This document shows, piece by piece, positions 1 through 64,000 of a stretch of 64,000 bases of DNA (positions are counted from its first letter, which is position 1; each line of letters starts with the position of its first letter). Position numbers and translations under genes: made by a program. The notes beneath the pieces are model-generated. The model saw only the letters and a list, made by a program, of their open reading frames with translations. It was not told the origin of the DNA and searched no databases. Source of the stretch: Pontibacter burrus (GTDB taxonomy: Bacteria > Bacteroidota > Bacteroidia > Cytophagales > Hymenobacteraceae); the NCBI RefSeq assembly GCF_010686685.1, contig NZ_JAAGWD010000002.1, forward strand, positions 248,001-312,000, read 5' to 3'.

Positions 1-793
1 GCAAAGTTTCATTGCGCATGCTCTCAGGGGGTTCCTTTACTGTTAATGGTTCATCAACATCTAGGAGTAGCATCAAAAGGAGCTGTGCTTCCTCTGTATC
101 TGGCCTGATTTGAGCCATGTTGAAATCTGGCGTTAGATCAATTAACTGATCATGATCAATTGTTCCCTTCTCTAAGCAGTTAAAGAATAATTGCTTATTA
201 GGGGCTGATATGTTTTTATCGAAAGCAGTTGCAAGTTCCTCCCCACTTACTTTTTGATTCTCCCGCTTTGCAGTTCTTCTATAAATACCCATTGGCTGCC
301 CCTTGTCATTGATGGGTTCTTCAATCAAACCAATCTGACGTAATGAGCCTATATAATACTGGCCAAAGACTCCAGAATCATATTGCCAGTAGGTGCCTAC
401 AGTAGAGCCATCTGCATTGTATGTACCTGTATTCAGGTTAAACTCGGCTAAGTTCTCATTTAATCTGTGAGTGGCGTATAGGCTTCCGGATATACCAAGA
501 ATTTCGGACTTAGCTGCAATAAGGGCAATGATGTATTCTGCCTTGCGTATAAAAGCTTTCTGCTCCTTAGGGTCGGAGCTCTTAATTCGTTTTGCGTACT
601 CAGCCAGAAGCCAGCAATAGAAGCTGTAGTTTCTAATCCGACCGGTAACATTGTTAAGTCCAGGAAGGAGGTATGAATAAGCTTGAGCAGAAGGGTTTTG
701 TAATCCTAAAGGGTCTAAGCCTATAACAAAGCTCATTTTGTCTCCGAAAAATGGGAGCCTAGCCTCGTTCTTATCTAGTACTTTTGTAGCCAT
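1..793 (-). CDS. Unrecognised protein, 3' end outside window (partial)
   Basis: An open frame runs from ATG at 793 (first residues MATKVLDKNEARLPFF) to the window edge, giving at least 264 residues without a stop. It contains a conserved-looking segment around residues 38-62 with the pattern LLPGLNNVTGRIRNYSFYCWLL, which reads like the start of a domain rather than noise. No catalytic motif is visible in this part and I cannot name a family. It lies downstream of, and on the same strand as, the large helicase protein at 963-6833. The gap is 169 bp and holds a 48-bp perfect palindrome. The two may be partners in one defence locus, but co-transcription is uncertain because the palindrome could terminate the helicase transcript. 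Confidence 0.75.
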   Translation of the reverse strand, partial: MATKVLDKNEARLPFFGDKMSFVIGLDPLGLQNPSAQAYSYLLPGLNNVTGRIRNYSFYCWLLAEYAKRIKSSDPKEQKAFIRKAEYIIALIAAKSEILGISGSLYATHRLNENLAEFNLNTGTYNADGSTVGTYWQYDSGVFGQYYIGSLRQIGLIEEPINDKGQPMGIYRRTAKRENQKVSGEELATAFDKNISAPNKQLFFNCLEKGTIDHDQLIDLTPDFNMAQIRPDTEEAQLLLMLLLDVDEPLTVKEPPESMRNETL

Positions 794-881
794 AAGTATG
801 TTTTCTTGTTTGCTGATATCCAGTAAGCTTTAACATCATTTTGATCTACTGAACAGGTTATTCATGCATTCAATTTTATGT

Positions 882-929
882 AATAACTACTTGAGAGCTG
901 AAGGATCCTTCAGCTCTCAAGTAGTTATT
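882..929. repeat. 48-bp perfect palindrome between the two leftmost genes
   Basis: The left arm (882-905, beginning AATAACTACTTGAGAGC) and the right arm (906-929) are exact reverse complements with no spacer. It begins 33 bp past the stop of the helicase gene and ends 89 bp upstream of the next start. No T-run follows on either strand, so it is not a textbook intrinsic terminator. It could be a terminator of the loose type seen in Bacteroidota, a cruciform, or a protein-binding site. Confidence 0.9.
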
Positions 930-962
930 GGACAGTCATATGTAGATTAAAATTTGAGGGTA

Positions 963-3900
963 TCAATCCGCCAAAATCAGTCTTTCATTATCCTCAAGGG
1001 CGTATCCTAGCCTTACAGCATGCTCAATGCCAGAGGTCATGGCCATTTCCACATTGGTACCTAAACGGGCATAGCCAAAAAGTTTAGAGGTTTCGCGTAT
1101 TAAGTCACTTTTTGGCAGACTTATCTGGTTGATTAGAATTTCCCTGATACCATTAGCAATTTCTTCAGGAGGCAAATCATCGGCTTCTCTCTTCTGAGTT
1201 TCCTGAACACTTACTCTAAAAGATGCATACGACTCAGGACTTTGCTCTTCTGTCCATAGAATTACACTTTTGCCCAGCTGTGTCTTATTAATAGGTAACT
1301 CTGAAAACAAGCTCTCTAAATGAGCATTTACTCTTGATCCATTTCGTGAAATACCCCAGGCCGCCAGCACACGCTTACACAACAGATTTTGGCTTATAGG
1401 GGATTCTGTGGTTAACACTTGCATAATCTGCTGTGCTATTTTATCACGGTTCCAAGGCTGCAGGAAGTCATCAGAAGAACTGGTTAGGACAGACTCAAGT
1501 TGACAAACTTCATAGGGAAGTGCAGCCGTAGCACAAGAAACTTCAGTAACAACATCAACATCCCCAACCTCCTCCATGAGGGGAGATGAGCCGAAGTTGA
1601 TGCTTTTGAGCATCGGCTCACTATAGGAATGGGTAGTAGTGCTACTAGTTTCAACCTTTGGGTTGAAGAGCGTGTCTCTTTGTTCTTCAGCCTGTTTAAC
1701 TGCCAAAAGAATATCACTGACTGTCTTTTGTGGGTTTTCCCACCAATCAATTGACCACACTTTATGTATGTTCCAGCCAAGTAGACGTAGTACATCAGCT
1801 TGCACAATTTCACGATCCCTTGATGTTTTGGCGCTAAAGTAATTATGCCCATCACAGAGTACTCCCAGTATATATTCAGCAGGGTTTGCCGGATTAATTA
1901 TTCCGATATCGATTTTATAGTCAGAGCATCCGATGGCTGTGTGAACTTCGTATCCACACTTCCTGATCTCTTCAGCTATAGCATGCTCAAACGATAGCTC
2001 CTTACCGGCTGTGAGTACTGAGCGACCAGGTAGAGCTGACTTTCCTTTTTCTGCGTAGGCCAGGAAACCTTTCAGGCCGGCTACTCCTTCCGAAGCCGTG
2101 CGGGTAATGTCTATTTGGTCTGAGCGTAGGGTAGAGAAGACTTTCATTTCATAACGTGCCCTGGAGACAGCCACATTCAACCTGCGCCAGCCGCCTTCAC
2201 GGTTAATAGGACCGAAGTTAAGACTTACCTTACCGTGTTTATCGGGGCCATATCCGATAGAGAATAGTATTACATCGCGTTCGTCACCCTGAACATTCTC
2301 CAAATTTTTGATGAACAACGGCTCTTCGCTTTCCAAGGCAATTGACTCCAGCTCAGGTCTTGCTTTGAATACCTCATTGAGTAAATCTTCAATTAGGTTT
2401 TGCTGTACCACGCTGAAAGTGACGATGCCGATACTTTTTTGCGCTAATACCGGGTCTGACAGGCGCTGAATGACTTCATCGATAATGGCTTTTGCCTCCT
2501 CTAGGTTTTGACGGGTCTTACCTTTGTCATAGTACCCTTCAACTGCTACATGCTGTACTTTGGTAGTAATGTCATCTGTTGAAGGGAAAGTGAGTAGCTG
2601 ATTGTCATAGTACTTAGCATTACTAAAAGCAATAAGGCTTTCGTGCTTGCTTCTGTAATGCCACAATAAATAGTGAGATGGCATAGACAAAGCCAGGCAA
2701 TCATCGAGGATACTCTCCAGATCTTCCAGTTCTATATTGTCCTCATCAATGGCGTTGGACCCGAAGAAGCTGGTAGGCGGCATTTGTTTAGGATCTCCGA
2801 CCACAATAACGTTTGTGCCTCGGGCTATTGCTCCAACCGCTTCACAGGTTGGCATCTGTGAGGCTTCGTCAAAAATGACTAAGTCAAACTTAGTGGAGTT
2901 GACATCGAAGTACTGGGCTACAGAGATAGGGCTCATCAGCATGCACGGGCAAAGGCGAGGCAATAAATTAGGAATGGAGTCGAAAAGCTTTCGTATGGAG
3001 GTAGCCCGACCATTGTTCCTGATATTTCGCTGTAGGATACCTATCTCAGAACTCTGAGAGGCCTCCTGTGCAAAGGAAGGTATTTTGGCAGCTAGACGGG
3101 CATAAAGTTCTTCTTTAGTCAATTGTTCAAAGCTCTTGCTCAATTCTTTGAACTTCTTGATTTTCTCTTCAAACAGTTTTCCGTTGAAAGCTGAAAGCTG
3201 TGGTTCTTGATCGATGATATATTCTGAGCAGGCGCGGTAAAGGCTTTTCTTGAAACAAAGCCCTACTTCTTCGGTAGCTATGCTACCGTTTTCATAAAAG
3301 GTAATGAGAGGCTCCAAACCAATCGCTATTGCCTTCTCCCTTATCTGAAGCCAGTTAATCCAATCCCGAACCTCGTCGATGGCACTCATCCATCTATCAA
3401 CATAAACTAAGTTATTCGTTACCCAATGAGCATCTTGTACTTTAAGCCCCTTAAAGTCGATCCCCAAAAGCCGTTGTAGCTCGCTCTCTTTTTGCCCAAT
3501 CTCGTGGAAGAGTTGCTGCAAGCTTGTTAATTTTCTTTCATGGAAGGTAAAGTAAACCTTACTTCCCTCTCCAAATTCGCCAGCCAGGGCATTTCGCCAT
3601 TCTTTAGATTTGGATGCTGTGTTGAGCGTGATTCCTTTTCGGTTGATCTCGATTAGAATATTGCAAATTTCAATCAGGCTGTCCCAGTTGCAGGTCTCAT
3701 TCTGCCAAAGAAAGCCTAACAGTTGTGGCAGGTGGGTTGCCTTCTCAATTGATTCGTGCTCGGCCTGATACGCTATAATTTGTTTTAGAATATCGGGTAC
3801 TTCCTGCTTTGCTAAGGTTCCTGTTGAGCTATGCTTCTTCAAATCCTTGGCAATAGAAGCTTGTTTCAGAAACTTAGGGAGAAACCACTGCTGATTGGCT

Positions 3901-6833
3901 ATCGTCCAGCACTGTAAAGCCTGTTCCGCGGAAAACTCAAGAACTGACTTGCTGAACTTTTGGAGTAACTGTTGCTTTAAGGCATCTCTTTGCTTGCCAT
4001 GAGCAGCCAACCCTATTACCTGGGACAAGCTCTGCTCCACATTTTCTACATTCAGAAGGGATGCAGGAATATCAGGCAGGCGGAGGAAAAGTGCAGTCAA
4101 TTGAACCAGGTCTTCAGCCTCTTCTCGGCTTTTAAGTTGAGGATTTACTTTTAGAATACCACATATGGAGGTCATCTCTTCCTGGTATCGGAGAAGCAGA
4201 TTTTTGTAGCTATCGATAATCTGACGTGCATCGCCCTTTAACTGTTGGGCATACTGCTTTACCTGCACCGCCTCCAGTGGGTGCTGGTAGGGGTGTCCAC
4301 ATACAGAGCCAATCACCTGTATCTGATCAACGATATCCTGCCACTCTGTGAGCTTAGATGGATTCAGGTGTTCTAACTGTGCTGGAGTAAATGTGAGGTT
4401 ATCCTGTGCCTGGCCCAGTTGGCTGTATTGAGAGAAAGCATCGAAGAGTGAGAATCCAAACCTGTGCTTTTTGTGGAGAGCTTGTACATAATCATTCAGT
4501 TCCGATCGAGTAGCCAAAAGCCGTTCAGCTTCCGATTCAAAGTTCTGAGGCGATGTTTTACGATTTATTTCCGATGCCCTCTTCAATTGTTCCAGAACGG
4601 CAGACTTCTTTGATTTGTTGGAGTGGAGTTCCAGACAAAATGCACCTATGCCAATAGACTCTAAACGATTTTCTACAACCTCCAGAGCTGCTTTTTTGGC
4701 GGAAACAAAAAGCACTTTTTTGCCTGCATATAAAGCATTTGCAATAATGTTGGTGATAGTCTGGGACTTTCCCGTGCCAGGAGGGCCATGCAGTACAAAA
4801 CTTTTACCCTGTGCTGAGTTCAGTATAGCCTCAAGCTGTGAGGAATCTGTACTAATTGGCAGGGCAACTTCAGTAGGATGCAATTCAGTATCGAGGACTT
4901 TTACTTCATGAGTTGTTTCCGGTTGCCACTCCAGCATTCCTGAGATAAGGCTCTTTACAATTTTGTTTTCACTTAGTTTATCGGCATTGTAGTGAATGTC
5001 ATTCCAAAGGATAAACTTGCTAAAAGAAAAAGTACCCAAGAGTGCCTGTTCTTCCACATCCCATCGTGAATGGGACATAATACCTTTTCTGATAGTATTG
5101 AAGACGAGCTTCACATCTACGCCACTTTCGTCTTTAGGGAGATTTTCCAATCCTCCGATATTGATCCCGAAGTCCTGGCGAAGCATTTCCAAAAGTGTAA
5201 TGTTCATCATTGTTTCCTCCTCCCGGCTGCGTATCACATAGCCCTTTTGTGCAGACTTTCGAATGATCTCTACTGGCAATAGCAGGATAGGGGCGTAACG
5301 CGGACGCTCGCTGGCCGGAGTTTCATACCATTTCAGGAGTCCTAGGGCAATGTAGAGCGTATTGGCTCCGTTCTCTTCGATAGCTTGGCGTGAACTTCGA
5401 TAAATGCTGGTAATACTGTGCTGTAACTCTGTTTCGGTGAGATAGGAGCGAAGTCTCTTTTGTGTAAACTCATACTTTACTAGGTCAACAATTGGATCGG
5501 ACTGATGTAGTGCCTGGTAAATGCCAGTATTACGAAGGGGGGGTTCCCAATCAGCTGGCTTTGAAAGAATCTGAAACTCCTTACCATCGGCCAGGCTGTC
5601 TTCGAACTGGCTAAGGTTAATTGTTATTAACTGAAGGGTGCTCTTTGTTAGCCTGATATTCAATAGATTGTTTCGAAGCGTCAGGTCCAGGAGCTTTCTT
5701 TCCCAAAGACGTTGTTTAGAGACTTTAATCTGTTCCACCTCAGGCACCTCAACACCAGCTGTTAAAGCTTCGGGTGCATCGTTCTTGCGTTCTTTCAGAG
5801 GTTCTACCTCCACAATTTCCCAGCCATCAGAGGTGTGAACTCTGAGAGGCAAAGGCCTGATGCCGCTAAAGCGGGTGCGATGAATGTCAACAAACAAGCC
5901 AAATTCATCATCTTTCTTCATATGATGGTTGGCAGCTGCTGACGCTGCGTCGAACGAAACAGGCCTTCCTGCATTCATACTGGTCGCCTCTACCAAGACT
6001 ATTTCATTGATGCCGTCTGCAGTTCGCTTTGTTAGCAGAGAAGGATCATCATTGACAGGATCTGCAAAAGACTCTTCGATAAGCCACCCACCGACAAAGG
6101 CATGGCCTTTGGTAAATATCAACAGAGGATAAATACCAACCGCCTCCAGACAAGCGGCATAGAGTAAGGAGATATCCAGGCAGTTAGCGAGCTTATGGGT
6201 GAAAATGGTGTCACACATTCTGATGCGCTGGCCGTTTTCCTCAAAGCTGGCAGGAACACTGCAATAGACAATTTCTAAACTGGCAATAGCTTCATATAGT
6301 GCCGCCATCTGCTTTCGCACCCTGTCTGGGTTTCTGCTTTGATATTCATCAAATGAAGGGCTTCCTGTCCACCTTTCAAGAATGGTAGCGGCCTTTGAAA
6401 TGATTTTCGAGATCTGCGCATGGTTGGGAGTGACAAAAGCGGCTATCATTTCAGGTAGTATAGCCGCGCCGCTCCATTGGTCATATGCCAAAACAGAAAC
6501 AGGATAACTACCTGTGAATAGAATATTACTTTCTGATGTAATATTGAGCGTGAAGTTCCCTAATATTTTCTCAGAAAGATTAGACAAATAGGAGGATGAC
6601 ACTTTTAAATGAACAGCATCGAGCTCAAAACTCTCTCCTGCCTTCAATACATCAACTCGGTGCTCCCATGCTGTAATGAAATCCGGATCACTTGTTAGTT
6701 TAATGGAAATATTTCTAATGTCGAGCTCACTAGTGTTCTTTATCAATATCTTGCGAACAACCGATACGTGGTTTTGTTGCATGGCATAATTGATGAAAGG
6801 TGAGTATATAAACTCAATTTCTAAAGATGTCAT
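963..6833 (-). CDS. DUF4011-helicase-Vsr-like defence protein with transglutaminase-like N-terminus (Hhe-like)
   Basis: This 1,956-residue multidomain protein is read as follows. After an N-terminal beta-rich region, residues ~205-280 look like a transglutaminase-type fold, with Cys in ANCLDISLLYA, His in KGHAFVGGW and an acidic residue in LVEATSM. DUF4011 follows at ~372-400 (LWERKLLDLTLRNNLLN). The superfamily 1 helicase has Walker A HGPPGTGKSQT at ~681, Walker B VIFDEASQMP at ~1,317, then VVGDPKQMPP, NVQGDERD and LNVAVSRAR. A Vsr/MTES_1575-like nuclease segment lies at ~1,612-1,705 (DYKIDIGI, LGVLCDGHNY, LGWNIHKVWS). The C-terminus, from ~1,815, resembles DUF3320. DUF4011-helicase-Vsr proteins are a described antiphage type (Hhe); that this one acts against phage is inference. 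Length and frame are intact. Confidence 0.88.
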   Translation of the reverse strand: MTSLEIEFIYSPFINYAMQQNHVSVVRKILIKNTSELDIRNISIKLTSDPDFITAWEHRVDVLKAGESFELDAVHLKVSSSYLSNLSEKILGNFTLNITSESNILFTGSYPVSVLAYDQWSGAAILPEMIAAFVTPNHAQISKIISKAATILERWTGSPSFDEYQSRNPDRVRKQMAALYEAIASLEIVYCSVPASFEENGQRIRMCDTIFTHKLANCLDISLLYAACLEAVGIYPLLIFTKGHAFVGGWLIEESFADPVNDDPSLLTKRTADGINEIVLVEATSMNAGRPVSFDAASAAANHHMKKDDEFGLFVDIHRTRFSGIRPLPLRVHTSDGWEIVEVEPLKERKNDAPEALTAGVEVPEVEQIKVSKQRLWERKLLDLTLRNNLLNIRLTKSTLQLITINLSQFEDSLADGKEFQILSKPADWEPPLRNTGIYQALHQSDPIVDLVKYEFTQKRLRSYLTETELQHSITSIYRSSRQAIEENGANTLYIALGLLKWYETPASERPRYAPILLLPVEIIRKSAQKGYVIRSREEETMMNITLLEMLRQDFGINIGGLENLPKDESGVDVKLVFNTIRKGIMSHSRWDVEEQALLGTFSFSKFILWNDIHYNADKLSENKIVKSLISGMLEWQPETTHEVKVLDTELHPTEVALPISTDSSQLEAILNSAQGKSFVLHGPPGTGKSQTITNIIANALYAGKKVLFVSAKKAALEVVENRLESIGIGAFCLELHSNKSKKSAVLEQLKRASEINRKTSPQNFESEAERLLATRSELNDYVQALHKKHRFGFSLFDAFSQYSQLGQAQDNLTFTPAQLEHLNPSKLTEWQDIVDQIQVIGSVCGHPYQHPLEAVQVKQYAQQLKGDARQIIDSYKNLLLRYQEEMTSICGILKVNPQLKSREEAEDLVQLTALFLRLPDIPASLLNVENVEQSLSQVIGLAAHGKQRDALKQQLLQKFSKSVLEFSAEQALQCWTIANQQWFLPKFLKQASIAKDLKKHSSTGTLAKQEVPDILKQIIAYQAEHESIEKATHLPQLLGFLWQNETCNWDSLIEICNILIEINRKGITLNTASKSKEWRNALAGEFGEGSKVYFTFHERKLTSLQQLFHEIGQKESELQRLLGIDFKGLKVQDAHWVTNNLVYVDRWMSAIDEVRDWINWLQIREKAIAIGLEPLITFYENGSIATEEVGLCFKKSLYRACSEYIIDQEPQLSAFNGKLFEEKIKKFKELSKSFEQLTKEELYARLAAKIPSFAQEASQSSEIGILQRNIRNNGRATSIRKLFDSIPNLLPRLCPCMLMSPISVAQYFDVNSTKFDLVIFDEASQMPTCEAVGAIARGTNVIVVGDPKQMPPTSFFGSNAIDEDNIELEDLESILDDCLALSMPSHYLLWHYRSKHESLIAFSNAKYYDNQLLTFPSTDDITTKVQHVAVEGYYDKGKTRQNLEEAKAIIDEVIQRLSDPVLAQKSIGIVTFSVVQQNLIEDLLNEVFKARPELESIALESEEPLFIKNLENVQGDERDVILFSIGYGPDKHGKVSLNFGPINREGGWRRLNVAVSRARYEMKVFSTLRSDQIDITRTASEGVAGLKGFLAYAEKGKSALPGRSVLTAGKELSFEHAIAEEIRKCGYEVHTAIGCSDYKIDIGIINPANPAEYILGVLCDGHNYFSAKTSRDREIVQADVLRLLGWNIHKVWSIDWWENPQKTVSDILLAVKQAEEQRDTLFNPKVETSSTTTHSYSEPMLKSINFGSSPLMEEVGDVDVVTEVSCATAALPYEVCQLESVLTSSSDDFLQPWNRDKIAQQIMQVLTTESPISQNLLCKRVLAAWGISRNGSRVNAHLESLFSELPINKTQLGKSVILWTEEQSPESYASFRVSVQETQKREADDLPPEEIANGIREILINQISLPKSDLIRETSKLFGYARLGTNVEMAMTSGIEHAVRLGYALEDNERLILAD

Positions 6834-7118
6834 TTAGTATGTAGAATATTAGTTGTAGATCTTGGATTACTTTATTGATAATTTTAATTATTTTATATCT
6901 TAATTACAACAATTTATATATCTATTTTAACATATTTAATAGTTGGAATTGAGGTTTGTGAGGAGGAGGGGATAGTTTTTTAGCGAGAAGAAATAACTCT
7001 ATATTTATGCTTTATTTCTTATTAATAGCTTATTGAATTTGTGAAAAACCTTTACAATATTGTTTTATACAATATCGTGATTATTGCAGTAGAGAATAAA
7101 ATTTAGTATATTAAGTAT
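6834..7118. promoter_or_regulatory. AT-rich divergent intergenic region with TACAATAT direct repeats
   Basis: This 285-bp very AT-rich stretch separates the divergent helicase and XRE genes and must carry both promoters. TACAATAT occurs twice in direct orientation at 7,053-7,060 and 7,068-7,075, about 45 bp before the XRE start, and could be an operator. No gene is visible in it. Confidence 0.4.
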
Positions 7119-7529
7119 ATGGAAACAGCAGACAGAAAACGACCGATCCACCTGGGGGACCACGTGCGAAGAATGCGTACAGCTTTGGGAGTGAAGCAAT
7201 CCGCATTGGCCAATGAACTGGGCACCACTCAGCAGAACATTTCGCGAATCGAGCAAGAGGAGGAGGTGGATGATGCGATGCTGAATAAAATTGCTAGCGC
7301 TCTTGGAGTAACAGCAGAAGCTATTAAAAATTTTAGTGAAGATGGGGACGTGTTTAACATCCAGCATATGCAGGGACATGCTTCTGCTGGTAGTAGTTTC
7401 AACCAATGTACCTTCAATCCATTGGATAAGTTAATTGAGGTAATGGATGAAAATAAAAAGCTCTACGAGCGCTTACTGGCAAGCGAACGGGAGAAAATCG
7501 AAATCTTGAAACAGCAGAAGAACTCTTAG
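7119..7529 (+). CDS. XRE-family HTH regulator with C-terminal coiled coil
   Basis: This is a 136-residue DNA-binding protein. Residues ~12-70 form a Cro/CI-type helix-turn-helix (GDHVRRMRTALGVKQSALANELGTTQQNISRIEQ). A linker follows, then a charged helix near the C-terminus (LDKLIEVMDENKKLYERLLASEREK) that is probably a dimerisation coiled coil. The architecture is common among Bacteroidota regulators in accessory regions. It diverges from the large helicase gene across a 285-bp AT-rich region, so it may control that gene as well as itself. That role is inferred from position only. Confidence 0.85.
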   Translation: METADRKRPIHLGDHVRRMRTALGVKQSALANELGTTQQNISRIEQEEEVDDAMLNKIASALGVTAEAIKNFSEDGDVFNIQHMQGHASAGSSFNQCTFNPLDKLIEVMDENKKLYERLLASEREKIEILKQQKNS

Positions 7530-7618
7530 CTGTTAATGCATAATAAAGGTAGATAAGTAGTCCATACTAAACCACTTTTCTACTTTATACAGGACCATAC
7601 TCAACGCTTATACTGCAG

Positions 7619-8020
7619 TTACAGATCAGAATCTTTAGCCTCTAATTGCCTGATTCTTCTATCTTTCTCATTTGGGTCAAGATGATAAACGGAATCTACC
7701 CAACGGCCTGTGTTTGGGTAAGTTTGCCGGATCATCCAGTACCTGACATCGCTTTCCCGCAACCTGCTGTTCTCCCGGTGCAGGCTTATGCAAAGTCCTT
7801 CTGAAATAGCAGTTACCAGCAAACACACAATTCCCCCGATCACAAAGCTCTTAGACTTATCCTCGAAATGGTGGTGCCGGACGGGCAGCACCTTCGGCAG
7901 CTTGGTGATCGTCTCCCGGAAGGAGGCGATCTGGGCATAGATCTGCAAGGCCTGCGCGCTCAGCTCATGCAGTTTAAAGAGTGCCTTCAGCTCCTCAAAC
8001 TTGCTGCTGCAATCAGGCAC
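7619..8020 (-). CDS. Mobilisation-locus membrane protein, single TM segment
   Basis: This 133-residue protein has an N-terminal helical region, then a hydrophobic segment around residues 58-77 (FVIGGIVCLLVTAISEGLCI), followed by HRENSRLRESDVRYWMIRQTYP and an acidic tail. Proteins with this layout sit beside mobC/relaxase genes in Bacteroidota mobilisable elements. Here it follows a mobC-like remnant, overlapping it by a few bases. The relaxase expected nearby is missing. The exact function is unknown; it may anchor or stabilise a relaxosome. The frame is intact although its neighbours are decayed. Confidence 0.6.
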   Translation of the reverse strand: MPDCSSKFEELKALFKLHELSAQALQIYAQIASFRETITKLPKVLPVRHHHFEDKSKSFVIGGIVCLLVTAISEGLCISLHRENSRLRESDVRYWMIRQTYPNTGRWVDSVYHLDPNEKDRRIRQLEAKDSDL

Positions 8021-8248
8021 CGGTGCTGCCTGTGGCGGAGTCGGTGCAGTCCCTTCTTCGAGTTTTTCCAGCCGCCGCCCGGAACCAGGCCGACAGGCTC
8101 ATGCCTGCTTCCCGAGCCTTGCCTGTCACCAGCAGCCGTTCGGTTTCCGTAACCCGCACCACGAGCGTGCAGCTGCGCTTTACCGGTTTGGGGGGCGCCC
8201 GCCCTTTCTTTTTTCCTGGCTTTGTTGCCTGGCCTGTCCTGTTTCCAT
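8013..8248 (-). pseudogene. mobC-like relaxosome accessory protein, frameshifted
   Basis: The segment reading RSCTLVVRVTETERLLVTG then KAREAGMSLSAWFRAAA is the ribbon-helix-helix core typical of MobC-type plasmid mobilisation proteins, which bind oriT DNA with the relaxase. A natural start at ATG 8,248 gives METGQARQQSQEKRKGGRPP in one frame, while the core lies in another. A one-base frameshift in the C-rich run near 8,190-8,200 joins them. The end overlaps the next gene by 8 bp, an operon-like arrangement. An assembly error in the homopolymer is the alternative to true decay. Confidence 0.6.
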
Positions 8249-8399
8249 CTGCTTGCTTCTTTACTAAATAAGAAGGAATTCCTGCTGCGACCACCGGGAG
8301 TTGGAGGGGAGGCCCAGGGCAGGGAAGAGGTTTTTGTATGACAAAAACACAAACTTGCTCCCTGCACCTACGAGCATTCCCCGGCAGCGCCCTTACAGG

Positions 8400-8890
8400 C
8401 GTAGCCGGTGGCGATTTGCCTGCCGCTGCCCCGACAACAGGTATGCGTTCACGTCTTTGTAACCACAGTAGAGGGCAGAGACATCCTGGAATTTCAGCTC
8501 CGAGCGTAGAAGCCGCTCGGTCACCTTTCGGCCGGGTCATAGTTTAGGAACAGCAGCACCTGCCTGTGCCCGCCTAGCACCTCCAGACCCTTGCCCAACT
8601 AGGTGAGGGAGTTAAGAACCAGAAAGCTGGCGTTATCCTTCAGGTGAGGCCAGAGCTTCAGGAGGGACAAAAATCCATGAACCCTCCAGCAGGCAGATGG
8701 TGTTAGTGCCGCGGTCGATGAAGGTGACTTCCTTAGGGGATGAGGAGCCCTTGAACCAGGCGTTGCGCAACTCGCAACCCCCGAGTGGTTCCCGAATCCC
8801 ACGGCCGTATACTGCCTGGCGTTGATGGAGAAGCTTATTTCCTCCCGAACCGGCAATAACATGCTGTTTGTATAGTTGGCTCTGAGGCAA
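8400..8890 (-). pseudogene. Toprim-domain primase-like protein, decayed by several frameshifts and an amber codon
   Basis: Pieces of one protein are readable in alternating frames. They are INARQYTAVGFGN (~8,800-8,830), GCELRNAWFKGSSSPKEVTFI (~8,715-8,780), TICLLEG then DFLSLLKLWPHLKDNASFLVLNSLT (~8,600-8,700), an in-frame TAG at 8,597-8,599, LGKGLEVLGGHRQVLLFLNYDPA (to ~8,540), and after another shift KVTERLLRSELKFQDVSALY. The order, and the toprim-like acidic motifs (LLEG, DPA), match the toprim proteins of Bacteroidota mobilisable elements. At least three frameshifts plus one stop make a functional product very unlikely. It precedes the mobC-like remnant, as expected for a mobilisation locus. 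Confidence 0.65.
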
Positions 8891-8915
8891 CAAAAAAGCC
8901 CTTATAATTAATCCG

Positions 8916-9440
8916 ATGCTCAACATGAAGAGCCATGCCAATGATTGCAACAACAACGACTACATCATTGGCCTGGACTTTAACCTAAAAAAGCTATTAA
9001 AGCGTGACTCAAGGATGGATAGTGACTGTATTACCACCATGCCCATACGTAGTGCCGCGGACTGGGGCTCCATCAGTGCTATCCCTGGCGCAGCAGCACC
9101 AGACATAATACCGCTTCCTGAAGGTCATGTAGTAAAGCACCCGAAACTGATCAACGGCCTGGCTGATCAGTTCATCGAGTATTATGAGCACCACCTGAAT
9201 AAGACCTTTATCTTTATCCAAGACTCAGAGTGGGGGAATGCCCGCAGGCCTGACGCAGATCTTACCTATAACGAACAGTTTGCTGAGCGTCTGAGCAAGG
9301 CCCGATGGACTGTGCAGATCGTGAACATGGGCAGAGTGCCACGGCACCAGACCAGGTACCACCTGGCGCATGAGTTCCTGGGGGAGAAGGATAAGGGCAC
9401 AAAAAAACAGCGTACCGGTTGGAAACGCTGTTTTTGGTGA
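8916..9440 (+). pseudogene. Phage terminase large-subunit remnant (nuclease domain)
   Basis: The start (YIIGLDFN) resembles the first acidic motif of the RNase H-like nuclease domain of phage large terminases. The later segment VKHPKLINGLADQFIEYYEHH, NKTFIFIQDSEWG and TYNEQFAERLSKARWTVQIVN with RHQTRYHLAHEFLG matches the rest of that domain. The middle, ~8,985-9,125, is out of register and reads as unrelated sequence, so at least two frameshifts are likely. The ATPase half is absent. The open frame runs through a hairpin at 9,403-9,435, showing that the original 3' end is lost. It is the leftmost recognisable piece of the decayed prophage. Confidence 0.55.
9403..9435. terminator. Hairpin terminator, bidirectional
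   Basis: The arms AAAAACAGCGT and ACGCTGTTTTT enclose an 11-base loop, with A-rich and T-rich flanks that would serve either strand. It falls within the open frame of the terminase remnant. No gene is visible in the 240 bp between here and the next gene. Confidence 0.7.
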
Positions 9441-9677
9441 AAAACTTTGAGACTAGGTTTTACCGAGGTTATTAAATGTAACGGACGTGTCTTGCCAAAG
9501 GCAGAGGGGATTGCGAACTGATGGCAATGGTTGATTAAAATGTAGAGGTAACCTATAGCAAAAATGACAAGGTTTTGGTAAAGTTATGTAAAATGACATT
9601 TCCGTTCATTCTTTGCTTACAGCTAATCAACTTATGAATAACAAAATAGGAATTTGCTTGTTAAGGTGGGTTTTATA

Positions 9678-10520
9678 TTAATTCCTGATTTTTAATCTAC
9701 GCCATTTATCTTTTAAGTCGTATTCTTCAATTGCTTTGTCATAAGTAAAGCCAACTGGGTCTTCAGCAGAAATATTAACATTGAAGAAAACATATTCAGG
9801 TTCATACTGTAAGTAAATTTCTTCAATATCTTTTGTCTTAATATAGAAGGCTAATTTCTCTTGCGGTTTCCAAGGTTTTGATTTTGTAACCTGTCTCTTA
9901 AAGCCTGATTCCCAGTCTTTTGAACTCTCAAGAGCTTTATCCTTAAAGATAACTTGTAGTTTACCTACTATTTCAGCACTAGTTAAGGTCTTATCAGTAT
10001 TATTGATAACATTCCCCTTCATAACATAGACTATATCTTTAGATTTGTCTCTCATATAGTAGCTTTTTTTACTTTCGAGTTTCAAGGTGTCTATTGTGAT
10101 GTCAGTTATTTTAAATTTTCCGTCATTATCTAGACGAGAAAAACCATACTTTCTACTTAAGTACGGATTGACATTAATATGTCTAACTATTTGTTGATCA
10201 AGTGTTACTTCCCATTTGTGTCCCCAACCACTCTGGTCAGCAAATGATACTATATAGATACCTTCTTCTTCTGTCTTCTTAGAGGACCAATCATACTTTG
10301 TATTCGAGTCCTCCTTTGCTATCATATTTGCAAAGTCAAGCCAAGTTGCATCTGCAGTCAACCCTGCCAAAGAAAGACTCAATTGTCCCCAAATATTTGT
10401 TGCGTCAAGTTGAACCTTTGCTGATTTGCAGGTTTCAATAGCTTTACTTTCCTTGCTTATGAGCAGGTCACAAGAAGTTAATAGGGTTACTAGCACGAAG
10501 GTTTGTATTAATTGTCTCAT
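9678..10520 (-). CDS. Lipoprotein of unknown function
   Basis: The start is placed at ATG 10,520, because the sequence MRQLIQTFVLVTLLTSC is a clean lipoprotein signal with lipobox LLTSC. The open frame upstream of it reads as non-signal sequence. The mature part (about 263 residues) has a beta-rich C-terminal half with KFKITDITIDTLKL and KGNVINNTDKTLTSAEIVGKLQVIFKD. This resembles FxLYD-type extracellular domains that describe non-covalently folded strands, though I am not certain. It probably resides in the outer or inner membrane facing the periplasm. Base composition is AT-rich compared with the prophage fragments on both sides, suggesting separate acquisition. Confidence 0.7.
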   Translation of the reverse strand: MRQLIQTFVLVTLLTSCDLLISKESKAIETCKSAKVQLDATNIWGQLSLSLAGLTADATWLDFANMIAKEDSNTKYDWSSKKTEEEGIYIVSFADQSGWGHKWEVTLDQQIVRHINVNPYLSRKYGFSRLDNDGKFKITDITIDTLKLESKKSYYMRDKSKDIVYVMKGNVINNTDKTLTSAEIVGKLQVIFKDKALESSKDWESGFKRQVTKSKPWKPQEKLAFYIKTKDIEEIYLQYEPEYVFFNVNISAEDPVGFTYDKAIEEYDLKDKWRRLKIRN

Positions 10521-10654
10521 TTTTGATAGGTTAATTAAATGTTGCATAATTACTGTACAAACGTAACTCACATAACGAATATACTATATATTATTAATTC
10601 TATACTAAGCCCCACAACGTAATTTTACTGTCTTTTTATTACCCCTATCATCTG

Positions 10655-11234
10655 ATGAAATTCGCTTCAGATAAGCAAGCGCATTATCAGGTTGAAGGAA
10701 GCTTTAGAGCTGATGGTGAAGCCAACAGAGCCGTTTTTTATCCGCTTGCTGCCTGCGATTGGAAGCGGGAGGAGGGTGGGTACTGGAGCACCTATGAGTT
10801 CGACGGCTGGCAGATGATCAACTTCCTGCTGGTGCTTATCATGGTGGATACCGTGACAGGCGTGTATGCTGCCTGGAAAACTTCTACATCCGGGGTTTAC
10901 TCCTTTAAGCTGCACTCCATATTCGAGAAGCTCTAGTGCTACTTTGTAGGCTTTGTGGTGGTGCATGTGCTCTCCAACCATTTAGTGGATGGCCAGCCGA
11001 ACCCTGCCATGATCCAGGTGGTGCCTTACTTTAAGGGGCTGATCTACTTCTTGATGCTGGGTGCCGAAGCCCTGAGCATAGACGAGAATGCCGCCATGGT
11101 AGGCCGTGGCTTTCTGCCTGCCTAGTTCTGGAAGAGGTACGAGAAAGTGAAGGAAGATGGCCCTGAGGCTTTTAAAGAAACTACAGTTGCGCCATACCCG
11201 GAGCAAACCGAAACTATAACCGAACAACTATAGC
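10655..11234 (+). pseudogene. Phage holin family protein interrupted by two in-frame TAG codons
   Basis: One uninterrupted frame, apart from two TAG codons (10,934-10,936 and 11,123-11,125), encodes a holin-like protein. A membrane segment NFLLVLIMVDTVTGVYAAWKT is followed by GVYSFKLHSIFEKL, stop, CYFVGFVVVHVLSNHL, and a further hydrophobic helix with GLIYFLMLGAEALSIDENAAM. After the second TAG comes a charged tail ending at TAG 11,232-11,234. Holins of this type form membrane lesions late in phage infection. No frameshift is needed, so two CAG-to-TAG changes suffice to explain its state. The start of the original gene is uncertain because residues before ~45 do not resemble the family. Confidence 0.65.
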
Positions 11235-11242
11235 CAAACCTT

Positions 11243-11661
11243 ATGAGATCACTTTTATACCTGCTGCTGGCCCTGTGCCTTTTTCCTGCAACCGCCACTT
11301 GCAACTGCAGGAAACTGTTGTGCCATTGGATAGCCTGCACATTACGCCTGAAGCCGAAACCGAACTGGCCAAGTATAAAATTAAACTTACGTCCATTAAA
11401 GATACGCATGTGCTGCTTACTCAGCCAAGCCCGAAGAAGGGGAAGACCAAGTATAAAAACATAGGCAATACCGATATAAAGCAGAAGGATGTAGGTAATG
11501 TGGATGTTGGTAAGAAAGCCGGCCAGCAGCATGATGTTGGGAATACTGTGATAAAGGATGTTGGGAAGGTAGAACCAACAAGCCAGAGCTATTGGTGGCT
11601 CTGGCTTATTGGTGCTTTAATTATTATAATCTACAAAGCAATTAAGTATTTGCGGATTTGA
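11243..11661 (+). pseudogene. Small membrane-anchored phage-associated protein, one frameshift
   Basis: It begins 8 bp after the holin. MRSLLYLLLALCLFPATAT is a signal-type N-terminus in one frame. From about 11,290 the continuation is in another frame (LQLQETVVPLDSLHITPEAE, then repeated DVGN/VGK units near 11,485-11,570), ending with a hydrophobic anchor SYWWLWLIGALIIIIYKAIKY. Signal, variable middle and C-terminal membrane helix directly after a holin suggest a lysis-cassette protein, but I see no defined spanin motif. A single-base indel would restore a product of about 139 residues, so a sequencing error is possible. Confidence 0.5.
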
Positions 11662-11854
11662 GTTTTAATATCTTTATTTACTATAAATACCTACTAAATG
11701 GTAATTAAACTAAACCATTAAATGCTAACTTTTACAAAACAATGGAGCTACAAATCTGTTATATAAACAAACAAAAAGCCTAATTAATAGTATAAAAGGT
11801 TAACATTTTAAATGTTAGTAAGCTATTGAGTAAAGTTTTTACCTTTGTAGAAAA

Positions 11855-12070
11855 ATGACAACAGCTTTAGTAATATTCTTCATTTGTGTACTGTTAATAG
11901 AAATGGCTATTATTTATAGTCCTCTCTATTATCTTTCTTACTCAGTACTTAAGCTGGATAAGAAAATAGGAGATTCTACATTAGTAGCAATCTTGATTGT
12001 GTTAACTCTTATCCTATCTGCACTTTTATTGAACAAGGCTTCTACACTAGCTTATCAATTATTTTTCTGA
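11855..12070 (+). CDS. Small protein with two predicted membrane helices
   Basis: This 71-residue, strongly hydrophobic ORF has helices at about residues 3-28 (ALVIFFICVLLIEMAIIYSPLYYL) and 43-66 (STLVAILIVLTLILSALLLN). It converges on the membrane protein gene at 12,055-13,089, and the two stop regions overlap by 16 bp. No family is recognised. The coding call rests on the clear two-helix pattern; an AT-rich chance ORF is possible. If real, it could be a membrane partner of the neighbouring PUA-like protein. Confidence 0.45.
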   Translation: MTTALVIFFICVLLIEMAIIYSPLYYLSYSVLKLDKKIGDSTLVAILIVLTLILSALLLNKASTLAYQLFF

Positions 12071-13089
12071 TAAGTAGTGTCTACAGGAGTAGAAGTCTGA
12101 ATAGTAGTTTCTTCAATTGGCTTTACTTTTAGACGCTCCATACTATCTTTAAAAATCTCGTACTTTATCTGCCTTTCTTGATTTCTGTCTAAGAAATCGC
12201 TTACAGATTCTAGAAACCCATCGCCCTTTCCAGATACTTTTCCCACATTTTCTATTTCGACAGATAACTCATTGTTGTTAGATAAGACCATAAGACCAGC
12301 AATACCCATGATTGCGCCAATCGCCCCAGCTTGTAATGCCATTTTACCTCTTGACTGGAGCTTGATCTTTATATAAAGGTCTTCATTATTTTTGAAACCA
12401 TTCTCCTTACAAAATTCATCATAAAAGAAAGTAAGGCTGCTTAAAAATCTATTAAGCTCAAATGCATTTATATCCTCATCCTGGTTGATTTGAATCGTCA
12501 AATAAATACGCTCACCCTTGATGTACACGCTAGATAGATTACCTTCAATTATCTCACTATATGATCTTGCATTTGTTACTGCCTGATGTGAAGAGAGTAA
12601 ACCACGTATCTCTGCTTGCAACACTTCCTTCTTAAAGGTTTTAATCCAATTTACTTTCTTACGCTTTTCTGGCAGAGCTTCGTACCTACCGTTAAATTTA
12701 AACGCACCAGGATTTTTATCTAAATAAGTATTACTCTCAACTATGCCAATAGCTAAAATGTCGGAATTTCGGCTGGGTGTAATTACTATATCATTGATTT
12801 TAACACCGTATTCAAAGTTCAATAATTGGTTTGCCCATTTTGTGGCTTCACCCTTGGTATACTCTGTATTGTTATCAATGAACCTTTGAAGATCTTTAAA
12901 TGCATCCTTCTTTGGATCAGCAGAATCAAGAATTAGCTTATACGGTACATTATTCAGCCCTAAACCAACAAAACTATTATTGAAAAACGTATCGAAGAGT
13001 TCACCGCCATAAGATCTGATAAACCAGTAATCTCTGTTTGGGTCTACTGCTCTAACGTCTTCTATTCCGTGTTCTAAAAAAATATCCAT
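12055..13089 (-). CDS. PUA/EVE-like N-terminal domain protein with a membrane segment; candidate defence effector
   Basis: Of 344 residues, the first ~150 resemble the PUA/EVE-like sensing domain found at the start of some Mrr-type restriction proteins. The pattern is DYWFIRSYGGELFDTF, FVGLGL at ~20-45, then VKINDIVITPSRNSDILAIGIVESNTYL and KRKKVNWIKTF at ~95-155. A middle region (~170-245) is followed by one hydrophobic segment ALQAGAIGAIMGIAGLMVLS (~250-270) and a charged tail. It is preceded 57 bp upstream by a small ribbon-helix-helix gene on the same strand, forming a two-gene unit. A nucleic-acid or modified-base sensor tied to a membrane segment would suit an abortive-infection role, but that is inference. 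The domain match is by eye. Confidence 0.65.
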   Translation of the reverse strand: MDIFLEHGIEDVRAVDPNRDYWFIRSYGGELFDTFFNNSFVGLGLNNVPYKLILDSADPKKDAFKDLQRFIDNNTEYTKGEATKWANQLLNFEYGVKINDIVITPSRNSDILAIGIVESNTYLDKNPGAFKFNGRYEALPEKRKKVNWIKTFKKEVLQAEIRGLLSSHQAVTNARSYSEIIEGNLSSVYIKGERIYLTIQINQDEDINAFELNRFLSSLTFFYDEFCKENGFKNNEDLYIKIKLQSRGKMALQAGAIGAIMGIAGLMVLSNNNELSVEIENVGKVSGKGDGFLESVSDFLDRNQERQIKYEIFKDSMERLKVKPIEETTIQTSTPVDTTYQKNN

Positions 13090-13146
13090 CGTGACTTTTA
13101 AGTTTGCTAAAAATTGAAGTGAAATAATATTTATAAAGCCCCGATC

Positions 13147-13323
13147 TTACTTATTAGGGTTGTCTTTTTGTGCCGCCTTCTTGCCTGCTAAACAGTCTTG
13201 CAAAACATCACTTGCGATTTCAACTATAGTTGTTCTAGGCTGTCCATTTACCTTTCTTTCAAGTTGTATTTTAAGCAATTCTGCGTGTGCTTCAGCCGAG
13301 ATTTGTATCTGCAATTTCTTCAT
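13147..13323 (-). CDS. Small ribbon-helix-helix protein (Arc/CopG type)
   Basis: This 58-residue ORF begins MKKLQIQISAEAHAELLKIQ and continues with TTIVEIASDVLQDCLAGKK. This is the strand-helix-helix pattern of Arc/CopG regulators and of many antitoxins. It is the first gene of a minus-strand unit with the PUA-like membrane protein 57 bp downstream. The upstream region to 13,431 is packed with inverted repeats that could be its operator. It is probably an autoregulator or antitoxin-like partner of the downstream gene. Confidence 0.7.
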   Translation of the reverse strand: MKKLQIQISAEAHAELLKIQLERKVNGQPRTTIVEIASDVLQDCLAGKKAAQKDNPNK

Positions 13324-13341
13324 AGCTCAAATATAATAAAT

Positions 13342-13420
13342 GTTAGTTATAAAATATATTTTTAATAACTCCTAGTTATTGGTTGTAGATTATAAATATT
13401 TTACAACCATTTATAACTAA
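13342..13420. promoter_or_regulatory. Nested inverted repeats upstream of the ribbon-helix-helix gene
   Basis: TTAGTTATAAA (13,342-13,352) and TTTATAACTAA (13,410-13,420) form an 11-bp inverted pair. Between them lie AATAACT-CCT-AGTTATT (13,363-13,379) and a GGTTGTA/TACAACC pair. The region separates the divergent ribbon-helix-helix gene and the antirepressor remnant, and is a plausible operator. Confidence 0.55.
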
Positions 13421-13431
13421 TTATAAATTAT

Positions 13432-14015
13432 ATGGAAGCTCAAACCGAAATAGTTGCCAAGATCAACAAAGTTGAAATACTAGTCATTGAGAATGGGCAA
13501 AAGCTGGTGCCTATCAAGCCCATTTGTGAAGCATTTGGGATTGACGATAAAGCCCAGCGGCAGAAAATTCAGGATGATGAAATCTTGGGTTCAATTGGGG
13601 TGCTCAGCACCTCGGTTGGAGCTGATGGAAAGTCGTGGGAAATGCTCTGCACCCCTTACAAGTGAATGCCTTCGGTTGGCTCTTTTCTATCAACCCAAAA
13701 AACGTGAAGCCGGAAACGCAGAATGCGGTGCGCCGCTACAAGTCGCTCTGCTACGATATCCTGTACCAGAACTTCTCTGACCACACTTAGTTCCTAGAGC
13801 AGAAGCAGGCCGCTATGCAGCAGCAACTGGATAGGGTGCAGGAGATGCGCTCCAAGTTCCGCAACACGCAGTACTCCCTGAAGTATGAATCCGAAAAGCT
13901 GAATGGAATTAAAGACCTGACCTTTAAGAAATTGCTGGCCAACAACCGCCAGATGCAGTTTGAGTTTATGGAAGGCCAACCACAGGAAGATACCATCTCG
14001 AAGCTGGTAAAATAA
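13432..14015 (+). pseudogene. Phage antirepressor (P22_AR_N type), one frameshift and one in-frame TAG
   Basis: Residues from 13,432 (VEILVIENGQKLVPIKPICE, then GIDDKAQRQKIQDDE and VGADGKSWEMLCTP) match the N-terminal domain of P22-type antirepressors. A frameshift near 13,655 is needed to continue with VNAFGWLFSINPKNVKPETQ, NAVRRYKSLCYDIL and FSDHT. An in-frame TAG then falls at 13,788-13,790, followed by a glutamine-rich coiled coil (FLEQKQAAMQQQLDRVQEM) to the stop at 14,015. Such proteins counter prophage repressors by direct binding. A hairpin with GCCCGGA/TCCGGGC arms at about 14,020-14,047 probably ended the transcript. Confidence 0.65.
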
Positions 14016-14019
14016 AAAA

Positions 14020-14047
14020 GCCCGGAGGATGTTGGAGCATCCGGGCC
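14020..14047 (+). terminator. Hairpin after the antirepressor remnant
   Basis: GCCCGGA and TCCGGGC arms with additional pairing (GGATG/CATCC) sit immediately after the TAA at 14,013-14,015 and are preceded by an A-run. There is no good T-run downstream on the plus strand, so strength is uncertain. Confidence 0.45.
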
Positions 14048-14121
14048 CGTTCAACAAAATAATTGTCAAACAATATAGAGACGCAAAGTTATGCAAATAG
14101 CTGCTAAAAGAAACTTGCCCC

Positions 14122-14457
14122 GGTAGGGGTGTGGTACCTGCCTGCCAAGACCTTAAAGCCATCTGCCTCCGTTAACCTGCCGCGCTATGCAAGCAATAAA
14201 CTATCAGAGCCGCAGCTGGTGCTAAACCCCTTCAGTCAGCGCTACATCAATATACAGCCCGCTGTTCCAGTACCTAAACGAGGTATGCCGCGATAGCCCG
14301 GCACAGGTAGAAGAAAGGCTGGAAGCCACCATCCGCTTCGTATCTCTCTACCACGATACCGAAGAAACAGACAGCATTGAGCTGAAGAACAGCCTAGGCT
14401 TACTGTTCGAAATGAAAGACGTGTTCAGCAAACTGGCAGAGTATAAAAGCTCATGAG
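14122..14457 (+). pseudogene. Unassigned prophage-type protein fragment, frameshifted
   Basis: Two frames read as one protein. The first is VWYLPAKTLKPSASVNLPRYASNK and LSEPQLVLNPFSQRYINI (to ~14,250). After a shift the second is YSPLFQYLNEVCRDSPAQVEERL, ATIRFVSLYHDTEETDSIELKN and a C-terminus EMKDVFSKLAEYKSS ending at 14,457. Coding bias is clear and composition matches the neighbouring prophage pieces. No family is recognised and no start is visible. Confidence 0.4.
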
Positions 14458-14572
14458 TATTTCCAGGAGAATAGCGGATGGCCAGAAAGAGCTAACACCG
14501 GTAAAGTAGTGACACTATAGAAATATAGCATCCATTTCTAGGTGAAAATAGATGCTATATTATATTTCCTTT

Positions 14573-15484
14573 TTACTTATCAACTGACATTTCAACTGGT
14601 GTTTTAAATTCGACCCATTCAGGTAATCTCACCATAGCATTTGCAACTTCACCATCATTTGATTTATTGCTACTGATTGTAGCAGGCTTAATTTTGTTGA
14701 ATTTAAGATATGTTACATCCCTAGAAATTCCTTTAAGCACGACTTCGAAATTATTTTGCTCGGATCCATTTTCTACAAAAATATCAGAGCCAGATTGAAA
14801 TGCTAAACCATTGGCCTGTACATTACCTGTTACCTTAGTAAAGGTATTGTAGCTAAAAGAATTAAGGTTAGCAGACCTAACTATAAAGTATCCATAAATT
14901 GTAGTGTCGCCTCTTGCAGTTAGCTTAGAAATAATGCTGTCAGCTTTCTCCATATCGAGTTCATCAGGATTAAGAATACTCACCTGTATAGTTTTATATT
15001 CTATAAATGAACGATCATTAGCACTTAAGGTCGCTGCCACACTACTCATCGTTTCAATATTAGATGAAAAGCTTTTATCAATAAATCTTCTGAAAAACGG
15101 TTTGTCAAATTTAATTTCAATTTTAGGTACTACTTTAGGCTTTCTTACATAGTATCCTGTTTCTTCAATTTTAAATGCCCCTTTAGTCCTTCTAATCTGC
15201 ATTATCATCCCAGGTAGCACATAGAGCTCATCTTTCATATTATCACCAGGAATAAAAATATTGTTGCTCTCTGGCCTCTCAAAACTTGTAGCAAGTTTAA
15301 TATTACCCAGCTTTAGTCTGAGTAAACTATCTACTTTTACTTGGGCCAGACTATCTATATTTAGCCTTTGCTTGGAAGGTTTTCCATTAGATATTAGATC
15401 CGATTTAACAGGATTTACGCCTTCATTGCAGCCCATCCCAAAAGTGATAGCAGCTATGGCAATTAAGTTTAAAAAGAATTTCAT
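14573..15484 (-). CDS. Lipoprotein of unknown function
   Basis: The start is placed at ATG 15,484, because MKFFLNLIAIAAITFGMGC is a lipoprotein signal with lipobox FGMGC. The 19 residues upstream in the same frame lack signal character. The mature protein (about 285 residues) is rich in Ser/Thr/Asn with no recognised domain. Its middle contains KPKVVPKIEIKFDKPFFRRF and RSFIEYKTIQVSILNPDELDME. It is AT-rich and lies on the minus strand among plus-strand prophage fragments, as does the other island lipoprotein at 9,678. Both were probably acquired as cargo. Confidence 0.7.
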   Translation of the reverse strand: MKFFLNLIAIAAITFGMGCNEGVNPVKSDLISNGKPSKQRLNIDSLAQVKVDSLLRLKLGNIKLATSFERPESNNIFIPGDNMKDELYVLPGMIMQIRRTKGAFKIEETGYYVRKPKVVPKIEIKFDKPFFRRFIDKSFSSNIETMSSVAATLSANDRSFIEYKTIQVSILNPDELDMEKADSIISKLTARGDTTIYGYFIVRSANLNSFSYNTFTKVTGNVQANGLAFQSGSDIFVENGSEQNNFEVVLKGISRDVTYLKFNKIKPATISSNKSNDGEVANAMVRLPEWVEFKTPVEMSVDK

Positions 15485-15634
15485 AGGTGAGATAAATTTT
15501 AGGGATAATTTAATGGTATGTGTGACACAAAATTTATACATAAATATAACTAAAAATGTTTTAAATATTATTTATTTAATAAATTTAAATTAACAGATTA
15601 TGGTGTTTTGGCTTTTTTATTACCAACATAACTA

Positions 15635-16050
15635 ATGATTTTCGTGCAACAAATGCCACGAATGCACGAAGTCAGCTTAAAATTTGAAGTTAAACACCGG
15701 CCTTTCCCTTATCTCCGGAAGAAGGTTAAAAAGGTAGTTTTAGAACTGAAAGTACCAGGGAGGTGGAACGAGCTCACCAAAGAGCAGCTGCTAGAGATCA
15801 TCAAGATCCAATTAAACTATAAGCCTGACCACTTGCAGAAACTCTTATTGCTGAAAGTACTGCTTGGTGTCCCGATGCCCCTGCTGCTATTATTTACCGA
15901 TGCGCAGAAGATCGGACTTTACCCAACGCTCCGTTTCCTCAATTGCTTAGGGCTCACCAGGCAACTGTTTCCCACACTCCGGGCCTGCGCAAAACGCTGT
16001 ACGCTCCGCTGGAGCGCTTCCGCAACCTCGATGACCTGTTTGCCATCAGG
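15635..16050 (+). pseudogene. Unassigned prophage-type protein fragment, frameshifted
   Basis: The first part, MHEVSLKFEVKHRPFPYLRK, KVVLELKVPGRWNELTKEQL and TDAQKIGLYPTLRFL, runs in one frame to about 15,940. The continuation, with a TPGLRKTLYAPLERFRNLDDLF-like reading, is in another frame up to the junction with the PhyH-like remnant near 16,050. Proteins of this kind occur in Bacteroidota prophages, but I cannot assign a role. Confidence 0.45.
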
Positions 16051-16626
16051 AGTTTACTAAAGTAGATCCCTAACCTAAAGCAGCATATCTTCAACGAGAA
16101 CCTGTGCAAGATCATCCGGGAAGGATTTGGGGAAGGCTATTTTCTGACCAAAGCCATTTACTTTGATAAGCCACCAAAGTCGAACTGGTATGTGACTTGG
16201 CAACAGGATGTGCCGATTAATGTGGTCGAGAAAAAAGAAGTAAATGGCTTTAGTGGCTGGACCAACAAAGCAGGACTAGTGAGTGTGCGGCCACCGCTAG
16301 AGTACCTGCAGAGTGTCTTTACTGTGCGCATACATCTGGAAAACACAGACGAAAAGAATGGGGCTCTGAAGGTGATACCGAAAACACATTTTAACATTCT
16401 TTCAGATGCAGAGATCGCTGAATTAAGGGATTCTTCCGAAAGCAAATGCTGCAAAGTGCAGAAGGGTGGCGTGCACCTGATGAAACCGCTGACCTTACAC
16501 GCTTCTTCGAAAACATTGAACGAAAAGCACCGACGTGTAATCCACCTGGAATTTAATAATCGGAGTTGCCGGCAAGGTTGGGATGGCTGGAGCGAGGAGA
16601 GGTGTGAACCTCTTTTTATGAAATAA
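16050..16626 (+). pseudogene. Phytanoyl-CoA dioxygenase (PhyH)-family fragment, 5' truncated with an in-frame TAG
   Basis: From 16,065 the frame reads IPNLKQHIFNENLCKIIREGFG, YFLTKAIYFDKPPKSNWYVT, WQQDVPINV, FTVRIHLENTDEKNGALKVIPKTH and GGVHLMKPLTLHASSKT, ending at 16,626. This matches the core of PhyH-type Fe(II)/2-oxoglutarate dioxygenases. The metal ligands are His and Asp in WQQD-type and HLENTD-type motifs, and His in LHASS. The N-terminus is replaced by the preceding phage fragment, and a TAG at 16,062-16,064 interrupts the frame. From the first later ATG (16,192) a 144-residue remnant could be made but would lack part of the active site. Such enzymes usually hydroxylate small molecules. 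Confidence 0.6.
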
Positions 16627-17052
16627 GGCGTAGTAGGCAGAATGTGAGCTGACATTCTCTATCACTGAACAATATCTTACCGGGCATTTCTCACTTAATA
16701 TTTAATCCTCTTTCACAAAGCCATGGAGGGGTTGCGAAAGAAAAATGTACATCTGTTGCCTTTTGGTGTTATATTCAGTCGTAAGTCATATAGTGGCAAT
16801 TACTTTTAAGCCAAGTAGTAATTAATAAAGTAATATGTTAGCTAAATTATTTTAATGAGCAAGAAAGGAGTTATAAAAGCCCTTCACTACCATAGAATAA
16901 TACGTATTGCTCCTCAGGATTAAGTAGTTCATCAGGACCATATCTAGTAGCTCAACATTTTTTCATCTTATGGGTCAGTTGCAGGTTCGCCATACCGGAC
17001 TTTAAGGTATTTTTCTTAGTAAATTAAAATCTATGTGAGTCGATTAAATCTA
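16627..17052. other. Intergenic stretch holding a radC remnant
   Basis: Apart from the radC-like remnant at about 16,870-16,991, listed separately, this 430-bp stretch shows no coding sequence, RNA gene or convincing hairpin. Confidence 0.5.
16870..16991 (-). pseudogene. Remnant of the 3' end of a radC-like gene
   Basis: This segment aligns by eye with the 3' end of the intact radC-like gene at 21,379-21,500. Shared stretches include the ATAAAAGCCC start, AGAATAATACGT against GGAATAATACGT, and TTTTTTCATCTT followed by GGGTCAG. Small indels destroy the frame. It is a broken second copy, in the same orientation as the intact gene. Confidence 0.7.
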
Positions 17053-17108
17053 TTATTCGGCTCAAAGTATTCTGGTATTTGAGCCGAATAAATATTATAT
17101 TCGGCTCA
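17053..17108. promoter_or_regulatory. Three-site operator array overlapping the fic start codon
   Basis: TTATTCGGCTCAAA (17,053-17,066) and its exact reverse complement (17,078-17,091) form a 14-bp inverted repeat. A third copy, TATTCGGCTCA (17,098-17,108), runs into the ATG of the Fic gene at 17,108. The arrangement suggests repression by a dimeric regulator, plausibly the Fic protein itself through its C-terminal winged helix. Confidence 0.75.
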
Positions 17109-18211
17109 TGATCTACAATTGGCAACAACCCGACTGGCCTGAATTCAGGTATGATGTAAGCAAAGTAGAGGATATGCTTTTCGAGTTCGCAGCGCTGGCG
17201 GGCCATGTCGGAGGGATGTTGAAAGCCTTGCCTGAAGCGGTCCGGTTGGAAGCTGTGCTTGATACGATGGTGGCCGAGGCTATCAAAACGTCAGAAATCG
17301 AGGGCGAATACCTCAGCCGTCAGGACGTGGTTTCGTCTATTCGCAATAACCTCGGCCTTAACCAGACCCCTGAAGCAACAAAAGACAAAATGGCGCAAGG
17401 GGCTGGTGAACTGATGGCCGATGCCCGTAAAACCTATGCGGGGGCATTGACAGTGGAAAAGCTCTTCCAATGGCACACGATGCTTTTAAAGGAACAAAAA
17501 CGCATCCATGTCGGCATGTGGCGCAGCCATGAGGAACCCATGCAGGTTGTCTCAGGTGCGCTCGGCAAAGAAAAGGTGCATTTTGAGGCACCTCCCTCTG
17601 CCCGTATACCGGATGAAATGAGCAGGTTTATCCAATGGTTCAACCAGACAGCGCCGGGAGGAGACAAGGAGATCAGGAAAGGCCCGGTGAGGTCGGCAGT
17701 GGCACATTTGTATTTCGAGACTCTGCACCCGTTTGAGGATGGCAATGGCAGGATCGGGCGTGCCATTGCAGAAAAAGCTTTGTCGCAAACCTTAGGCCGG
17801 CCGGTGTTGCTGAGCCTTTCTAGGACCATAGAGGCAGACAAGCAGGCGTATTACAACGCCCTGGAGCAGGCCCAGAAAAATAACGACATCACCTCCTGGG
17901 TTATATACTTTGTTAGCGTTATATTAACCTCACAGCAACAGGCGATCAGCCTGATTGATTATATTCTGAAGAAATCGATGTTCTTTGACCAGTTCAGGGA
18001 CGCGCTGAATGAACGGCAGACAAAGGCTGTAAGAAGGATGTTTGACGCAGGGCCGGAGGGTTTTGAGGGAGGTATGAATGCCAGGAAGTATATGGGGATC
18101 ACCAAGACTTCCAAGGCAACGGCAACAAGGGATCTGCAGCAGTTGCTGGAACTGGGGGCGTTCATACAGGAAGGGGGCGGCCGGAGTACCTGCTATGTTT
18201 TAAATATTTAA
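17108..18211 (+). CDS. Fic family protein (DUF4172-Fic-winged helix)
   Basis: This intact 367-residue protein has an N-terminal DUF4172-like segment (WQQPDWPEFRYD). An inhibitory-helix motif TSEIEG follows at about residue 60 and fits the [S/T]xxxE[G/N] rule for self-inhibited Fic enzymes. The catalytic Fic motif HPFEDGNGRIGR lies at ~209-220. The C-terminal region (~300-367) reads as a winged helix (MGITKTSKATATRDLQQLLELGAF). Fic enzymes usually transfer AMP to a hydroxyl side chain of a target protein. Proteins of this layout also act as DNA-binding regulators of their own gene, which agrees with the three operator-like repeats around the start codon. Targets are unknown. It stands alone, with no separate antitoxin gene. 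Confidence 0.9.
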   Translation: MIYNWQQPDWPEFRYDVSKVEDMLFEFAALAGHVGGMLKALPEAVRLEAVLDTMVAEAIKTSEIEGEYLSRQDVVSSIRNNLGLNQTPEATKDKMAQGAGELMADARKTYAGALTVEKLFQWHTMLLKEQKRIHVGMWRSHEEPMQVVSGALGKEKVHFEAPPSARIPDEMSRFIQWFNQTAPGGDKEIRKGPVRSAVAHLYFETLHPFEDGNGRIGRAIAEKALSQTLGRPVLLSLSRTIEADKQAYYNALEQAQKNNDITSWVIYFVSVILTSQQQAISLIDYILKKSMFFDQFRDALNERQTKAVRRMFDAGPEGFEGGMNARKYMGITKTSKATATRDLQQLLELGAFIQEGGGRSTCYVLNI

Positions 18212-18340
18212 GCTTATAAATCTGGTGAAATCACCTTGCCCTTTTACGTCAGCGAACAACTAGCACCTACGGGGAATATTCCAGGAATTTAGTAGCAAGA
18301 AGCTGCCGTGCGGGGAGTGACTGGAGCGTAAAATATTAAT

Positions 18341-19060
18341 TTAATAGGCTGCGTAATGGGCCAAAACTCTTCTTAGTTTAATATCCAGCAGGAATATACC
18401 AATCTTGTCAAATTCTGGTGAAGTCACCGTCGGCCGGAAGAGAAAACACTCTTCGTTCAATACCTTTCCGATGACTTTGTCGATCGGGGCAGCTTCGTAA
18501 TAGAAGGCAGACAAATCGAGTGAATCTAGTTTTGCCTCCTGGTCCCCTGCATGGAAGCGGAAGAAGTTTCCGGCTCGCGTGACGCTTATGGTGTCTGCCG
18601 TCTGGAGCAGTTTTTTTGCTTCTGCCTCAGTTGGGTAAACACCGGCATAGGCGCCACGCTGGTAGCTAAATAGGGTGGTCCATAATGCAACGGCCACGTT
18701 GTTGCCCTTGTTTACAAAGGGCTCACATCCTACTGCGATGCAGCCGGATGTGGTGACCGCTGCCCTGGTTTCCCGGTCTGTGCCGTGGTATAACTGGGGG
18801 CTACCGACTCCTTTGAGTGTGGCTGAACCTGTAAAGTAATTGAAAGAGCCTGTTACAAAACTGCAGGACGGTACAAATACCCAGGCAGATAAAAGCACAT
18901 ACTTCCAAAGGCTGACCTTTTTGTTGAAGAGGTAGAAGCATATTCCCGTCCATAGCAAGATGCCAGATGAAAGTAACAGGAAAAGCCAGAACGTGGTCCA
19001 GGAGATGAGAACGCCTGTCTTCGCCCACGCTTTTGCTTTATTGTCAGCTTTTCGGGTCAT
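18341..19060 (-). CDS. Membrane protein of unknown function
   Basis: The 239-residue protein begins with a basic stretch, then two hydrophobic helices at about residues 15-45 (VLISWTTFWLFLLLSSGILLW) and 52-72 (WKYVLLSAWVFVPSCSFVTG). A soluble C-terminal part of about 165 residues contains two cysteines (SGCIAVGCEPF). No family is recognised. It stands alone between the Fic gene and a redoxin fragment. The 130 bp upstream towards the Fic gene contain nothing recognisable. Confidence 0.6.
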   Translation of the reverse strand: MTRKADNKAKAWAKTGVLISWTTFWLFLLLSSGILLWTGICFYLFNKKVSLWKYVLLSAWVFVPSCSFVTGSFNYFTGSATLKGVGSPQLYHGTDRETRAAVTTSGCIAVGCEPFVNKGNNVAVALWTTLFSYQRGAYAGVYPTEAEAKKLLQTADTISVTRAGNFFRFHAGDQEAKLDSLDLSAFYYEAAPIDKVIGKVLNEECFLFRPTVTSPEFDKIGIFLLDIKLRRVLAHYAAY

Positions 19061-19130
19061 GTCAGTTTAATAATGTTGGGCTTCCAATCCTCTTGTCCAA
19101 AAGGATGCGCAGTCTTTAACGGTCCCCTTT

Positions 19131-19262
19131 CTTAATGCCAGGAATGCAGGAAGTGCCGACAAATTGTATGTGGAGTATGCCATTGAGGCCCTTAAGCGTT
19201 ACAAAGGTCCGGAGGTTACTAACACCAAAGCTATAGACTGTTCCATCAAGTGGGCATCGTGA
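19131..19262 (+). pseudogene. C-terminal fragment of a redoxin/thioredoxin-family protein
   Basis: The frame reads NARNAGSADKLYVEYAIEAL, KRYKGPEVTNTKAIDCSIKW and a stop at 19,260-19,262. The ending (VEYAIEALxxGxxVxxxxTxAxxCSIKW) is the characteristic C-terminus of Bacteroidota thioredoxin-like redoxin proteins. Everything upstream, including the active-site CxxC, is missing. A good terminator follows at 19,283, so this is the intact 3' end of a deleted gene. Confidence 0.55.
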
Positions 19263-19282
19263 TGTTCCACTTATTTGTTACC

Positions 19283-19308
19283 GGCCATCCCCTGTGATGG
19301 CCTTTTTT
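19283..19308 (+). terminator. Intrinsic terminator after the redoxin fragment
   Basis: GGCCATC and GATGGCC arms with a 6-base loop are followed by TTTTTT. The remaining ~275 bp up to the hipA stop show no gene. Confidence 0.8.
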
Positions 19309-19585
19309 ATGGAGCAGGTACGGTTCGAGTTTCGGTGCGCCAGGCGCCGCCACCCACTTTACTGCGATAAGTTTACATTTTTTCAAGCCATGTTCGTTTA
19401 TGGTTTGATATACTATCGGTAAAATAGGTAACACAAATCTGTTGTGTGTATACTAATGTTTATTAGAATTTTGTTTAAAACCTCTTGATCAGGGATGACT
19501 ACGGGCGCTAATAATAATGCCTCTACCTTATTTAGCCCCGGTTTTCTGTTTAGTAGTAATAGCCAACTGTCTCATTAAAATCGAA

Positions 19586-20866
19586 TTAAACATCTTCTGC
19601 TCGCTGAAATGCGAGAGCTTTCAATTCCTGCTGTGCTTTTGAGATCCCGTACTTGGTTGCAATATCCCTCCAGCATCTGACAGCAGCTTTTACTTCTTCC
19701 TTAACTTCTTTGGCTCTTTCTTCCGTCAATCGAAAGTACTCGCTTACTTCCATTGCAAGGTCAAGGTCCAGCGCATTGTCATTATCAGATATGTTTAATT
19801 TCAATCCGCTACCATTTTCAACTGGGTTTATATCGTATGCTGGTGACAGTACCCAACCTCCCTCTGTTAACATAAATCCATGATTCCGAAGGTGATCATC
19901 CGTATTGGAAACACATATATGAAAGACTATTCTGCGCCAGAGCTCCTCAAGATCTCGATCTACGTTTGCGCCATTTGCTATAAGGAATTCAACCATTTCC
20001 AGATAGCTTGCCCCATCCTCATGGTCCTGGCCGTCTTTGTACCCTAACAATGTGATAGCCGAAGCAAAATGTATTCTTTCCCCGTTACTTGTTCGGTCGA
20101 ATCTCTTCGTTAAAAATGTGTAGTTGTCAGAAGAGAATTTTTGAGCTTTGGACTCGGCCATGTCTATACCGGCTGCAATGGCCAGTTCATAGGTGACAAT
20201 TTCCCACCCTCCAATATCTTCTTGATCGTTTCGACTTGGGAATTTTGCTATCCATAAGCCTCCGTCCTTATCTACAATGCTTGCTTTTGGCCGGGCTCCA
20301 CCTAGCGATGCTCCTGGCGCCACCAATATACTCAGCCATTTTAGATATTCTGGATCCTCGATCACGTCATCTTCTTCTAATCGTAAGCTGATCTGTTCTA
20401 ACTCGCGAAGAGAGGTCCAAGGAGGACTGGCCATTTCTCTGTTGTTGCTCATAAATGGACCATCTTCAGCTAATTTAAATCTGAGCGCACCCATCCTGTG
20501 GCCATCAAAAACACCTAAAAGATAATCTGTTTCAAACAGCTTCTGTTCGGGCCTTCTTTCTTTTCTAGCCATTGCTGCCTCACGTCTGCGCATCAATATC
20601 CGGCCCCATCTGTCCGGAGAAGAGTCTAGAAACATCCCGAAGTTTTCCTGTTCCTCATTTAAATAATGAAGACCCGCATACATTTTCAGGTTCGGATCCA
20701 GTAGCTGTGAAGGGCCGTTCTTTAGCCAGTCTTTATCATATTCGAAAGAGAATATCTCCTTTCCCTTCAATCTTTCAGAATGTAGCATTCCCATCAGCAT
20801 GGGGTCGTTCAATCCTTGCCAGTGGGCATATACAAGTAGTGACCTTTTATTTTCCTGCTTTGCCAT
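19586..20866 (-). CDS. hipA: HipA-type serine/threonine kinase toxin
   Basis: At 426 residues this matches full-length HipA. Visible elements are the N-terminal subdomain (GMFLDSSPDRWGRILMRRRE), the glycine-rich loop ASLGGARPKASI (~187-198), an ATP-site lysine in WIAKFP, SNTDDHLRNHGF with the catalytic aspartate (~318-329), and LSPAYDINP with the metal-binding Asp (~340). HipA kinases phosphorylate targets such as glutamyl-tRNA synthetase and halt growth until HipB is in excess; the target here is unknown. The frame is intact. Its ATG overlaps the last base of the hipB stop, an arrangement typical of toxin-antitoxin operons with antitoxin first. Confidence 0.92.
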   Translation of the reverse strand: MAKQENKRSLLVYAHWQGLNDPMLMGMLHSERLKGKEIFSFEYDKDWLKNGPSQLLDPNLKMYAGLHYLNEEQENFGMFLDSSPDRWGRILMRRREAAMARKERRPEQKLFETDYLLGVFDGHRMGALRFKLAEDGPFMSNNREMASPPWTSLRELEQISLRLEEDDVIEDPEYLKWLSILVAPGASLGGARPKASIVDKDGGLWIAKFPSRNDQEDIGGWEIVTYELAIAAGIDMAESKAQKFSSDNYTFLTKRFDRTSNGERIHFASAITLLGYKDGQDHEDGASYLEMVEFLIANGANVDRDLEELWRRIVFHICVSNTDDHLRNHGFMLTEGGWVLSPAYDINPVENGSGLKLNISDNDNALDLDLAMEVSEYFRLTEERAKEVKEEVKAAVRCWRDIATKYGISKAQQELKALAFQRAEDV

Positions 20867-21186
20867 TACTTATCTATTCTTTTAGGAGCTCGCTCGCTAG
20901 TGATGATCTCAGCATCCTGTAACTTTCTTCCTAATAGATCATCCTTTGCAACTGAAAGCAAATCCTTTTCCAAGCCTAACACTTGTAACACGAGTAAATA
21001 AGAACCAATGCTAACAGTTGGAGAGCCTTTTTCAATTGCTACCAAGGTTGGTCGGCTGATATTTGCCCGTTCTGCCACTTGTTCTGAACTAAGTTTTCTT
21101 CTCAATCGGGCGAGTTTTATATTTTCACCCATTTCAGTTAGAATACGCTTTGTTTTAGGTAATATTATTATTTTCTTTTTGGTCAT
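20866..21186 (-). CDS. hipB: HipB-type XRE antitoxin
   Basis: The start at ATG 21,186 (MTKKKIIILPKTKRILTEMG) is preferred over an ATG 21 bases upstream, because it sits at the edge of the operator repeat. The protein has about 106 residues, with a Cro/CI helix-turn-helix at ~20-75 (ENIKLARLRRKLSSEQVAERANISRPTLVAIEKG) and a basic C-terminal tail. HipB neutralises HipA and represses the operon by binding upstream dyads. Two perfect 15-bp inverted half-sites lie directly upstream. Confidence 0.9.
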   Translation of the reverse strand: MTKKKIIILPKTKRILTEMGENIKLARLRRKLSSEQVAERANISRPTLVAIEKGSPTVSIGSYLLVLQVLGLEKDLLSVAKDDLLGRKLQDAEIITSERAPKRIDK

Positions 21187-21242
21187 AATGTTAAATATAA
21201 TTTGCAAATATACGTCTTTTTGTAAGTTATATTTAACATTAT
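21186..21242. promoter_or_regulatory. Operator of the hipBA operon
   Basis: TAATGTTAAATATAA (21,186-21,200) and its perfect reverse complement TTATATTTAACATTA (21,228-21,242) are separated by 27 bp. They lie at and just upstream of the hipB start. This is the expected layout for cooperative autorepression by HipB dimers. The -7/-33 promoter elements are not clear by eye. The remaining ~135 bp to 21,378 show nothing. Confidence 0.8.
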
Positions 21243-21378
21243 TAGGAATAAAGTACTTGTTGCAAATTTATAATCCATTCACACGACAAGATATGTCCAA
21301 GGGGTGCATGCTGCTGTGGTTTCTCCATATGAATTATGTGGTACAGAAAAGAATCACATGTGTATGAACATAAAGGGG

Positions 21379-21849
21379 CTATAAAAGCCCCTCATCTGCC
21401 ATGGAATAATACGTTTCGCTCGTCAGGATCAGGTGGTCCAACAGGGCCATGTCCAGCAGCTCGGCTCCTTTTTTCATCTTCTGGGTCAGCTGCAGGTCTG
21501 CTGCACTGGGCTTGAGGTTACCGGAGGGGTGGTTGTGGCAGAGGATGATGCCGCTGGCGCAGGCTTTCAATGCGGCTACGAAGATGAGCTTGGGGTCTGC
21601 TACTGTTCCTGCTACACCGCCAGTGGATACTTCGAAGATGCCCAGTACCCGGTTGGCGCGGTTTAGCAGCAGCACCTTGAACTGTTCGACAAACTCTATC
21701 TTGCCGGTATCCCAGCTCGCTTTCAGCACCTTGTAGGAATCTGTCGAACAGGTAACCTGCGGTCTTTCAGAGGGCTTGACGCGGTTGCGGTAGGTGAGCT
21801 TTACTTCGGCTACTTTGGCGTGGGCAGAGGTTGTAACGATCTTTTCCAT
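21379..21849 (-). CDS. RadC-like JAB-domain protein
   Basis: The start at ATG 21,849 gives a 156-residue protein beginning MEKIVTTSAHAKVAEVKLTY; the in-frame sequence upstream is proline/arginine-rich noise. It carries the JAMM metal site HNHPSGNLKPSAAD, with SGGVAGTVADPKLIF before it. Short RadC proteins lacking the N-terminal helix-hairpin-helix are typical of mobile elements, and their biochemical role is not settled. A broken copy of its 3' end lies at 16,870-16,991. Confidence 0.85.
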   Translation of the reverse strand: MEKIVTTSAHAKVAEVKLTYRNRVKPSERPQVTCSTDSYKVLKASWDTGKIEFVEQFKVLLLNRANRVLGIFEVSTGGVAGTVADPKLIFVAALKACASGIILCHNHPSGNLKPSAADLQLTQKMKKGAELLDMALLDHLILTSETYYSMADEGLL

Positions 21850-22411
21850 AATCTCAAATCTTTTAATGTGAGGAAATTGATTATGGTGCCCCCGCTGCCT
21901 TCGGCGCCGGATTAAGGGCATAGGTGGAGCCAAAGAAAATGTGGAGGGTCCCGGAAAAGGGATACCCATTTTGTTTGGACGACCTTGTCCCGTGTCCGGA
22001 CCGTAAGGCTACCTTTGCCCCAAAATGAATGACGTTGGATTTTTGCTTTGAAGTGGCCTGTATGGTGCTGCTTACTGGGGTCAGGCGATTCTTTAACTAT
22101 CACCTTTACTGTTATGCTGTTGAGATGTGGGAAACCCGGAGGTGTTTTCCACATCTCAACAGCGCTCTTGTGTTGCGGGACTATTGAAATCCTATAATGG
22201 TTATGTGTATAGTTGTTTTACATGTTTTACTAGAAGGTATATGCATAAATTTAAATAAGCTGTATCTCCTCTATACTCGTCTTGTCATGATAAGGAAGTC
22301 TCCTGAGTTGAATTTTGGAGGATAAGAGAAGGGAAGTTTATTCTTATTGCAGCCGTAGTGTTATTGATTTACTAATGCGTTTTTTGTTCGCGTTTTATTC
22401 TTGTTCGTCTT
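21850..22411. other. Intergenic stretch with one strong hairpin
   Basis: No coding sequence is supported in this 560-bp stretch. The only structure seen is a hairpin at 22,117-22,162, listed separately. Confidence 0.5.
22117..22162. repeat. Imperfect 19-bp inverted repeat (hairpin)
   Basis: CTGTTGAGATGTGGGAAAC (22,117-22,135) pairs with GTTTTCCACATCTCAACAG (22,144-22,162) with one mismatch. The loop is 8 bases. No T-run follows. It may be a relic of a mobile-element end or a regulatory hairpin. Confidence 0.7.
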
Positions 22412-22439
22412 TTGCGAACACCGTCTATTTGCGAACATA

Positions 22440-22680
22440 GAAGGGAGTTGTTTCATGCTATTATCAGAAAACTAGAGAAAATTCCTGCTCTTGGTAATAC
22501 AGTTAGGGTAGAATCACAACCCAACAATATATTATCTGATAGTATGCTGCACATTAGGAGGCGGACTTGGTACGTGGAAATAAGACTGGAATTGAGGGCT
22601 GGCATGGACCAGCGCCTGCTTCAGCAGCTTTGGTACGTTAAGCCACCCTTGCTAATAATTACCAATAGGTTGAATTATAC
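22440..22680 (+). pseudogene. Decayed AbiEi-like (type IV antitoxin) N-terminal fragment
   Basis: The frame reads RELFHAIIRKLEKIPALGNT, SDSMLHIRRRTWYVEIRLEL, RAGMDQRLLQQLW and KPPLLIITNRL. It recalls the N-terminal domain of AbiEi-type antitoxins, in which a VEIKxELR segment is followed by PxLxIAxRI. After ~22,680 the sequence changes abruptly into the operator repeats of the next operon, so the rest is lost. An alternative is a restriction-endonuclease-like fold fragment. The match is by eye only. Confidence 0.35.
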
Positions 22681-22757
22681 TTGTCAAGTTAATTGCGCAG
22701 TAAACTTGACAACTTTATAGTCAAACTGTCAAGTTTTCCGTACACAAAACTTGACAA
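22681..22757. promoter_or_regulatory. Operator array upstream of the AbiE-type operon
   Basis: Four copies of one motif alternate in orientation: TTGTCAAGTT (22,681-22,690), AACTTGACAA (22,703-22,712), TGTCAAGTT (22,727-22,735) and AACTTGACAA (22,748-22,757). Each inverted pair has a 12-bp spacer. The array ends 52 bp before the antitoxin start. AbiEi antitoxins are known to repress their operons by binding paired inverted repeats, which fits this layout. Confidence 0.8.
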
Positions 22758-22809
22758 TTAATAATCTTAGAGTTTTATTTGTGGTGTACTAATTGTAATT
22801 CATTGCTTT

Positions 22810-23535
22810 ATGAACGTTGCAGAGAAGATAGAGAAGAAAATAGGTAGAATGGAGGAAGGACTTACTTTTAAGTATGAACAGCTCGGTATCTCCAAAGAAG
22901 AGTATAGTGCTGCCACTAAAGCAACAGAAAGGCTTATTCGCAAGGGGCTTATTAAACGGGTATCCAAAGGAGTGTTTTATAAGCCTAAGAAGTCCCGCTT
23001 TGGTGAACTCAAACCCCGGGAAGAGGAGTTGCTTAAACCCTACCTGTTTGAAGGTAACAAGCGTGTAGGTTATATTACGGGTAACAGCCTGTACAATCGA
23101 ATGGGTTTGACTACACAAGTGTCAAACACCATAAAAATTGCTAGTAGATCAAAAAGAATATCAACTAAGCTGGGGAAAGTCGAAGTAAAGCCTTTAAAGA
23201 GTTATGTAGATATAAATGATAAAAATTATTATTTATTAGAAATTCTTGACGCCCTAAAGGATTTCAAAATCATACCTGATTTAGACAAGAAATCAGGTAT
23301 AAAGCTTATGCAAAGCAGAATTCAGAAGCTGGATCCGAAAGAGAAAAAGACGCTGATTAAGTATGCACTGGAGTACCCTCCTCGCGTAAGGGCATTTCTT
23401 GGAGCAATCATGAGCGTTAATTCAAAAGGAGAGGACATATTGTCTTTGAAGGAAAGTCTAAATCCATTAACATCCTATAACTTAGGCATAGATGATGCTA
23501 TACTTCCAACAGCTTCCCAATGGTTTATTGAATAA
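22810..23535 (+). CDS. DUF6088/AbiEi-type antitoxin of a type IV toxin-antitoxin system
   Basis: This 241-residue protein has an N-terminal winged-helix region (SAATKATERLIRKGLIKRVS, KGVFYKP at ~34-62) followed by a larger domain (EEELLKPYLFEGNKRVGYIT, NSLYNRMGLTTQVSNTIKIA, ~75-115). The pattern matches DUF6088 proteins paired with AbiEii toxins. It abuts the toxin gene, with only the junction TAA/ATG between them. AbiE antitoxins do not bind the toxin directly but counter it and repress transcription. The operator array upstream supports autorepression. Confidence 0.82.
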   Translation: MNVAEKIEKKIGRMEEGLTFKYEQLGISKEEYSAATKATERLIRKGLIKRVSKGVFYKPKKSRFGELKPREEELLKPYLFEGNKRVGYITGNSLYNRMGLTTQVSNTIKIASRSKRISTKLGKVEVKPLKSYVDINDKNYYLLEILDALKDFKIIPDLDKKSGIKLMQSRIQKLDPKEKKTLIKYALEYPPRVRAFLGAIMSVNSKGEDILSLKESLNPLTSYNLGIDDAILPTASQWFIE

Positions 23536-24516
23536 ATGAGACTTCACGAAAACAAAGAGCTACTGCAGGATGCCATCCAGGCAGCATCACAGCAATTCGA
23601 AATAAGAGAGATCTATGTAGAAAAGGATTATTGGGTGACCGTAGCCTTATATCATATCTTTCACTCAGAATTTGCCAGTCAAGCAGTTTTTAAAGGTGGA
23701 ACAGCGCTATCCAAATGCCATAAGTTAGTTGAACGCTTTTCAGAAGATATCGATCTGGTTGTATTAAAGAACCAAGGTGAAACAGATAATCAACTGAAAA
23801 GGAAAATTCGCTCTGTAAGTAAATCGGTTGAAAAAGTACTGCCGGAAATCCAGGTTGATGGGCTTACTAATAAATTAGGGCAGATCCGTAAAACGGTGCA
23901 TCGATATGATAAAATATTTGAAGGTGATTTCGGACAGGCCCGGGAGCATATTGTCTTGGAGGCAACTTGGTTAGGAAACGCTGATCCCTATACGAATAAG
24001 CCCGTCAGTTGCTATATAACCGAAATGCTGAAGAGCAGAGGGGAAGAGGTTGTAATAGCAGAATATAAAATGGCTCCTTTCGAAGTTCAAGTACTTAGCG
24101 AAGAAAGAACTTTTTGCGAAAAAATAATGAGCTTAGTTCGTTTCTCCAGAACCGAAACGGCAATTGAGGATCTGAAAAAGAAAATAAGGCATGTGTATGA
24201 TTTGCATTTGATGTTAAATGACGAGACAATAGCAAACTTTATAGAGGGAGATGGCTTTGAGGCAATGTTAGTACAAGTAGGAAAGGATGATATTGTTAGT
24301 TTTAAAAATAATAATGATTGGGTGTATGCTCATCCTTCTGAAGCCATAATTTTCGCAGAGCCAGAAAAAACCTGGGAAAGTATAAAGGTAACTTATCAAA
24401 CATCATTTAAAGAGTTTGTTACAGGAGAGCTGCCGAAGGAAGAAGCGGTAATAAAATCACTACAGACTTTAAGCGATCGCATAAAGAAAGTTAAATGGGG
24501 GTTGGATAACGAATAA
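23536..24516 (+). CDS. AbiEii/AbiGii-type nucleotidyltransferase toxin
   Basis: At 326 residues it has the expected length. The nucleotidyltransferase core shows VFKGGTALSKCHKL (~53-66) and the paired acidic motif RFSEDIDLVVL (~70-80). A supporting region with VQVLSEERTFCEKIMSLVRFS follows at ~175-196, and KIRHVYDLHLML comes next. AbiEii-type toxins act as nucleotidyltransferases on nucleic acid (some on tRNA) and cause abortive infection or growth arrest; the substrate here is unknown. The start immediately follows the antitoxin stop. The frame is intact. Confidence 0.9.
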   Translation: MRLHENKELLQDAIQAASQQFEIREIYVEKDYWVTVALYHIFHSEFASQAVFKGGTALSKCHKLVERFSEDIDLVVLKNQGETDNQLKRKIRSVSKSVEKVLPEIQVDGLTNKLGQIRKTVHRYDKIFEGDFGQAREHIVLEATWLGNADPYTNKPVSCYITEMLKSRGEEVVIAEYKMAPFEVQVLSEERTFCEKIMSLVRFSRTETAIEDLKKKIRHVYDLHLMLNDETIANFIEGDGFEAMLVQVGKDDIVSFKNNNDWVYAHPSEAIIFAEPEKTWESIKVTYQTSFKEFVTGELPKEEAVIKSLQTLSDRIKKVKWGLDNE

Positions 24517-24589
24517 ATCTTTAGTGATAGAATAGGTGGTAAAACTGAGTTAATTAATATATATGTACATGGCACCTTGCCAATACCCA

Positions 24590-24799
24590 CTATACAAGCA
24601 TGTGGCGAGGTATCGGTATAGGGCCAACCTGGTGACCGAAGAGCCGCAGCACCTGGTTTACCTTATCCAGACGCAGGGTCTGCTTCCCCTGATCCAGATC
24701 TCTTAAAAACCGAAGGCCAACCCCTGCCTTTAATGCCAGTTCCGGTTGTGTCAGGTTTGCTTGCTTGCGTCTTTCCTTTACAAATTCATTTAACTGCAT
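24590..24799 (-). CDS. Orphan HipB-like XRE antitoxin (Y4mF type)
   Basis: This 69-residue helix-turn-helix protein reads MQLNEFVKERRKQANLTQPE, LALKAGVGLRFLRDLDQGKQ and TLRLDKVNQVLRLFGHQVGP. This is the compact HipB/Y4mF antitoxin form. No HipA-type toxin gene follows; downstream (24,517-24,589) is empty and then comes the convergent AbiEii gene. It starts 3 bp after the integrase stop, and its operator overlaps the integrase 3' end. It may be a remnant of a lost hipBA pair, or a regulator that controls integrase read-through. Confidence 0.82.
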   Translation of the reverse strand: MQLNEFVKERRKQANLTQPELALKAGVGLRFLRDLDQGKQTLRLDKVNQVLRLFGHQVGPIPIPRHMLV

Positions 24800-24800
24800 G

Positions 24801-24865
24801 TCCTATACCTTATCGGGTATAAAAATAACATATGCGGCATTGCTTATACCCGATGAGGTATAGGA
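24801..24865. promoter_or_regulatory. HipB-like double operator within the integrase 3' end
   Basis: TCCTATACCTTATCGGGTATA (24,801-24,821) is matched by its reverse complement at 24,845-24,865 with one mismatch. Each arm is itself a TATACC-N6-GGTATA dyad, resembling the TATCC-N8-GGATA operators of HipB proteins. The array lies just upstream of the orphan antitoxin start at 24,799 and overlaps the last ~20 codons and stop of the integrase. Confidence 0.85.
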
Positions 24866-26347
24866 TCTTGTTAAGCTTTGTAGGTTAAGCTGGTTATTAT
24901 CTATAGGAACTGAAAGGCTCTCTTTATAAAGGGGGTAATCCCTTTTAGTCTTTTGCTGAGCGCTGGTCATTTTTAAGTGCTTCTGTTCCGGCCTCTTTTT
25001 TTCTGCTTGCTTTTTAAATGCTGTCAGATGGGCTGCATAGTGCCGTTTCACATCATCTTCAAAACTGTCAAGGTAGAACTCAGTAGTTTTAAGGTTGCTG
25101 TGACCCAGTGACTCTGATATGAATTCAGTTGGTGCACCAGCGCGCTTGAGGACGGTGGAGAAGGTGTGCCTGGCTGTGTATGTGGTTACGTTATGCTCAA
25201 TGCCCACTTCGGCAGCGACACGCTTGATGTAGAGGTTAATGGTTTTGACTGTCTGCCTGACATAGGCCAGCTCCTGCTCAGGAGTGATGTCCTCCCTCAG
25301 TATAGGAAAGACGTAAGTATCTGGAGAGATTGGTTTGTTGCCCCACCGCTTAATGATGCGGTTTATCTCAGGTGTGCGCATAGCCACAATAGGCTTAAGG
25401 GCATGGCGGGTGGTACGTTCTGTTTTTGCCCGAATAAAAGTGATGCTCTCCCGGCTCAGCTGCTTGTACTTTAATCGAGCGATATCCTTGACATTGATGC
25501 CATTGCACAGGTAGGAGAAGATCCAAAAGTCTCGGGCCTTCGCCTGGCTATCGTGCTCGGGGTGGTAGTTGTATATTTTCTCAACGTCAGCAAGGGTCAA
25601 GGCTTTTTTAATATTCTTGCTTGCTGGCATTCTGTACTTCCTTCTCCCGAAAGGATAGAGATCCCTGCTTAAATCGCCTGCGTCTATGAGATCATTAAAG
25701 AGGGTGCGAAGTGTGCGCAGGTACATGCTTACAGTGGTGAGCGTTTTTTTACGGCTGAGCATCCACTTTTCATAGCTGTTGAGAAAGTCTACGGTGACAT
25801 CGGTAAAGGGCAGCGGCTTTTTTCTCTTCACCAGGTCCTGTTTCCTTTCCTTAGATTTTTGAATAGAGAGTCTCCTTCGGTTGATGGGAGGCTCCTTAAG
25901 CATAAAAGAGATGAGGGAGATATAGGCGTTTTCGTAGAAGTTAGCATTCGCTGCCTGTCCATTCTCGCTCATCTGCTTAATACACTGCTCATAAGCGGCA
26001 AACACATCCTTTCTTGCATGCAATTCAAGAAACTTTCTGTCGAAGGCTTCAAACGTGAAGAAGGGCATCTTCTCAAGAATACGGACCGCCTTCTGTTCCA
26101 AAGCCTGCAGGGACAACTGGATTTCTTTATACCTTCCCCTTGGCTTATCCCCTTGTACCTTAGAAAAGTCTTCCTCAGAAAGAGAGTATTGGGTGCCATA
26201 ATATTTTCGCTGCCTTTGGAAGGTAATCCTTAATTTTACCCGGAACGTCCCGTCTTTTAGTGGGCGTCTGGTGTCCAACATGATAGAGGTTGATGCGGTA
26301 ATCATAGCTGTTTTCGTAGAGGTTTTGTGCACACAATTTGCACACAA
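24803..26347 (-). CDS. Tyrosine recombinase / island integrase
   Basis: The 514-residue protein has an N-terminal arm-binding region (~25-110), a SAM-like core-binding domain (~115-265) and a catalytic domain (~275-430). Catalytic residues seen are ARHTFST (His-Arg), ESLGHSN (His) and the nucleophile in TEFYLDSF (Tyr). The usual first arginine (RGM in most Bacteroidota integrases) is replaced in YLCNGINVKDIARLK; this variant occurs in a subfamily. A tail of about 80 residues follows the tyrosine. The start could also be the internal Met at 26,305. The gene points away from the attachment site at 26,462-26,505, the usual layout for tRNA-integrating elements. Confidence 0.92.
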   Translation of the reverse strand: MCANCVHKTSTKTAMITASTSIMLDTRRPLKDGTFRVKLRITFQRQRKYYGTQYSLSEEDFSKVQGDKPRGRYKEIQLSLQALEQKAVRILEKMPFFTFEAFDRKFLELHARKDVFAAYEQCIKQMSENGQAANANFYENAYISLISFMLKEPPINRRRLSIQKSKERKQDLVKRKKPLPFTDVTVDFLNSYEKWMLSRKKTLTTVSMYLRTLRTLFNDLIDAGDLSRDLYPFGRRKYRMPASKNIKKALTLADVEKIYNYHPEHDSQAKARDFWIFSYLCNGINVKDIARLKYKQLSRESITFIRAKTERTTRHALKPIVAMRTPEINRIIKRWGNKPISPDTYVFPILREDITPEQELAYVRQTVKTINLYIKRVAAEVGIEHNVTTYTARHTFSTVLKRAGAPTEFISESLGHSNLKTTEFYLDSFEDDVKRHYAAHLTAFKKQAEKKRPEQKHLKMTSAQQKTKRDYPLYKESLSVPIDNNQLNLQSLTRSYTSSGISNAAYVIFIPDKV

Positions 26348-26461
26348 AGGGTTAAAATAGCAATAATTACTTAAAATTAATTTTTTTACAAAAAGCTGTT
26401 TATCAGATAATTGTAAAAAATGTAAAAGTATATAAAATTAGAAAAATACCATTATTTGTCG
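26348..26461. other. AT-rich attachment-site arm region
   Basis: This AT-rich stretch between the integrase start and the tRNA remnant probably carries integrase arm-binding sites and the integrase promoter. No gene is visible. Confidence 0.45.
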
Positions 26462-26505
26462 CTTCTAAGCAGTAGGTCTTTGGTTCGAATCCAAACGGGA
26501 TCACT
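26462..26505 (+). other. Island attachment site: displaced 3' half of tRNA-Arg(TCT)
   Basis: The sequence folds as the 3' half of a tRNA: anticodon loop CTTCTAA (anticodon TCT) at 26,462, stem GCAGT, variable AGGTC, T-arm TTTGG-TTCGAAT-CCAAA, acceptor CGGGATC and discriminator A at 26,503. The bases upstream do not pair with GCAGT, so the identity begins inside the anticodon loop. That is a common crossover point for tyrosine recombinases. It is not a functional tRNA gene in this window. Confidence 0.85.
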
Positions 26506-26506
26506 G

Positions 26507-26541
26507 AAAACCCCTTCTAACTTGTTTAGAAGGGGTTTTTT
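26507..26541 (+). terminator. Terminator following the tRNA-Arg 3' end
   Basis: AAAACCCCTTCTAA and TTAGAAGGGGTTTT arms with a 5-base loop are followed by T-rich sequence. It would have terminated the original tRNA transcript and is the first core-chromosome feature. The 200 bp after it show no gene. Confidence 0.85.
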
Positions 26542-26749
26542 GTTTTATAAGTGCCAGTTTTTCAATAGGGTTGGCACTTGTGCTTTCAGCCTTTTCCCTA
26601 CCCTATGAGCGGCCTCAGTTTATACCGAAATGGTTGGTAAATTGCTCTCTAACGTCACACCCTGCGACATGCCCTACGACATAAGTTGTGCTAATTTATA
26701 CTAAAGTTGCTGCCATGCTAGTTATATAGCAAATTCGTAATATTATGGT

Positions 26750-27631
26750 ATGGGAAGAATCTTTGTTCTGGTAGTGTTCCTTTGTTGTCCGTTTATCTTA
26801 CTGGCACAAACTATAGTTGTAAAAGGTAAAATAAGCAATGAAGTTACCGGCGAGCCTATTGCGTATGCTTCTGTTGGAATAGTAGGAAAAGAATATGGAA
26901 CTGTTGCGGACGGCGAAGGGAAATTTAGCTTTAGTGTACCCTCAGCTGGTCTTAGGGCGTCAGACAGCGTGATAATATCCAGTCTTGGGTTTGAACGATT
27001 TGCACTAAGGGTATCCGGCCTGGATAGTAAGAGCCTGGATGTGAAACTGAAGCCGTCATCCATAGAACTAAGCGAAGTAGCAGTACGGCCTGTGAAGCTA
27101 AAATCGAAAGTGCTCGGTAAAAACGACAGAGAATATTTTACTCACGCAGTTTTCTTTAGCCGCAACGATAAGTTAGATGATAAACTGGGAGGAGAGATTG
27201 GTAACATCATCAACCTGAATGGAGCTTGCTTTCTGAACGATTTTAATTTCTACGTCACTTTTAATGAGTTTGAAAGTGTAAAACTCCGGTTAAACATTTA
27301 TGCCGTACGGGACGACCTGCCAGCTGAATCACTTTTACAAGACAATATTATTATTGAAGTTAAGAAAGGGCAAAAGAAATGGATACAGCAGGACCTGCGA
27401 GAGTATAATATCCATGTGGACCATCTGGAAAAGGTAGGTGTAACCCTGCAGTGGATTGAAAGCAAGGTTACAACCGAAGAGAGTAAATTCTTTGGCTTCT
27501 CTACAGCTATTTCTGCAACGAAGCGTGGTATAAGAAGAGATAAAAGCGAGTCATCCTGGATTAAAGATAATGCCTATCACAGCATGTTCTTTAATGCAGA
27601 TTGTTACAAACCAGCAACACAGAAACTATAG
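26750..27631 (+). CDS. Exported carboxypeptidase-like regulatory-domain protein
   Basis: This 293-residue protein has a signal peptide (GRIFVLVVFLCCPFILLAQ), then a CarboxypepD_reg-like beta-sandwich at ~22-105 (VVKGKISNEVTGEPIAYASV, GTVADGEGKFSFSVP). It lacks a TonB-dependent receptor barrel. The rest (~115-293) is a second, unassigned domain. Such proteins are periplasmic or surface-exposed in Bacteroidota. The stop codon is part of a CTATAG motif (AAACTATAG). It converges on the cytochrome c gene. Confidence 0.75.
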   Translation: MGRIFVLVVFLCCPFILLAQTIVVKGKISNEVTGEPIAYASVGIVGKEYGTVADGEGKFSFSVPSAGLRASDSVIISSLGFERFALRVSGLDSKSLDVKLKPSSIELSEVAVRPVKLKSKVLGKNDREYFTHAVFFSRNDKLDDKLGGEIGNIINLNGACFLNDFNFYVTFNEFESVKLRLNIYAVRDDLPAESLLQDNIIIEVKKGQKKWIQQDLREYNIHVDHLEKVGVTLQWIESKVTTEESKFFGFSTAISATKRGIRRDKSESSWIKDNAYHSMFFNADCYKPATQKL

Positions 27632-27639
27632 TTCTGGCA

Positions 27640-28062
27640 CTAATGAGCTTCGTAAGGTACGGGGCAGGCCTCTAGCATCTGGGTTACCTCAGTTAAAGTA
27701 TAGCGGGGGTTATTGTTGCCAAAGCTGGTCTGTATGTAGTTGAGCAGGTTAGTTATCTCATCCGGGCCAAGCTGGTGAGCACCTGGCATTTCCTTGTTAT
27801 ACTCAATTCCGTTCACAATCATAGGACCATCTGCACCATGTCGAATCAGGCAGGCCAGCTCGTCACGGTGGGTTTGCAGGTAATCAGCTTTGGCAATTGG
27901 CGGGATGAGTCCGCGCAGGCCCGAACCATCGTCCATGTGGCAGCTCTGGCAGTTCTGTGCGTATAGTTTCTGTCCCTGGTTCTGTTTATCTGTAAAGCAC
28001 TGCGTCAGGGTGGTAAGCGCCATCAGCCCCAGAAAGCCTGTAACTAATCTACTTTTTTTCAT
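27640..28062 (-). CDS. Monohaem cytochrome c lipoprotein
   Basis: This 140-residue protein has a lipoprotein signal ending LTTLTQC, a haem-binding motif CQSCH at 38-42 and a probable distal Met ligand in YNKEMPGAHQLG. It is a c-type electron carrier anchored on the periplasmic face. It overlaps the end of the SCO-family gene by 14 bp and belongs to a three-gene minus-strand unit with it and an upstream lipoprotein. The pairing suggests a role in respiratory electron transfer or oxidase assembly. Confidence 0.88.
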   Translation of the reverse strand: MKKSRLVTGFLGLMALTTLTQCFTDKQNQGQKLYAQNCQSCHMDDGSGLRGLIPPIAKADYLQTHRDELACLIRHGADGPMIVNGIEYNKEMPGAHQLGPDEITNLLNYIQTSFGNNNPRYTLTEVTQMLEACPVPYEAH

Positions 28063-28729
28063 CTTGTAATTCCTTCAGCAAAATGTCCATATCCTGCATC
28101 AAACGGTCTACATCTTCCTGCTCGGTACCATGGTAATGGCCACGAATATGGCGGTTATGATCTACTAGCATAAAGTCGCCGCTGTGTGCAAATCCACCTT
28201 CGGCCTCACTGTCTTCCTGCACGCCAATAAAGTACTTCAGGGCCATGTCGTAAATGCTGTCGCGGTCGCCGGTTAAGAAGTGCCACTTTGCAGCCGTTAC
28301 ATTCATGCGCTCTGCATAATCTTTTAGCACAGCTACCGTGTCGTGCTCCGGATCTATAGTATGGGACAGGATCACTACGTTCGGGTTGTCTTTGTATTTC
28401 TCGTATATGCGCAGCATCTGGTTTTTCATTTTAGGGCAGATGCTCGGGCAGGTAGTAAAAAAGAAATCGGTTACATAGATTTTTCCGGCTACCGTTTCCT
28501 GCGTTACCTGCTGGCTGTCCTGGTCCACAAAGGCGAAGTCCGGGATCTGGTGGTATACGGTATCAACTATAGTTTTGCCATCTACGCTGCGCTCTACAGG
28601 TTCGCGCGATCCTAAAATAGGTAGCTTTTGTTCGGCTGGGCTGCTCTGGCAACTATAGATAAGGGTAGAAAAAAGAACGAAGGCAGTGCCGGTCAGTAGT
28701 TGCTTCAAACTATAGTTACTTAATTTCAT
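28049..28729 (-). CDS. SCO1/SenC-family copper-binding thioredoxin-like protein
   Basis: The start is set at ATG 28,729 (MKLSNYSLKQLLTGTAFVLF), giving a signal-anchored protein of 226 residues. The copper site is complete: CxxxC in FTTCPSICPK (Cys94, Cys98) and the histidine in GFAHSGDFMLVD (His182). SCO proteins deliver copper to the CuA centre of cytochrome c oxidase or act as thiol-disulfide reductases in that pathway. It overlaps the preceding lipoprotein gene by 14 bp and the following cytochrome gene by 14 bp, so the three are translated as one operon. Confidence 0.9.
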   Translation of the reverse strand: MKLSNYSLKQLLTGTAFVLFSTLIYSCQSSPAEQKLPILGSREPVERSVDGKTIVDTVYHQIPDFAFVDQDSQQVTQETVAGKIYVTDFFFTTCPSICPKMKNQMLRIYEKYKDNPNVVILSHTIDPEHDTVAVLKDYAERMNVTAAKWHFLTGDRDSIYDMALKYFIGVQEDSEAEGGFAHSGDFMLVDHNRHIRGHYHGTEQEDVDRLMQDMDILLKELQDEKK

Positions 28730-29147
28730 GTTGCTGGTAAACGTTACGGGCAGCATCTATAGTGCTGTCCATGGTTATTTTAACTTTCTCAATTTTCTGT
28801 AGTTCCTGGTTCAGGTACTGCATGGCTTGTTCGTGCTGCAGGGTATCTGTTGCCTTGTAGTTGCGCATCCAGTTCATCATGGCTTCATCGGCTTTGTTCA
28901 GGCTGGTAATGTTTTCCTGGAGCTGAAGTAAGAGGGTGCTGTCTGTTTGCTGTGTAGCCAGGGTATCGCGTAGTGCACGCAGGTCGCGGCGCAGTTTAAA
29001 GATACTCCCCAAGTCGGCCATGGCGCTGTCGTGCACGGCCATCACATGTTGCTCCAGTTCTGTTTTAAGTTCAGCCTGTGTCGGGCCTGTGTTACAGCCG
29101 CTAAGTAAGAGGGTAACAAAGGCCAGGTGCAGGATCGGCTTTTTCAT
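28716..29147 (-). CDS. Helical lipoprotein of unknown function
   Basis: The start at ATG 29,147 gives MKKPILHLAFVTLLLSGC, a lipoprotein signal. The mature protein (about 125 residues) is almost entirely helical (LEQHVMAVHDSAMADLGSIF, KLRRDLRALRDTL, LQLQENITSLNKADEAMM). It is the first gene of the SCO-cytochrome c unit. The family resembles small helical lipoproteins found beside SCO genes in Bacteroidota, but I assign no function. Confidence 0.72.
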   Translation of the reverse strand: MKKPILHLAFVTLLLSGCNTGPTQAELKTELEQHVMAVHDSAMADLGSIFKLRRDLRALRDTLATQQTDSTLLLQLQENITSLNKADEAMMNWMRNYKATDTLQHEQAMQYLNQELQKIEKVKITMDSTIDAARNVYQQHEIK

Positions 29148-29245
29148 GATGCCTTTAAATAAATTTGTGTTGTTTACACGAAGGTACACCCTAAAGCAGG
29201 AATGAAAAAATTAAATTGCCTTAACTCGCCGGAAAGCAAATACAT

Positions 29246-29289
29246 AATGACTAATGACGAACGAGTAATGATTAAACTTATTAGTCATT
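29246..29289 (-). terminator. Inverted repeat downstream of the DUF486 gene
   Basis: AATGACTAAT (29,246-29,255) and ATTAGTCATT (29,280-29,289) are exact reverse complements just past the stop at 29,296. It is probably a weak terminator. Confidence 0.45.
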
Positions 29290-29295
29290 AATTAA

Positions 29296-29625
29296 CTACC
29301 ATTCCTTAAACACGAAGAATACGGCAGCGAGAATAAGTACAAAGCCGACGATGTAATTCCACTTTATTTCTTCGCGCAGATAAAGCACCGAAAAGCCGAT
29401 GAACACGACCAGGGTAATCACTTCCTGAATGGTTTTAAGCTGAAAGGCTGTGAACTGCCCATGCCCGATGCGGTTGGCCGGCACCTGAAAGCAGTACTCA
29501 AAAAAGGCAATGAGCCAGCTGATGAGTATAACTTTCCAAAGCGATACGTCTTTAAACTTCAGGTGACCATAACAGGCAAAGGTCATGAAGATGTTGGAGA
29601 TGAGCAGCAGGACGATGGTTTTCAT
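29296..29625 (-). CDS. DMT/DUF486 family small membrane protein
   Basis: The start at ATG 29,625 gives MKTIVLLLISNIFMTFACYG, a 109-residue protein with four membrane helices. It carries the family signature CYGHLKF with EYCFQVPANRIGH. Members resemble half-size drug/metabolite transporters, but no substrate is established. It is a single gene in its own orientation, divergent from the SIMPL-like lipoprotein. Confidence 0.85.
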   Translation of the reverse strand: MKTIVLLLISNIFMTFACYGHLKFKDVSLWKVILISWLIAFFEYCFQVPANRIGHGQFTAFQLKTIQEVITLVVFIGFSVLYLREEIKWNYIVGFVLILAAVFFVFKEW

Positions 29626-29734
29626 AAGATACAAACTATTGCCGGATTAACAATTAACAATACAGCAATTTAGCAATCAAATCAACTGGCACGGTTCTCG
29701 CTATAAAAATACTATATATAACAACTATACCACT

Positions 29735-30379
29735 ATGAGAAAAACCTACCTGTGGCTGCTGACTCTTGCGGGCAGCGCCACACTTTTAGCCGGTTGCCAG
29801 CAACGCACTACTGCTGAAGACGAACATTACCTGGAAGTTATAGGAGAGTACGAACAGGTAACACCAGATGCAGGGTATCGCCTGAACCTGTCTTACAACG
29901 GCCCAATGGAGATGCGGCAGAAATTTGATGTATGGATTGATTCGCTGCAGAAAGAGTTGCCAGGTCTTGTTAAAACCAGCGACAATATTTACCTGAACTA
30001 TATGCCCGAGCAAATGGGTAAACGCCCGACCCGCGACATGTACCAGGTTGGTGTATCGTATATGGTTAGCGTTACCGACAGTGCTACATACAACAGGCTT
30101 GCTCAGGACCTGCTGAAACGCAATATTCCGTTTGGGCTGAACATGATGGGTACCTTCATTAGCCCTGATAAGAAAGCCGAACTACAACAGCAGATGCTGG
30201 GCAAAGCAGTAGATAACGCCAAAAGCAAATTAAACTTCCTGAAGGCAGACAATAACCAGGCCTACGAAATAGTTAATATAGAGGAACTGGACAACCTGCT
30301 GCCCTTCGGGCACGACTACTATGAAGTTAACCGCCGTATGGTAACACGGGTAAAAGTAAAAGCCCGTCTTATCGAATAA
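29735..30379 (+). CDS. SIMPL-like (DUF541) lipoprotein
   Basis: This 214-residue protein has a lipoprotein signal SATLLAGC. It continues with a SIMPL-type layout: a strand-rich N-terminal half (YEQVTPDAGYRLNLSY), then SATYNRLAQDLLKRNIPFGL, ISPDKKAELQQQMLGKAVDN and AKSKLNFLKADN. SIMPL proteins are periplasmic and poorly understood. It is a single gene followed by a terminator-like hairpin. Confidence 0.65.
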   Translation: MRKTYLWLLTLAGSATLLAGCQQRTTAEDEHYLEVIGEYEQVTPDAGYRLNLSYNGPMEMRQKFDVWIDSLQKELPGLVKTSDNIYLNYMPEQMGKRPTRDMYQVGVSYMVSVTDSATYNRLAQDLLKRNIPFGLNMMGTFISPDKKAELQQQMLGKAVDNAKSKLNFLKADNNQAYEIVNIEELDNLLPFGHDYYEVNRRMVTRVKVKARLIE

Positions 30380-30399
30380 CCTTTCCTGTTTTTATTCTG

Positions 30400-30444
30400 T
30401 CAGCGAGCTGCCTGCAATAGTGGGCGGCTCGTTGCATTTTTATA
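30400..30444 (+). terminator. Hairpin terminator after the SIMPL-like gene
   Basis: GCGAGCTGCC pairs with GGCGGCTCGT allowing G-U pairs. A short T-run (ATTTTTAT) follows. Confidence 0.55.
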
Positions 30445-30609
30445 GGGCAAAGCATTGTAAAACAGGCACTAAACCAACTATAATTTTGTTATTATTTAGT
30501 TGTGGTTGTGCCAAGGCAGGCAGTGCATTTCAGCGCTTTCGGAGGCCTGCTTTTTTAGGTACAACTTGTATAGCAAAAACGAAATAAAAGTGGTAATTTT
30601 ACCTATTAA

Positions 30610-32583
<1,974 letters not shown>

Positions 32584-32608
32584 ACTATAGTTGAACTATA
32601 AATCTAAA

Positions 32609-32645
32609 AGCCGGCTGTACTGCTAAAGTACAGCCGGCTTTTTTT
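32609..32645 (+). terminator. Intrinsic terminator of gyrB
   Basis: AAGCCGGCTGTAC and GTACAGCCGGCTT arms with a short loop are followed by a run of seven Ts. Confidence 0.95.
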
Positions 32646-32752
32646 GTTGCAGTGATGATGGGGGCTTAATATTTAAAAATTAGAATATTTTACTGTATCT
32701 TTTCTCTGCAACAAAAGAATCTGCTAAGCAAACAAGTCTTCTTATGGATAAG

Positions 32753-32796
32753 CATGAGCTTTCTGATATTAATCCATGAGCTTTCTGATATTAATC
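32753..32796 (+). repeat. Exact 22-bp tandem duplication at the 5' end of the signal peptidase gene
   Basis: A 22-bp unit beginning CATGAGCTTTCTG occurs twice back to back (32,753-32,774 and 32,775-32,796). Because 22 is not a multiple of three, each copy offers an ATG in a different frame. The second ATG hits a stop after nine codons. The likely true start of the gene is the ATG at 32,802, just after the repeat. Confidence 0.9.
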
Positions 32797-32801
32797 AAAA
32801 G

Positions 32802-33680
32802 ATGATATGCCAAAGAAAACCAATCATAGCATCTCTACTTTCAGTGATTCCTGGATTAGGGCAAATTTATAATGGTGAATTAGGTAAAGCAGTTCTTTTT
32901 TTGATGCTCGACTTACTAGTTCCTATCGTATTTGGTCTAACCGGTTTGCTCACCAAGTTCTATGGATATGTAGTGCTAGCAGTCTTTTCAATTTGTTTCA
33001 TTCTTTACCGGGTTATAGATGGATTTCTGGCAGCAAAAAAACTTAATTCCTATCAACTGAAACCATTTAACAAGTTGCATATCTACTTGGCATATGTGGC
33101 AGTGATAGTAGTTTTCAGAATGATTTGGGATTTTTCTGACTTTAGTGGGGTTCAAACTTATAATATCCCAACACCCTCTATGCAGCCAACTTTACAACCA
33201 GGAGACAGAATAGCAGCTGATTTGAATTATTACAATCATAATCATATTGAGGCAGGTGACATTGTTGTATTTAATTCACCACAGGGAGGTGTCTGGACAT
33301 TCAGAGTAATTGGTATACCTCGTGACTCGATTGAAATAAAAGATGGAAAAGTTATTGTAAATAATATTCTTATAGAGACAATGCCTACCAAAGAATATAT
33401 TGCTGATGGTGTAGAAGCAATTGAGTATGAAGAAAAAATTCACCCTAATAAAACAATCAAGACTTTACGATATAAAGAGAAAAGAGATGATAATACTCTG
33501 TCGTATGGAAAAATGAAAGTACCGGATGATGAGTACTTTCTGATGGGTGATAACAGAGATAATGCACTTGACAGCAGGTTTATTGGTACTGTTAAAAAAG
33601 AAGATATTCTAGGCAGAGTCGTCTATAGTTACTGGGGAAATACAGTAGAAAGAATAAATATTAATTTCCTAAATAAATAA
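32802..33680 (+). CDS. Signal peptidase I-like protein with N-terminal GLGQIYNG membrane domain
   Basis: The preferred start is ATG 32,802 (MICQRKPIIASLLSVIPGLG), giving 292 residues; the in-frame ATG 32,754 would add 16 residues encoded by a tandem duplication. Three hydrophobic segments lead in, the first with PGLGQIYNGELGKA. The S26 peptidase domain follows, with the serine region IPTPSMQPTLQPGD and the C-terminal box MGDNRDNALDSRFIG. The usual catalytic lysine box (KRVIGLPGD in the family) reads TFRVIGIPRDS, so the lysine appears to be replaced. The protein may be inactive or use another base. It normally would cleave signal peptides at the outer face of the inner membrane. Composition is more AT-rich than gyrB. 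Confidence 0.82.
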   Translation: MICQRKPIIASLLSVIPGLGQIYNGELGKAVLFLMLDLLVPIVFGLTGLLTKFYGYVVLAVFSICFILYRVIDGFLAAKKLNSYQLKPFNKLHIYLAYVAVIVVFRMIWDFSDFSGVQTYNIPTPSMQPTLQPGDRIAADLNYYNHNHIEAGDIVVFNSPQGGVWTFRVIGIPRDSIEIKDGKVIVNNILIETMPTKEYIADGVEAIEYEEKIHPNKTIKTLRYKEKRDDNTLSYGKMKVPDDEYFLMGDNRDNALDSRFIGTVKKEDILGRVVYSYWGNTVERININFLNK

Positions 33681-33718
33681 TTACTAACTATAGCTGATTC
33701 ATTTAACCTCATCACCAC

Positions 33719-34228
33719 ATGCCCACCCACATCCTACAAACCGAACGACTAAACCTGAGAGAGCTTACACTTCAGGATGCTGCTTTTATAGTGGAGTTGC
33801 TGAACAGTCCGGGTTGGTTGAAGTATATCGGGGACCGAAACATCAGAACCAGGGCAGAAGCGGAGTTGTACCTGCAAAGTGGCCCGATCAAGAGTTACAG
33901 AGTGAACGGTTACGGCCTATGGCTGGTAAAAACTAAATCGGAAGGTAAGGCAATTGGACTATGTGGCATCATTAAACGCGACATACTCGATCACCCCGAT
34001 ATTGGCTTTGCTTTTCTGCCTGAAGCAAACGGAAAGGGCTATGCACACGAAGCTGCGGCAGCTACTTTAGCTTATGCACAAACTCAGCTGAGGCTACCAA
34101 CTATAGAAGCCATTACGCTGCCCGAAAACGACAGGTCGATCAGGTTGCTGCTGAAGATCGGGTTAAACTATAGCCGTACCATTATCTACCCTGATACGCA
34201 GGAAGAACTGCACCTTTATACCACCTAA
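33719..34228 (+). CDS. GNAT-family N-acetyltransferase (RimJ/RimL-like)
   Basis: This 169-residue protein begins LQTERLNLRELTLQDAAFIV, the usual RimJ/RimL-like opening. It has a beta-rich core (DIGFAFLPEANGKGYAHEAA) with a Q/R-x-x-G-x-A/G-type acetyl-CoA loop at GKGYAHEA, and an ENDRSIRLLLKIGL helix near the end. The substrate is unknown; relatives modify ribosomal proteins, amino acids or antibiotics. It stands alone. Confidence 0.85.
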   Translation: MPTHILQTERLNLRELTLQDAAFIVELLNSPGWLKYIGDRNIRTRAEAELYLQSGPIKSYRVNGYGLWLVKTKSEGKAIGLCGIIKRDILDHPDIGFAFLPEANGKGYAHEAAAATLAYAQTQLRLPTIEAITLPENDRSIRLLLKIGLNYSRTIIYPDTQEELHLYTT

Positions 34229-34330
34229 AACAATAGCTATAGTTGGATTAAATAATTGTAGGATACCTCAGTAGCAGTCAGCCAGATTTTTAGTAGCATT
34301 GCACCAAATTTATAGTTTAGTCTGATTTTA

Positions 34331-34972
34331 ATGAAAGTATTAAAGATTGCCACGCTGCTTATAGTTTCTGTTCTGGCACTTCCTGTCACGCTTTTGGCCC
34401 AAGAGGCAAGTATTTCCCTTAAAGGGCGGGTTTCAGGTTTTACAGGCACGTTTGGAGATACTTATTCTGCTATTGGTTATGAGCCTTCGGTAACTATAAA
34501 GCCAACTGCCAAACCATGGGCAGGTGGTATAAGCTACTCGCGCAACCTGCTTGTTTTTGAAGACCACTCGGATATGAAAGTGGATATGAGCCTGCTGACC
34601 TTTCATGCCGGGGTAAAAGGTACGGTAGCAAAATACTTTCATCCATTTGCCTATGCCTTGCTTGGGCTCAGGTTCGCGAGCTACGAAAACGAAGACCTGC
34701 CTGCTGAAAGCGATCCGGTGTTTAATTCCCTGTCGCTGAGTTACGGTGCCCGTACTGGTTTACAGATAGGCGGACCAAAGTGGCGTTTCGAGACAACTAT
34801 AGAATACCTGAGCGGTACCAATGCACGCTATCTTACCCCGGAAACCTTCCGCAAAGCTACCCAGGAAGGCAGAAATTACCGCGATTTTACCGCATGCTCT
34901 CCTATGAGCGCCATTACAGTAGGAGTAGGGGTAACCCATGTTATCAGTTGGGCTGATGACACTATAGACTAG
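34331..34972 (+). CDS. Outer-membrane beta-barrel-like protein
   Basis: The 213-residue protein has a signal peptide (IATLLIVSVLALPVTLLAQ) and alternating beta-strands rich in aromatic residues (SYGARTGLQIGGPKWRFETT, AITVGVGVTHVISW). That pattern fits a small outer-membrane barrel. No specific family or ligand is recognised. Confidence 0.65.
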   Translation: MKVLKIATLLIVSVLALPVTLLAQEASISLKGRVSGFTGTFGDTYSAIGYEPSVTIKPTAKPWAGGISYSRNLLVFEDHSDMKVDMSLLTFHAGVKGTVAKYFHPFAYALLGLRFASYENEDLPAESDPVFNSLSLSYGARTGLQIGGPKWRFETTIEYLSGTNARYLTPETFRKATQEGRNYRDFTACSPMSAITVGVGVTHVISWADDTID

Positions 34973-35107
34973 GTGAAGATATTAATGCCGAATAGCACGC
35001 CAAAAACTGTTTAATATCCGTTACAAGCTATATATTAGCATTTACGACCGTATAAAGACTATTGGCTGGCATTAAAAGTAGACCGCCTCTTAAATCACCC
35101 CGAAAGC

Positions 35108-37210
35108 ATGCTTGTAAATAAGGTTTCTGACCAGATAAAGAAAAGTAAATACATTAGCCGCGACCTGAGCTGGCTACGCTTTAATTACCGCGTACTCGAT
35201 CAGGCCCGCGACACCAGTCGCTCAATTTTCGACAAACTTAAGTTTCTGGCCATTACCTCTTCTAACCTGGATGAGTTCTTCATGATCCGGGTGGGCAGCT
35301 TGTACAACTACATCGACTATGGCAAGGAGCGACTAGATTACTCGGGCCTTCGCGAACTGCCGTTCCGCAAAAAGCTGTTAGACTATTCGCACCGTTTTGT
35401 AAACGACCAGTACCTGACGTACAATAACGAACTAAAGCCTGATTTTGAAAAGTATGGCTTTGATGTGCTGATGGTGGGCGAGCTGACTGAGATTGAGCAG
35501 AAAAAAGTGGATTCTTACTTTAAGAATACCATATTCCCGCTGCTTACGCCCATGGTGTTCGATAACTACCACGGTTTTCCGTTGCTTATGAACCAGCTGC
35601 TCACCTTTGGCGTGGTTACCCGCACCGAAGAAGAGCAGAAAGCTCAGGACCGCCTTACTTTTGTACAGATACCGCAGAACCTGGCGCGTTTTTACGAGAT
35701 CAACCGCAAGGATAAGATCGTGTTTGTGCCGATTGAAGAGATCGTACGCTGGAAGATAAAAAAGCTTTTCCGCAACGTCGAGATCGTATCGGTAAACCTG
35801 TTCCGCATTACCCGTAACGGCGATTTTACCCTGGAAGAGTCGGATGATATTGATGCGGATTTTGTGCAGGAGATCAAGTCGAAGCTGAAAACGCGCAAGA
35901 AGGGCCGTGTAGTGCGCCTGGAAGTAGAGCGTAATCCGTCAGCGTTCATGATGAAGATCCTGAAAGAGCGCTGGACGATAGATAATGCTAACGTTTTTAC
36001 GATCAATAGTTTAATGGACCTGCGCGGGTTGTGGCAGATCATCAACCACCGTCAGTTCCGCGATAAGTGCTTTAAACATCCTTCGTCGGTAATGCCGCCA
36101 AGCCTGCCTTCAGATGGTGTGGACCTTTTCCAGTACCTGAAAGACCACGATGTGCTGTTGCATCACCCTTACAACAGCATGGAGCCGGTGGTGAATTTGC
36201 TGGAACGCGCCGCCGAAGACCCGTATGTGCTGGGGATCAAACAAACCATTTACCGCCTCGCCGACCAGAGCCGTGTTACAGCTGCCCTGCTGAAAGCAGC
36301 CGAAAACGGAAAGCACGTATCGGTGTTGTTTGAGGTAAAGGCCCGGTTTGATGAAGAGCGTAACCTGAAGGAGGGCGACCGCCTGGAGAAAGCCGGCTGC
36401 TTTGTGATCTATGGCATCAGCAAGTATAAAACGCATACCAAAATGCTGATGATCATCCGGAAGGAAGGCGAGAAGGTAACGCGCTACGTGCATATTGGCA
36501 GCGGTAACTATAACGAGCAAACTGCCCGCCTTTACTCCGATGTAAGCTTGCTGACAACAGATGAAGTTTACGCGCACGACGTTTCGGAATTCTTTAATGT
36601 AATAACCGGCCACTCGCGCCCGAACGAGTATAAATCGCTTCTTACTTCTCCGAAGGCCATGCGCAACCAGCTGATAGAGCTTATTCGCAACGAGGCCCGC
36701 AATGCCAAAAAGGGGCTGAAGAGCGGTATCGTGATCAAGATAAACTCGCTGGAAGATAAAGAGGTGATGGATGAGTTTTATAAGGCATCAAAAGCAGGTG
36801 TTCCTATTAAGCTTATAGTGCGGGGAATCTGCTGCCTGCGCCCTGGCCGCGAAGACCTGAGCGAAAACATCTTTGTGAAATCTATAGTTGGCGAATACCT
36901 GGAGCACAGCCGCATCTATTATTTCCACAACTCCGGCGATCCGAAAGTATTCAGTGGCAGTGCTGATATTATGGTGCGCAGTTTCGATAGAAGGATAGAA
37001 GCTTTGTTTCTGATTCTGAACGAAGACCTGAAGCGGGAGGCCATGACAATCCTGCACTATAACCTACTGGATAACCAGAACTCATACATCATGCGCGAAG
37101 ACGGTACCTACATCAAGAGTCGTCCGGCAGCCAGCGAAGCAGCGATAGACATCCACAAAGTCTTCTATAACCGGCAGATATTCGAGAATACAGATTTTGA
37201 GCTGGTGTAG
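35108..37210 (+). CDS. ppk1: Polyphosphate kinase 1
   Basis: At 700 residues this is a full-length PPK1, which makes polyphosphate from ATP at the membrane. The N-terminal domain shows YISRDLSWLRFNYRVLDQA. The catalytic C-terminal domains contain HTKMLMI (His ~443, the probable phosphorylated residue), YVHIGSGNYNEQTARLYSD (~461) and IVRGICCLRPG. A terminator at 37,233-37,266 follows. It stands alone, without an adjacent exopolyphosphatase gene. Confidence 0.97.
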   Translation: MLVNKVSDQIKKSKYISRDLSWLRFNYRVLDQARDTSRSIFDKLKFLAITSSNLDEFFMIRVGSLYNYIDYGKERLDYSGLRELPFRKKLLDYSHRFVNDQYLTYNNELKPDFEKYGFDVLMVGELTEIEQKKVDSYFKNTIFPLLTPMVFDNYHGFPLLMNQLLTFGVVTRTEEEQKAQDRLTFVQIPQNLARFYEINRKDKIVFVPIEEIVRWKIKKLFRNVEIVSVNLFRITRNGDFTLEESDDIDADFVQEIKSKLKTRKKGRVVRLEVERNPSAFMMKILKERWTIDNANVFTINSLMDLRGLWQIINHRQFRDKCFKHPSSVMPPSLPSDGVDLFQYLKDHDVLLHHPYNSMEPVVNLLERAAEDPYVLGIKQTIYRLADQSRVTAALLKAAENGKHVSVLFEVKARFDEERNLKEGDRLEKAGCFVIYGISKYKTHTKMLMIIRKEGEKVTRYVHIGSGNYNEQTARLYSDVSLLTTDEVYAHDVSEFFNVITGHSRPNEYKSLLTSPKAMRNQLIELIRNEARNAKKGLKSGIVIKINSLEDKEVMDEFYKASKAGVPIKLIVRGICCLRPGREDLSENIFVKSIVGEYLEHSRIYYFHNSGDPKVFSGSADIMVRSFDRRIEALFLILNEDLKREAMTILHYNLLDNQNSYIMREDGTYIKSRPAASEAAIDIHKVFYNRQIFENTDFELV

Positions 37211-37602
37211 ATTTTAATGACTTCCAAGTTATAAACCCCATCTTCTCTGAGCAGGAGGTGGGGTTTATAGTTACCTTTCAGTTTAAAACTATAGTTTTAG
37301 TCACAACTACAGCGCTGTTTCATAACTATAGTTGCTTGCCGGTAGTTTTATTCAGGCGAGGTGCCAGATCATGCTCTAAACTATAGTTTCTGCCAGCTAT
37401 AGTGGAGTGTTATGTTTCCTTTTAATGGAGAGCCGCGCCGAAAAATTGCATTATTTTTTGCACTAAACAGGGTAGAAATTGCCAAACAGGTTACAACCAT
37501 TCTTCGTGAAATAAGTACATAATCTACCCCCTTGTTGTGCCTTCCTGCCTTATTTGTGACCAGACAAATACAACAAGACCTGATTTTTAGTACTGACTTA
37601 AC
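37211..37602. other. Intergenic region with clustered AACTATAGTT motifs
   Basis: Beyond the ppk1 terminator this 390-bp stretch contains four CTATAG copies within about 120 bp (near 37,289, 37,325, 37,380 and 37,397). No gene or RNA structure is recognised. Confidence 0.6.
37233..37266 (+). terminator. Terminator of ppk1
   Basis: AAACCCCA (37,233-37,240) pairs with TGGGGTTT (37,259-37,266), with further pairing inside. No long T-run follows. Confidence 0.7.
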
Positions 37603-38397
37603 ATGAAAAAAATAAAAGAAGAGAAACCTGTGCTGAATGGCAAAAAAGTGCCTGCTGCCAATAACCCGCAGACGCAGCAGGAAATTGCCAATGAATTTTA
37701 TAAGCAAACCCTTACACTACTGAAAGACAGCCCGACCCCATATTTGCTGGGCGGCGGTTATGCCATGTTTGAATATACCGGCATTGTGCGCGACATGAAG
37801 GACCTGGATATTTTCTGTAAACCAAGCGAATATCAGTATCACTTAAAATACCTGAACGATAAAGGCTACCAGACAGAAATTACAGATGCACGCTGGCTGG
37901 CAAAAGTGTTTCAGAACGGCCATTACATCGACATTATTTTTAATACGGTAAACAACATCTGTACCGTAGATGACAGCTGGTACGAGTATGCCGTGAAAGG
38001 AAAAGTATTTGGTATTCCTGTTAAATTCCTGGCACCCGAAGAGCTGATCTGGTGTAAGATTTATGTGCAGAACCGTGAACGTTACGATGGGGCTGACGTG
38101 AACCATTTGTTTCTGCGCTACGGAAAACAACTGGATTGGAAGCGCCTTTTCAGCAGGCTGGACCAGCATTGGGAGCTATTACTGAGCCAGGTTGTAAATT
38201 TCCAGTTTGTGTACCCAGCCGACCGTGACATCATACCGAAATGGCTTTTCGATGAACTGATTCAGCGTGCGCAGCACCAGTATGAGCTGCCAGCCTCGAT
38301 AGAAAAAGTTTGCCGTGGCCCCATTATAGACCAGACCCAGTACAAAACCGATATTACGGAATGGGAGTACAAGGTGGTAACTATAAAAACCATTTAA
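37603..38397 (+). CDS. Predicted nucleotidyltransferase
   Basis: This 264-residue protein carries a minimal nucleotidyltransferase signature: PYLLGGGYAMFEYTG (~48-62), RDMKDLDIFCKP (~65-76) with the paired acidic residues, and YIDIIFNTVNN (~108-118). A C-terminal helical region follows (PEELIWCKIYVQNRERYDGA). The substrate is not known. It is followed 3 bp later by a metallophosphoesterase gene, and the two are surely co-transcribed. Confidence 0.8.
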   Translation: MKKIKEEKPVLNGKKVPAANNPQTQQEIANEFYKQTLTLLKDSPTPYLLGGGYAMFEYTGIVRDMKDLDIFCKPSEYQYHLKYLNDKGYQTEITDARWLAKVFQNGHYIDIIFNTVNNICTVDDSWYEYAVKGKVFGIPVKFLAPEELIWCKIYVQNRERYDGADVNHLFLRYGKQLDWKRLFSRLDQHWELLLSQVVNFQFVYPADRDIIPKWLFDELIQRAQHQYELPASIEKVCRGPIIDQTQYKTDITEWEYKVVTIKTI

Positions 38398-38400
38398 CGG

Positions 38401-39141
38401 ATGGATAAAAAAAGGAAGAAAACCCGCATTGCAGCGGTTGGCGATATACACGTTCGGGAAACAGACAAAGGCAAGTGGACAGACTATTTTAAGGATGTAT
38501 CGGCAGATGCGGATGTGCTGCTGATCTGCGGCGACCTGACCGACCACGGCCGTGCCTCGGAAGCCGAGGTGCTGAGCCAGGAGCTACGTGCCTGTTCAAT
38601 ACCTGTAGTGGCAGTGTTGGGCAACCATGACTACGATCAGAATGAACATACCGAGATCAGAAAAATTCTGGCAGAGGCCGGCGTGAACATGCTGGATGGT
38701 GATATGATTGTGCTAGAGGATGTGGGCTTTGCTGGAGTAAAAGGCTTTGGTGGCGGTTTTAACCGTGCCATGCTGGCCATGTTCGGAGAGCCGATGATGA
38801 AGCAGTTTGTACAGGAAGCTGTGGACGAATCGCTGAAACTGGATGGCGCCCTGTCGCGGCTGGAAACGGAACATCCTGATCTGCCAAAAATTGCTGTGCT
38901 GCACTATGCGCCTATTTCAGCAACTATAAAAGGTGAGCCCGAAGCCATTTACCCTTTCCTTGGGTCGTCGCGTTTAGCGGAGCCTTTGGAGCGGCGGCAG
39001 GTGTTGGCCGCTTTTCACGGGCATGCGCACGTGGGCACTCTGCAAGGCGAAACAGCCAAGGGGGTAAAGGTGTTTAACGTAGCCAGGCCATTGTTGCAAA
39101 AGCTGGATAAACCGCTTCCGTATTATGTACTGGAGGTGTAA
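38401..39141 (+). CDS. Calcineurin-like metallophosphoesterase
   Basis: This 246-residue protein shows the standard metal-binding blocks in order: AAVGDIHVRE, LLICGDLTDHG, VLGNHDYD, VLHYAPIS (the HY pair) and FHGHAHVG. Such enzymes hydrolyse phosphomonoesters or diesters. The three-base gap to the upstream nucleotidyltransferase suggests the two act on the same small molecule or nucleotide, one adding and one removing, but this is inference. A strong terminator follows. Confidence 0.88.
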   Translation: MDKKRKKTRIAAVGDIHVRETDKGKWTDYFKDVSADADVLLICGDLTDHGRASEAEVLSQELRACSIPVVAVLGNHDYDQNEHTEIRKILAEAGVNMLDGDMIVLEDVGFAGVKGFGGGFNRAMLAMFGEPMMKQFVQEAVDESLKLDGALSRLETEHPDLPKIAVLHYAPISATIKGEPEAIYPFLGSSRLAEPLERRQVLAAFHGHAHVGTLQGETAKGVKVFNVARPLLQKLDKPLPYYVLEV

Positions 39142-39153
39142 ACTATAAAATTT

Positions 39154-39189
39154 AAAAGCGGCCACTTGTATACACAGGTGGCCGCTTTT
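39154..39189 (+). terminator. Intrinsic terminator of the nucleotidyltransferase-phosphoesterase pair
   Basis: AAAAGCGGCCAC and GTGGCCGCTTTT arms with a short loop; the T-run is part of the second arm. Confidence 0.9.
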
Positions 39190-39238
39190 GCTTTCGGCAA
39201 TTCTTGCCTACATTTAGTATCTAAACCGGATACAAACT

Positions 39239-40423
39239 ATGCTCTTCAGAAATACCGCGCTCGTGGTTATGCTGATGCTTGGCTTTACAGCATGCCAGCA
39301 GCCACAGCAAACCACAACCCCAACTGCTCAAACACAAGCTGCCGAAAATAAATACTATTACCCGGGCAAAGGCGATAACTGGGAAAAGAAGAACCCAGAA
39401 GAACTTGGCTTAGATGCCACGCTTCTGCAACAGGCCGTGGAATGGGCCAAAACCCAGGAAACCACCCAGATCGAAAAAGACTTCTCTACCCAGAAAGAAA
39501 TATTCGGAGAACCGCTTGGGCCACTACCAGCCAGCAGAGCCAACACCAACGGCATTATCCTGAAAAACGGCTACATTGTGGCAGAGTGGGGCGATACCGA
39601 AGCTGTAGATCCGACCTACAGTGTGGCTAAAAGTTTTTTGTCTACCATACTTGGCCTGACGATAGATCGGGGCATGATCAAAAGCATAAACGACCCGGTA
39701 GCAAACTATGTAAACGACGGCGGCTATAGTTCGGAGCAGAACAGTAAGGTTACCTGGGAGCAACATGCCCGCCAGACCAGCGAATGGGAAGGCGAACTAT
39801 GGGGCAAAAAGCATGACTTTGTTGGTAAAGAAGCCTTCGGGCGCGGAGAGCGCAAGTCACGTGAGCTGCAGGCGCCGGGCAGCTACTATGAGTATAATGA
39901 TGTACGCATAAACCGCTTTGCCCTCTCGCTGCTGCGCCTGTGGGAGAAACCACTTCCGGAAGTGCTAAAAAATGAAATAATGAACCCGATTGGAGCCTCT
40001 GAAACCTGGCAGTGGGTGCCTTACCGCAATTCTATAGTTGAGATAAACGGCAAGCAAATGCCATCGGTAAGTGGCGGTACGCGCTGGGGCGGTGGCCTCT
40101 GGATAAACACCCGCGACGAAGCCCGTTTCGGATACCTGTTCCTGCGCAACGGCCGCTGGAAAGACAAGCAACTGCTCTCTGAGAAATGGGTTAGGGAAGC
40201 TACTACCCGCGGCTCCGTTGGCCCGGATTATGGCTACCTGTGGTGGCTGAACACCGAAGGCAAAGCCTGGCCCGATGCCCCAACCACCAGCTACGCAGCC
40301 CTGGGCGCCGGCCAAAATACAGTATGGATTGACCCCGAGCACGACATTGTTCTAGTTTGGCGCTGGCACAATGGCAACCCAAATGAGCTGATAAAACGGG
40401 TACTTGCTGCGGTAAAGGAGTAG
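39239..40423 (+). CDS. Serine hydrolase (class C beta-lactamase-like) lipoprotein
   Basis: This 394-residue protein has a lipoprotein signal (LVVMLMLGFTAC) and penicillin-binding-protein-type catalytic motifs. SxxK is in YSVAKSFLSTILGL (~126-139) and the Tyr-x-Asn-type motif is YEYNDVRINR (~218). A late motif near SVGPDYGYLWWLN and ALGAGQNTVW replaces the KTG box. Family members hydrolyse esters, peptides or cell-wall-like substrates; the specific activity is unknown. The 4-bp spacing to the next gene suggests co-transcription. Confidence 0.87.
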   Translation: MLFRNTALVVMLMLGFTACQQPQQTTTPTAQTQAAENKYYYPGKGDNWEKKNPEELGLDATLLQQAVEWAKTQETTQIEKDFSTQKEIFGEPLGPLPASRANTNGIILKNGYIVAEWGDTEAVDPTYSVAKSFLSTILGLTIDRGMIKSINDPVANYVNDGGYSSEQNSKVTWEQHARQTSEWEGELWGKKHDFVGKEAFGRGERKSRELQAPGSYYEYNDVRINRFALSLLRLWEKPLPEVLKNEIMNPIGASETWQWVPYRNSIVEINGKQMPSVSGGTRWGGGLWINTRDEARFGYLFLRNGRWKDKQLLSEKWVREATTRGSVGPDYGYLWWLNTEGKAWPDAPTTSYAALGAGQNTVWIDPEHDIVLVWRWHNGNPNELIKRVLAAVKE

Positions 40424-40427
40424 CCTG

Positions 40428-41165
40428 ATGGAAAGGGATATCAAACCCCAAAAAGCTAAAGCAGATGACATCTATTCGAAAGACTTTGTTTCTGGTCTTT
40501 TTGATAGCATGGCAGCAACTTATGGTGTTACCAATTACTTCGCATCTTTTGGGTTTGCAGAGCGTTGGCGTCACCAGTTTATCAAACAGCTGCCGGATCA
40601 CCCTTACCTGGAAGTCGGATATGATATGATGACGGGCATGGGAGAAGTCTGGGCATCGTTCGATAACAGATTTAAAGGAGCTGAAATAATTGCGCTTGAT
40701 ATTTCACCTGTAATGCTGGCCAAAGCTGAAAAGCGACTTCATAAGTATGAATTAACCATTACAGTTGATCAGGTTGATGTACTTGCTAACTCCATTCCTG
40801 ATAATTCAGCAGACTTCATTGTCTCATCTTTCGGGCTGAAGACTTTTAACAAAGTCCAGTTAGGTATGCTGGCTGATGAAGTGGCGCGTATACTCAGGCC
40901 GGATGGGGTTTTCTCTTTTGTAGAGATTTCTGTGCCTCAAAATGTACTAAAGCCCTTTTACATGTTCTACCTGAAGCATGCTATCCCGGTTATCGGCAAA
41001 CTGTTTCAGGGCAATGCAGAAAATTACCGGATGCTGGGGAAATATACAGCTAAGTTCAAAGACTGCAGGCTCTTCCACGATCTGCTTTCCGAACGTGGAT
41101 TAGATGTGAAGTACAACAGTTACTTCTATGGATGCGCTACAGGCGTATCAGGAAGAAAGCTATAG
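40428..41165 (+). CDS. Class I SAM-dependent methyltransferase (UbiE-like)
   Basis: This 245-residue protein opens like UbiE (FDSMAATYGVTNYFASFGFA). Its SAM-binding motif is YLEVGYDMMTGMGEVW (~65-80), followed by IIALDISPVML (motif II) and FIVSSFGLKTF; the hydrophobic domain before the C-terminus includes KPFYMFYLKHAIPVIGKLFQ. The substrate is unknown. It is distinct enough from UbiE, in its degenerate glycine motif, that I do not assign menaquinone synthesis. The TAG stop is part of a CTATAG motif. Confidence 0.82.
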   Translation: MERDIKPQKAKADDIYSKDFVSGLFDSMAATYGVTNYFASFGFAERWRHQFIKQLPDHPYLEVGYDMMTGMGEVWASFDNRFKGAEIIALDISPVMLAKAEKRLHKYELTITVDQVDVLANSIPDNSADFIVSSFGLKTFNKVQLGMLADEVARILRPDGVFSFVEISVPQNVLKPFYMFYLKHAIPVIGKLFQGNAENYRMLGKYTAKFKDCRLFHDLLSERGLDVKYNSYFYGCATGVSGRKL

Positions 41166-42026
41166 TTACTTAAACCGCTTTAAGTGGCTTTTCTGAAAGG
41201 TCCACTCCGGTGTTAATAAAGGGCCGTTAAACTTTGTGCTATACCAGGGGCTAAGCTCCGGGTTCATGGAGTTCTGGAGTATTTGTATTTCCTGAGCGGG
41301 CATGTAGCTTTGGGCTAGTAGAAAGAGCTTTTCGCCGGTTTGTGTGTTTACAGCCATATCCATAATTATAACGGCATGCCCCGGACTTCCGCCTTTTATA
41401 AACACATCACCGATCTGTATCTCATCTATAGTTACAGGCTTCATTTCCTTTTCTAAAGAGAGCGTGCCGGCATAGGTAAACACAATTTTCAGGTAATCCC
41501 TAAACGAACTATAGTTTGTAGCCGGAGCTGCCTTTTTAAACCAGTTTACATCATTGCCTTTCACGTTTATTCTGTAGCCCTGCTGCCATTTGCTATAGTT
41601 TGCCGTAAAGCTGCTAGTAAAGTTGAAGTGTATAGAATCGTAGCTTTTCTGGCTGTACAGGTACTCCGCTCGCAAACGCATAATCGCATCTGCGCACTGT
41701 TGCAGGTCATAGTTACCTACATCAATATCCAGCACGGCATCATACACTCCATCGTTAGGTTTTACTTTGCCATTGTAGTAATGCACCACCGCACCATGTG
41801 GTTTCAGCTTGAAGTTCTGCAGATAAGCCTGGAAAGAATTTGCCTGTGCTCTAACCCGGGTAAAGCCAGTCGGAGCCGGATACCTTTCTGTTATCGTTTC
41901 ACCAGACGGATTAACCTTTACTTGTGGTGCCGTCACTTCTTCCGTGGAGATATCCTTTACTTGTTCAGCATTGGAGTTGCAGGCAGTGAGCAATAGTAAA
42001 AGGAGAGAGGTGAGGCAGCGCGTCAT
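41166..42026 (-). CDS. DUF4846 lipoprotein
   Basis: This 286-residue protein has a lipoprotein signal (LTSLLLLLLTAC) and then the DUF4846 body. Recognisable parts are FTRVRAQANSFQAYLQNFKL, CADAIMRLRAEYLYSQKSYD, HFNFTSSF and IGDVFIKGGSPGHAVIIMDM. The last segment, with a conserved His in SPGHAV, resembles an NlpC/P60-type fold. Its biochemical role is not established. It converges on the methyltransferase gene with no space between the two stops. Confidence 0.83.
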   Translation of the reverse strand: MTRCLTSLLLLLLTACNSNAEQVKDISTEEVTAPQVKVNPSGETITERYPAPTGFTRVRAQANSFQAYLQNFKLKPHGAVVHYYNGKVKPNDGVYDAVLDIDVGNYDLQQCADAIMRLRAEYLYSQKSYDSIHFNFTSSFTANYSKWQQGYRINVKGNDVNWFKKAAPATNYSSFRDYLKIVFTYAGTLSLEKEMKPVTIDEIQIGDVFIKGGSPGHAVIIMDMAVNTQTGEKLFLLAQSYMPAQEIQILQNSMNPELSPWYSTKFNGPLLTPEWTFQKSHLKRFK

Positions 42027-42093
42027 AAGTTTGTCGTTTTATGGAAGATAATATAACCAGATAGCTTCAGTGTAATTAGAGCGTTTGTAATTG

Positions 42094-42759
42094 CTAATTC
42101 TTGCTCGTATTAAGTTCTTTTCTTAGATGATTTATTTCTTTCTGCAATGATTCGAGGTGGTCAGGAATACTCTGCAGCTTATTATGAGTAATACTTACAT
42201 CAGTTTCGTTAACAAGCCTTCTAAAAGAAGTGAGGGAAAAGTTAAAATATTGGTGCTGTTTTCTACTAGATTTTAATTTTTCTGTAAACGATATTACTCC
42301 CGAATACTCTAAATCTGAATCTTTAAATTTATTATAAAAGCTAGCAACTCCATCTAAAAGAGTAGAAACACTTTCATTTTTCCCAAGCACAAGGATATCA
42401 TATTTTTTAGTGCCTTTACTAAAAGCAAATGTCTCTTCTTTAGAATTAATAATTGGATTATGCCACTCAACAGAAATATTATAAGCGGGATTTTCTCCAT
42501 GATTTTTAATAGTTATCAAGATCAACCCTGATCTATCTATAAAATTAGGCTGTATCACTAACTGGGGTCTTTGAGCCAATGTTTGATGGTAAAAAGTATC
42601 ATAGGCAATCCATGCAGATATAACTGCAATTGTTAAGGATATAGTTGCTACCACTGTTTCCCAATCTTGATTTAGAATTCTATAGATTGTTAGTGTTAAT
42701 GATGCAACAATTACAATCATAAAACTCAATCGGATCAAACTTGCTTTGTTAATGTTCAT
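42094..42759 (-). CDS. Membrane protein of unknown function
   Basis: The 221-residue protein starts MNINKASLIRLSFMIVIVAS. It has two N-terminal hydrophobic helices (~8-28 and ~37-55), a soluble beta-rich part (RPQLVIQPNFIDRSGLILIT, KNHGENPAYNISVEWHNP) and a helical C-terminus. The soluble part resembles an immunoglobulin-like segment seen in predicted membrane-anchored proteins. It is markedly AT-rich relative to neighbours, which may mean recent acquisition. Confidence 0.65.
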   Translation of the reverse strand: MNINKASLIRLSFMIVIVASLTLTIYRILNQDWETVVATISLTIAVISAWIAYDTFYHQTLAQRPQLVIQPNFIDRSGLILITIKNHGENPAYNISVEWHNPIINSKEETFAFSKGTKKYDILVLGKNESVSTLLDGVASFYNKFKDSDLEYSGVISFTEKLKSSRKQHQYFNFSLTSFRRLVNETDVSITHNKLQSIPDHLESLQKEINHLRKELNTSKN

Positions 42760-42809
42760 TTGGAACTTATTAATTTTATATAATAATGCTAATTAATTGT
42801 TATATAAAC

Positions 42810-42842
42810 AAAACAGGCTGCTCCAGATGGGGCAGCCTGTTT
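42810..42842 (-). terminator. Terminator of the amidohydrolase fusion gene
   Basis: AAACAGGCTG and CAGCCTGTTT-type arms at 42,811-42,820 and 42,831-42,842 lie just past the stop at 42,865, read on the minus strand. Confidence 0.8.
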
Positions 42843-42864
42843 GCTATAGTTTGAAATTTAATTC

Positions 42865-45800
42865 TTAGTGGCGGCAGGTGCAGTGCTCACCGGCTATGCC
42901 TTCGAAGCGGGTGTTGGTGCCTTCGTGCCAGTCAAATGCAGTGGCGGTACGGCTGTTTTCCCACCAGAACTTGCCTGGCTGCTTGTTATAGTTGCCGATC
43001 TCAGCCATAGTAGCTGCATCGTATAGACGGCCATTCACCATCGTATATTTCACGTGCTCGGTGTTCTGGATGTTCTCCAGCGGGTTCTGGTCCAGCACGA
43101 TCAGGTCGGCCAGTTTGCCTTCTTCCAGCGAGCCCAGTTCCTTGCCCATGCCAATGTACTCAGCACCGTTCAGGGTTGCTGCGCGAAGTGCTTCCAGGTT
43201 GGTCATGCCGCCTTGCTGCAGCATCCATAGTTCCCAGTGTGCTCCTAAGCCTTGTAGCTGCCCATGAGCACCCAGGTTTACTTTCACACCTGACTTAGCC
43301 AATTTTGTAGTTGCTTCTGATGTCAGGATATGGCCATTTTCGTATTCCTCATCTGGTACCAATGTAACGCGGCGTGAGCGGCCATCGATTACAGAACGAG
43401 GTGAGAATTTCAATAAACGCTCTTTCTCCCAAACGTTTGTTTTCTGGTACCAGTAGTACTCACCTGAGTTACCAGCATAGTTCACGATCAGAGTAGGCGT
43501 GTAGCCTGTCTCAGATGCCTTCCATACATCAACCACGTCTTTGTAAAGCGGGGCAACCGGAATGTTGTGCTCAATACCTGAGTGACCATCCAGGATCATA
43601 CTCATGTTGTGGAAGAACGTAGAACCACCTTCCGGTACCACGGTCATATCCAGTTCGCGGGCGGCCTGAATTACCTGCTGGCGCTGCTCACGGCGTGGCT
43701 GGTTGTAGCTCTTCACCGAGAAACCACCAACTGCCTTAATACGGCGCAGGTGTGAACGGGCATCGTCCAGGCTATTGATCACGGCTTTAAAGTTACCGTC
43801 GGCACCATAAAGGATGGTACCAGTAGAGTAAATGCGCGGCCCGATCATGTTACCGGCTTTCACAGCTTCAGACTGGCTGAACACCATTTCTGTAGTCGAT
43901 GACGGGTCGTGCGTTGTGGTAACGCCGTAAGCCAGGTTCGTGTAGTACGACCACTGCTTCTGCGGGCTCATGCCGTTACGGAACGTGCCTAAGTGCGCGT
44001 GTACGTCCACTATACCAGGCATAATGGTTTTGCCAGCAGCGTCAATCACTTTCGCATCTTTCGGAACGGCTACGTTTTTGCCAACTGAAACTATACGGTT
44101 GCCTTCCACAACTATAGTACCGCCTTCAATCACTTCGTCGCCTTTCATGGTAATGATGCGTGCGTTCGTGAAAGCTACTTTACCTTCCGGTGTATCTGTT
44201 TTCAGCACAAGGCCAATTTTAGTACCAGTCGTATCGATTGCAGGAAGTTTATCAGGAGCACCTTCTACAAACGAGAAACGGTTTTTGATGTCGTTTGAGA
44301 AGTACTCATCGCCCAGCACCCAGTTTATTTTCTTGCTATCGCCAGACCAGTGCAGGCTTGTACCGGCGTCGCGGGTAAAGCGGGCAACCGGAACAGCTTT
44401 GGAATCAGCGCTTAGGTCCATACCAGAACCGTTTGCAGTAAACGGAACTACGTAGCCATTAAACAACTCTACAAACGCCAGCCATTTGTTGTCCGGGCTT
44501 GGGTAAAATTGGTCTGTATACTTCGAGGTGTAGTGTGTCTGCTCTTCTTTTCCGTTCAGGTCCACACTCTTGAAAGCAGATTTGCCAGCTTCATAACCTG
44601 TAAAGAAAATGCGGTCAGAAGTAGCGTTGAACTGTGGGTTCGACCCGCTTCGCTGTACAAAAGTAGGGTTCTTGCCTTCAGCGGTCATGTAGTAAATACC
44701 ACGCTCGTTACCGTGCGCAAAACCCATGTGGTTGTTACCGCCTTCTTTGTTATAAACTATAAACTTACCGTTTGGCGAGAACGAAGCATTGGTGTAGAAC
44801 CCTTTCTCAGCAGTAAGCTTAGTTGGCTTGGCATTCTTTTTACGGATATCCAGCTTCATCAGCGCGCTATAGTTGTCGTCGTTCCAGGTAGAGTAAACGA
44901 TGTGCTTACCATCTGGCGAGAAAGCTGGGTAGAACTCGAAATCAGTGCCTTTGGTGATGCGCTCCGGCTTGCCGTTTGGCAATTCCTTTTTATAGATGTG
45001 GCCGGCGGCGTTGAATACCAAAATTTTTCCGTCTGGAGAAGTTACCGCATGGCGGATAGCTTTAGCTGTAAACTCTTTCGGAGATACGCCCCCGTTCTTG
45101 CTGAAATCATGACGCACTGCATCAGCAATGTAATGCGTGGCAGTAGCCTCAAACGGGATGTTGGTTACTTTCTGGTTGGCTACATCTACTTTGTTGATCT
45201 TGCCTTGTGCCCAGTATACTATGCTCTTGTTATCTGGTGTCCAAGAGAAAGACGGATACAGGCCGAAAATAGCCCATGCTTCCTGCTGGTCTTTGCTCAG
45301 GTTATCAACTATAGGCCACTGCTCTCCGGTTTTCAGATCCTGAATAAACAGCACTGATTTGGTACGCACGCGACGTACAAAAGCAATGTGCTTGCCATCC
45401 GGGGAAATAGTTGGGCGAACAGAACCACCGTTGCCGGTAACTATATTTTCGATCTGGCCTGTGTTGCGGTCCACTCTGCGGATCACATAAATCTGGCCGT
45501 TCGGGTCTTTGTTGTATTCAAACGTAGTACCACCGCTCATGTCTTCAGAGAAGTACACGTACTTACCGTCTGGCGATACAAATGGCTCACCAGCGTCCTG
45601 CTGGTCGTTTTTACGTTTGGTTAGCTGCACGCCTGCGCCGCCTGTGCGGTGGTACATCCACATCTCACCGGCACCCAGCGAGCGGGTATTGGTAAAGTGC
45701 TTTCTGGCGATCAGGTACTGGCCATCCGGCGTCCATACAGCGTTGTTCAAAAGCCTGAAGCTCTCTTTTGTGATCTGCTTCGCATCCGAACCGTCGCGCT

Positions 45801-46164
45801 TCATGATCCAGATGTTGTCGCCGCCACCTGCATCCGAAGTAAAGGAAATAAACTTGCCATCCGGGCTGAAACGTGGCTGCACTTCGTACGCGCGTCCGCT
45901 GCGCAACAGTTTTGCTTTGCCACCCGAAATCGGCATAATGTAGATATCGCCGAGCATGTCGAACACGATCTCTTTGCCATCCGGACTTACGTCCAGGCTC
46001 ATCCAGGTGCCTTCGTCGGTGGTTACGGTTACTTCTTTCTCTGAACTATGAGGGGTATCCACAGTCCACTTCTTGTCATCTTTTTTGTCCTGAGCCAGGG
46101 TAGTGCTTACAGGTAAAGCAAGCGCGGCAGCCAGGAACATACTCAGATAAGTACGTTTATTCAT
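42865..46164 (-). CDS. Exported TolB/PD40 beta-propeller-amidohydrolase fusion protein
   Basis: The start at ATG 46,164 gives MNKRTYLSMFLAAALALPVS, a signal peptide, and about 1,099 residues. The first ~650 residues hold many PD40/TolB-like blades with SPDGKxIxF repeats (SPDGKFISFTSD, SPDGKYVYFSED and so on). The last ~430 form an amidohydrolase domain with the metal-site opening MPGIVDVHAHLGTF, GHSGIEHN and LGAHGQLQGLGAH, and the C-terminal block GMGKELGSLEEGKLADLIVLD. Proteins of this type are probably periplasmic dipeptidases or imidazolonepropionase-like hydrolases, and the propeller may bind or gate peptide substrates. It is monocistronic. Confidence 0.88.
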   Translation of the reverse strand: MNKRTYLSMFLAAALALPVSTTLAQDKKDDKKWTVDTPHSSEKEVTVTTDEGTWMSLDVSPDGKEIVFDMLGDIYIMPISGGKAKLLRSGRAYEVQPRFSPDGKFISFTSDAGGGDNIWIMKRDGSDAKQITKESFRLLNNAVWTPDGQYLIARKHFTNTRSLGAGEMWMYHRTGGAGVQLTKRKNDQQDAGEPFVSPDGKYVYFSEDMSGGTTFEYNKDPNGQIYVIRRVDRNTGQIENIVTGNGGSVRPTISPDGKHIAFVRRVRTKSVLFIQDLKTGEQWPIVDNLSKDQQEAWAIFGLYPSFSWTPDNKSIVYWAQGKINKVDVANQKVTNIPFEATATHYIADAVRHDFSKNGGVSPKEFTAKAIRHAVTSPDGKILVFNAAGHIYKKELPNGKPERITKGTDFEFYPAFSPDGKHIVYSTWNDDNYSALMKLDIRKKNAKPTKLTAEKGFYTNASFSPNGKFIVYNKEGGNNHMGFAHGNERGIYYMTAEGKNPTFVQRSGSNPQFNATSDRIFFTGYEAGKSAFKSVDLNGKEEQTHYTSKYTDQFYPSPDNKWLAFVELFNGYVVPFTANGSGMDLSADSKAVPVARFTRDAGTSLHWSGDSKKINWVLGDEYFSNDIKNRFSFVEGAPDKLPAIDTTGTKIGLVLKTDTPEGKVAFTNARIITMKGDEVIEGGTIVVEGNRIVSVGKNVAVPKDAKVIDAAGKTIMPGIVDVHAHLGTFRNGMSPQKQWSYYTNLAYGVTTTHDPSSTTEMVFSQSEAVKAGNMIGPRIYSTGTILYGADGNFKAVINSLDDARSHLRRIKAVGGFSVKSYNQPRREQRQQVIQAARELDMTVVPEGGSTFFHNMSMILDGHSGIEHNIPVAPLYKDVVDVWKASETGYTPTLIVNYAGNSGEYYWYQKTNVWEKERLLKFSPRSVIDGRSRRVTLVPDEEYENGHILTSEATTKLAKSGVKVNLGAHGQLQGLGAHWELWMLQQGGMTNLEALRAATLNGAEYIGMGKELGSLEEGKLADLIVLDQNPLENIQNTEHVKYTMVNGRLYDAATMAEIGNYNKQPGKFWWENSRTATAFDWHEGTNTRFEGIAGEHCTCRH

Positions 46165-46276
46165 GGTAGGGTGAAATTGGTTAGATTGTCGTTTACCAAA
46201 GATACTAAATAACACCAGTGAATAAAGAGCTTTAGCTGATTATGTATGATTTCGGGCCTGGGGTACCTTTGTAAAC

Positions 46277-46320
46277 CTTCGCGCACTTAGTGGTTAAGTT
46301 TTACCGCAAGGTGCGCGAAG
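46277..46320 (-). terminator. Hairpin downstream of the 46,328-47,761 gene
   Basis: CTTCGCGCAC (46,277-46,286) pairs exactly with GTGCGCGAAG (46,311-46,320), 8 bp past the stop at 46,328. No U-run follows. Confidence 0.6.
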
Positions 46321-46327
46321 CTATAGT

Positions 46328-47761
46328 TCAGAATTTGAGCTTGCCGAATTTATAGTAGCCTATGCCTGACCCCAGCACTATAAACTCTTTGTTGTTGATT
46401 TTGTAGGCTGATGTTGGCACCAGGTAGAAGTCCTGGTGGCGGCCGGTTTGGGTATTGCGCAGCGGTCTTACGGTAATCTTCCCGTCAGGAGCCACTTTTG
46501 CCAATACAGGAGTTTTAAGAACAGCTCTTGAGGTTGCGATCATGATCTCGTCCTGCTCGTTATAGTTGTATTCAAAATCGAGGTATATGAGTTTTACCGT
46601 ATCCTGGGCAGTGGTTGCAATGTATGAGCCCAGCCTCACCTGGTTTACATCACCTGTCTGGTGTTTGTTAGCGCTTGCAGTGTATAAAGCCTCACCATTC
46701 TGGTCAAAAGCAAAGAGCAGCACGTCATCGGTATGATGTTGATTTCTGTCTAAAGTGTAAACCTCTCCGAGCAGTACGGTATGGTTGCTGTTTAGCGGCA
46801 ACAGATGTTGTAGTTGCAGGTAACGTAGGCGCTGGCTATGATCTTTGTCTGGTTTATAGGCTTTATAATCGTGCAGAAAAAGGCTGTCGATGGGAGCATA
46901 GTGGTGTATATAGTTGCGGAAGCGGCCTTTGGGGAAACGGTAGTAAAAAGTGCCTGTTGGCTCCGGAGCTAAACTGGCTACAAAAGGTGCCGGTACAGTT
47001 AAGCCTGCAACTATAAGGTCCTCATTCATAATTTCCATTTTGGCCTGTAGCGGGCGCAAAGCGGTGCTGCCCACGGGTTGTATGGTATTTCTGCCGCTTC
47101 TGCCATCGAACCGATACAGGAAAAAAGCTGCCTCGGGGGAATTGGAGGCCGGAAGTTCAGAGAGCACAAATATGTTTCCGGTTGCGGAGATTTGCATTTC
47201 CTTTATGAGACCTTTCAGGTGCAACTCAGCGGTCCAGCTTGGCTTAAATGAACCCTGATAGAGCATGACATCTGTTTGTTGTGGTTCTGCCTTTTGTTGC
47301 AGAATAAGCAGCAAACGGGTTTCTCTGGTTTGGGCGTGTATAGTTGCATCAGGGGTGGTACTGGCCAGGGTGTGAATGGCGGGCATGTAGTTGCCTTTTG
47401 CATCAATCTGCTGGGCGTAAATGATTTTTCTATAGTTTTCCGTAACCGATGATAAGAGGTATATCTGGTGGTTCAGCACTACCAGTTCTTCGAAGGCTGC
47501 ACGCTTGCCTTCTGGGCTTAGCGGGGCAATGGCAATTGACCAGACACGTTGGTTGCTTCGGTTATAACGCTCCAGGGTAATTTGCCTGTTTTCGGTGTAG
47601 CGGGTATAAAAGGAGTTTTCGGAGCCGGTGCCAATTACCTGTAGCTGGTTCAGATTGCGGCTGTTGTGTGGTATTTCAGGTCCCCAGGCTATAGTTGGCT
47701 CCTGCGCCAGAGCCGGACACATGCAGAGGACCAGTACTAAAACGCGTAAAAATCTCACCAT
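46328..47761 (-). CDS. Exported protein of unknown function
   Basis: The 477-residue protein has a signal peptide (VRFLRVLVLVLCMCPALAQ) and no recognised catalytic motif. Strand-turn periodicity with repeated blocks (VIGTGSENSFYTRYTENRQI, NIFVLSELPASNSPEAAFFL, NHTVLLGEVYTLDRNQHHTD) suggests a beta-propeller-like fold similar to those that report values along a chain. It is probably periplasmic or secreted. Confidence 0.65.
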   Translation of the reverse strand: MVRFLRVLVLVLCMCPALAQEPTIAWGPEIPHNSRNLNQLQVIGTGSENSFYTRYTENRQITLERYNRSNQRVWSIAIAPLSPEGKRAAFEELVVLNHQIYLLSSVTENYRKIIYAQQIDAKGNYMPAIHTLASTTPDATIHAQTRETRLLLILQQKAEPQQTDVMLYQGSFKPSWTAELHLKGLIKEMQISATGNIFVLSELPASNSPEAAFFLYRFDGRSGRNTIQPVGSTALRPLQAKMEIMNEDLIVAGLTVPAPFVASLAPEPTGTFYYRFPKGRFRNYIHHYAPIDSLFLHDYKAYKPDKDHSQRLRYLQLQHLLPLNSNHTVLLGEVYTLDRNQHHTDDVLLFAFDQNGEALYTASANKHQTGDVNQVRLGSYIATTAQDTVKLIYLDFEYNYNEQDEIMIATSRAVLKTPVLAKVAPDGKITVRPLRNTQTGRHQDFYLVPTSAYKINNKEFIVLGSGIGYYKFGKLKF

Positions 47762-47850
47762 ACAGCCAACAAAATGTTAACGCCAACTTATGTTGTACGC
47801 ACCAGCAAATAAGGAGATTAAAAGTTGTACAGGTTTGTGGCTAACGGTAT

Positions 47851-47888
47851 TAAATAAAGAGACACAACTTAGTGCTGCGTCTCTATTT
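47851..47888 (-). terminator. Terminator of the 47,883-48,332 gene
   Basis: AGAGAC/GTCTCT arms with partial inner pairing surround the stop region, followed on the minus strand by T-rich sequence. It overlaps the last codons. Confidence 0.55.
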
Positions 47889-48332
47889 GTTTTGGAATAT
47901 CTTCTGAATAGCTGCTTCTAATTTTGGAAGGTCGGCTTGGTTAGTATGGAATCTGGTTTCGTAGGTGAACTCACCTTTATACATGACTAACTTCGAGTAA
48001 CTGATAGGAATGAAACTATCAGCTTTCCACCACACATCTTTAAGCATTTTATCAGGTGTTTCCTTTATAATCTCAGCGTAGTCCAGGTTGTTTAATCTGT
48101 ACTCTTCCTTAAAGAAAAATGGTCTGATAAAGTAAAAAGTAAGTGTATCGCCCTTTAGTTGAACAATACTATCGTGATAGTTGGTAAATACATGGATCAG
48201 AGTACCAGAAACTATACCAAGCAAAATTGGGAGCAGGAGATTATCAATTAGATAAGAAAACAGGATTACACAAACTATAACCTTCAGGAATAAACTATAG
48301 AAGTTAGCCGGTAATCCTGTTCTTAAAATCAT
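47883..48332 (-). CDS. Small membrane-anchored protein of unknown function
   Basis: The 149-residue protein has two close hydrophobic helices near the N-terminus (~13-32 VIVCVILFSYLIDNLLLPI and ~33-50) and a soluble C-terminal domain (TFYFIRPFFFKEEYRLNNLD, YSKLVMYKGEFTYETRF). This resembles PH-like domains tethered to the membrane, but the assignment is uncertain. It lies 40 bp downstream of the M28 peptidase gene's end region, on the same strand. Confidence 0.6.
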   Translation of the reverse strand: MILRTGLPANFYSLFLKVIVCVILFSYLIDNLLLPILLGIVSGTLIHVFTNYHDSIVQLKGDTLTFYFIRPFFFKEEYRLNNLDYAEIIKETPDKMLKDVWWKADSFIPISYSKLVMYKGEFTYETRFHTNQADLPKLEAAIQKIFQNK

Positions 48333-48372
48333 CTGTGATATAATGATCTTTAAATTACCTTAATCACTGGCC

Positions 48373-49674
48373 TTATTGTACCTGTGCCTTGTCCACACGG
48401 GTAGGTGTTTCCTTACCGAAAACTACGTCGTAAGAACCCAGCGCAATGCCTTTTATCATGCTGGTCAGGTGGGCCATGTCCAGCATCTCAAATTCGTCGT
48501 TTACGGTGTGGTAAGTTTTATCCTGGTCTATCTGCACTGATGAAATGGTGTGTGCCGGAACACCCAATCGTGCCAGCGTGGCGTTGTCTGATCGGTAGAA
48601 CAGGTTCTGGGTTGGGTAAGGGTCCTGGTGGATGCTGTAACCAGAGCCATTGAGGCGTTTCTGCATCAGCTCCCCTAAATTCGATTTATCAAATCCGGTC
48701 ATGTAGGCGCTGTTCGGGCCGAACTTTGATGGTTTTCCTACCATTTCGATGTTGAACATCGCCACGATCTGGTCTGGGTTAAGCTGTTCTGAAAAGTACC
48801 TGGAACCGAAGCCGCCCATTTCTTCAGCTGCAAAGGCAACAAAAAGGATGGTGCGCTCAGGTTTACGCTGTTTTTTGTAAAAGTCGGCCAGCATCATCAT
48901 GGCTGATGTTCCGGAAGCATTATCGTCGGCACCGTTGGCAATAGAGTCGCCATCTATCGGTTTCTGAATGCCGATGTGGTCGTAGTGACCGGAGAACACG
49001 ACAAACTCGTCTTTACGCTTACCCTCGATCATGCCCACCAGGTTGGTAAGCTTCAGATCTTCAACCTTATTTTCCAGTTCTACAGCATAATCCTGAAGGT
49101 GCGTCTGTTCAGTCAGTACAAACACTTTGCTGGCCCCTCTGCCCATTTCCTGTACTATATTTCCGCGCGTAATGTAGCGCTGATAGTTTGCAAAAGTAGC
49201 GGCATGTTTCGGGTGGATCAGTACTAGAGCATCTTCCTGCAAACGGATGGCATGCATCAGGGCGTCGCGACTATTTTCGTTTTCTCCGATCGGGATGATG
49301 CGACGCTCACTGTTTGCTTTCCAGCTTAGCTGTTTGTGTGTACTTGAGGCAAAAACCTGCTCAGCAGCTATCGTTGCGCCGTTCAGTTTTACTTCCAGCT
49401 GGTGCGGGGTAAGGCGGTATAAGGTAAAGGTCTGTTTAAAGCTATCTGTACCAGGCAATGGCTTTAGTTTAGACTTTTTAAACTCTGAGGCTATAAAATC
49501 TGCGGCTTTATCGGCGCCTGGCGTAAAAGAAGCACGCCCCAGCATATCGTCGTCGCTAAGCGTTTTAACTAAACGGGTTGTTTTTTCTTGGGTAATGGAT
49601 TTAAGGTTTTGGGCCACTACGCTCCCGGAAAGGCAAAAAAGCAATGCAGGCAGCGCTATAAAATGTTTATTCAT
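48373..49674 (-). CDS. M28-family zinc aminopeptidase, exported
   Basis: This 433-residue protein has a signal peptide (ALPALLFCLSGSVVAQ) and the co-catalytic zinc site of M28 peptidases: VFSGHYDHIG (His), GADDNASGTS (bridging Asp), VAFAAEEMGGFGS (Glu pair), FNIEMVGK and DKTYHTVNDEFE (last His). It probably removes N-terminal amino acids from peptides in the periplasm. The gene is monocistronic or shares a transcript with the small membrane protein downstream of it. Confidence 0.93.
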   Translation of the reverse strand: MNKHFIALPALLFCLSGSVVAQNLKSITQEKTTRLVKTLSDDDMLGRASFTPGADKAADFIASEFKKSKLKPLPGTDSFKQTFTLYRLTPHQLEVKLNGATIAAEQVFASSTHKQLSWKANSERRIIPIGENENSRDALMHAIRLQEDALVLIHPKHAATFANYQRYITRGNIVQEMGRGASKVFVLTEQTHLQDYAVELENKVEDLKLTNLVGMIEGKRKDEFVVFSGHYDHIGIQKPIDGDSIANGADDNASGTSAMMMLADFYKKQRKPERTILFVAFAAEEMGGFGSRYFSEQLNPDQIVAMFNIEMVGKPSKFGPNSAYMTGFDKSNLGELMQKRLNGSGYSIHQDPYPTQNLFYRSDNATLARLGVPAHTISSVQIDQDKTYHTVNDEFEMLDMAHLTSMIKGIALGSYDVVFGKETPTRVDKAQVQ

Positions 49675-49758
49675 AGTACAGGTTTGGTTATAGTTTAGTA
49701 GTTGAAGGTTGTTATATTAGGGTGTTGCTATACAACAGGACAACAAGATAAGAGTTTT

Positions 49759-50814
49759 ATGGATACTGGCACCAAAGTGAACTGGCTAAAATTACTGCAA
49801 TTCATTGTATTGGGTGGTGTAGTGCTTTATGTTGGCCGTTCGCTGTTTGTGCCGCTCAGCTTTTCGTTGCTGATCAGTTTTGTACTGTACCCGATTTGCC
49901 GCTGGCTGGAAAGCAAAGGCTGGCCGCGCTGGATAGCCATTGGACTGTGCCTGCTGGTACTGCTGGTTATTTTTGTGGGGTTGGGCTGGTTGTTGTTTAA
50001 CCAGTTGCTGCGCCTGATAGATGAATGGCCTAACCTGCAACACAAACTACTGAACGCTTACCAGGACCTGAGCCTGTACCTCGAGCAAACAGTTGGCATA
50101 AAAGTTAGCCGGCAGGCTGTGTGGCTGGAGGGGCTGAGCAATAACCTGGGTGCTAACCTGCTGGGGATGCTGCGCGATGTGGTGTATACTTCGGCAGTAT
50201 CGGTGGTGTTGGTCGTGCTCATTCCGTTGTATGTTGCCCTGATCCTGTTTAACCGCGAGCAACTGGCAAAGGCGCTTTTTTCACTTTTCCCGGCATCAGA
50301 GTACAACAAAATCAGAACTATCCTGCACGAAACGATCACTACCTACTATAACTTTATAAAGGGAATGGCTATCGTTTATGTTATAGTTGGGACACTGAAC
50401 ACTCTTGGGCTGCTGATTCTGGGAGTACCGCATGCGCTGTTCTTCGGAGTGGTAGCCTCAATTCTTACCTTTATCCCGTATGTGGGCATTACAATTGGCG
50501 CAATTCTACCCATGACGGTAGCCTGGATAACCTACGACTCTGCCTGGTACCCGATGGGCGTGGTGATTGTGTTTGCGGTGGTGCAGTACCTGGAAGCGAA
50601 CCTGATTTTTCCGTGGGCGGTGAGTTACCGGCTACAGGTAAATATGCTGTTTACGTTGCTGGCTATAGTTGCGGGTGGCATACTCTGGGGCGCATCGGGC
50701 ATGATTTTGTTCATCCCGTTCCTGGCAATACTTAAGCTCATTGCCGACAAGCACGAAAGCATGAAACCTATTTCCATATTACTGGGCGCAAACGAGAGGC
50801 CACGCAAAAGTTAA
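49759..50814 (+). CDS. AI-2E family permease
   Basis: The start at ATG 49,759 (MDTGTKVNWLKLLQFIVLGG) gives 351 residues with about eight membrane helices. Family features include the early LSFSLLISFVLYPICRWLE and the late block ILGVPHALFFGVVASILTFI with PYVGITIGAILPM. Members export autoinducer-2, or in some cases ions or other small molecules; the cargo here is unknown. It converges tail to tail with a GNAT gene, overlapping its stop by 4 bp. Confidence 0.9.
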   Translation: MDTGTKVNWLKLLQFIVLGGVVLYVGRSLFVPLSFSLLISFVLYPICRWLESKGWPRWIAIGLCLLVLLVIFVGLGWLLFNQLLRLIDEWPNLQHKLLNAYQDLSLYLEQTVGIKVSRQAVWLEGLSNNLGANLLGMLRDVVYTSAVSVVLVVLIPLYVALILFNREQLAKALFSLFPASEYNKIRTILHETITTYYNFIKGMAIVYVIVGTLNTLGLLILGVPHALFFGVVASILTFIPYVGITIGAILPMTVAWITYDSAWYPMGVVIVFAVVQYLEANLIFPWAVSYRLQVNMLFTLLAIVAGGILWGASGMILFIPFLAILKLIADKHESMKPISILLGANERPRKS

Positions 50815-51377
50815 TTCATTTGCTGTTGTGCCTGCCACTCTCTTTTAAGTAAACTATACACGCGCAGGTCGTGAAAATGCCCGTTCAGCAATTCGCCTTC
50901 GCGCTCAATACCTTCCAGGGTAAAGCCCAGCTTTTCAGGGATGTTGCTGCTGCGGTGGTTACCTATGGCCACTTTTAGCTGCACACGGTTCATGTTCATA
51001 TGCTCAAAAGCGTGTTGCAGCAGGCGGCTGCAGCTGCGGCGCATAATGCCTTTGCCCTGCTGGTGCTCGCTCAGCCAGTATCCGATCTCCAGTTTGTGGT
51101 TAAAATATTCAATCGCCTTAAACCCGATCAGGCCCACCACCGCTTCTTCAAAAATTATCACGAAAACCTTATCTGCAGGGTTGGAAACGATTGATTGCAG
51201 ATACAGGGCAGTATCACTTTGCTGCCGGGTAAGGTCCACGAAAGGGAGCCATTCGCGCAGGTAAGTGCGCTGGGAATCGATGATCTTATAAAGCGCAGTA
51301 GCATCATCAACTGTAACCGGGCGCAGGTACAGGTCAGGAGCAATTGTAAGGATGTTGGATTTAAAAGGCTTTTCCAT
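50811..51377 (-). CDS. GNAT-family N-acetyltransferase (RimL-like)
   Basis: The start at ATG 51,377 (MEKPFKSNILTIAPDLYLRP) gives 188 residues. Visible motifs are the RimL-type opening LYLRPVTVDDATALYKIIDS, the acetyl-CoA loop in WLSEHQQGKGIMRRSCSRLL and the C-terminal NHRSSNIPEKLGFTLEG. It resembles ribosomal-protein serine acetyltransferases, but the substrate is unproven. Confidence 0.88.
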   Translation of the reverse strand: MEKPFKSNILTIAPDLYLRPVTVDDATALYKIIDSQRTYLREWLPFVDLTRQQSDTALYLQSIVSNPADKVFVIIFEEAVVGLIGFKAIEYFNHKLEIGYWLSEHQQGKGIMRRSCSRLLQHAFEHMNMNRVQLKVAIGNHRSSNIPEKLGFTLEGIEREGELLNGHFHDLRVYSLLKREWQAQQQMN

Positions 51378-51486
51378 AGTTTGATTCGTATAAATGAAGG
51401 TCAGGTGCATGCATTAAGCCGAAGCGGAAGAACTGAACATTTGCTTTGGCTTATAGTTTAATTTAAAGAAGCATAACTATACAAAT

Positions 51487-52095
51487 ATGAAAAAAAATAT
51501 ACAATACTGGCTAATAATGACTTTTCTATTACTAGCCTTTCAGCCTTTACAGGCACAGGATGAAGGCCCTGAGCTGCGATGGGGAGCCAAAATAGGTGTA
51601 AACCTTGCCAGAATATCAGACGACCCCGGCCTGCAGGACATGGATACCGGGCTTGGAACGGAGTTTGGTATTTATGGGCGTATCGGAGACCGGTTTTACA
51701 TACAGCCCGGCCTCGACTTTATAACCTATAAATCACACATCATCAGAACAGTGCAGCCACGCCCCGGTGAGCGCGATGCTTTTGTTACCCATTACCTGCG
51801 TGTTCCGGTATTAGTTGGTTACCGCACCAATTATGAAGGCAGCGTACTCTCGCACCTAAGGTTTTTTGCCGGACCGGCTTTCGCTTATAATGTGGGAGTT
51901 AAAGACAATAACCTGAATGTACGGCGCCGCGATGTACGGAATGCCCAGTTTAGTTTGAATGGTGGTGTTGGTTTCGATATCCGTTTCCTGAATTTTGATG
52001 TTACCTACCACCACGGCTTAAGGACCATGTTTAATGATAATAATGCCGAAGGAAAAACAAGAGCTTTTTCGCTTACGGCAGGAATTGCATTTTAA
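51487..52095 (+). CDS. PorT-type outer-membrane beta-barrel protein
   Basis: This 202-residue protein has a signal peptide (LIMTFLLLAFQPLQAQ) and the repeated barrel-type segments WGAKIGVNLARISDDPGLQD, FYIQPGLDFITYKSHIIRT and SLNGGVGFDIRFLNFDVTYH. It ends in an aromatic/hydrophobic strand (TAGIAF) as expected for outer-membrane insertion. No ligand is known. It is monocistronic with a shared terminator downstream. Confidence 0.85.
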   Translation: MKKNIQYWLIMTFLLLAFQPLQAQDEGPELRWGAKIGVNLARISDDPGLQDMDTGLGTEFGIYGRIGDRFYIQPGLDFITYKSHIIRTVQPRPGERDAFVTHYLRVPVLVGYRTNYEGSVLSHLRFFAGPAFAYNVGVKDNNLNVRRRDVRNAQFSLNGGVGFDIRFLNFDVTYHHGLRTMFNDNNAEGKTRAFSLTAGIAF

Positions 52096-52132
52096 GGCAG
52101 CTTATAGTTTGATTTGGTACAGTTAAACCAGA

Positions 52133-52168
52133 GGTATCCGTGCTAAACCTATAGTTAACACGGATACC
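52133..52168. terminator. Bidirectional hairpin between convergent genes
   Basis: GGTATCCGTG (52,133-52,142) and CACGGATACC (52,159-52,168) are exact reverse complements. The hairpin separates the PorT-type gene and the minus-strand HTH gene. Confidence 0.8.
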
Positions 52169-52176
52169 TGCACGGT

Positions 52177-52377
52177 TCAATCTGTTTCTTCCAGGGTAAA
52201 AATGTCTTCTACTTTCCGATCGAAAACGCGGGCAATTTTTAAGGCCAGCACCGTGGAGGGCACATATTTACTGAGCTCCATGGCATTTATAGTTTGCCGG
52301 CTCACGCCTATCTTTTTGGCTAGTTCTTCCTGGGTAAGGTTATGGATGGCCCGCTGCACTTTTAGCGTATTTTTCAT
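52177..52377 (-). CDS. Small HTH regulator (YqaF/XRE type)
   Basis: The start at ATG 52,377 (MKNTLKVQRAIHNLTQEELA) gives 66 residues with a single helix-turn-helix (KKIGVSRQTINAMELSKYVP) and a short tail (KVEDIFTLEE). This is the compact XRE form often paired with a small membrane protein. Its ATG overlaps the TGA of the upstream membrane gene by four bases (ATGA), so the two are translationally coupled. An array of TTTACA/TGTAAA sites upstream of the operon is its likely operator. Confidence 0.9.
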   Translation of the reverse strand: MKNTLKVQRAIHNLTQEELAKKIGVSRQTINAMELSKYVPSTVLALKIARVFDRKVEDIFTLEETD

Positions 52378-52844
52378 GCGTAAGAGGCTTTTGCTGAACG
52401 ATAAAGCAGGAAGTTGAACCTGACAAGAAAAATAAGCAGCAAGGTAAGCATGTTGAGCAGCAACACCTGGTAAAACGCCAGTCCGTAAATAAACAGCACC
52501 GAAAAGATCAGGAAGCCATAGTTTATGTAAGTGGCCCAAAGCAACGACTCCAGCCTGATCTGTGAAATATACTCGTCTTCGTCTTTCTCTCTCGAAAAAG
52601 CTGCCAGCAAGCCGCCAATTATAGCCGTAATAGCTACTACCTCATCAAAAATGTTATTCTCAATAAGCCGGAATGCTTTTGCAGGCTCAAAAATGCCACC
52701 ATCGTAAAGGGCAAAAACGGTGGTTTCTAACTCAAAAAGCGCGTTGTCGGATAAAATAGCCAGGAAGCCAGCTATCAGCGAAGGTACCAGCATAATCCAG
52801 CCCAGCATCTTATACCGGTGCGGAAATAGGAAACGTGTTTTCAT
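52374..52844 (-). CDS. Membrane protein co-operonic with the HTH regulator
   Basis: This 156-residue protein has four predicted helices: MLGWIMLVPSLIAGFLAIL, EVVAITAIIGGLLAAFS, LLWATYINYGFLIFSVLFIYGL and LLLNMLTLLLIFLVRFNFLLY. It is the partner of compact XRE regulators in many Bacteroidota and Firmicutes. Its function is unknown, possibly a sensor of envelope state. Confidence 0.82.
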   Translation of the reverse strand: MKTRFLFPHRYKMLGWIMLVPSLIAGFLAILSDNALFELETTVFALYDGGIFEPAKAFRLIENNIFDEVVAITAIIGGLLAAFSREKDEDEYISQIRLESLLWATYINYGFLIFSVLFIYGLAFYQVLLLNMLTLLLIFLVRFNFLLYRSAKASYA

Positions 52845-52859
52845 GGTTTTATTTTGTGA

Positions 52860-52951
52860 TGTAAAGAATACTTTACAAATGTAAAGCTTGTTTTACAAAA
52901 GTCAAGTTCATTTTACATTTTGTTTAATTTTTTTACAAGGTATTCTGTAAA
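52860..52951. promoter_or_regulatory. Array of seven TGTAAA/TTTACA sites upstream of the HTH-membrane operon
   Basis: Sites lie at 52,860-865, 872-877, 880-885, 892-897, 912-917, 932-937 and 946-951. The first pair forms TGTAAAG-AATA-CTTTACA, a perfect dyad. The array starts 16 bp upstream of the ATG at 52,844 and covers the expected promoter. It is a strong candidate for autoregulation by the HTH protein. Confidence 0.8.
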
Positions 52952-53062
52952 GCCTGGGAATTTAGAGGCGAGTGAACTATGGGTACTGGCGGAAAAATTA
53001 ACAAACTATAGCTGGATGTATAAACTTAGGGCGCGTATAGTTGTTGAACAAGAAAAGTAAAA

Positions 53063-54031
53063 TTGGAGACATACGATATTCTAATAATAGGGGGAGGCCC
53101 CATTGGACTGGCCTGCGGACTCGAAGCTAAAAAAGCCGGCCTGACATACTTAATTGTAGAGAAAGGTTGCCTTGTAAATTCGCTGTTCAATTACCCGCTC
53201 AACATGACCTTTTTCTCTACTGCCGACAGACTAGAGATTGGTGGTTACCCGTTCCCGAGCATCTACCCAAAACCTAACCGCGCCGAAGCACTGGAATATT
53301 ACCGCAAAGTAGCTGAAACCGGAGAGCTTGACATTCGCCTGTTCGAAGAAGTACTGGCTGTAACTACAGAAACGGATGAACTGTACCAGGTAAGCACCAG
53401 CAAAGCAAACTATAAGGCAAAGTATATCATTGTAGCTACCGGCTTTTACGACATTCCTAACCTGTTAGGGATAAAAGGAGAGGAGTTGCCCAAAGTACGT
53501 CATTATTACTACGACCCACATTATTACTATAAGCAAAAGATGTTGGTAGTAGGGGCCAACAACTCTGCCGCCGATGTTGCCCTGGAAACCTACCGCAAAG
53601 GCGCTGAGGTAACTATAGTTGTGCGGGAGCCGGAACTAGGGAGCATTAAATACTGGACAAAGCCGGACTTGGAAAACCGCATTTCCGAAGGAGCCGTGAA
53701 AGCATATTTCAGTTCCAGGTTACTGGAGATACGGGAAAACGTGGTAGATATACAAACTCCTGAAGGTGTGGTAACTATAGCAAACGATTTCGTAATGGCC
53801 ATGACCGGTTATCAGCCCAATTTCAATTTCCTGAAAAAGCTGGGCATTACGCTGAGCCACGATGCACTGAAACACCCCACACATAACCCCGAAACCATGG
53901 AAACCAACATGCCGCGCATTTACCTGGCCGGCGTAGTTTGTGGCGGCATGGACACCCGTGTCTGGTTCATCGAAAACTCAAGAGTACACGCCGAAAAAAT
54001 TGTGCAGCATATTATAGGGGCAAAGGTATAA
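53063..54031 (+). CDS. ypdA: YpdA-type bacillithiol-disulfide reductase
   Basis: At 322 residues, this flavoprotein shows ILIIGGGPIGLACGLEAKKA (FAD site, ~6-25), the YpdA-type SLFNYPLNMTFFSTADRLEI, NAD(P)H-binding MLVVGANNSAADVALETYRK (~156-175) and a C-terminal TNMPRIYLAGVVCGGMDTRV block. YpdA reduces oxidised bacillithiol with NADPH. The start is TTG 53,063, read as methionine; the sequence after it (ETYDILIIGG) fits the family's beginning. It is monocistronic. Confidence 0.92.
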   Translation: METYDILIIGGGPIGLACGLEAKKAGLTYLIVEKGCLVNSLFNYPLNMTFFSTADRLEIGGYPFPSIYPKPNRAEALEYYRKVAETGELDIRLFEEVLAVTTETDELYQVSTSKANYKAKYIIVATGFYDIPNLLGIKGEELPKVRHYYYDPHYYYKQKMLVVGANNSAADVALETYRKGAEVTIVVREPELGSIKYWTKPDLENRISEGAVKAYFSSRLLEIRENVVDIQTPEGVVTIANDFVMAMTGYQPNFNFLKKLGITLSHDALKHPTHNPETMETNMPRIYLAGVVCGGMDTRVWFIENSRVHAEKIVQHIIGAKV

Positions 54032-54103
54032 CTATAGAATTGCATTAATGCTGTCAAAACTACAGTCGCCACTATACTATAATACTATAGTAATGTCAAA
54101 AAT

Positions 54104-54130
54104 CCCCTCTTGGGAGGGGTAGGGGTGGGT
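54104..54130. repeat. 27-bp interspersed repeat, copy 1
   Basis: The sequence begins CCCCTCTTGGGAGGGG, with an internal hairpin, and continues to 54,130. An exact reverse-complement copy lies at 55,878-55,904. The pair flanks the pseudouridine synthase and GNAT genes. It resembles a G-rich REP-like element dispersed in Bacteroidota genomes. Confidence 0.85.
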
Positions 54131-54252
54131 AATATAGCCAGCACTATTACAAGCTCTGTCTCTTCGAGCCAGTTGAGTTACAAACTCAACTTCATAAGTA
54201 GGCAAGAGTTACAAAACCGCGCCAGCAGAAGAGTGAAGCATTCAACCTACAG

Positions 54253-54927
54253 TTATCCCTTATTTGGCTTACGGAAGGGGCGGCTGGAGTTCTGGCGGCT
54301 ATCGTAATGGCGGCCACCAGTGGATTTCTTGTTAAGCGGCCTGGAATAACTGCTACCTGCTACAAGGCTTTTCAGTTTACTTACTTCTTCAGAAGTGAGC
54401 TCCCGGTACTCACCAGGCTGCAGATCGCCTAATGTTAATGGGCCAATACTTGGGCGGATCAGGCGTAAGGTTGGGTAGCCTATAGCAGCTGTCATGCGGC
54501 GCACCTGCCGGTTCATGCCCTGCGATATCTTAATCTCTACCCAGGTAGCAGGTATATTCTTCCGAAAACGGATAGGAGTGGAGCGTTCCCAAACCTGAGG
54601 TTCCATTTCCAGAATGCTAGCTTTGGCTGGCGCCGTTTTAGTACCTTTTATAGTTACGCCACGTCTCAATTCTTCCAGAGCTTCTTCAGTTGGCACGCCA
54701 TCTACCTGCACCCAATAGGTTTTCTCAATCTTAAATTTAGGGTCTGACAACCGATGTTGTAAGGCCTTGTCATCCGTCAGCAACACCATGCCCTCGCTGT
54801 CGTAATCCAGGCGCCCAACCGGGTAAATGTCATGTACTTTAACGTAGTCTTTCAGGGTAGCTCTTCCGGTTTCGTCAGTAAACTGCGTGAGCACCTCGTA
54901 AGGCTTATTCAGAATGATGTACTTCAA
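54253..54927 (-). CDS. RsuA/RluB/E/F-family pseudouridine synthase
   Basis: This 224-residue protein shows MKYIILNKPYEVLTQFTDET and the catalytic segment DIYPVGRLDYDSEGMVLLTD (Asp in GRLDYDSEG), followed by KFKIEKTYWVQVDGVPTEE and GMNRQVRRMTAAIGYPTLRL. It lacks an S4 domain, which matches RluE-like enzymes (modifying 23S rRNA), but the exact target site is not determinable. A serine/arginine/lysine-rich tail follows. It is 28 bp from the upstream GNAT gene and probably co-transcribed with it. Confidence 0.9.
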   Translation of the reverse strand: MKYIILNKPYEVLTQFTDETGRATLKDYVKVHDIYPVGRLDYDSEGMVLLTDDKALQHRLSDPKFKIEKTYWVQVDGVPTEEALEELRRGVTIKGTKTAPAKASILEMEPQVWERSTPIRFRKNIPATWVEIKISQGMNRQVRRMTAAIGYPTLRLIRPSIGPLTLGDLQPGEYRELTSEEVSKLKSLVAGSSYSRPLNKKSTGGRHYDSRQNSSRPFRKPNKG

Positions 54928-54955
54928 GTTGTAATTATGTATTATAAATTAAGAA

Positions 54956-55564
54956 TTATGAATTAGATGTTGCAACCTGGCTTTTAATTTGAGCTGCCTG
55001 TAACTTCTCAAACTCAGGGAGCAGTAAAGATAGGGAGAGTGAATCTTCGTTGATGCCATCTACAACATAATGGCCGCGCGCGTTTCCTTCCACAGTAAAG
55101 CCGTAATGTTTCAGGAGTTTAGCCGATGGAATGTTATACTCCGCTATGTAAGCTTCAATGCGGTACAGGTTCATCTGCTCAAAACCATATTTCAGAATAG
55201 CTCCTAAGGCTTCCTTCATGTAGCCTTTGTTCTTGTCTGCGTCTGAAAATAACTCATAGCCAACTTCGGCGCGGCGGTGTGTGGGCACCCACGTATGGTA
55301 GCCACATTTCCCTAGCACGCGACCTGTTGCCTTCTCCAGTAAATGGAAAGACTTGAACGTGGCAAAATACGTCACCATACCCAGCGCATACTTTTCGCGT
55401 TCCACCTCTACTTCTTTGCTGGTAGTAAAACCCAGGTACTCGGCAATGCGCGAATTATTGAACTCCGTAAACAGGTACTGATACACCTCCGGGTTCAGTT
55501 CGCGCAGGTAGAGCCGTGGAGTTTCCAGGCAGGTTTGATTCGGTAAAAGCAGCTGTCTTTTCAT
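54956..55564 (-). CDS. GNAT-family N-acetyltransferase (RimJ/RimL-like)
   Basis: This 202-residue protein opens CLETPRLYLRELNPEVYQYL and has acetyl-CoA-binding and helix features in YELFSDADKNKGYMKEALGA and NIPSAKLLKHYGFTVEGNA. It is one of three GNAT proteins in this window. Its substrate is unknown. The start at 55,564 follows a region without good alternatives. Confidence 0.87.
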   Translation of the reverse strand: MKRQLLLPNQTCLETPRLYLRELNPEVYQYLFTEFNNSRIAEYLGFTTSKEVEVEREKYALGMVTYFATFKSFHLLEKATGRVLGKCGYHTWVPTHRRAEVGYELFSDADKNKGYMKEALGAILKYGFEQMNLYRIEAYIAEYNIPSAKLLKHYGFTVEGNARGHYVVDGINEDSLSLSLLLPEFEKLQAAQIKSQVATSNS

Positions 55565-56423
55565 AGCGCAAGGGGTTAGTAAACAAATATACTCAGATTA
55601 AGCCGGTGTTGGTTGTAGAGTAGGTGATAAGTTGTATTTATTGCTCTCCAGACCAGTGATTGAGATCTAGTCTGAACCGCATATTAAAGGGGAAGTGGAT
55701 GAATTTATTTGATTAGGGCTATTGCTATAGTTGAGGCTATAGTTCCATAGTTAAGGATGTCTAACCACCCCTCAGAGCTACGCTCGCTACCTTCGAAATC
55801 GCTTCTTGGTAGTCTAAGGCGGGGAATTCCTTCTGCTATTACTATAGTTATCGATATCGTTCTATAGTTGGCAATTAACCCACCCCTACCCCTCCCAAGA
55901 GGGGAATTCTGCCTATGGTATAGTTGCTCTATCAATCTATATTTCCAGACCACGAGCAGGCAGGCGCAGCCTGCCCTAAGAAACTATAACCACGGAAAGA
56001 CTACGAGCTATAGTTGATCAATTAAACTATAGATGAGCTATCGATTGATTTCAGTCTTTGGGTTGAGCGCCTTGTAGATTTCTGGTGGCGTAGCCATTGT
56101 GACGATAGGAGCAAAAGAAAGGTACACCGCGCGATGCCCGAAGACGAGGCCCCGCGGCCGTGAGCGCACGAAGCCAACTATAAAACAGTAGGCTGGTAGA
56201 GCTCCCAGGATTAGTGGTAACTATAGCATTAACTGCTTGTTCACGAGTTGCAACTATAGTTTGCTACGGGACATATAAGATGTCTCGACTAACGCTCGAC
56301 ATGACATACCGGTTAACTATAGGCAAAAGTTAAGATACAAATCTGTTATAAAAACAAAAGGCATCACCTTTTAAAGCGACGCCTAATGCCTTTTCAACTT
56401 AGCCAAAAATCTTATCTAAAATT
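55565..56423. other. Repeat-rich intergenic region
   Basis: This 860-bp stretch contains no supported gene. It has about nine CTATAG copies, one copy of the 27-bp element, and stretches that read like dispersed repeat debris (for example near 55,757-55,830 and 56,085-56,175, with CGCGATGCCCGAAGACGAGG). It is among the two most motif-dense places in the window. Confidence 0.65.
55878..55904. repeat. 27-bp interspersed repeat, copy 2 (inverted)
   Basis: This is an exact reverse complement of 54,104-54,130, 1.75 kb away. It sits in the middle of the repeat-rich intergenic region. Confidence 0.85.
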
Positions 56424-56867
56424 TTATTTAGAAGCCCGGTTATCGTCCAGGCGTTTTAAAAGCAGTTTTGTGAAGTCACGCTCACCACGGTATAGTTTGA
56501 TGAGCTGCTTGTATGAAATAACCCGAAGGTACTTGGCAGCATATTCCTGCTCCAGGGCAAGCTCTTTTTCGCGTGTTGCAAACATGCCATCAATACGGGC
56601 TTTTGCTTCCTGGTCTGAGAGGGCATCCACATCCTGGCGGTAGCCACTACGATACGACTTCATCAGGTCGCGACGTCTGCTTTCGTACTCGTTATACAGC
56701 GGCCAGAATTTTTGTGCCTGATCCGCAGTAAGCTCCATTTTATCGGTTAAGAAGGCAACCTTGGCAGCTTCCACACGCTCATTCGACTGACGGTTGTCCT
56801 GGGCCAATGCGGTAGTGCCGGCAAAGGTAAGGGCACAGAAAATCAGTAGAAAAAAATAACGCTTCAT
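56424..56867 (-). CDS. Spy/CpxP-like periplasmic helical protein
   Basis: The 147-residue protein has a signal peptide (KRYFFLLIFCALTFAGTTALAQ) and a long helical body (RVEAAKVAFLTDKMELTADQ, AQKFWPLYNEYESRRRDLMK, ELALEQEYAAKYLRVIS). The LTxxQ-type motif (ELTADQAQKF) is typical of Spy/CpxP chaperones and of the metal-sensing CnrX-like group. It ends the sigma/anti-sigma operon, 12 bp after the anti-sigma gene. It may sense envelope stress or metal, or act as a chaperone induced by the sigma factor; both are inference. Confidence 0.78.
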   Translation of the reverse strand: MKRYFFLLIFCALTFAGTTALAQDNRQSNERVEAAKVAFLTDKMELTADQAQKFWPLYNEYESRRRDLMKSYRSGYRQDVDALSDQEAKARIDGMFATREKELALEQEYAAKYLRVISYKQLIKLYRGERDFTKLLLKRLDDNRASK

Positions 56868-56879
56868 ACGCTGGGTGAA

Positions 56880-57317
56880 TTAGTAATCGGTATCTCTTAA
56901 GTGGTAGTATTCTAGTTCTGCTTCGGCATCGGCGGCACTAACATTCAGGAAATCTGCTGTCAGTTCCTGGCGTTTTAGTGCGTTTAGCTCGGCCAGATCA
57001 GCGCTTTCCACGGTGCTGTAGGCAGTCAGGTAATTTACTATGTCGGCATCCGGTACGTTGGCCAGGTTAAATTGCTGCTCCGTCTGCGACTTATCAGCAA
57101 GATAGAAAACACCAACAAAAAGCACCAGCAACACAAGCGGAGCCATTGCTACACGAACCGTTTGCCACACCTGTACCGGCAACCACTGACGCGTAGGCGC
57201 AGCAACTGTACGAGACATAATGCGGGTCGGCAACCGGTCAAAATAATCTTCCGGCACCTGGTACACATTGTGTTTGGGCAAGTCGCTCAGGTTAAAATCT
57301 TTATGCTTAATATTCAT
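56880..57317 (-). CDS. Anti-sigma factor with single transmembrane helix
   Basis: The 145-residue protein has a cytoplasmic N-terminal part (LSDLPKHNVYQVPEDYFDRL), a membrane helix at ~59-78 (MAPLVLLVLFVGVFYLA) and an extracytoplasmic part (NLANVPDADIVNYLTAYSTV). It lacks a zinc HxxxCxxC motif, so it belongs to the simple membrane-bound class. It follows the ECF sigma gene by 35 bp, the usual order for a regulated pair. Confidence 0.8.
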   Translation of the reverse strand: MNIKHKDFNLSDLPKHNVYQVPEDYFDRLPTRIMSRTVAAPTRQWLPVQVWQTVRVAMAPLVLLVLFVGVFYLADKSQTEQQFNLANVPDADIVNYLTAYSTVESADLAELNALKRQELTADFLNVSAADAEAELEYYHLRDTDY

Positions 57318-57352
57318 AATCTTCCTGTTAGATGGAGTTTGCTTCCAATAGT

Positions 57353-57892
57353 TTAATCCTGCTTCAGGAAATCTTCAATTTTTTTTACGGCCAGGTGGTA
57401 AGATGCCTTTAAGGCCCCTACCGAAGTACCCAGAATTTCCGAAATCTCTTCGTATTTCAGGTCGTCGTAATACTTCATGTTAAACACCAGACGCTGCTTG
57501 TCAGGCAGTTTGAGCAAAGCTTTCTGTAGTTTCAGCTGTATTTCGTCGCCGCTGATCTGTGGCGACGAATCTATTTTCTCGGATAGCTCGGCGGCTACGT
57601 CGTTGATAGGTAAAAAGAACTTTTTCTTTTTGTTCGACAAAAAGGTAAGACACTCGTTGGTGGCAATACGGTAAAGCCAGGTATAAAGCTGCGCATCCTG
57701 CCTGAAATTCTCCAGGTTCTTCCACACCTTCAGGAAAACTTCCTGGGTCAGGTCGTCGGCGTCGTCGTGGTCTATCACCATCTTGCGGATGTGCCAGTAC
57801 ACTTTTTGCTGGTACTTGCGCACAAGTTGGTTAAAAGCCAGGTTTCGGCTGTCAGGGTTGGCAAACTTTTCTAATATCTCTTTGTCTTCCAC
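57353..57892 (-). CDS. ECF-family RNA polymerase sigma factor
   Basis: At 179 residues it has region 2 (FNQLVRKYQQKVYWHIRKMV, DADDLTQEVFLKVWKNLENF) and region 4 (LLKLPDKQRLVFNMKYYDDL, KYEEISEILGTSVGALKASY). It directs polymerase to a regulon controlled by the membrane anti-sigma factor downstream. The three-gene unit with that factor and the Spy-like protein is a signal-transduction operon. The inducing signal is not known. Confidence 0.95.
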   Translation of the reverse strand: MEDKEILEKFANPDSRNLAFNQLVRKYQQKVYWHIRKMVIDHDDADDLTQEVFLKVWKNLENFRQDAQLYTWLYRIATNECLTFLSNKKKKFFLPINDVAAELSEKIDSSPQISGDEIQLKLQKALLKLPDKQRLVFNMKYYDDLKYEEISEILGTSVGALKASYHLAVKKIEDFLKQD

Positions 57893-58376
57893 TTTTACAG
57901 GGAGCAGGGAACAGTAAGCAGTTACTGGCTTTTGTGTGTTGTTATTACAGTAGCTTTAAAATTAACTGATTTCAGTTAGAGTTTATAGTTGGGTGTGCAA
58001 TTTTATGGCTTGTTTTAGAGTAGTTTATTGTAGAGAAGCAGTTGATGAGCGAATTGTTGTGCAGTTTTAACTATAGTTTAGGATTTAACTGTTCAGAATG
58101 TTGGTAAAGGGTAGGAGTGACGGAGTTTATAGTTTAGGCGAGAACTATAGTTGGTAGATCAGCTGGGGTTCAAACTATAGTAAGGTTAAGCTATAGTTTG
58201 AACTAATGTGATGAGTAATGCTATAGTTATAGTTTGGGCGTGCCGGCAAGCCGTCGGGCTCTCGCGGCTCGCTTTTTGGTTCGTACCTCACCAAAAGAGC
58301 TCAAACAACCGCTCCATCCCTCACGCTTTCTCAGTGAGCAGTAAACAGTTATCGGTTAACAAGTCACATATAAAAA
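57893..58376. other. Repeat-rich intergenic region with CTATAG cluster
   Basis: This region upstream of the sigma factor holds about six CTATAG copies and no supported gene. It includes a 13-bp perfect inverted repeat: GTTCAAACTATAG at 58,168-58,180 and CTATAGTTTGAAC at 58,191-58,203, with a 10-bp spacer. A GC-rich repeat-like stretch lies at ~58,235-58,325. Confidence 0.7.
58168..58203. repeat. 13-bp perfect inverted repeat built on CTATAG
   Basis: Arms GTTCAAACTATAG and CTATAGTTTGAAC are exact reverse complements separated by 10 bp. They show that the iterated motif also occurs as paired dyads. Confidence 0.85.
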
Positions 58377-58409
58377 AAACAGGCTGCACTACAAAAGCAC
58401 AGCCTGTTT
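58377..58409 (-). terminator. Terminator of the transketolase operon
   Basis: AAACAGGCTG and CAGCCTGTTT arms lie 33 bp past the stop at 58,442. An A-run on the plus strand provides the U-run for the minus-strand transcript. Confidence 0.9.
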
Positions 58410-58441
58410 ACTGATTATTGTTAACTGCTAACTGCTATATG

Positions 58442-59401
58442 TTAACCGTTTTTTCTGCTGATAACGCGCTCTACGGCAGCTACAATGTCATTCTCCGTCA
58501 GGCCATATTTCTCCATCAGTTGGTCTGGAGTACCAGACTCGCCAAAGGTATCGTTTACAGCAACATACTCCTGCGGAACAGGGTTGTTGGCAACCAGCAC
58601 TTGTGCAACAGCATCGCCAAGGCCACCGAAACGGTTGTGCTCTTCTGCAGTTACCACGCAGCCTGTTTTAGCAGCAGATTTCAGGATAGCTTCTGCATCA
58701 ATTGGCTTGATAGTATGGATGTTGATGATCTCAGCATTGATGCCTTTCTCAGCCAGGATATGGCCGGCCAGGATAGCTTTCCAAACCAGGTGACCTGTAG
58801 CGAAAATACTTACATCCGTACCTTCGTTCAGCATCACGGCTTTACCAATCTCAAATTTCTGATCGGCAGGGGTAAAGTTAGGAACCGTAGGGCGGCCGAA
58901 ACGCAGGTAAACCGGACCTTCGTGCTCGGCTATAGCTATAGTTGCTGCTTTGGTTTGGTTAAAGTCGCATGGGTTAATTACGGTCATGTGTGGCAGCATG
59001 CGCATCATACCAATATCTTCCAGAATCTGGTGGGTGGCACCGTCTTCGCCCAGCGTAAGCCCGGCATGCGAAGCACAGATCTTTACGTTTTTGCCAGAGT
59101 AAGCCACCGACTGACGGATCTGGTCGTACACGCGGCCCGTAGAGAAGTTAGCAAACGTACCGGTAAACGGAATCTTACCACCGATGGTCATACCGGCAGC
59201 AAGACCGATCATGTTGGCTTCGGCAATACCTACCTGGAAGAAACGCTCCGGAAACTCTTTCTGGAAGGCATCCATTTTAAGCGAGCCGGTAAGGTCGGCG
59301 CAAAGGCCAACTATATTTGGGTTGGTGCGGCCAAGCTCCAGCAAACCAGCACCGAAACCAGAACGTGTGTCTTTTTTCTCTGTGTATGGAAAATCTTTCA
59401 T
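58442..59401 (-). CDS. Transketolase, C-terminal subunit (pyrimidine-binding and C-terminal domains)
   Basis: This 319-residue protein carries the pyrimidine-binding domain ([40 protein letters not shown]) and the C-terminal domain ([20 protein letters not shown]). It completes the enzyme encoded in part by the gene at 60,891. Split transketolases with separate N and C halves are a known form. It catalyses two-carbon transfer between sugar phosphates in the pentose phosphate pathway using thiamine diphosphate. A VWA-domain gene lies between the two halves. Confidence 0.94.
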
Positions 59402-59457
59402 TGTATGGTTCTTTCTAAAAAGTCTTTATAATGTAGCAAACTATAGTTTGCTGCTGT

Positions 59458-60861
59458 TTATCTGTTAAAAATCCTTAGGTTGGTTGTAGCCCCGGGACGT
59501 ATCTCAAAATCCTGCACATCGGTAAATTTGCTCGATTGTGCGGTCTTCATGCGGTACACCAGTTTATACTTACCGGGCTGTAATGGTACGGTTACTTTAC
59601 TGTTATTTTCAGGTATGTTCAGGAGCCAGTGCTGTGTGCCATGTTCATCTACGCTATACACGCTGCCGTAGCCTTGCATCTGCGATGTGATAGCAAGTTG
59701 TCCCGGAATCGGGATCGTCACCGTTCTGGTCTGTCCTTGCTTTACTTCCACATCATTCAGGTAAATGCGTGGCGTAGTCAGTACTTCCAGGTCGTAGGTG
59801 CCGGTCAGGTATTTGTGTCGCTCACCAAAAGGTTGCACGTTCAGCGTGCGGGTTTCGCCGTTTTGCCGAACTATAGTTTGCAACTGCCCATACGGCGATG
59901 GCCCATCCTGACGCAGATACAAAATGCCCTGCGGCGCTTTTACCTTGATGACGTTATGACGGCCCGGTTTTATAGTTACGCTGCGGTCTACAACAGCTGG
60001 TGTAGTATTTACCACCAGGTCATAAGGCATCAGCGCGTCTATTTCCAGCATGTCGGGCTTTCCTTTGTCATTCAGGTAATGCACAAAATTGTACTCCGGC
60101 GAACCTGTCAGCGAGTTCAGGAAGGTCATGTTCACGTTGGTTTCCACCGACCGGCCGTTCTCATCCTGCAACTCCACACTAACCGTAGTTTCGCTCAGCG
60201 TCTGCGTCACAATCTCGGTCAGTACGTTCTCGAACGTTTTTACATCGGCTGCATTAAAGTACTGGCCAATGCAATTTAGCTGTTGTTCGTACTCTGGAGC
60301 AATACCAATGCCGATCACGAAAGGGCGCAAAAAGATGCGCTTCTTCTGCAAAGCCAGCGACACCGCACATGGGTCTCCGTTACACGATTCCAAGCCATCT
60401 GTTATCAGAATGACCACATTTCGAGAACGCGGATCATCGGGAAAATCTCCGGCTGCCTGCTCTAAAGAGTAGGTAATGGGCGTATTCCCGCGCGGAACGA
60501 TCTGGCTGAGCTTCTTCTTAACAGACTCAGCGTTTTTAACGGCAAACGGCACTTCCAGGCGTGTGTCTTTGCAGTCGTTACGCTCGCGGCCGTACTGGTG
60601 GCCATACGCGCGTAAGGCAACTTCCACGTTATCAAAGCGCTCCAGCGAGTCAACCAGCCCGGCCAGCAGGTTTTTAGCAACCGTCATGCGGTCGCTGCTT
60701 TCCCATTTGGCCAGCATACTTCCGGAAGCGTCCAGCAGAAACAGAATGCGCGTTTTAGGCTTTGGCTTTTTATCCTGGGCAATAGTGGTTATAGTTGCTG
60801 ATAAAACCAGCAACAGCAGGAGTAAACCTGTTTTTCTTAACCAAGCACCCATGCGCAGCAC
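59458..60861 (-). CDS. VWA-domain exported protein inserted between transketolase halves
   Basis: This 467-residue protein has a signal peptide (TGLLLLLLVLSATITTIAQ). Its von Willebrand A domain has a complete MIDAS: ILFLLDASGSMLAKW (DxSxS, ~39-52), a threonine in PRGNTPITYSLEQA and VVILITDGLESC. The C-terminal ~230 residues form beta-rich segments. VWA domains bind proteins through a metal ion. It is flanked at 30 and 57 bp by the two transketolase subunit genes on the same strand, so all three probably share one transcript, although its role is unrelated to transketolase so far as known. Confidence 0.9.
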   Translation of the reverse strand: MLRMGAWLRKTGLLLLLLVLSATITTIAQDKKPKPKTRILFLLDASGSMLAKWESSDRMTVAKNLLAGLVDSLERFDNVEVALRAYGHQYGRERNDCKDTRLEVPFAVKNAESVKKKLSQIVPRGNTPITYSLEQAAGDFPDDPRSRNVVILITDGLESCNGDPCAVSLALQKKRIFLRPFVIGIGIAPEYEQQLNCIGQYFNAADVKTFENVLTEIVTQTLSETTVSVELQDENGRSVETNVNMTFLNSLTGSPEYNFVHYLNDKGKPDMLEIDALMPYDLVVNTTPAVVDRSVTIKPGRHNVIKVKAPQGILYLRQDGPSPYGQLQTIVRQNGETRTLNVQPFGERHKYLTGTYDLEVLTTPRIYLNDVEVKQGQTRTVTIPIPGQLAITSQMQGYGSVYSVDEHGTQHWLLNIPENNSKVTVPLQPGKYKLVYRMKTAQSSKFTDVQDFEIRPGATTNLRIFNR

Positions 60862-60890
60862 GAACTATAAATTTTACCTGAAACTATAGT

Positions 60891-61748
60891 TTAGTAATCC
60901 GAAGCGTGTTTTACCATCAGCTGCTGCAGCGCAATTTCCAGCTGCTCGTCGTTTGGCGCTACACCGTGCCATTTGTGCGACCCCATCATAAAGTCTACAC
61001 CATAGCCCATTTCGGTGTGCATCAGTAACATAACTGGTTTGCCTTTGCCGGTCTCAGCTTTGGCCTGCTCCAGTCCCGGAATCAAGGTTTCGAAGTTGTT
61101 ACCGTCTGCTTCCAGCACCGTCCAGCCAAAGGCTTCGAATTTAGCGCGCAGGCTGCCCAGGCTCATTACTTCGTCTGTAGAGCCATCAATCTGCTGGCCG
61201 TTCAGGTCTATAGTTGCAATCAGGTTATCTACTTTATGGTGTGCAGCATACATAGCTGCTTCCCAAACCTGGCCTTCTTCCACTTCACCATCGCCCATCA
61301 GCACATATACCAGGTTGTTATCGCCGTTCAGTTTTTTGATCTGGGCAGCACCAGTAGCTACTGATAAGCCCTGGCCCAGTGAGCCCGAAGCGATACGAAT
61401 ACCTGGCAGACCTTCTTCGGTAGCAGGGTGGCCCTGTAACCTCGAGTTCAGCTTGCGGAATGTTGCCAGCTCAGCCACATCAAAGAAGCCGGAGCGGGCC
61501 AACGTGCTGTACCAAACCGGCGAAATGTGGCCGTTGGAAAGGAAGAACAGATCTTCGCCTTTGCCATCCATGTTAAAGTCGGTGCTATAGTTCATGATCT
61601 TGAAATACAGCGATACAAAGTAATCGGTGCAGCCAAGCGATCCGCCCGGGTGGCCGGAGTTAACGGCATGTACCATACGCACGATGTCGCGGCGTACCTG
61701 TGCGGCAATGTCCTTCAGCTCTTCGATGCTCTTGTTGTGTGGGTTCAC
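60891..61748 (-). CDS. Transketolase, N-terminal subunit (diphosphate-binding domain)
   Basis: This 285-residue protein carries the thiamine-diphosphate domain: HAVNSGHPGGSLGCTDYFVS (~27-46), GSLGQGLSVATGAA (~117-130) and the metal/diphosphate motif GDGEVEEGQVWEAAMYAAHH followed by IATIDLNGQQIDG (~150-182). It is the first gene of an operon whose third gene encodes the C-terminal half. Together they should form an active transketolase. Confidence 0.95.
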   Translation of the reverse strand: MNPHNKSIEELKDIAAQVRRDIVRMVHAVNSGHPGGSLGCTDYFVSLYFKIMNYSTDFNMDGKGEDLFFLSNGHISPVWYSTLARSGFFDVAELATFRKLNSRLQGHPATEEGLPGIRIASGSLGQGLSVATGAAQIKKLNGDNNLVYVLMGDGEVEEGQVWEAAMYAAHHKVDNLIATIDLNGQQIDGSTDEVMSLGSLRAKFEAFGWTVLEADGNNFETLIPGLEQAKAETGKGKPVMLLMHTEMGYGVDFMMGSHKWHGVAPNDEQLEIALQQLMVKHASDY

Positions 61749-61802
61749 GGTTTATTTGATTATGAATTAAGAATTAAAAATTGGTAGTCAAAGATACAAA
61801 AA

Positions 61803-61829
61803 GCGCAGCCACTTTTAGAGTAGCTGCGC
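61803..61829 (-). terminator. Terminator of bcp
   Basis: GCGCAGC (61,803-61,809) pairs with GCTGCGC (61,823-61,829). On the minus strand it is followed by a T-run (the A-run at 61,797-61,802). Confidence 0.9.
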
Positions 61830-61841
61830 CCGCGTTATGTT

Positions 61842-62291
61842 TTACTTCAGTATTTGAGCCGTATGGTCGGCGGTCTTTACTTTCGTGATGATATCCTGTA
61901 TCACACCGTTCTCGTCTATCACAAAGGTGTAGCGCATGGTGCCCATATACTTCCGGCCGTACATCGATTTTTCTTGCCACACTCCGTACTGCTCTACAAT
62001 CTGTTTCTCAGTATCGGCGATCAGGGTAAACGGCAGCTCATATTTGCCGATAAACTTCTGGTGCGATTTCTCGCTGTCGATGCTCACGCCTATTACTTCG
62101 TAGCCTTCTTTTTGCAGGTGGCTATAGTTATCGCGGAGGTTGCAGGCCTGTGCAGTACAGCCGCTGGTGTCGTCTTTCGGGTAGAAGTACAGGATTACTT
62201 TTTTGCCGCGGTAGTCGCTCAGCTTTACCGTATTTCCGTTCTGGTCTTTGCCTTCAAACTCCGGAGCCTTGTCGCCGATGTTGAGTGTCAT
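61842..62291 (-). CDS. bcp: Bcp-type peroxiredoxin (thioredoxin-dependent thiol peroxidase)
   Basis: The start at ATG 62,291 (MTLNIGDKAPEFEGKDQNGN) gives 149 residues. The peroxidatic and resolving cysteines are in KDDTSGCTAQACNLRDNYS (CxxxxC). Such enzymes reduce hydrogen peroxide and alkyl hydroperoxides using thioredoxin. It is probably monocistronic, since a good terminator separates it from the transketolase operon. An imperfect hairpin of GTCTTTTGTCC-type repeats lies upstream at ~62,320-62,388. Confidence 0.95.
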   Translation of the reverse strand: MTLNIGDKAPEFEGKDQNGNTVKLSDYRGKKVILYFYPKDDTSGCTAQACNLRDNYSHLQKEGYEVIGVSIDSEKSHQKFIGKYELPFTLIADTEKQIVEQYGVWQEKSMYGRKYMGTMRYTFVIDENGVIQDIITKVKTADHTAQILK

Positions 62292-62390
62292 AGTTATGTT
62301 GATGTTTTGACTGTGTGACAAAAGACAAAGGACTTTCCATTATTTCTGAAACAGTCTTTTGTCCTTTGTCAAACGGTCTTTTGTCAAGAA

Positions 62391-64000
62391 TTAAATCTTC
62401 GTTGTGAAAGTGGCTTCGTTGCCGGCAATGTCTCTTACCTTCAGAAGCACTTCTCCAGACAAAGGTACACTTTTATCGAGTTTTTCGGAGTATATCAGCG
62501 CTTCTTTGTGTTCGTACTTCATCAGGATCCACTGGCCGTTTACCCATGCGTTAAAAGAATGGATGCCAGATAGATCGTCGCTGATCTTGAACCTGATCTG
62601 TGCCGGGCTTTTGCTAAGCAATTTTATAGTTGGCGGCTTTATGTCCTGCATTACTTTAAACTTGCCCATGTTGCGAGTGTTGAAAGTAATGGTGTTGCCA
62701 TCCCATTTACCACCTGCATAGCCACGCCCACGGCCTGTACCCAGGAAGTAAACAGCTGCTCTGCTTTTATCAATACCGGTTGTGTCCACTTTCATAGTAA
62801 CTTTCATGGTTTTGTGAAGAGGGGTAAAGTAATCGCCTATAGTTACTACATCGCCCACTTTGCTGGTGTGCAGGTAAAGCGTGTCGTATAGTGTCTCTTT
62901 ATCGAAAGTAAGGTTCAGGTAATCTGTTTTATAGTTTACTTCACGGCCAGGTGGTATCATGGTTTTAAAGGCAAAGGGCTTACCCACATCACAAAAGCCG
63001 ATCGAATCTGGCAAGCCGCCGCGCAGATCGTATAGTGCCACAGAAGCTGAGTTATCCATATAGCTTGGCACCAGGTCGAAACGCTTGCCTGCTACAAACA
63101 GCTCTACGTTGCGAGGGGTACGGCTGGTGTCGATAGCGCTTACTTTCAGCACGTTTCCTATGATCTCGTAATCCATTTCCGGCTGCTTCACGCTTTTAGC
63201 CAGCGTTTGTGTAAAGACCGGTTTCTGCCCTTTCACGATAAAGCTAAGCGTAGAGGTGTTGTTGTAAGAGTCGCGGGCGACCAGTTTTACCTGGTAAGTA
63301 GAGTCGGGGTGCACACTAAAGCGGCCCTGTTTGCCATTGGTTGTGTATAGCGGCAGGTCATTGCCATAGTCTACATACGCTTTCTGGAACGTACGCCCAT
63401 ATCTGCGGAAAACATTATAGTTTATGTGCTGCGATACCTGGCGCGACAACTCAAAAGGCACCTGCTCGATGTGATGGTTGTACACCGGCTTGTTGTTTAC
63501 ATACAGGGTTACTTCCTGCGTACCGTTGCGGTTAGTGGCACCATCCAGTCGGTCGGTTGTCTGCAGTTCCAGTGCGATCAGTCCGTGCGCAAAAACTGTA
63601 TCAGCCAGACTATAGTTGGAGCCTGCTTTTTTAGGGCTGAACTCGGTGCGGCCAAAGGTATTGTTAATGCGTGAATGAATATTCAAAGGCAGCACAGCCA
63701 GCCCGAAAATATCTGGCGGGGTGGTGTCAATGATTTCTGTAAAGTTGTAGCGGAGCGGGTTGTATAGTCTGTCCTGCGCATCACGAATCTCGAAGTGCAG
63801 GTGCGGCCCGCCCGATCCACCTGTGTTGCCGGATAGGGCAATTATATCGCCCCGTTTTACCGGGAACTGGTCTTTCTCAAAAAACAGCTCAATTTCAAAC
63901 GTCTGCTTTTCGTACTGTTTCTGTAACAGATAACTGCCCAGCGGATCGACAAAGCTCAGCAGGTGCGAGTAAGTGGTGGTAAGGCCGTTGGGGTGCGTAA
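62391..64000 (-). CDS. M23-family metallopeptidase, 5' end outside window (partial)
   Basis: The open frame continues to the window edge, so the visible 536 residues are the C-terminal part. The upstream portion shows [32 protein letters not shown] and PHLHFEIRD, which is the M23 active-site pattern (HxH in PHLHFE). After the peptidase domain come beta-rich extension domains (~100-536 of the visible part). M23 enzymes cleave peptidoglycan peptide bonds; this exported member is probably a cell-wall hydrolase. The N-terminal metal His-x-His/Asp is not visible here. Confidence 0.9.

Follow-up and report, generated by a model that had tools for sequence, protein, structure and literature searches.

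A giant protein encoded in the window, which is the whole 64,000-nucleotide stretch of Pontibacter burrus contig NZ_JAAGWD010000002.1 that was analysed, was assigned almost certainly to the ProA family of antiphage proteins, and its N-terminal part was modelled as an Ig-like domain followed by a transglutaminase (TGase)-like domain with a highly conserved Cys-His-Glu triad. Taken as a whole, the protein is best explained, with a good deal of confidence, as a ProA helicase-nuclease equipped with a predicted peptidase arm that may be licensed by DNA. It would then constitute a single-gene antiphage system within a chromosomal defence island.

Family and domain layout of the protein

When scanned against NCBIfam (release 20), the protein scored 2301.5 bits with the model NF058533, "anti-phage protein ProA" (cut-off 1500), and the match ran from residue 15 to residue 1923 over model positions 1-1903 of 1903. 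At the level of this model, no difference between the protein and the family was visible along its whole length. The ProA cut-off was also passed by all nine plasmid relatives scanned; L043, the tenth plasmid relative fetched, lay outside that scan. The full-length score and the nine of nine relatives over the cut-off thus indicated that the protein is a regular ProA, an ordinary member of an already named defence family.

The sequence-only reading had described an Hhe-like protein with an added transglutaminase-like N-terminal domain. The C-terminal order that it gave, DUF4011, SF1 helicase, Vsr-like nuclease and DUF3320, was borne out, as DUF4011, AAA_11, AAA_12, MTES_1575 and DUF3320 all lay above their Pfam gathering scores (best 25 of 31 families). 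The Hhe identity was not. The core does align to the Hhe models, sharing DUF4011, the SF1 helicase and the Vsr-like nuclease with them, but it reached only 818.1 bits with NCBIfam NF042953 (cut-off 2000), whereas the ProA score exceeded its own cut-off; in PADLOC, the Hhe score was 593 bits. Moreover, neither of two Hhe proteins examined had a TGase or an Ig-like match, whereas the window protein has both domains. In the core tree described below, the two Hhe proteins grouped with TGase-less relatives (support 100), on a branch separate from that of the window protein, and the TGase domain was common to the protein's own clade. Filing as Hhe was ruled out by the score beneath the cut-off and by this placement, and a true Hhe protein carrying an added domain is highly improbable. 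The PADLOC candidate PDC-S37 matched the core better (1273 bits, residues 376-1942 against model positions 12-1535), but that model has 1550 positions and leaves the TGase part of the window protein uncovered.

The features of the protein and of its surroundings are listed in Table 1. Among 86 aligned TGase-bearing proteins, the window protein included, every position of the helicase Walker A motif (G683-S690) and the DEAS motif II were kept in 86/86. The putative nuclease residues were nearly as constant: D1642 in 84, D1661 in 85, and D1673 and R1674 in all 86. Median identity of 85 relatives to the window protein was 0.64 and 0.73 for the two helicase motor parts, which flank the insert at 0.33, 0.67 for DUF4011, 0.58 for the TGase domain, 0.54 for the nuclease, 0.45 for DUF3320 and 0.35 for the Ig-like domain; since the majority of the relatives had been selected for N-terminal similarity, the TGase value is favoured. 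According to PMC3710099, DUF3320 overlaps a winged helix.

Table 1. Features of the ProA gene and neighbouring elements (window positions; residues of the protein in parentheses)
Feature	Position	Strand	Basis or remark
ProA-family giant protein	963..6833	minus	ORF with ATG start, 1956 aa; NCBIfam NF058533
Ig-like mostly-beta sandwich domain	6483..6833 (1-117)	minus	AF2 model and structural matches
Transglutaminase-like cysteine peptidase-fold domain	5814..6479 (119-340)	minus	AF2 model and VIA
Gln202, invariant	6228..6230	minus	95/95 relatives
Cys218, predicted nucleophile	6180..6182	minus	starts helix 218-231; 95/95 relatives
His244, predicted general base	6102..6104	minus	starts strand 244-250; 95/95 relatives, 80 of them found with a pattern holding the His
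Glu282, predicted third triad residue	5988..5990	minus	just past strand 278-281; Glu in 94/95, Asp in 1/95
DUF4011	5181..5696 (380-551)	minus	Pfam PF13195, E 1.1e-49
Helicase, first motor part, AAA_11	4509..4850 (662-775)	minus	Walker A GPPGTGKS at 683-690
Variable insert inside helicase, 515 residues	2964..4508 (776-1290)	minus	median identity to window 0.33
Helicase, second part	2133..2936 (1300-1567)	minus	DEAS motif II at 1322-1325; AAA_12 at 1379-1566
MTES_1575 Vsr-like nuclease	1707..1991 (1615-1709)	minus	Pfam PF18741, E 1.3e-27
DUF3320	1326..1472 (1788-1836)	minus	Pfam PF11784, E 1.3e-15
Perfect 24-bp inverted repeat, no spacer	882..929	.	repeat search
XRE regulator	7119-7529	divergent from ProA	right side of ProA
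Four-gene run: protein of unknown function, 533 aa		minus	no Pfam or PADLOC match
Four-gene run: PLD-type protein, 971 aa		minus	weakly like ZacB/DrmC
Four-gene run: PDDEXK_4 nuclease		minus	PDC-S26
Four-gene run: protein of unknown function, 286 aa		minus	without matches

The N-terminal fold and its predicted catalytic triad

Residues 1-375 were modelled by AF2 from an alignment of 82 rows that excluded L088, L128 and L050, the last of which duplicates L049, and the model (pLDDT 90.4, pTM 0.85) comprised a mostly-beta Ig-like sandwich at residues 1-117 followed by an alpha/beta domain. In the sandwich, strands dominated and ten-residue pLDDT means ranged from 87 to 97. It matched parts of protein 4.2, factor XIII (FXIII) and TG3 outside their catalytic cores at Z 9.6-10.4, parts that we take to be Ig-like domains, and CARDB matches were found by Foldseek. 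The VIA rows of this two-domain model fell nearly all on residues 1-133, with a single row, PNGase, for the TGase part, and the latter was therefore modelled alone.

Modelled in this way, residues 119-340 reached pLDDT 92.5 and pTM 0.91. In Foldseek, E values were modest (best 6e-3, none below 0.001), but the matches formed a consistent set, with axonemal proteins, presumably TGase-like, putative bacterial cysteine proteases, PNGase, pseudomurein endoisopeptidases, TGases, LapG, Rad4/XPC and menin. VIA placed yeast PNGase first (Z 9.8, rmsd 3.8, 157 residues aligned), followed by a TGase (Z 9.2), TG2 (Z 8.7), Rad4/XPC (Z 7.9-8.6 over 143-162 residues, Rad4 best at 8.6) and LapG (Z 8.2), where Z below 8 may reflect just a common arrangement. 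TG3, FXIII and arylamine N-acetyltransferases were also among the structural matches of this domain, and the remaining VIA rows were presumably TGase-like or NAT-like folds. Sequence identity over 50 VIA rows, among the matches listed, was 6-17%. By structure comparison, then, the domain shares its fold with PNGase, LapG, TG2/TG3 and the pseudomurein endoisopeptidases; we know of no fusion of any of these to a helicase-nuclease.

Sequence profiles gave far fainter signals. With the window protein alone, Pfam detected no TGase family even at E values as high as 1, whereas Transglut_core was detected at that threshold in 45 of the 82 aligned rows (best 4.3e-4). Taken singly, ten relatives gave Transglut_core in five (12.8-17.5 bits, cut-off 23) and DUF553 in six (12.0-16.4 bits, cut-off 20.5), seven of the ten having one or the other and none rising above the cut-off. 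When PDB sequences were searched with profiles built from the N-terminal alignments, one run returned nothing and a second gave two matches (E 1.6-1.8), so PDB relatives of the N terminus came via structure comparison only. Given these weak scores, it is chiefly the structure model, together with the family alignment, that carries the TGase assignment, and on that footing residues 119-340 are predicted with near certainty to adopt a TGase fold. The papain-like fold expected earlier for this region therefore agreed with the model, and the expected profile similarity to transglutaminases appeared, below the cut-offs, in relatives and not in the window protein itself.

The motifs quoted in support of a triad were located at N217-C218-L219-D220, G243-H244...W250 and V281-E282-A283-T284. 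Conservation was assessed in 95 ProA-type relatives, composed of 80 from genomes, 4 from viral contigs and 11 from plasmids or whole genomes, which span Bacteroidota, Bacillota, Pseudomonadota, Cyanobacteriota and Ignavibacteriota; the set holds near-copies (L047/L049, and L009, seemingly the same record as L110). Cys218 and Glu282 were found in 80/80 genome relatives, Cys and His in 11/11 plasmid or whole-genome relatives (the acid being Glu in 10 and Asp in 1), and all three residues in 4/4 viral-contig relatives. The genome relatives were the best 80 of 563 and were found with a pattern that held the catalytic His, so that His conservation is biased in these and free of that bias in the other 15 only. 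Nearby, position 207 was Cys in just 23/80 genome relatives. The nearest named N-terminal relative, among the best 80 of 563, was from Pontibacter qinzhouensis. The near-absolute conservation of C218, H244 and E282 argues that the triad motif is not a chance occurrence.

The positions of these residues in the model point the same way. TGase cores carry Cys, His and an acidic residue in that order, with Cys at a helix start and His and the acid on the following strands. In the DSSP assignment, Cys218 opens helix 218-231, His244 opens strand 244-250 and Glu282 comes after strand 278-281, so that order and predicted placing fit this rule. The third triad residue of classical TGases is Asp, whereas Glu282 stands here. 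Gln202 is possibly an oxyanion-hole residue. From the model and the alignment, the TGase domain is probably catalytically active.

Two main rivals bear on this reading: a non-catalytic, Rad4-like role and another TGase-fold chemistry. Rad4/XPC and menin adopt the TGase fold without being enzymes, and the domain could likewise be a DNA- or protein-binding module, leaving the helicase-nuclease to act alone. The Rad4/XPC matches noted above, the presence of menin in the Foldseek list and the fusion to a DNA-handling motor all speak for such a module. Non-catalytic TGase folds such as Rad4, however, have lost the triad, whereas Cys, His, the acid and Gln are kept in all 95 relatives here. A Rad4-like role is thus disfavoured by the invariant triad and seems unlikely. 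Alternatively, the domain may be an active enzyme other than a peptidase, that is, a transglutaminase, deamidase, isopeptidase or amidase working on phage or host proteins. The matches to TG2/TG3, FXIII, PNGase (an amidase), pseudomurein endoisopeptidases and arylamine N-acetyltransferases would suit it, but no feature seen points to acyl transfer and the fold alone is indecisive; such an enzyme is not very likely. The chemistry toward which we lean is that of a peptidase, with a cross-linker, deamidase or amidase less favoured.

In Bacteroidota, four stand-alone proteins about 400-440 aa long (L034, L035, L036 and L184:3446-4639) matched the N-terminal region of ProA and carried Gln, Cys and His motifs like those of ProA. 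The first three begin with a hydrophobic stretch and are possibly exported. Three stand-alone proteins were counted apart from the 95 relatives: Cys and His were present in 3/3 and the acid was Glu in all three, the residues D, D and K in the acid column of one alignment being a misalignment. Such proteins are a possible source of the ProA N terminus.

Distribution of the TGase domain and a proposed model of ProA action

A tree of 78 helicase-nuclease cores was divided by one branch (SH-aLRT 95) into 50 TGase-bearing proteins and 28 TGase-less proteins, the latter including both Hhe proteins as well as an archaeal relative. The tree was built by a quick method with SH-aLRT supports only, is unrooted, and was flagged for long branches and uneven composition; it took every second long genome relative, left out relatives shorter than 1700 aa, and dropped L012, L016, L025, L032, L041, L128, L177, L181 and L050. 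With all 50 TGase-bearing proteins on one side, the domain marks the clade in which this protein sits and is not an addition in it alone. The tree requires no more than a single acquisition, or a single loss in the other lineage.

Within the family to which the window's genome belongs, 62 of 200 genomes held a protein over the ProA cut-off, and in 57 of these the match started at model position 337 or later, the TGase part being absent. The 1500-bit cut-off of NF058533 thus also admits proteins whose match begins past the TGase part. These TGase-less relatives, which retain the DUF4011-helicase-nuclease core, mostly had reading frames of about 1550-1750 aa. Twelve of the 57, together with one relative from a class-wide search, were sampled for the tree, where the sampled TGase-less relatives joined Hhe. 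Given that the twelve group with Hhe and not with TGase-bearing ProA, the name ProA may be over-applied. In the window's genus, the full form occurred in 4 of 50 genomes, in one of them across two contigs. The full form is therefore patchy, with a TGase-less majority in the family, a distribution that fits a mobile defence gene.

No TGase gene in trans was found near the TGase-less relatives in 13/13 loci searched about 4 to 10 kb to each side. Since TGase-less relatives are common and their flanks lack such a gene, the core can presumably work without the domain. A split form, with TGase and helicase in two genes, was considered for four relatives whose short ORFs lie inside the contig and not at its ends, and was rejected: L088, L109 and L112 resemble single genes that have been interrupted, and L113 resembles a truncated one. 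In the window's own genome, C11:850580-853711 also encodes a 1322-aa protein related to the helicase-nuclease core (525 bits). Similar core relatives of about 1300-1360 aa occur in most genomes of the genus, suggesting that they are vertically kept.

We propose that the DUF4011-SF1 helicase and the C-terminal winged-helix-like end would engage phage DNA or translocate on it, as their families suggest, and that the MTES_1575 Vsr-like nuclease, whose motifs are intact, would cut it. The Ig-like and TGase-fold module would supply a competent Cys-His-Glu cysteine peptidase, restrained at rest and licensed once the motor engages invading DNA. Acting as a second effector arm, the licensed peptidase would then cleave ProA itself or a protein of the phage or the host. 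That the peptidase arm is licensed by DNA is put forward tentatively. More tentatively still, engagement of phage DNA might unlock cleavage of a defined phage or host protein, with nuclease and protease arms coupled.

Cleavage could instead occur in cis, ProA cutting itself to free the helicase-nuclease or serving as its own maturation protease. The linker after the TGase domain (residues 341-379) is poorly conserved, with a median identity of 0.31 over 85 relatives, and its modelled part, up to residue 375, has low pLDDT, so that cleavage could take place there. Variation in linkers has many causes, however, and the start of TGase-less relatives near DUF4011 is compatible with such cleavage but does not demand it; self-cleavage of this kind is distinctly unlikely.

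To our knowledge, antiphage systems that combine a nucleic-acid motor with a protease on a single polypeptide are few. Should the TGase arm prove active, ProA would be a system in which the gating of proteolysis by DNA recognition can be tested, with the TGase-less relatives as natural controls. Under the proposed DNA-licensed scheme, the TGase-less sister group would correspond to the machine with its nuclease arm alone. The peptidase role is the interesting question in a protein that is otherwise an ordinary family member.

Precedents and genomic surroundings

Giant proteins that unite TGase, helicase, Vsr and wHTH parts and bear a HEPN domain are described in PMC3710099 (2013), with protein cleavage proposed as their action. 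The mechanism offered by the sequence-only reading, proteolytic activation or target cleavage upon phage sensing, is plausible, and a protein-cleaving arm had thus already been put forward in print for relatives. The MTES_1575-type giants of Microbacterium testaceum in that paper share with the window protein a TGase-like domain, an SF1 helicase, a Vsr-type REase and DUF3320/wHTH, all four being found here in one chain, but they start with a HEPN RNase, whereas the window protein starts with the Ig-like domain. No HEPN match was present among the best 25 of 31 Pfam rows for the window protein, and its model shows a beta sandwich at residues 1-117 with the TGase domain next. L182, a plasmid relative from Microbacterium chocolatum, carried a homologous TGase domain (HMM E 2.4e-45) with the same Cys, His and Glu-Thr-Thr motifs; its gene is in pieces in the record and matched the Ig-like part weakly. 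By analogy with this genus-mate, MTES_1575 itself probably carries a homologous TGase domain.

Searches by domain names and neighbours gave nothing nearer than this 2013 HEPN paper. No antiphage ProA was found in the literature among the matches listed, and PMC9122589, on BREX, has the word ProA twice. In DefensePredictor (PMC13092281), a term search gave no hit for ProA, transglutaminase, DUF4011, DUF3320 or Hhe, and one passage concerned a different peptidase.

To the left of ProA lie, all in minus orientation, the four-gene run of Table 1 (window 1-793 and L006:13413-19993 of genome C22, left of the window) and, beyond it, a type I R-M system. The run is possibly an uncharacterised defence cassette. 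The inverted repeat separates ProA from this left operon, its near end lying about 33 bases beyond the ProA stop codon, and it is possibly a terminator. A consensus terminator scan did not pick up this repeat, and promoter and terminator scans gave no more than in shuffled sequence. Rfam had no match in window positions 1-12000, and no tRNA or tmRNA was found in the window.

No conserved neighbourhood was detected: for each of eleven island genes (Fic and AbiEi not among them), no more than 3 of the 83 relatives had it nearby, in a test that looked for close homologues of the window-side genes and in which flanks were short on some contigs. The absence of a partner gene among those tested is in keeping with ProA being a stand-alone gene. 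Further right, window positions 17108-26347 encode a Fic protein, a HipA-like protein, an AbiEi/AbiEii pair and a tyrosine recombinase, and are the probable edge of a mobile island. Two genes were recognised by eye, one for a RadC-like protein at 21379-21969 and gyrB, outside the island, at 30619-32583.
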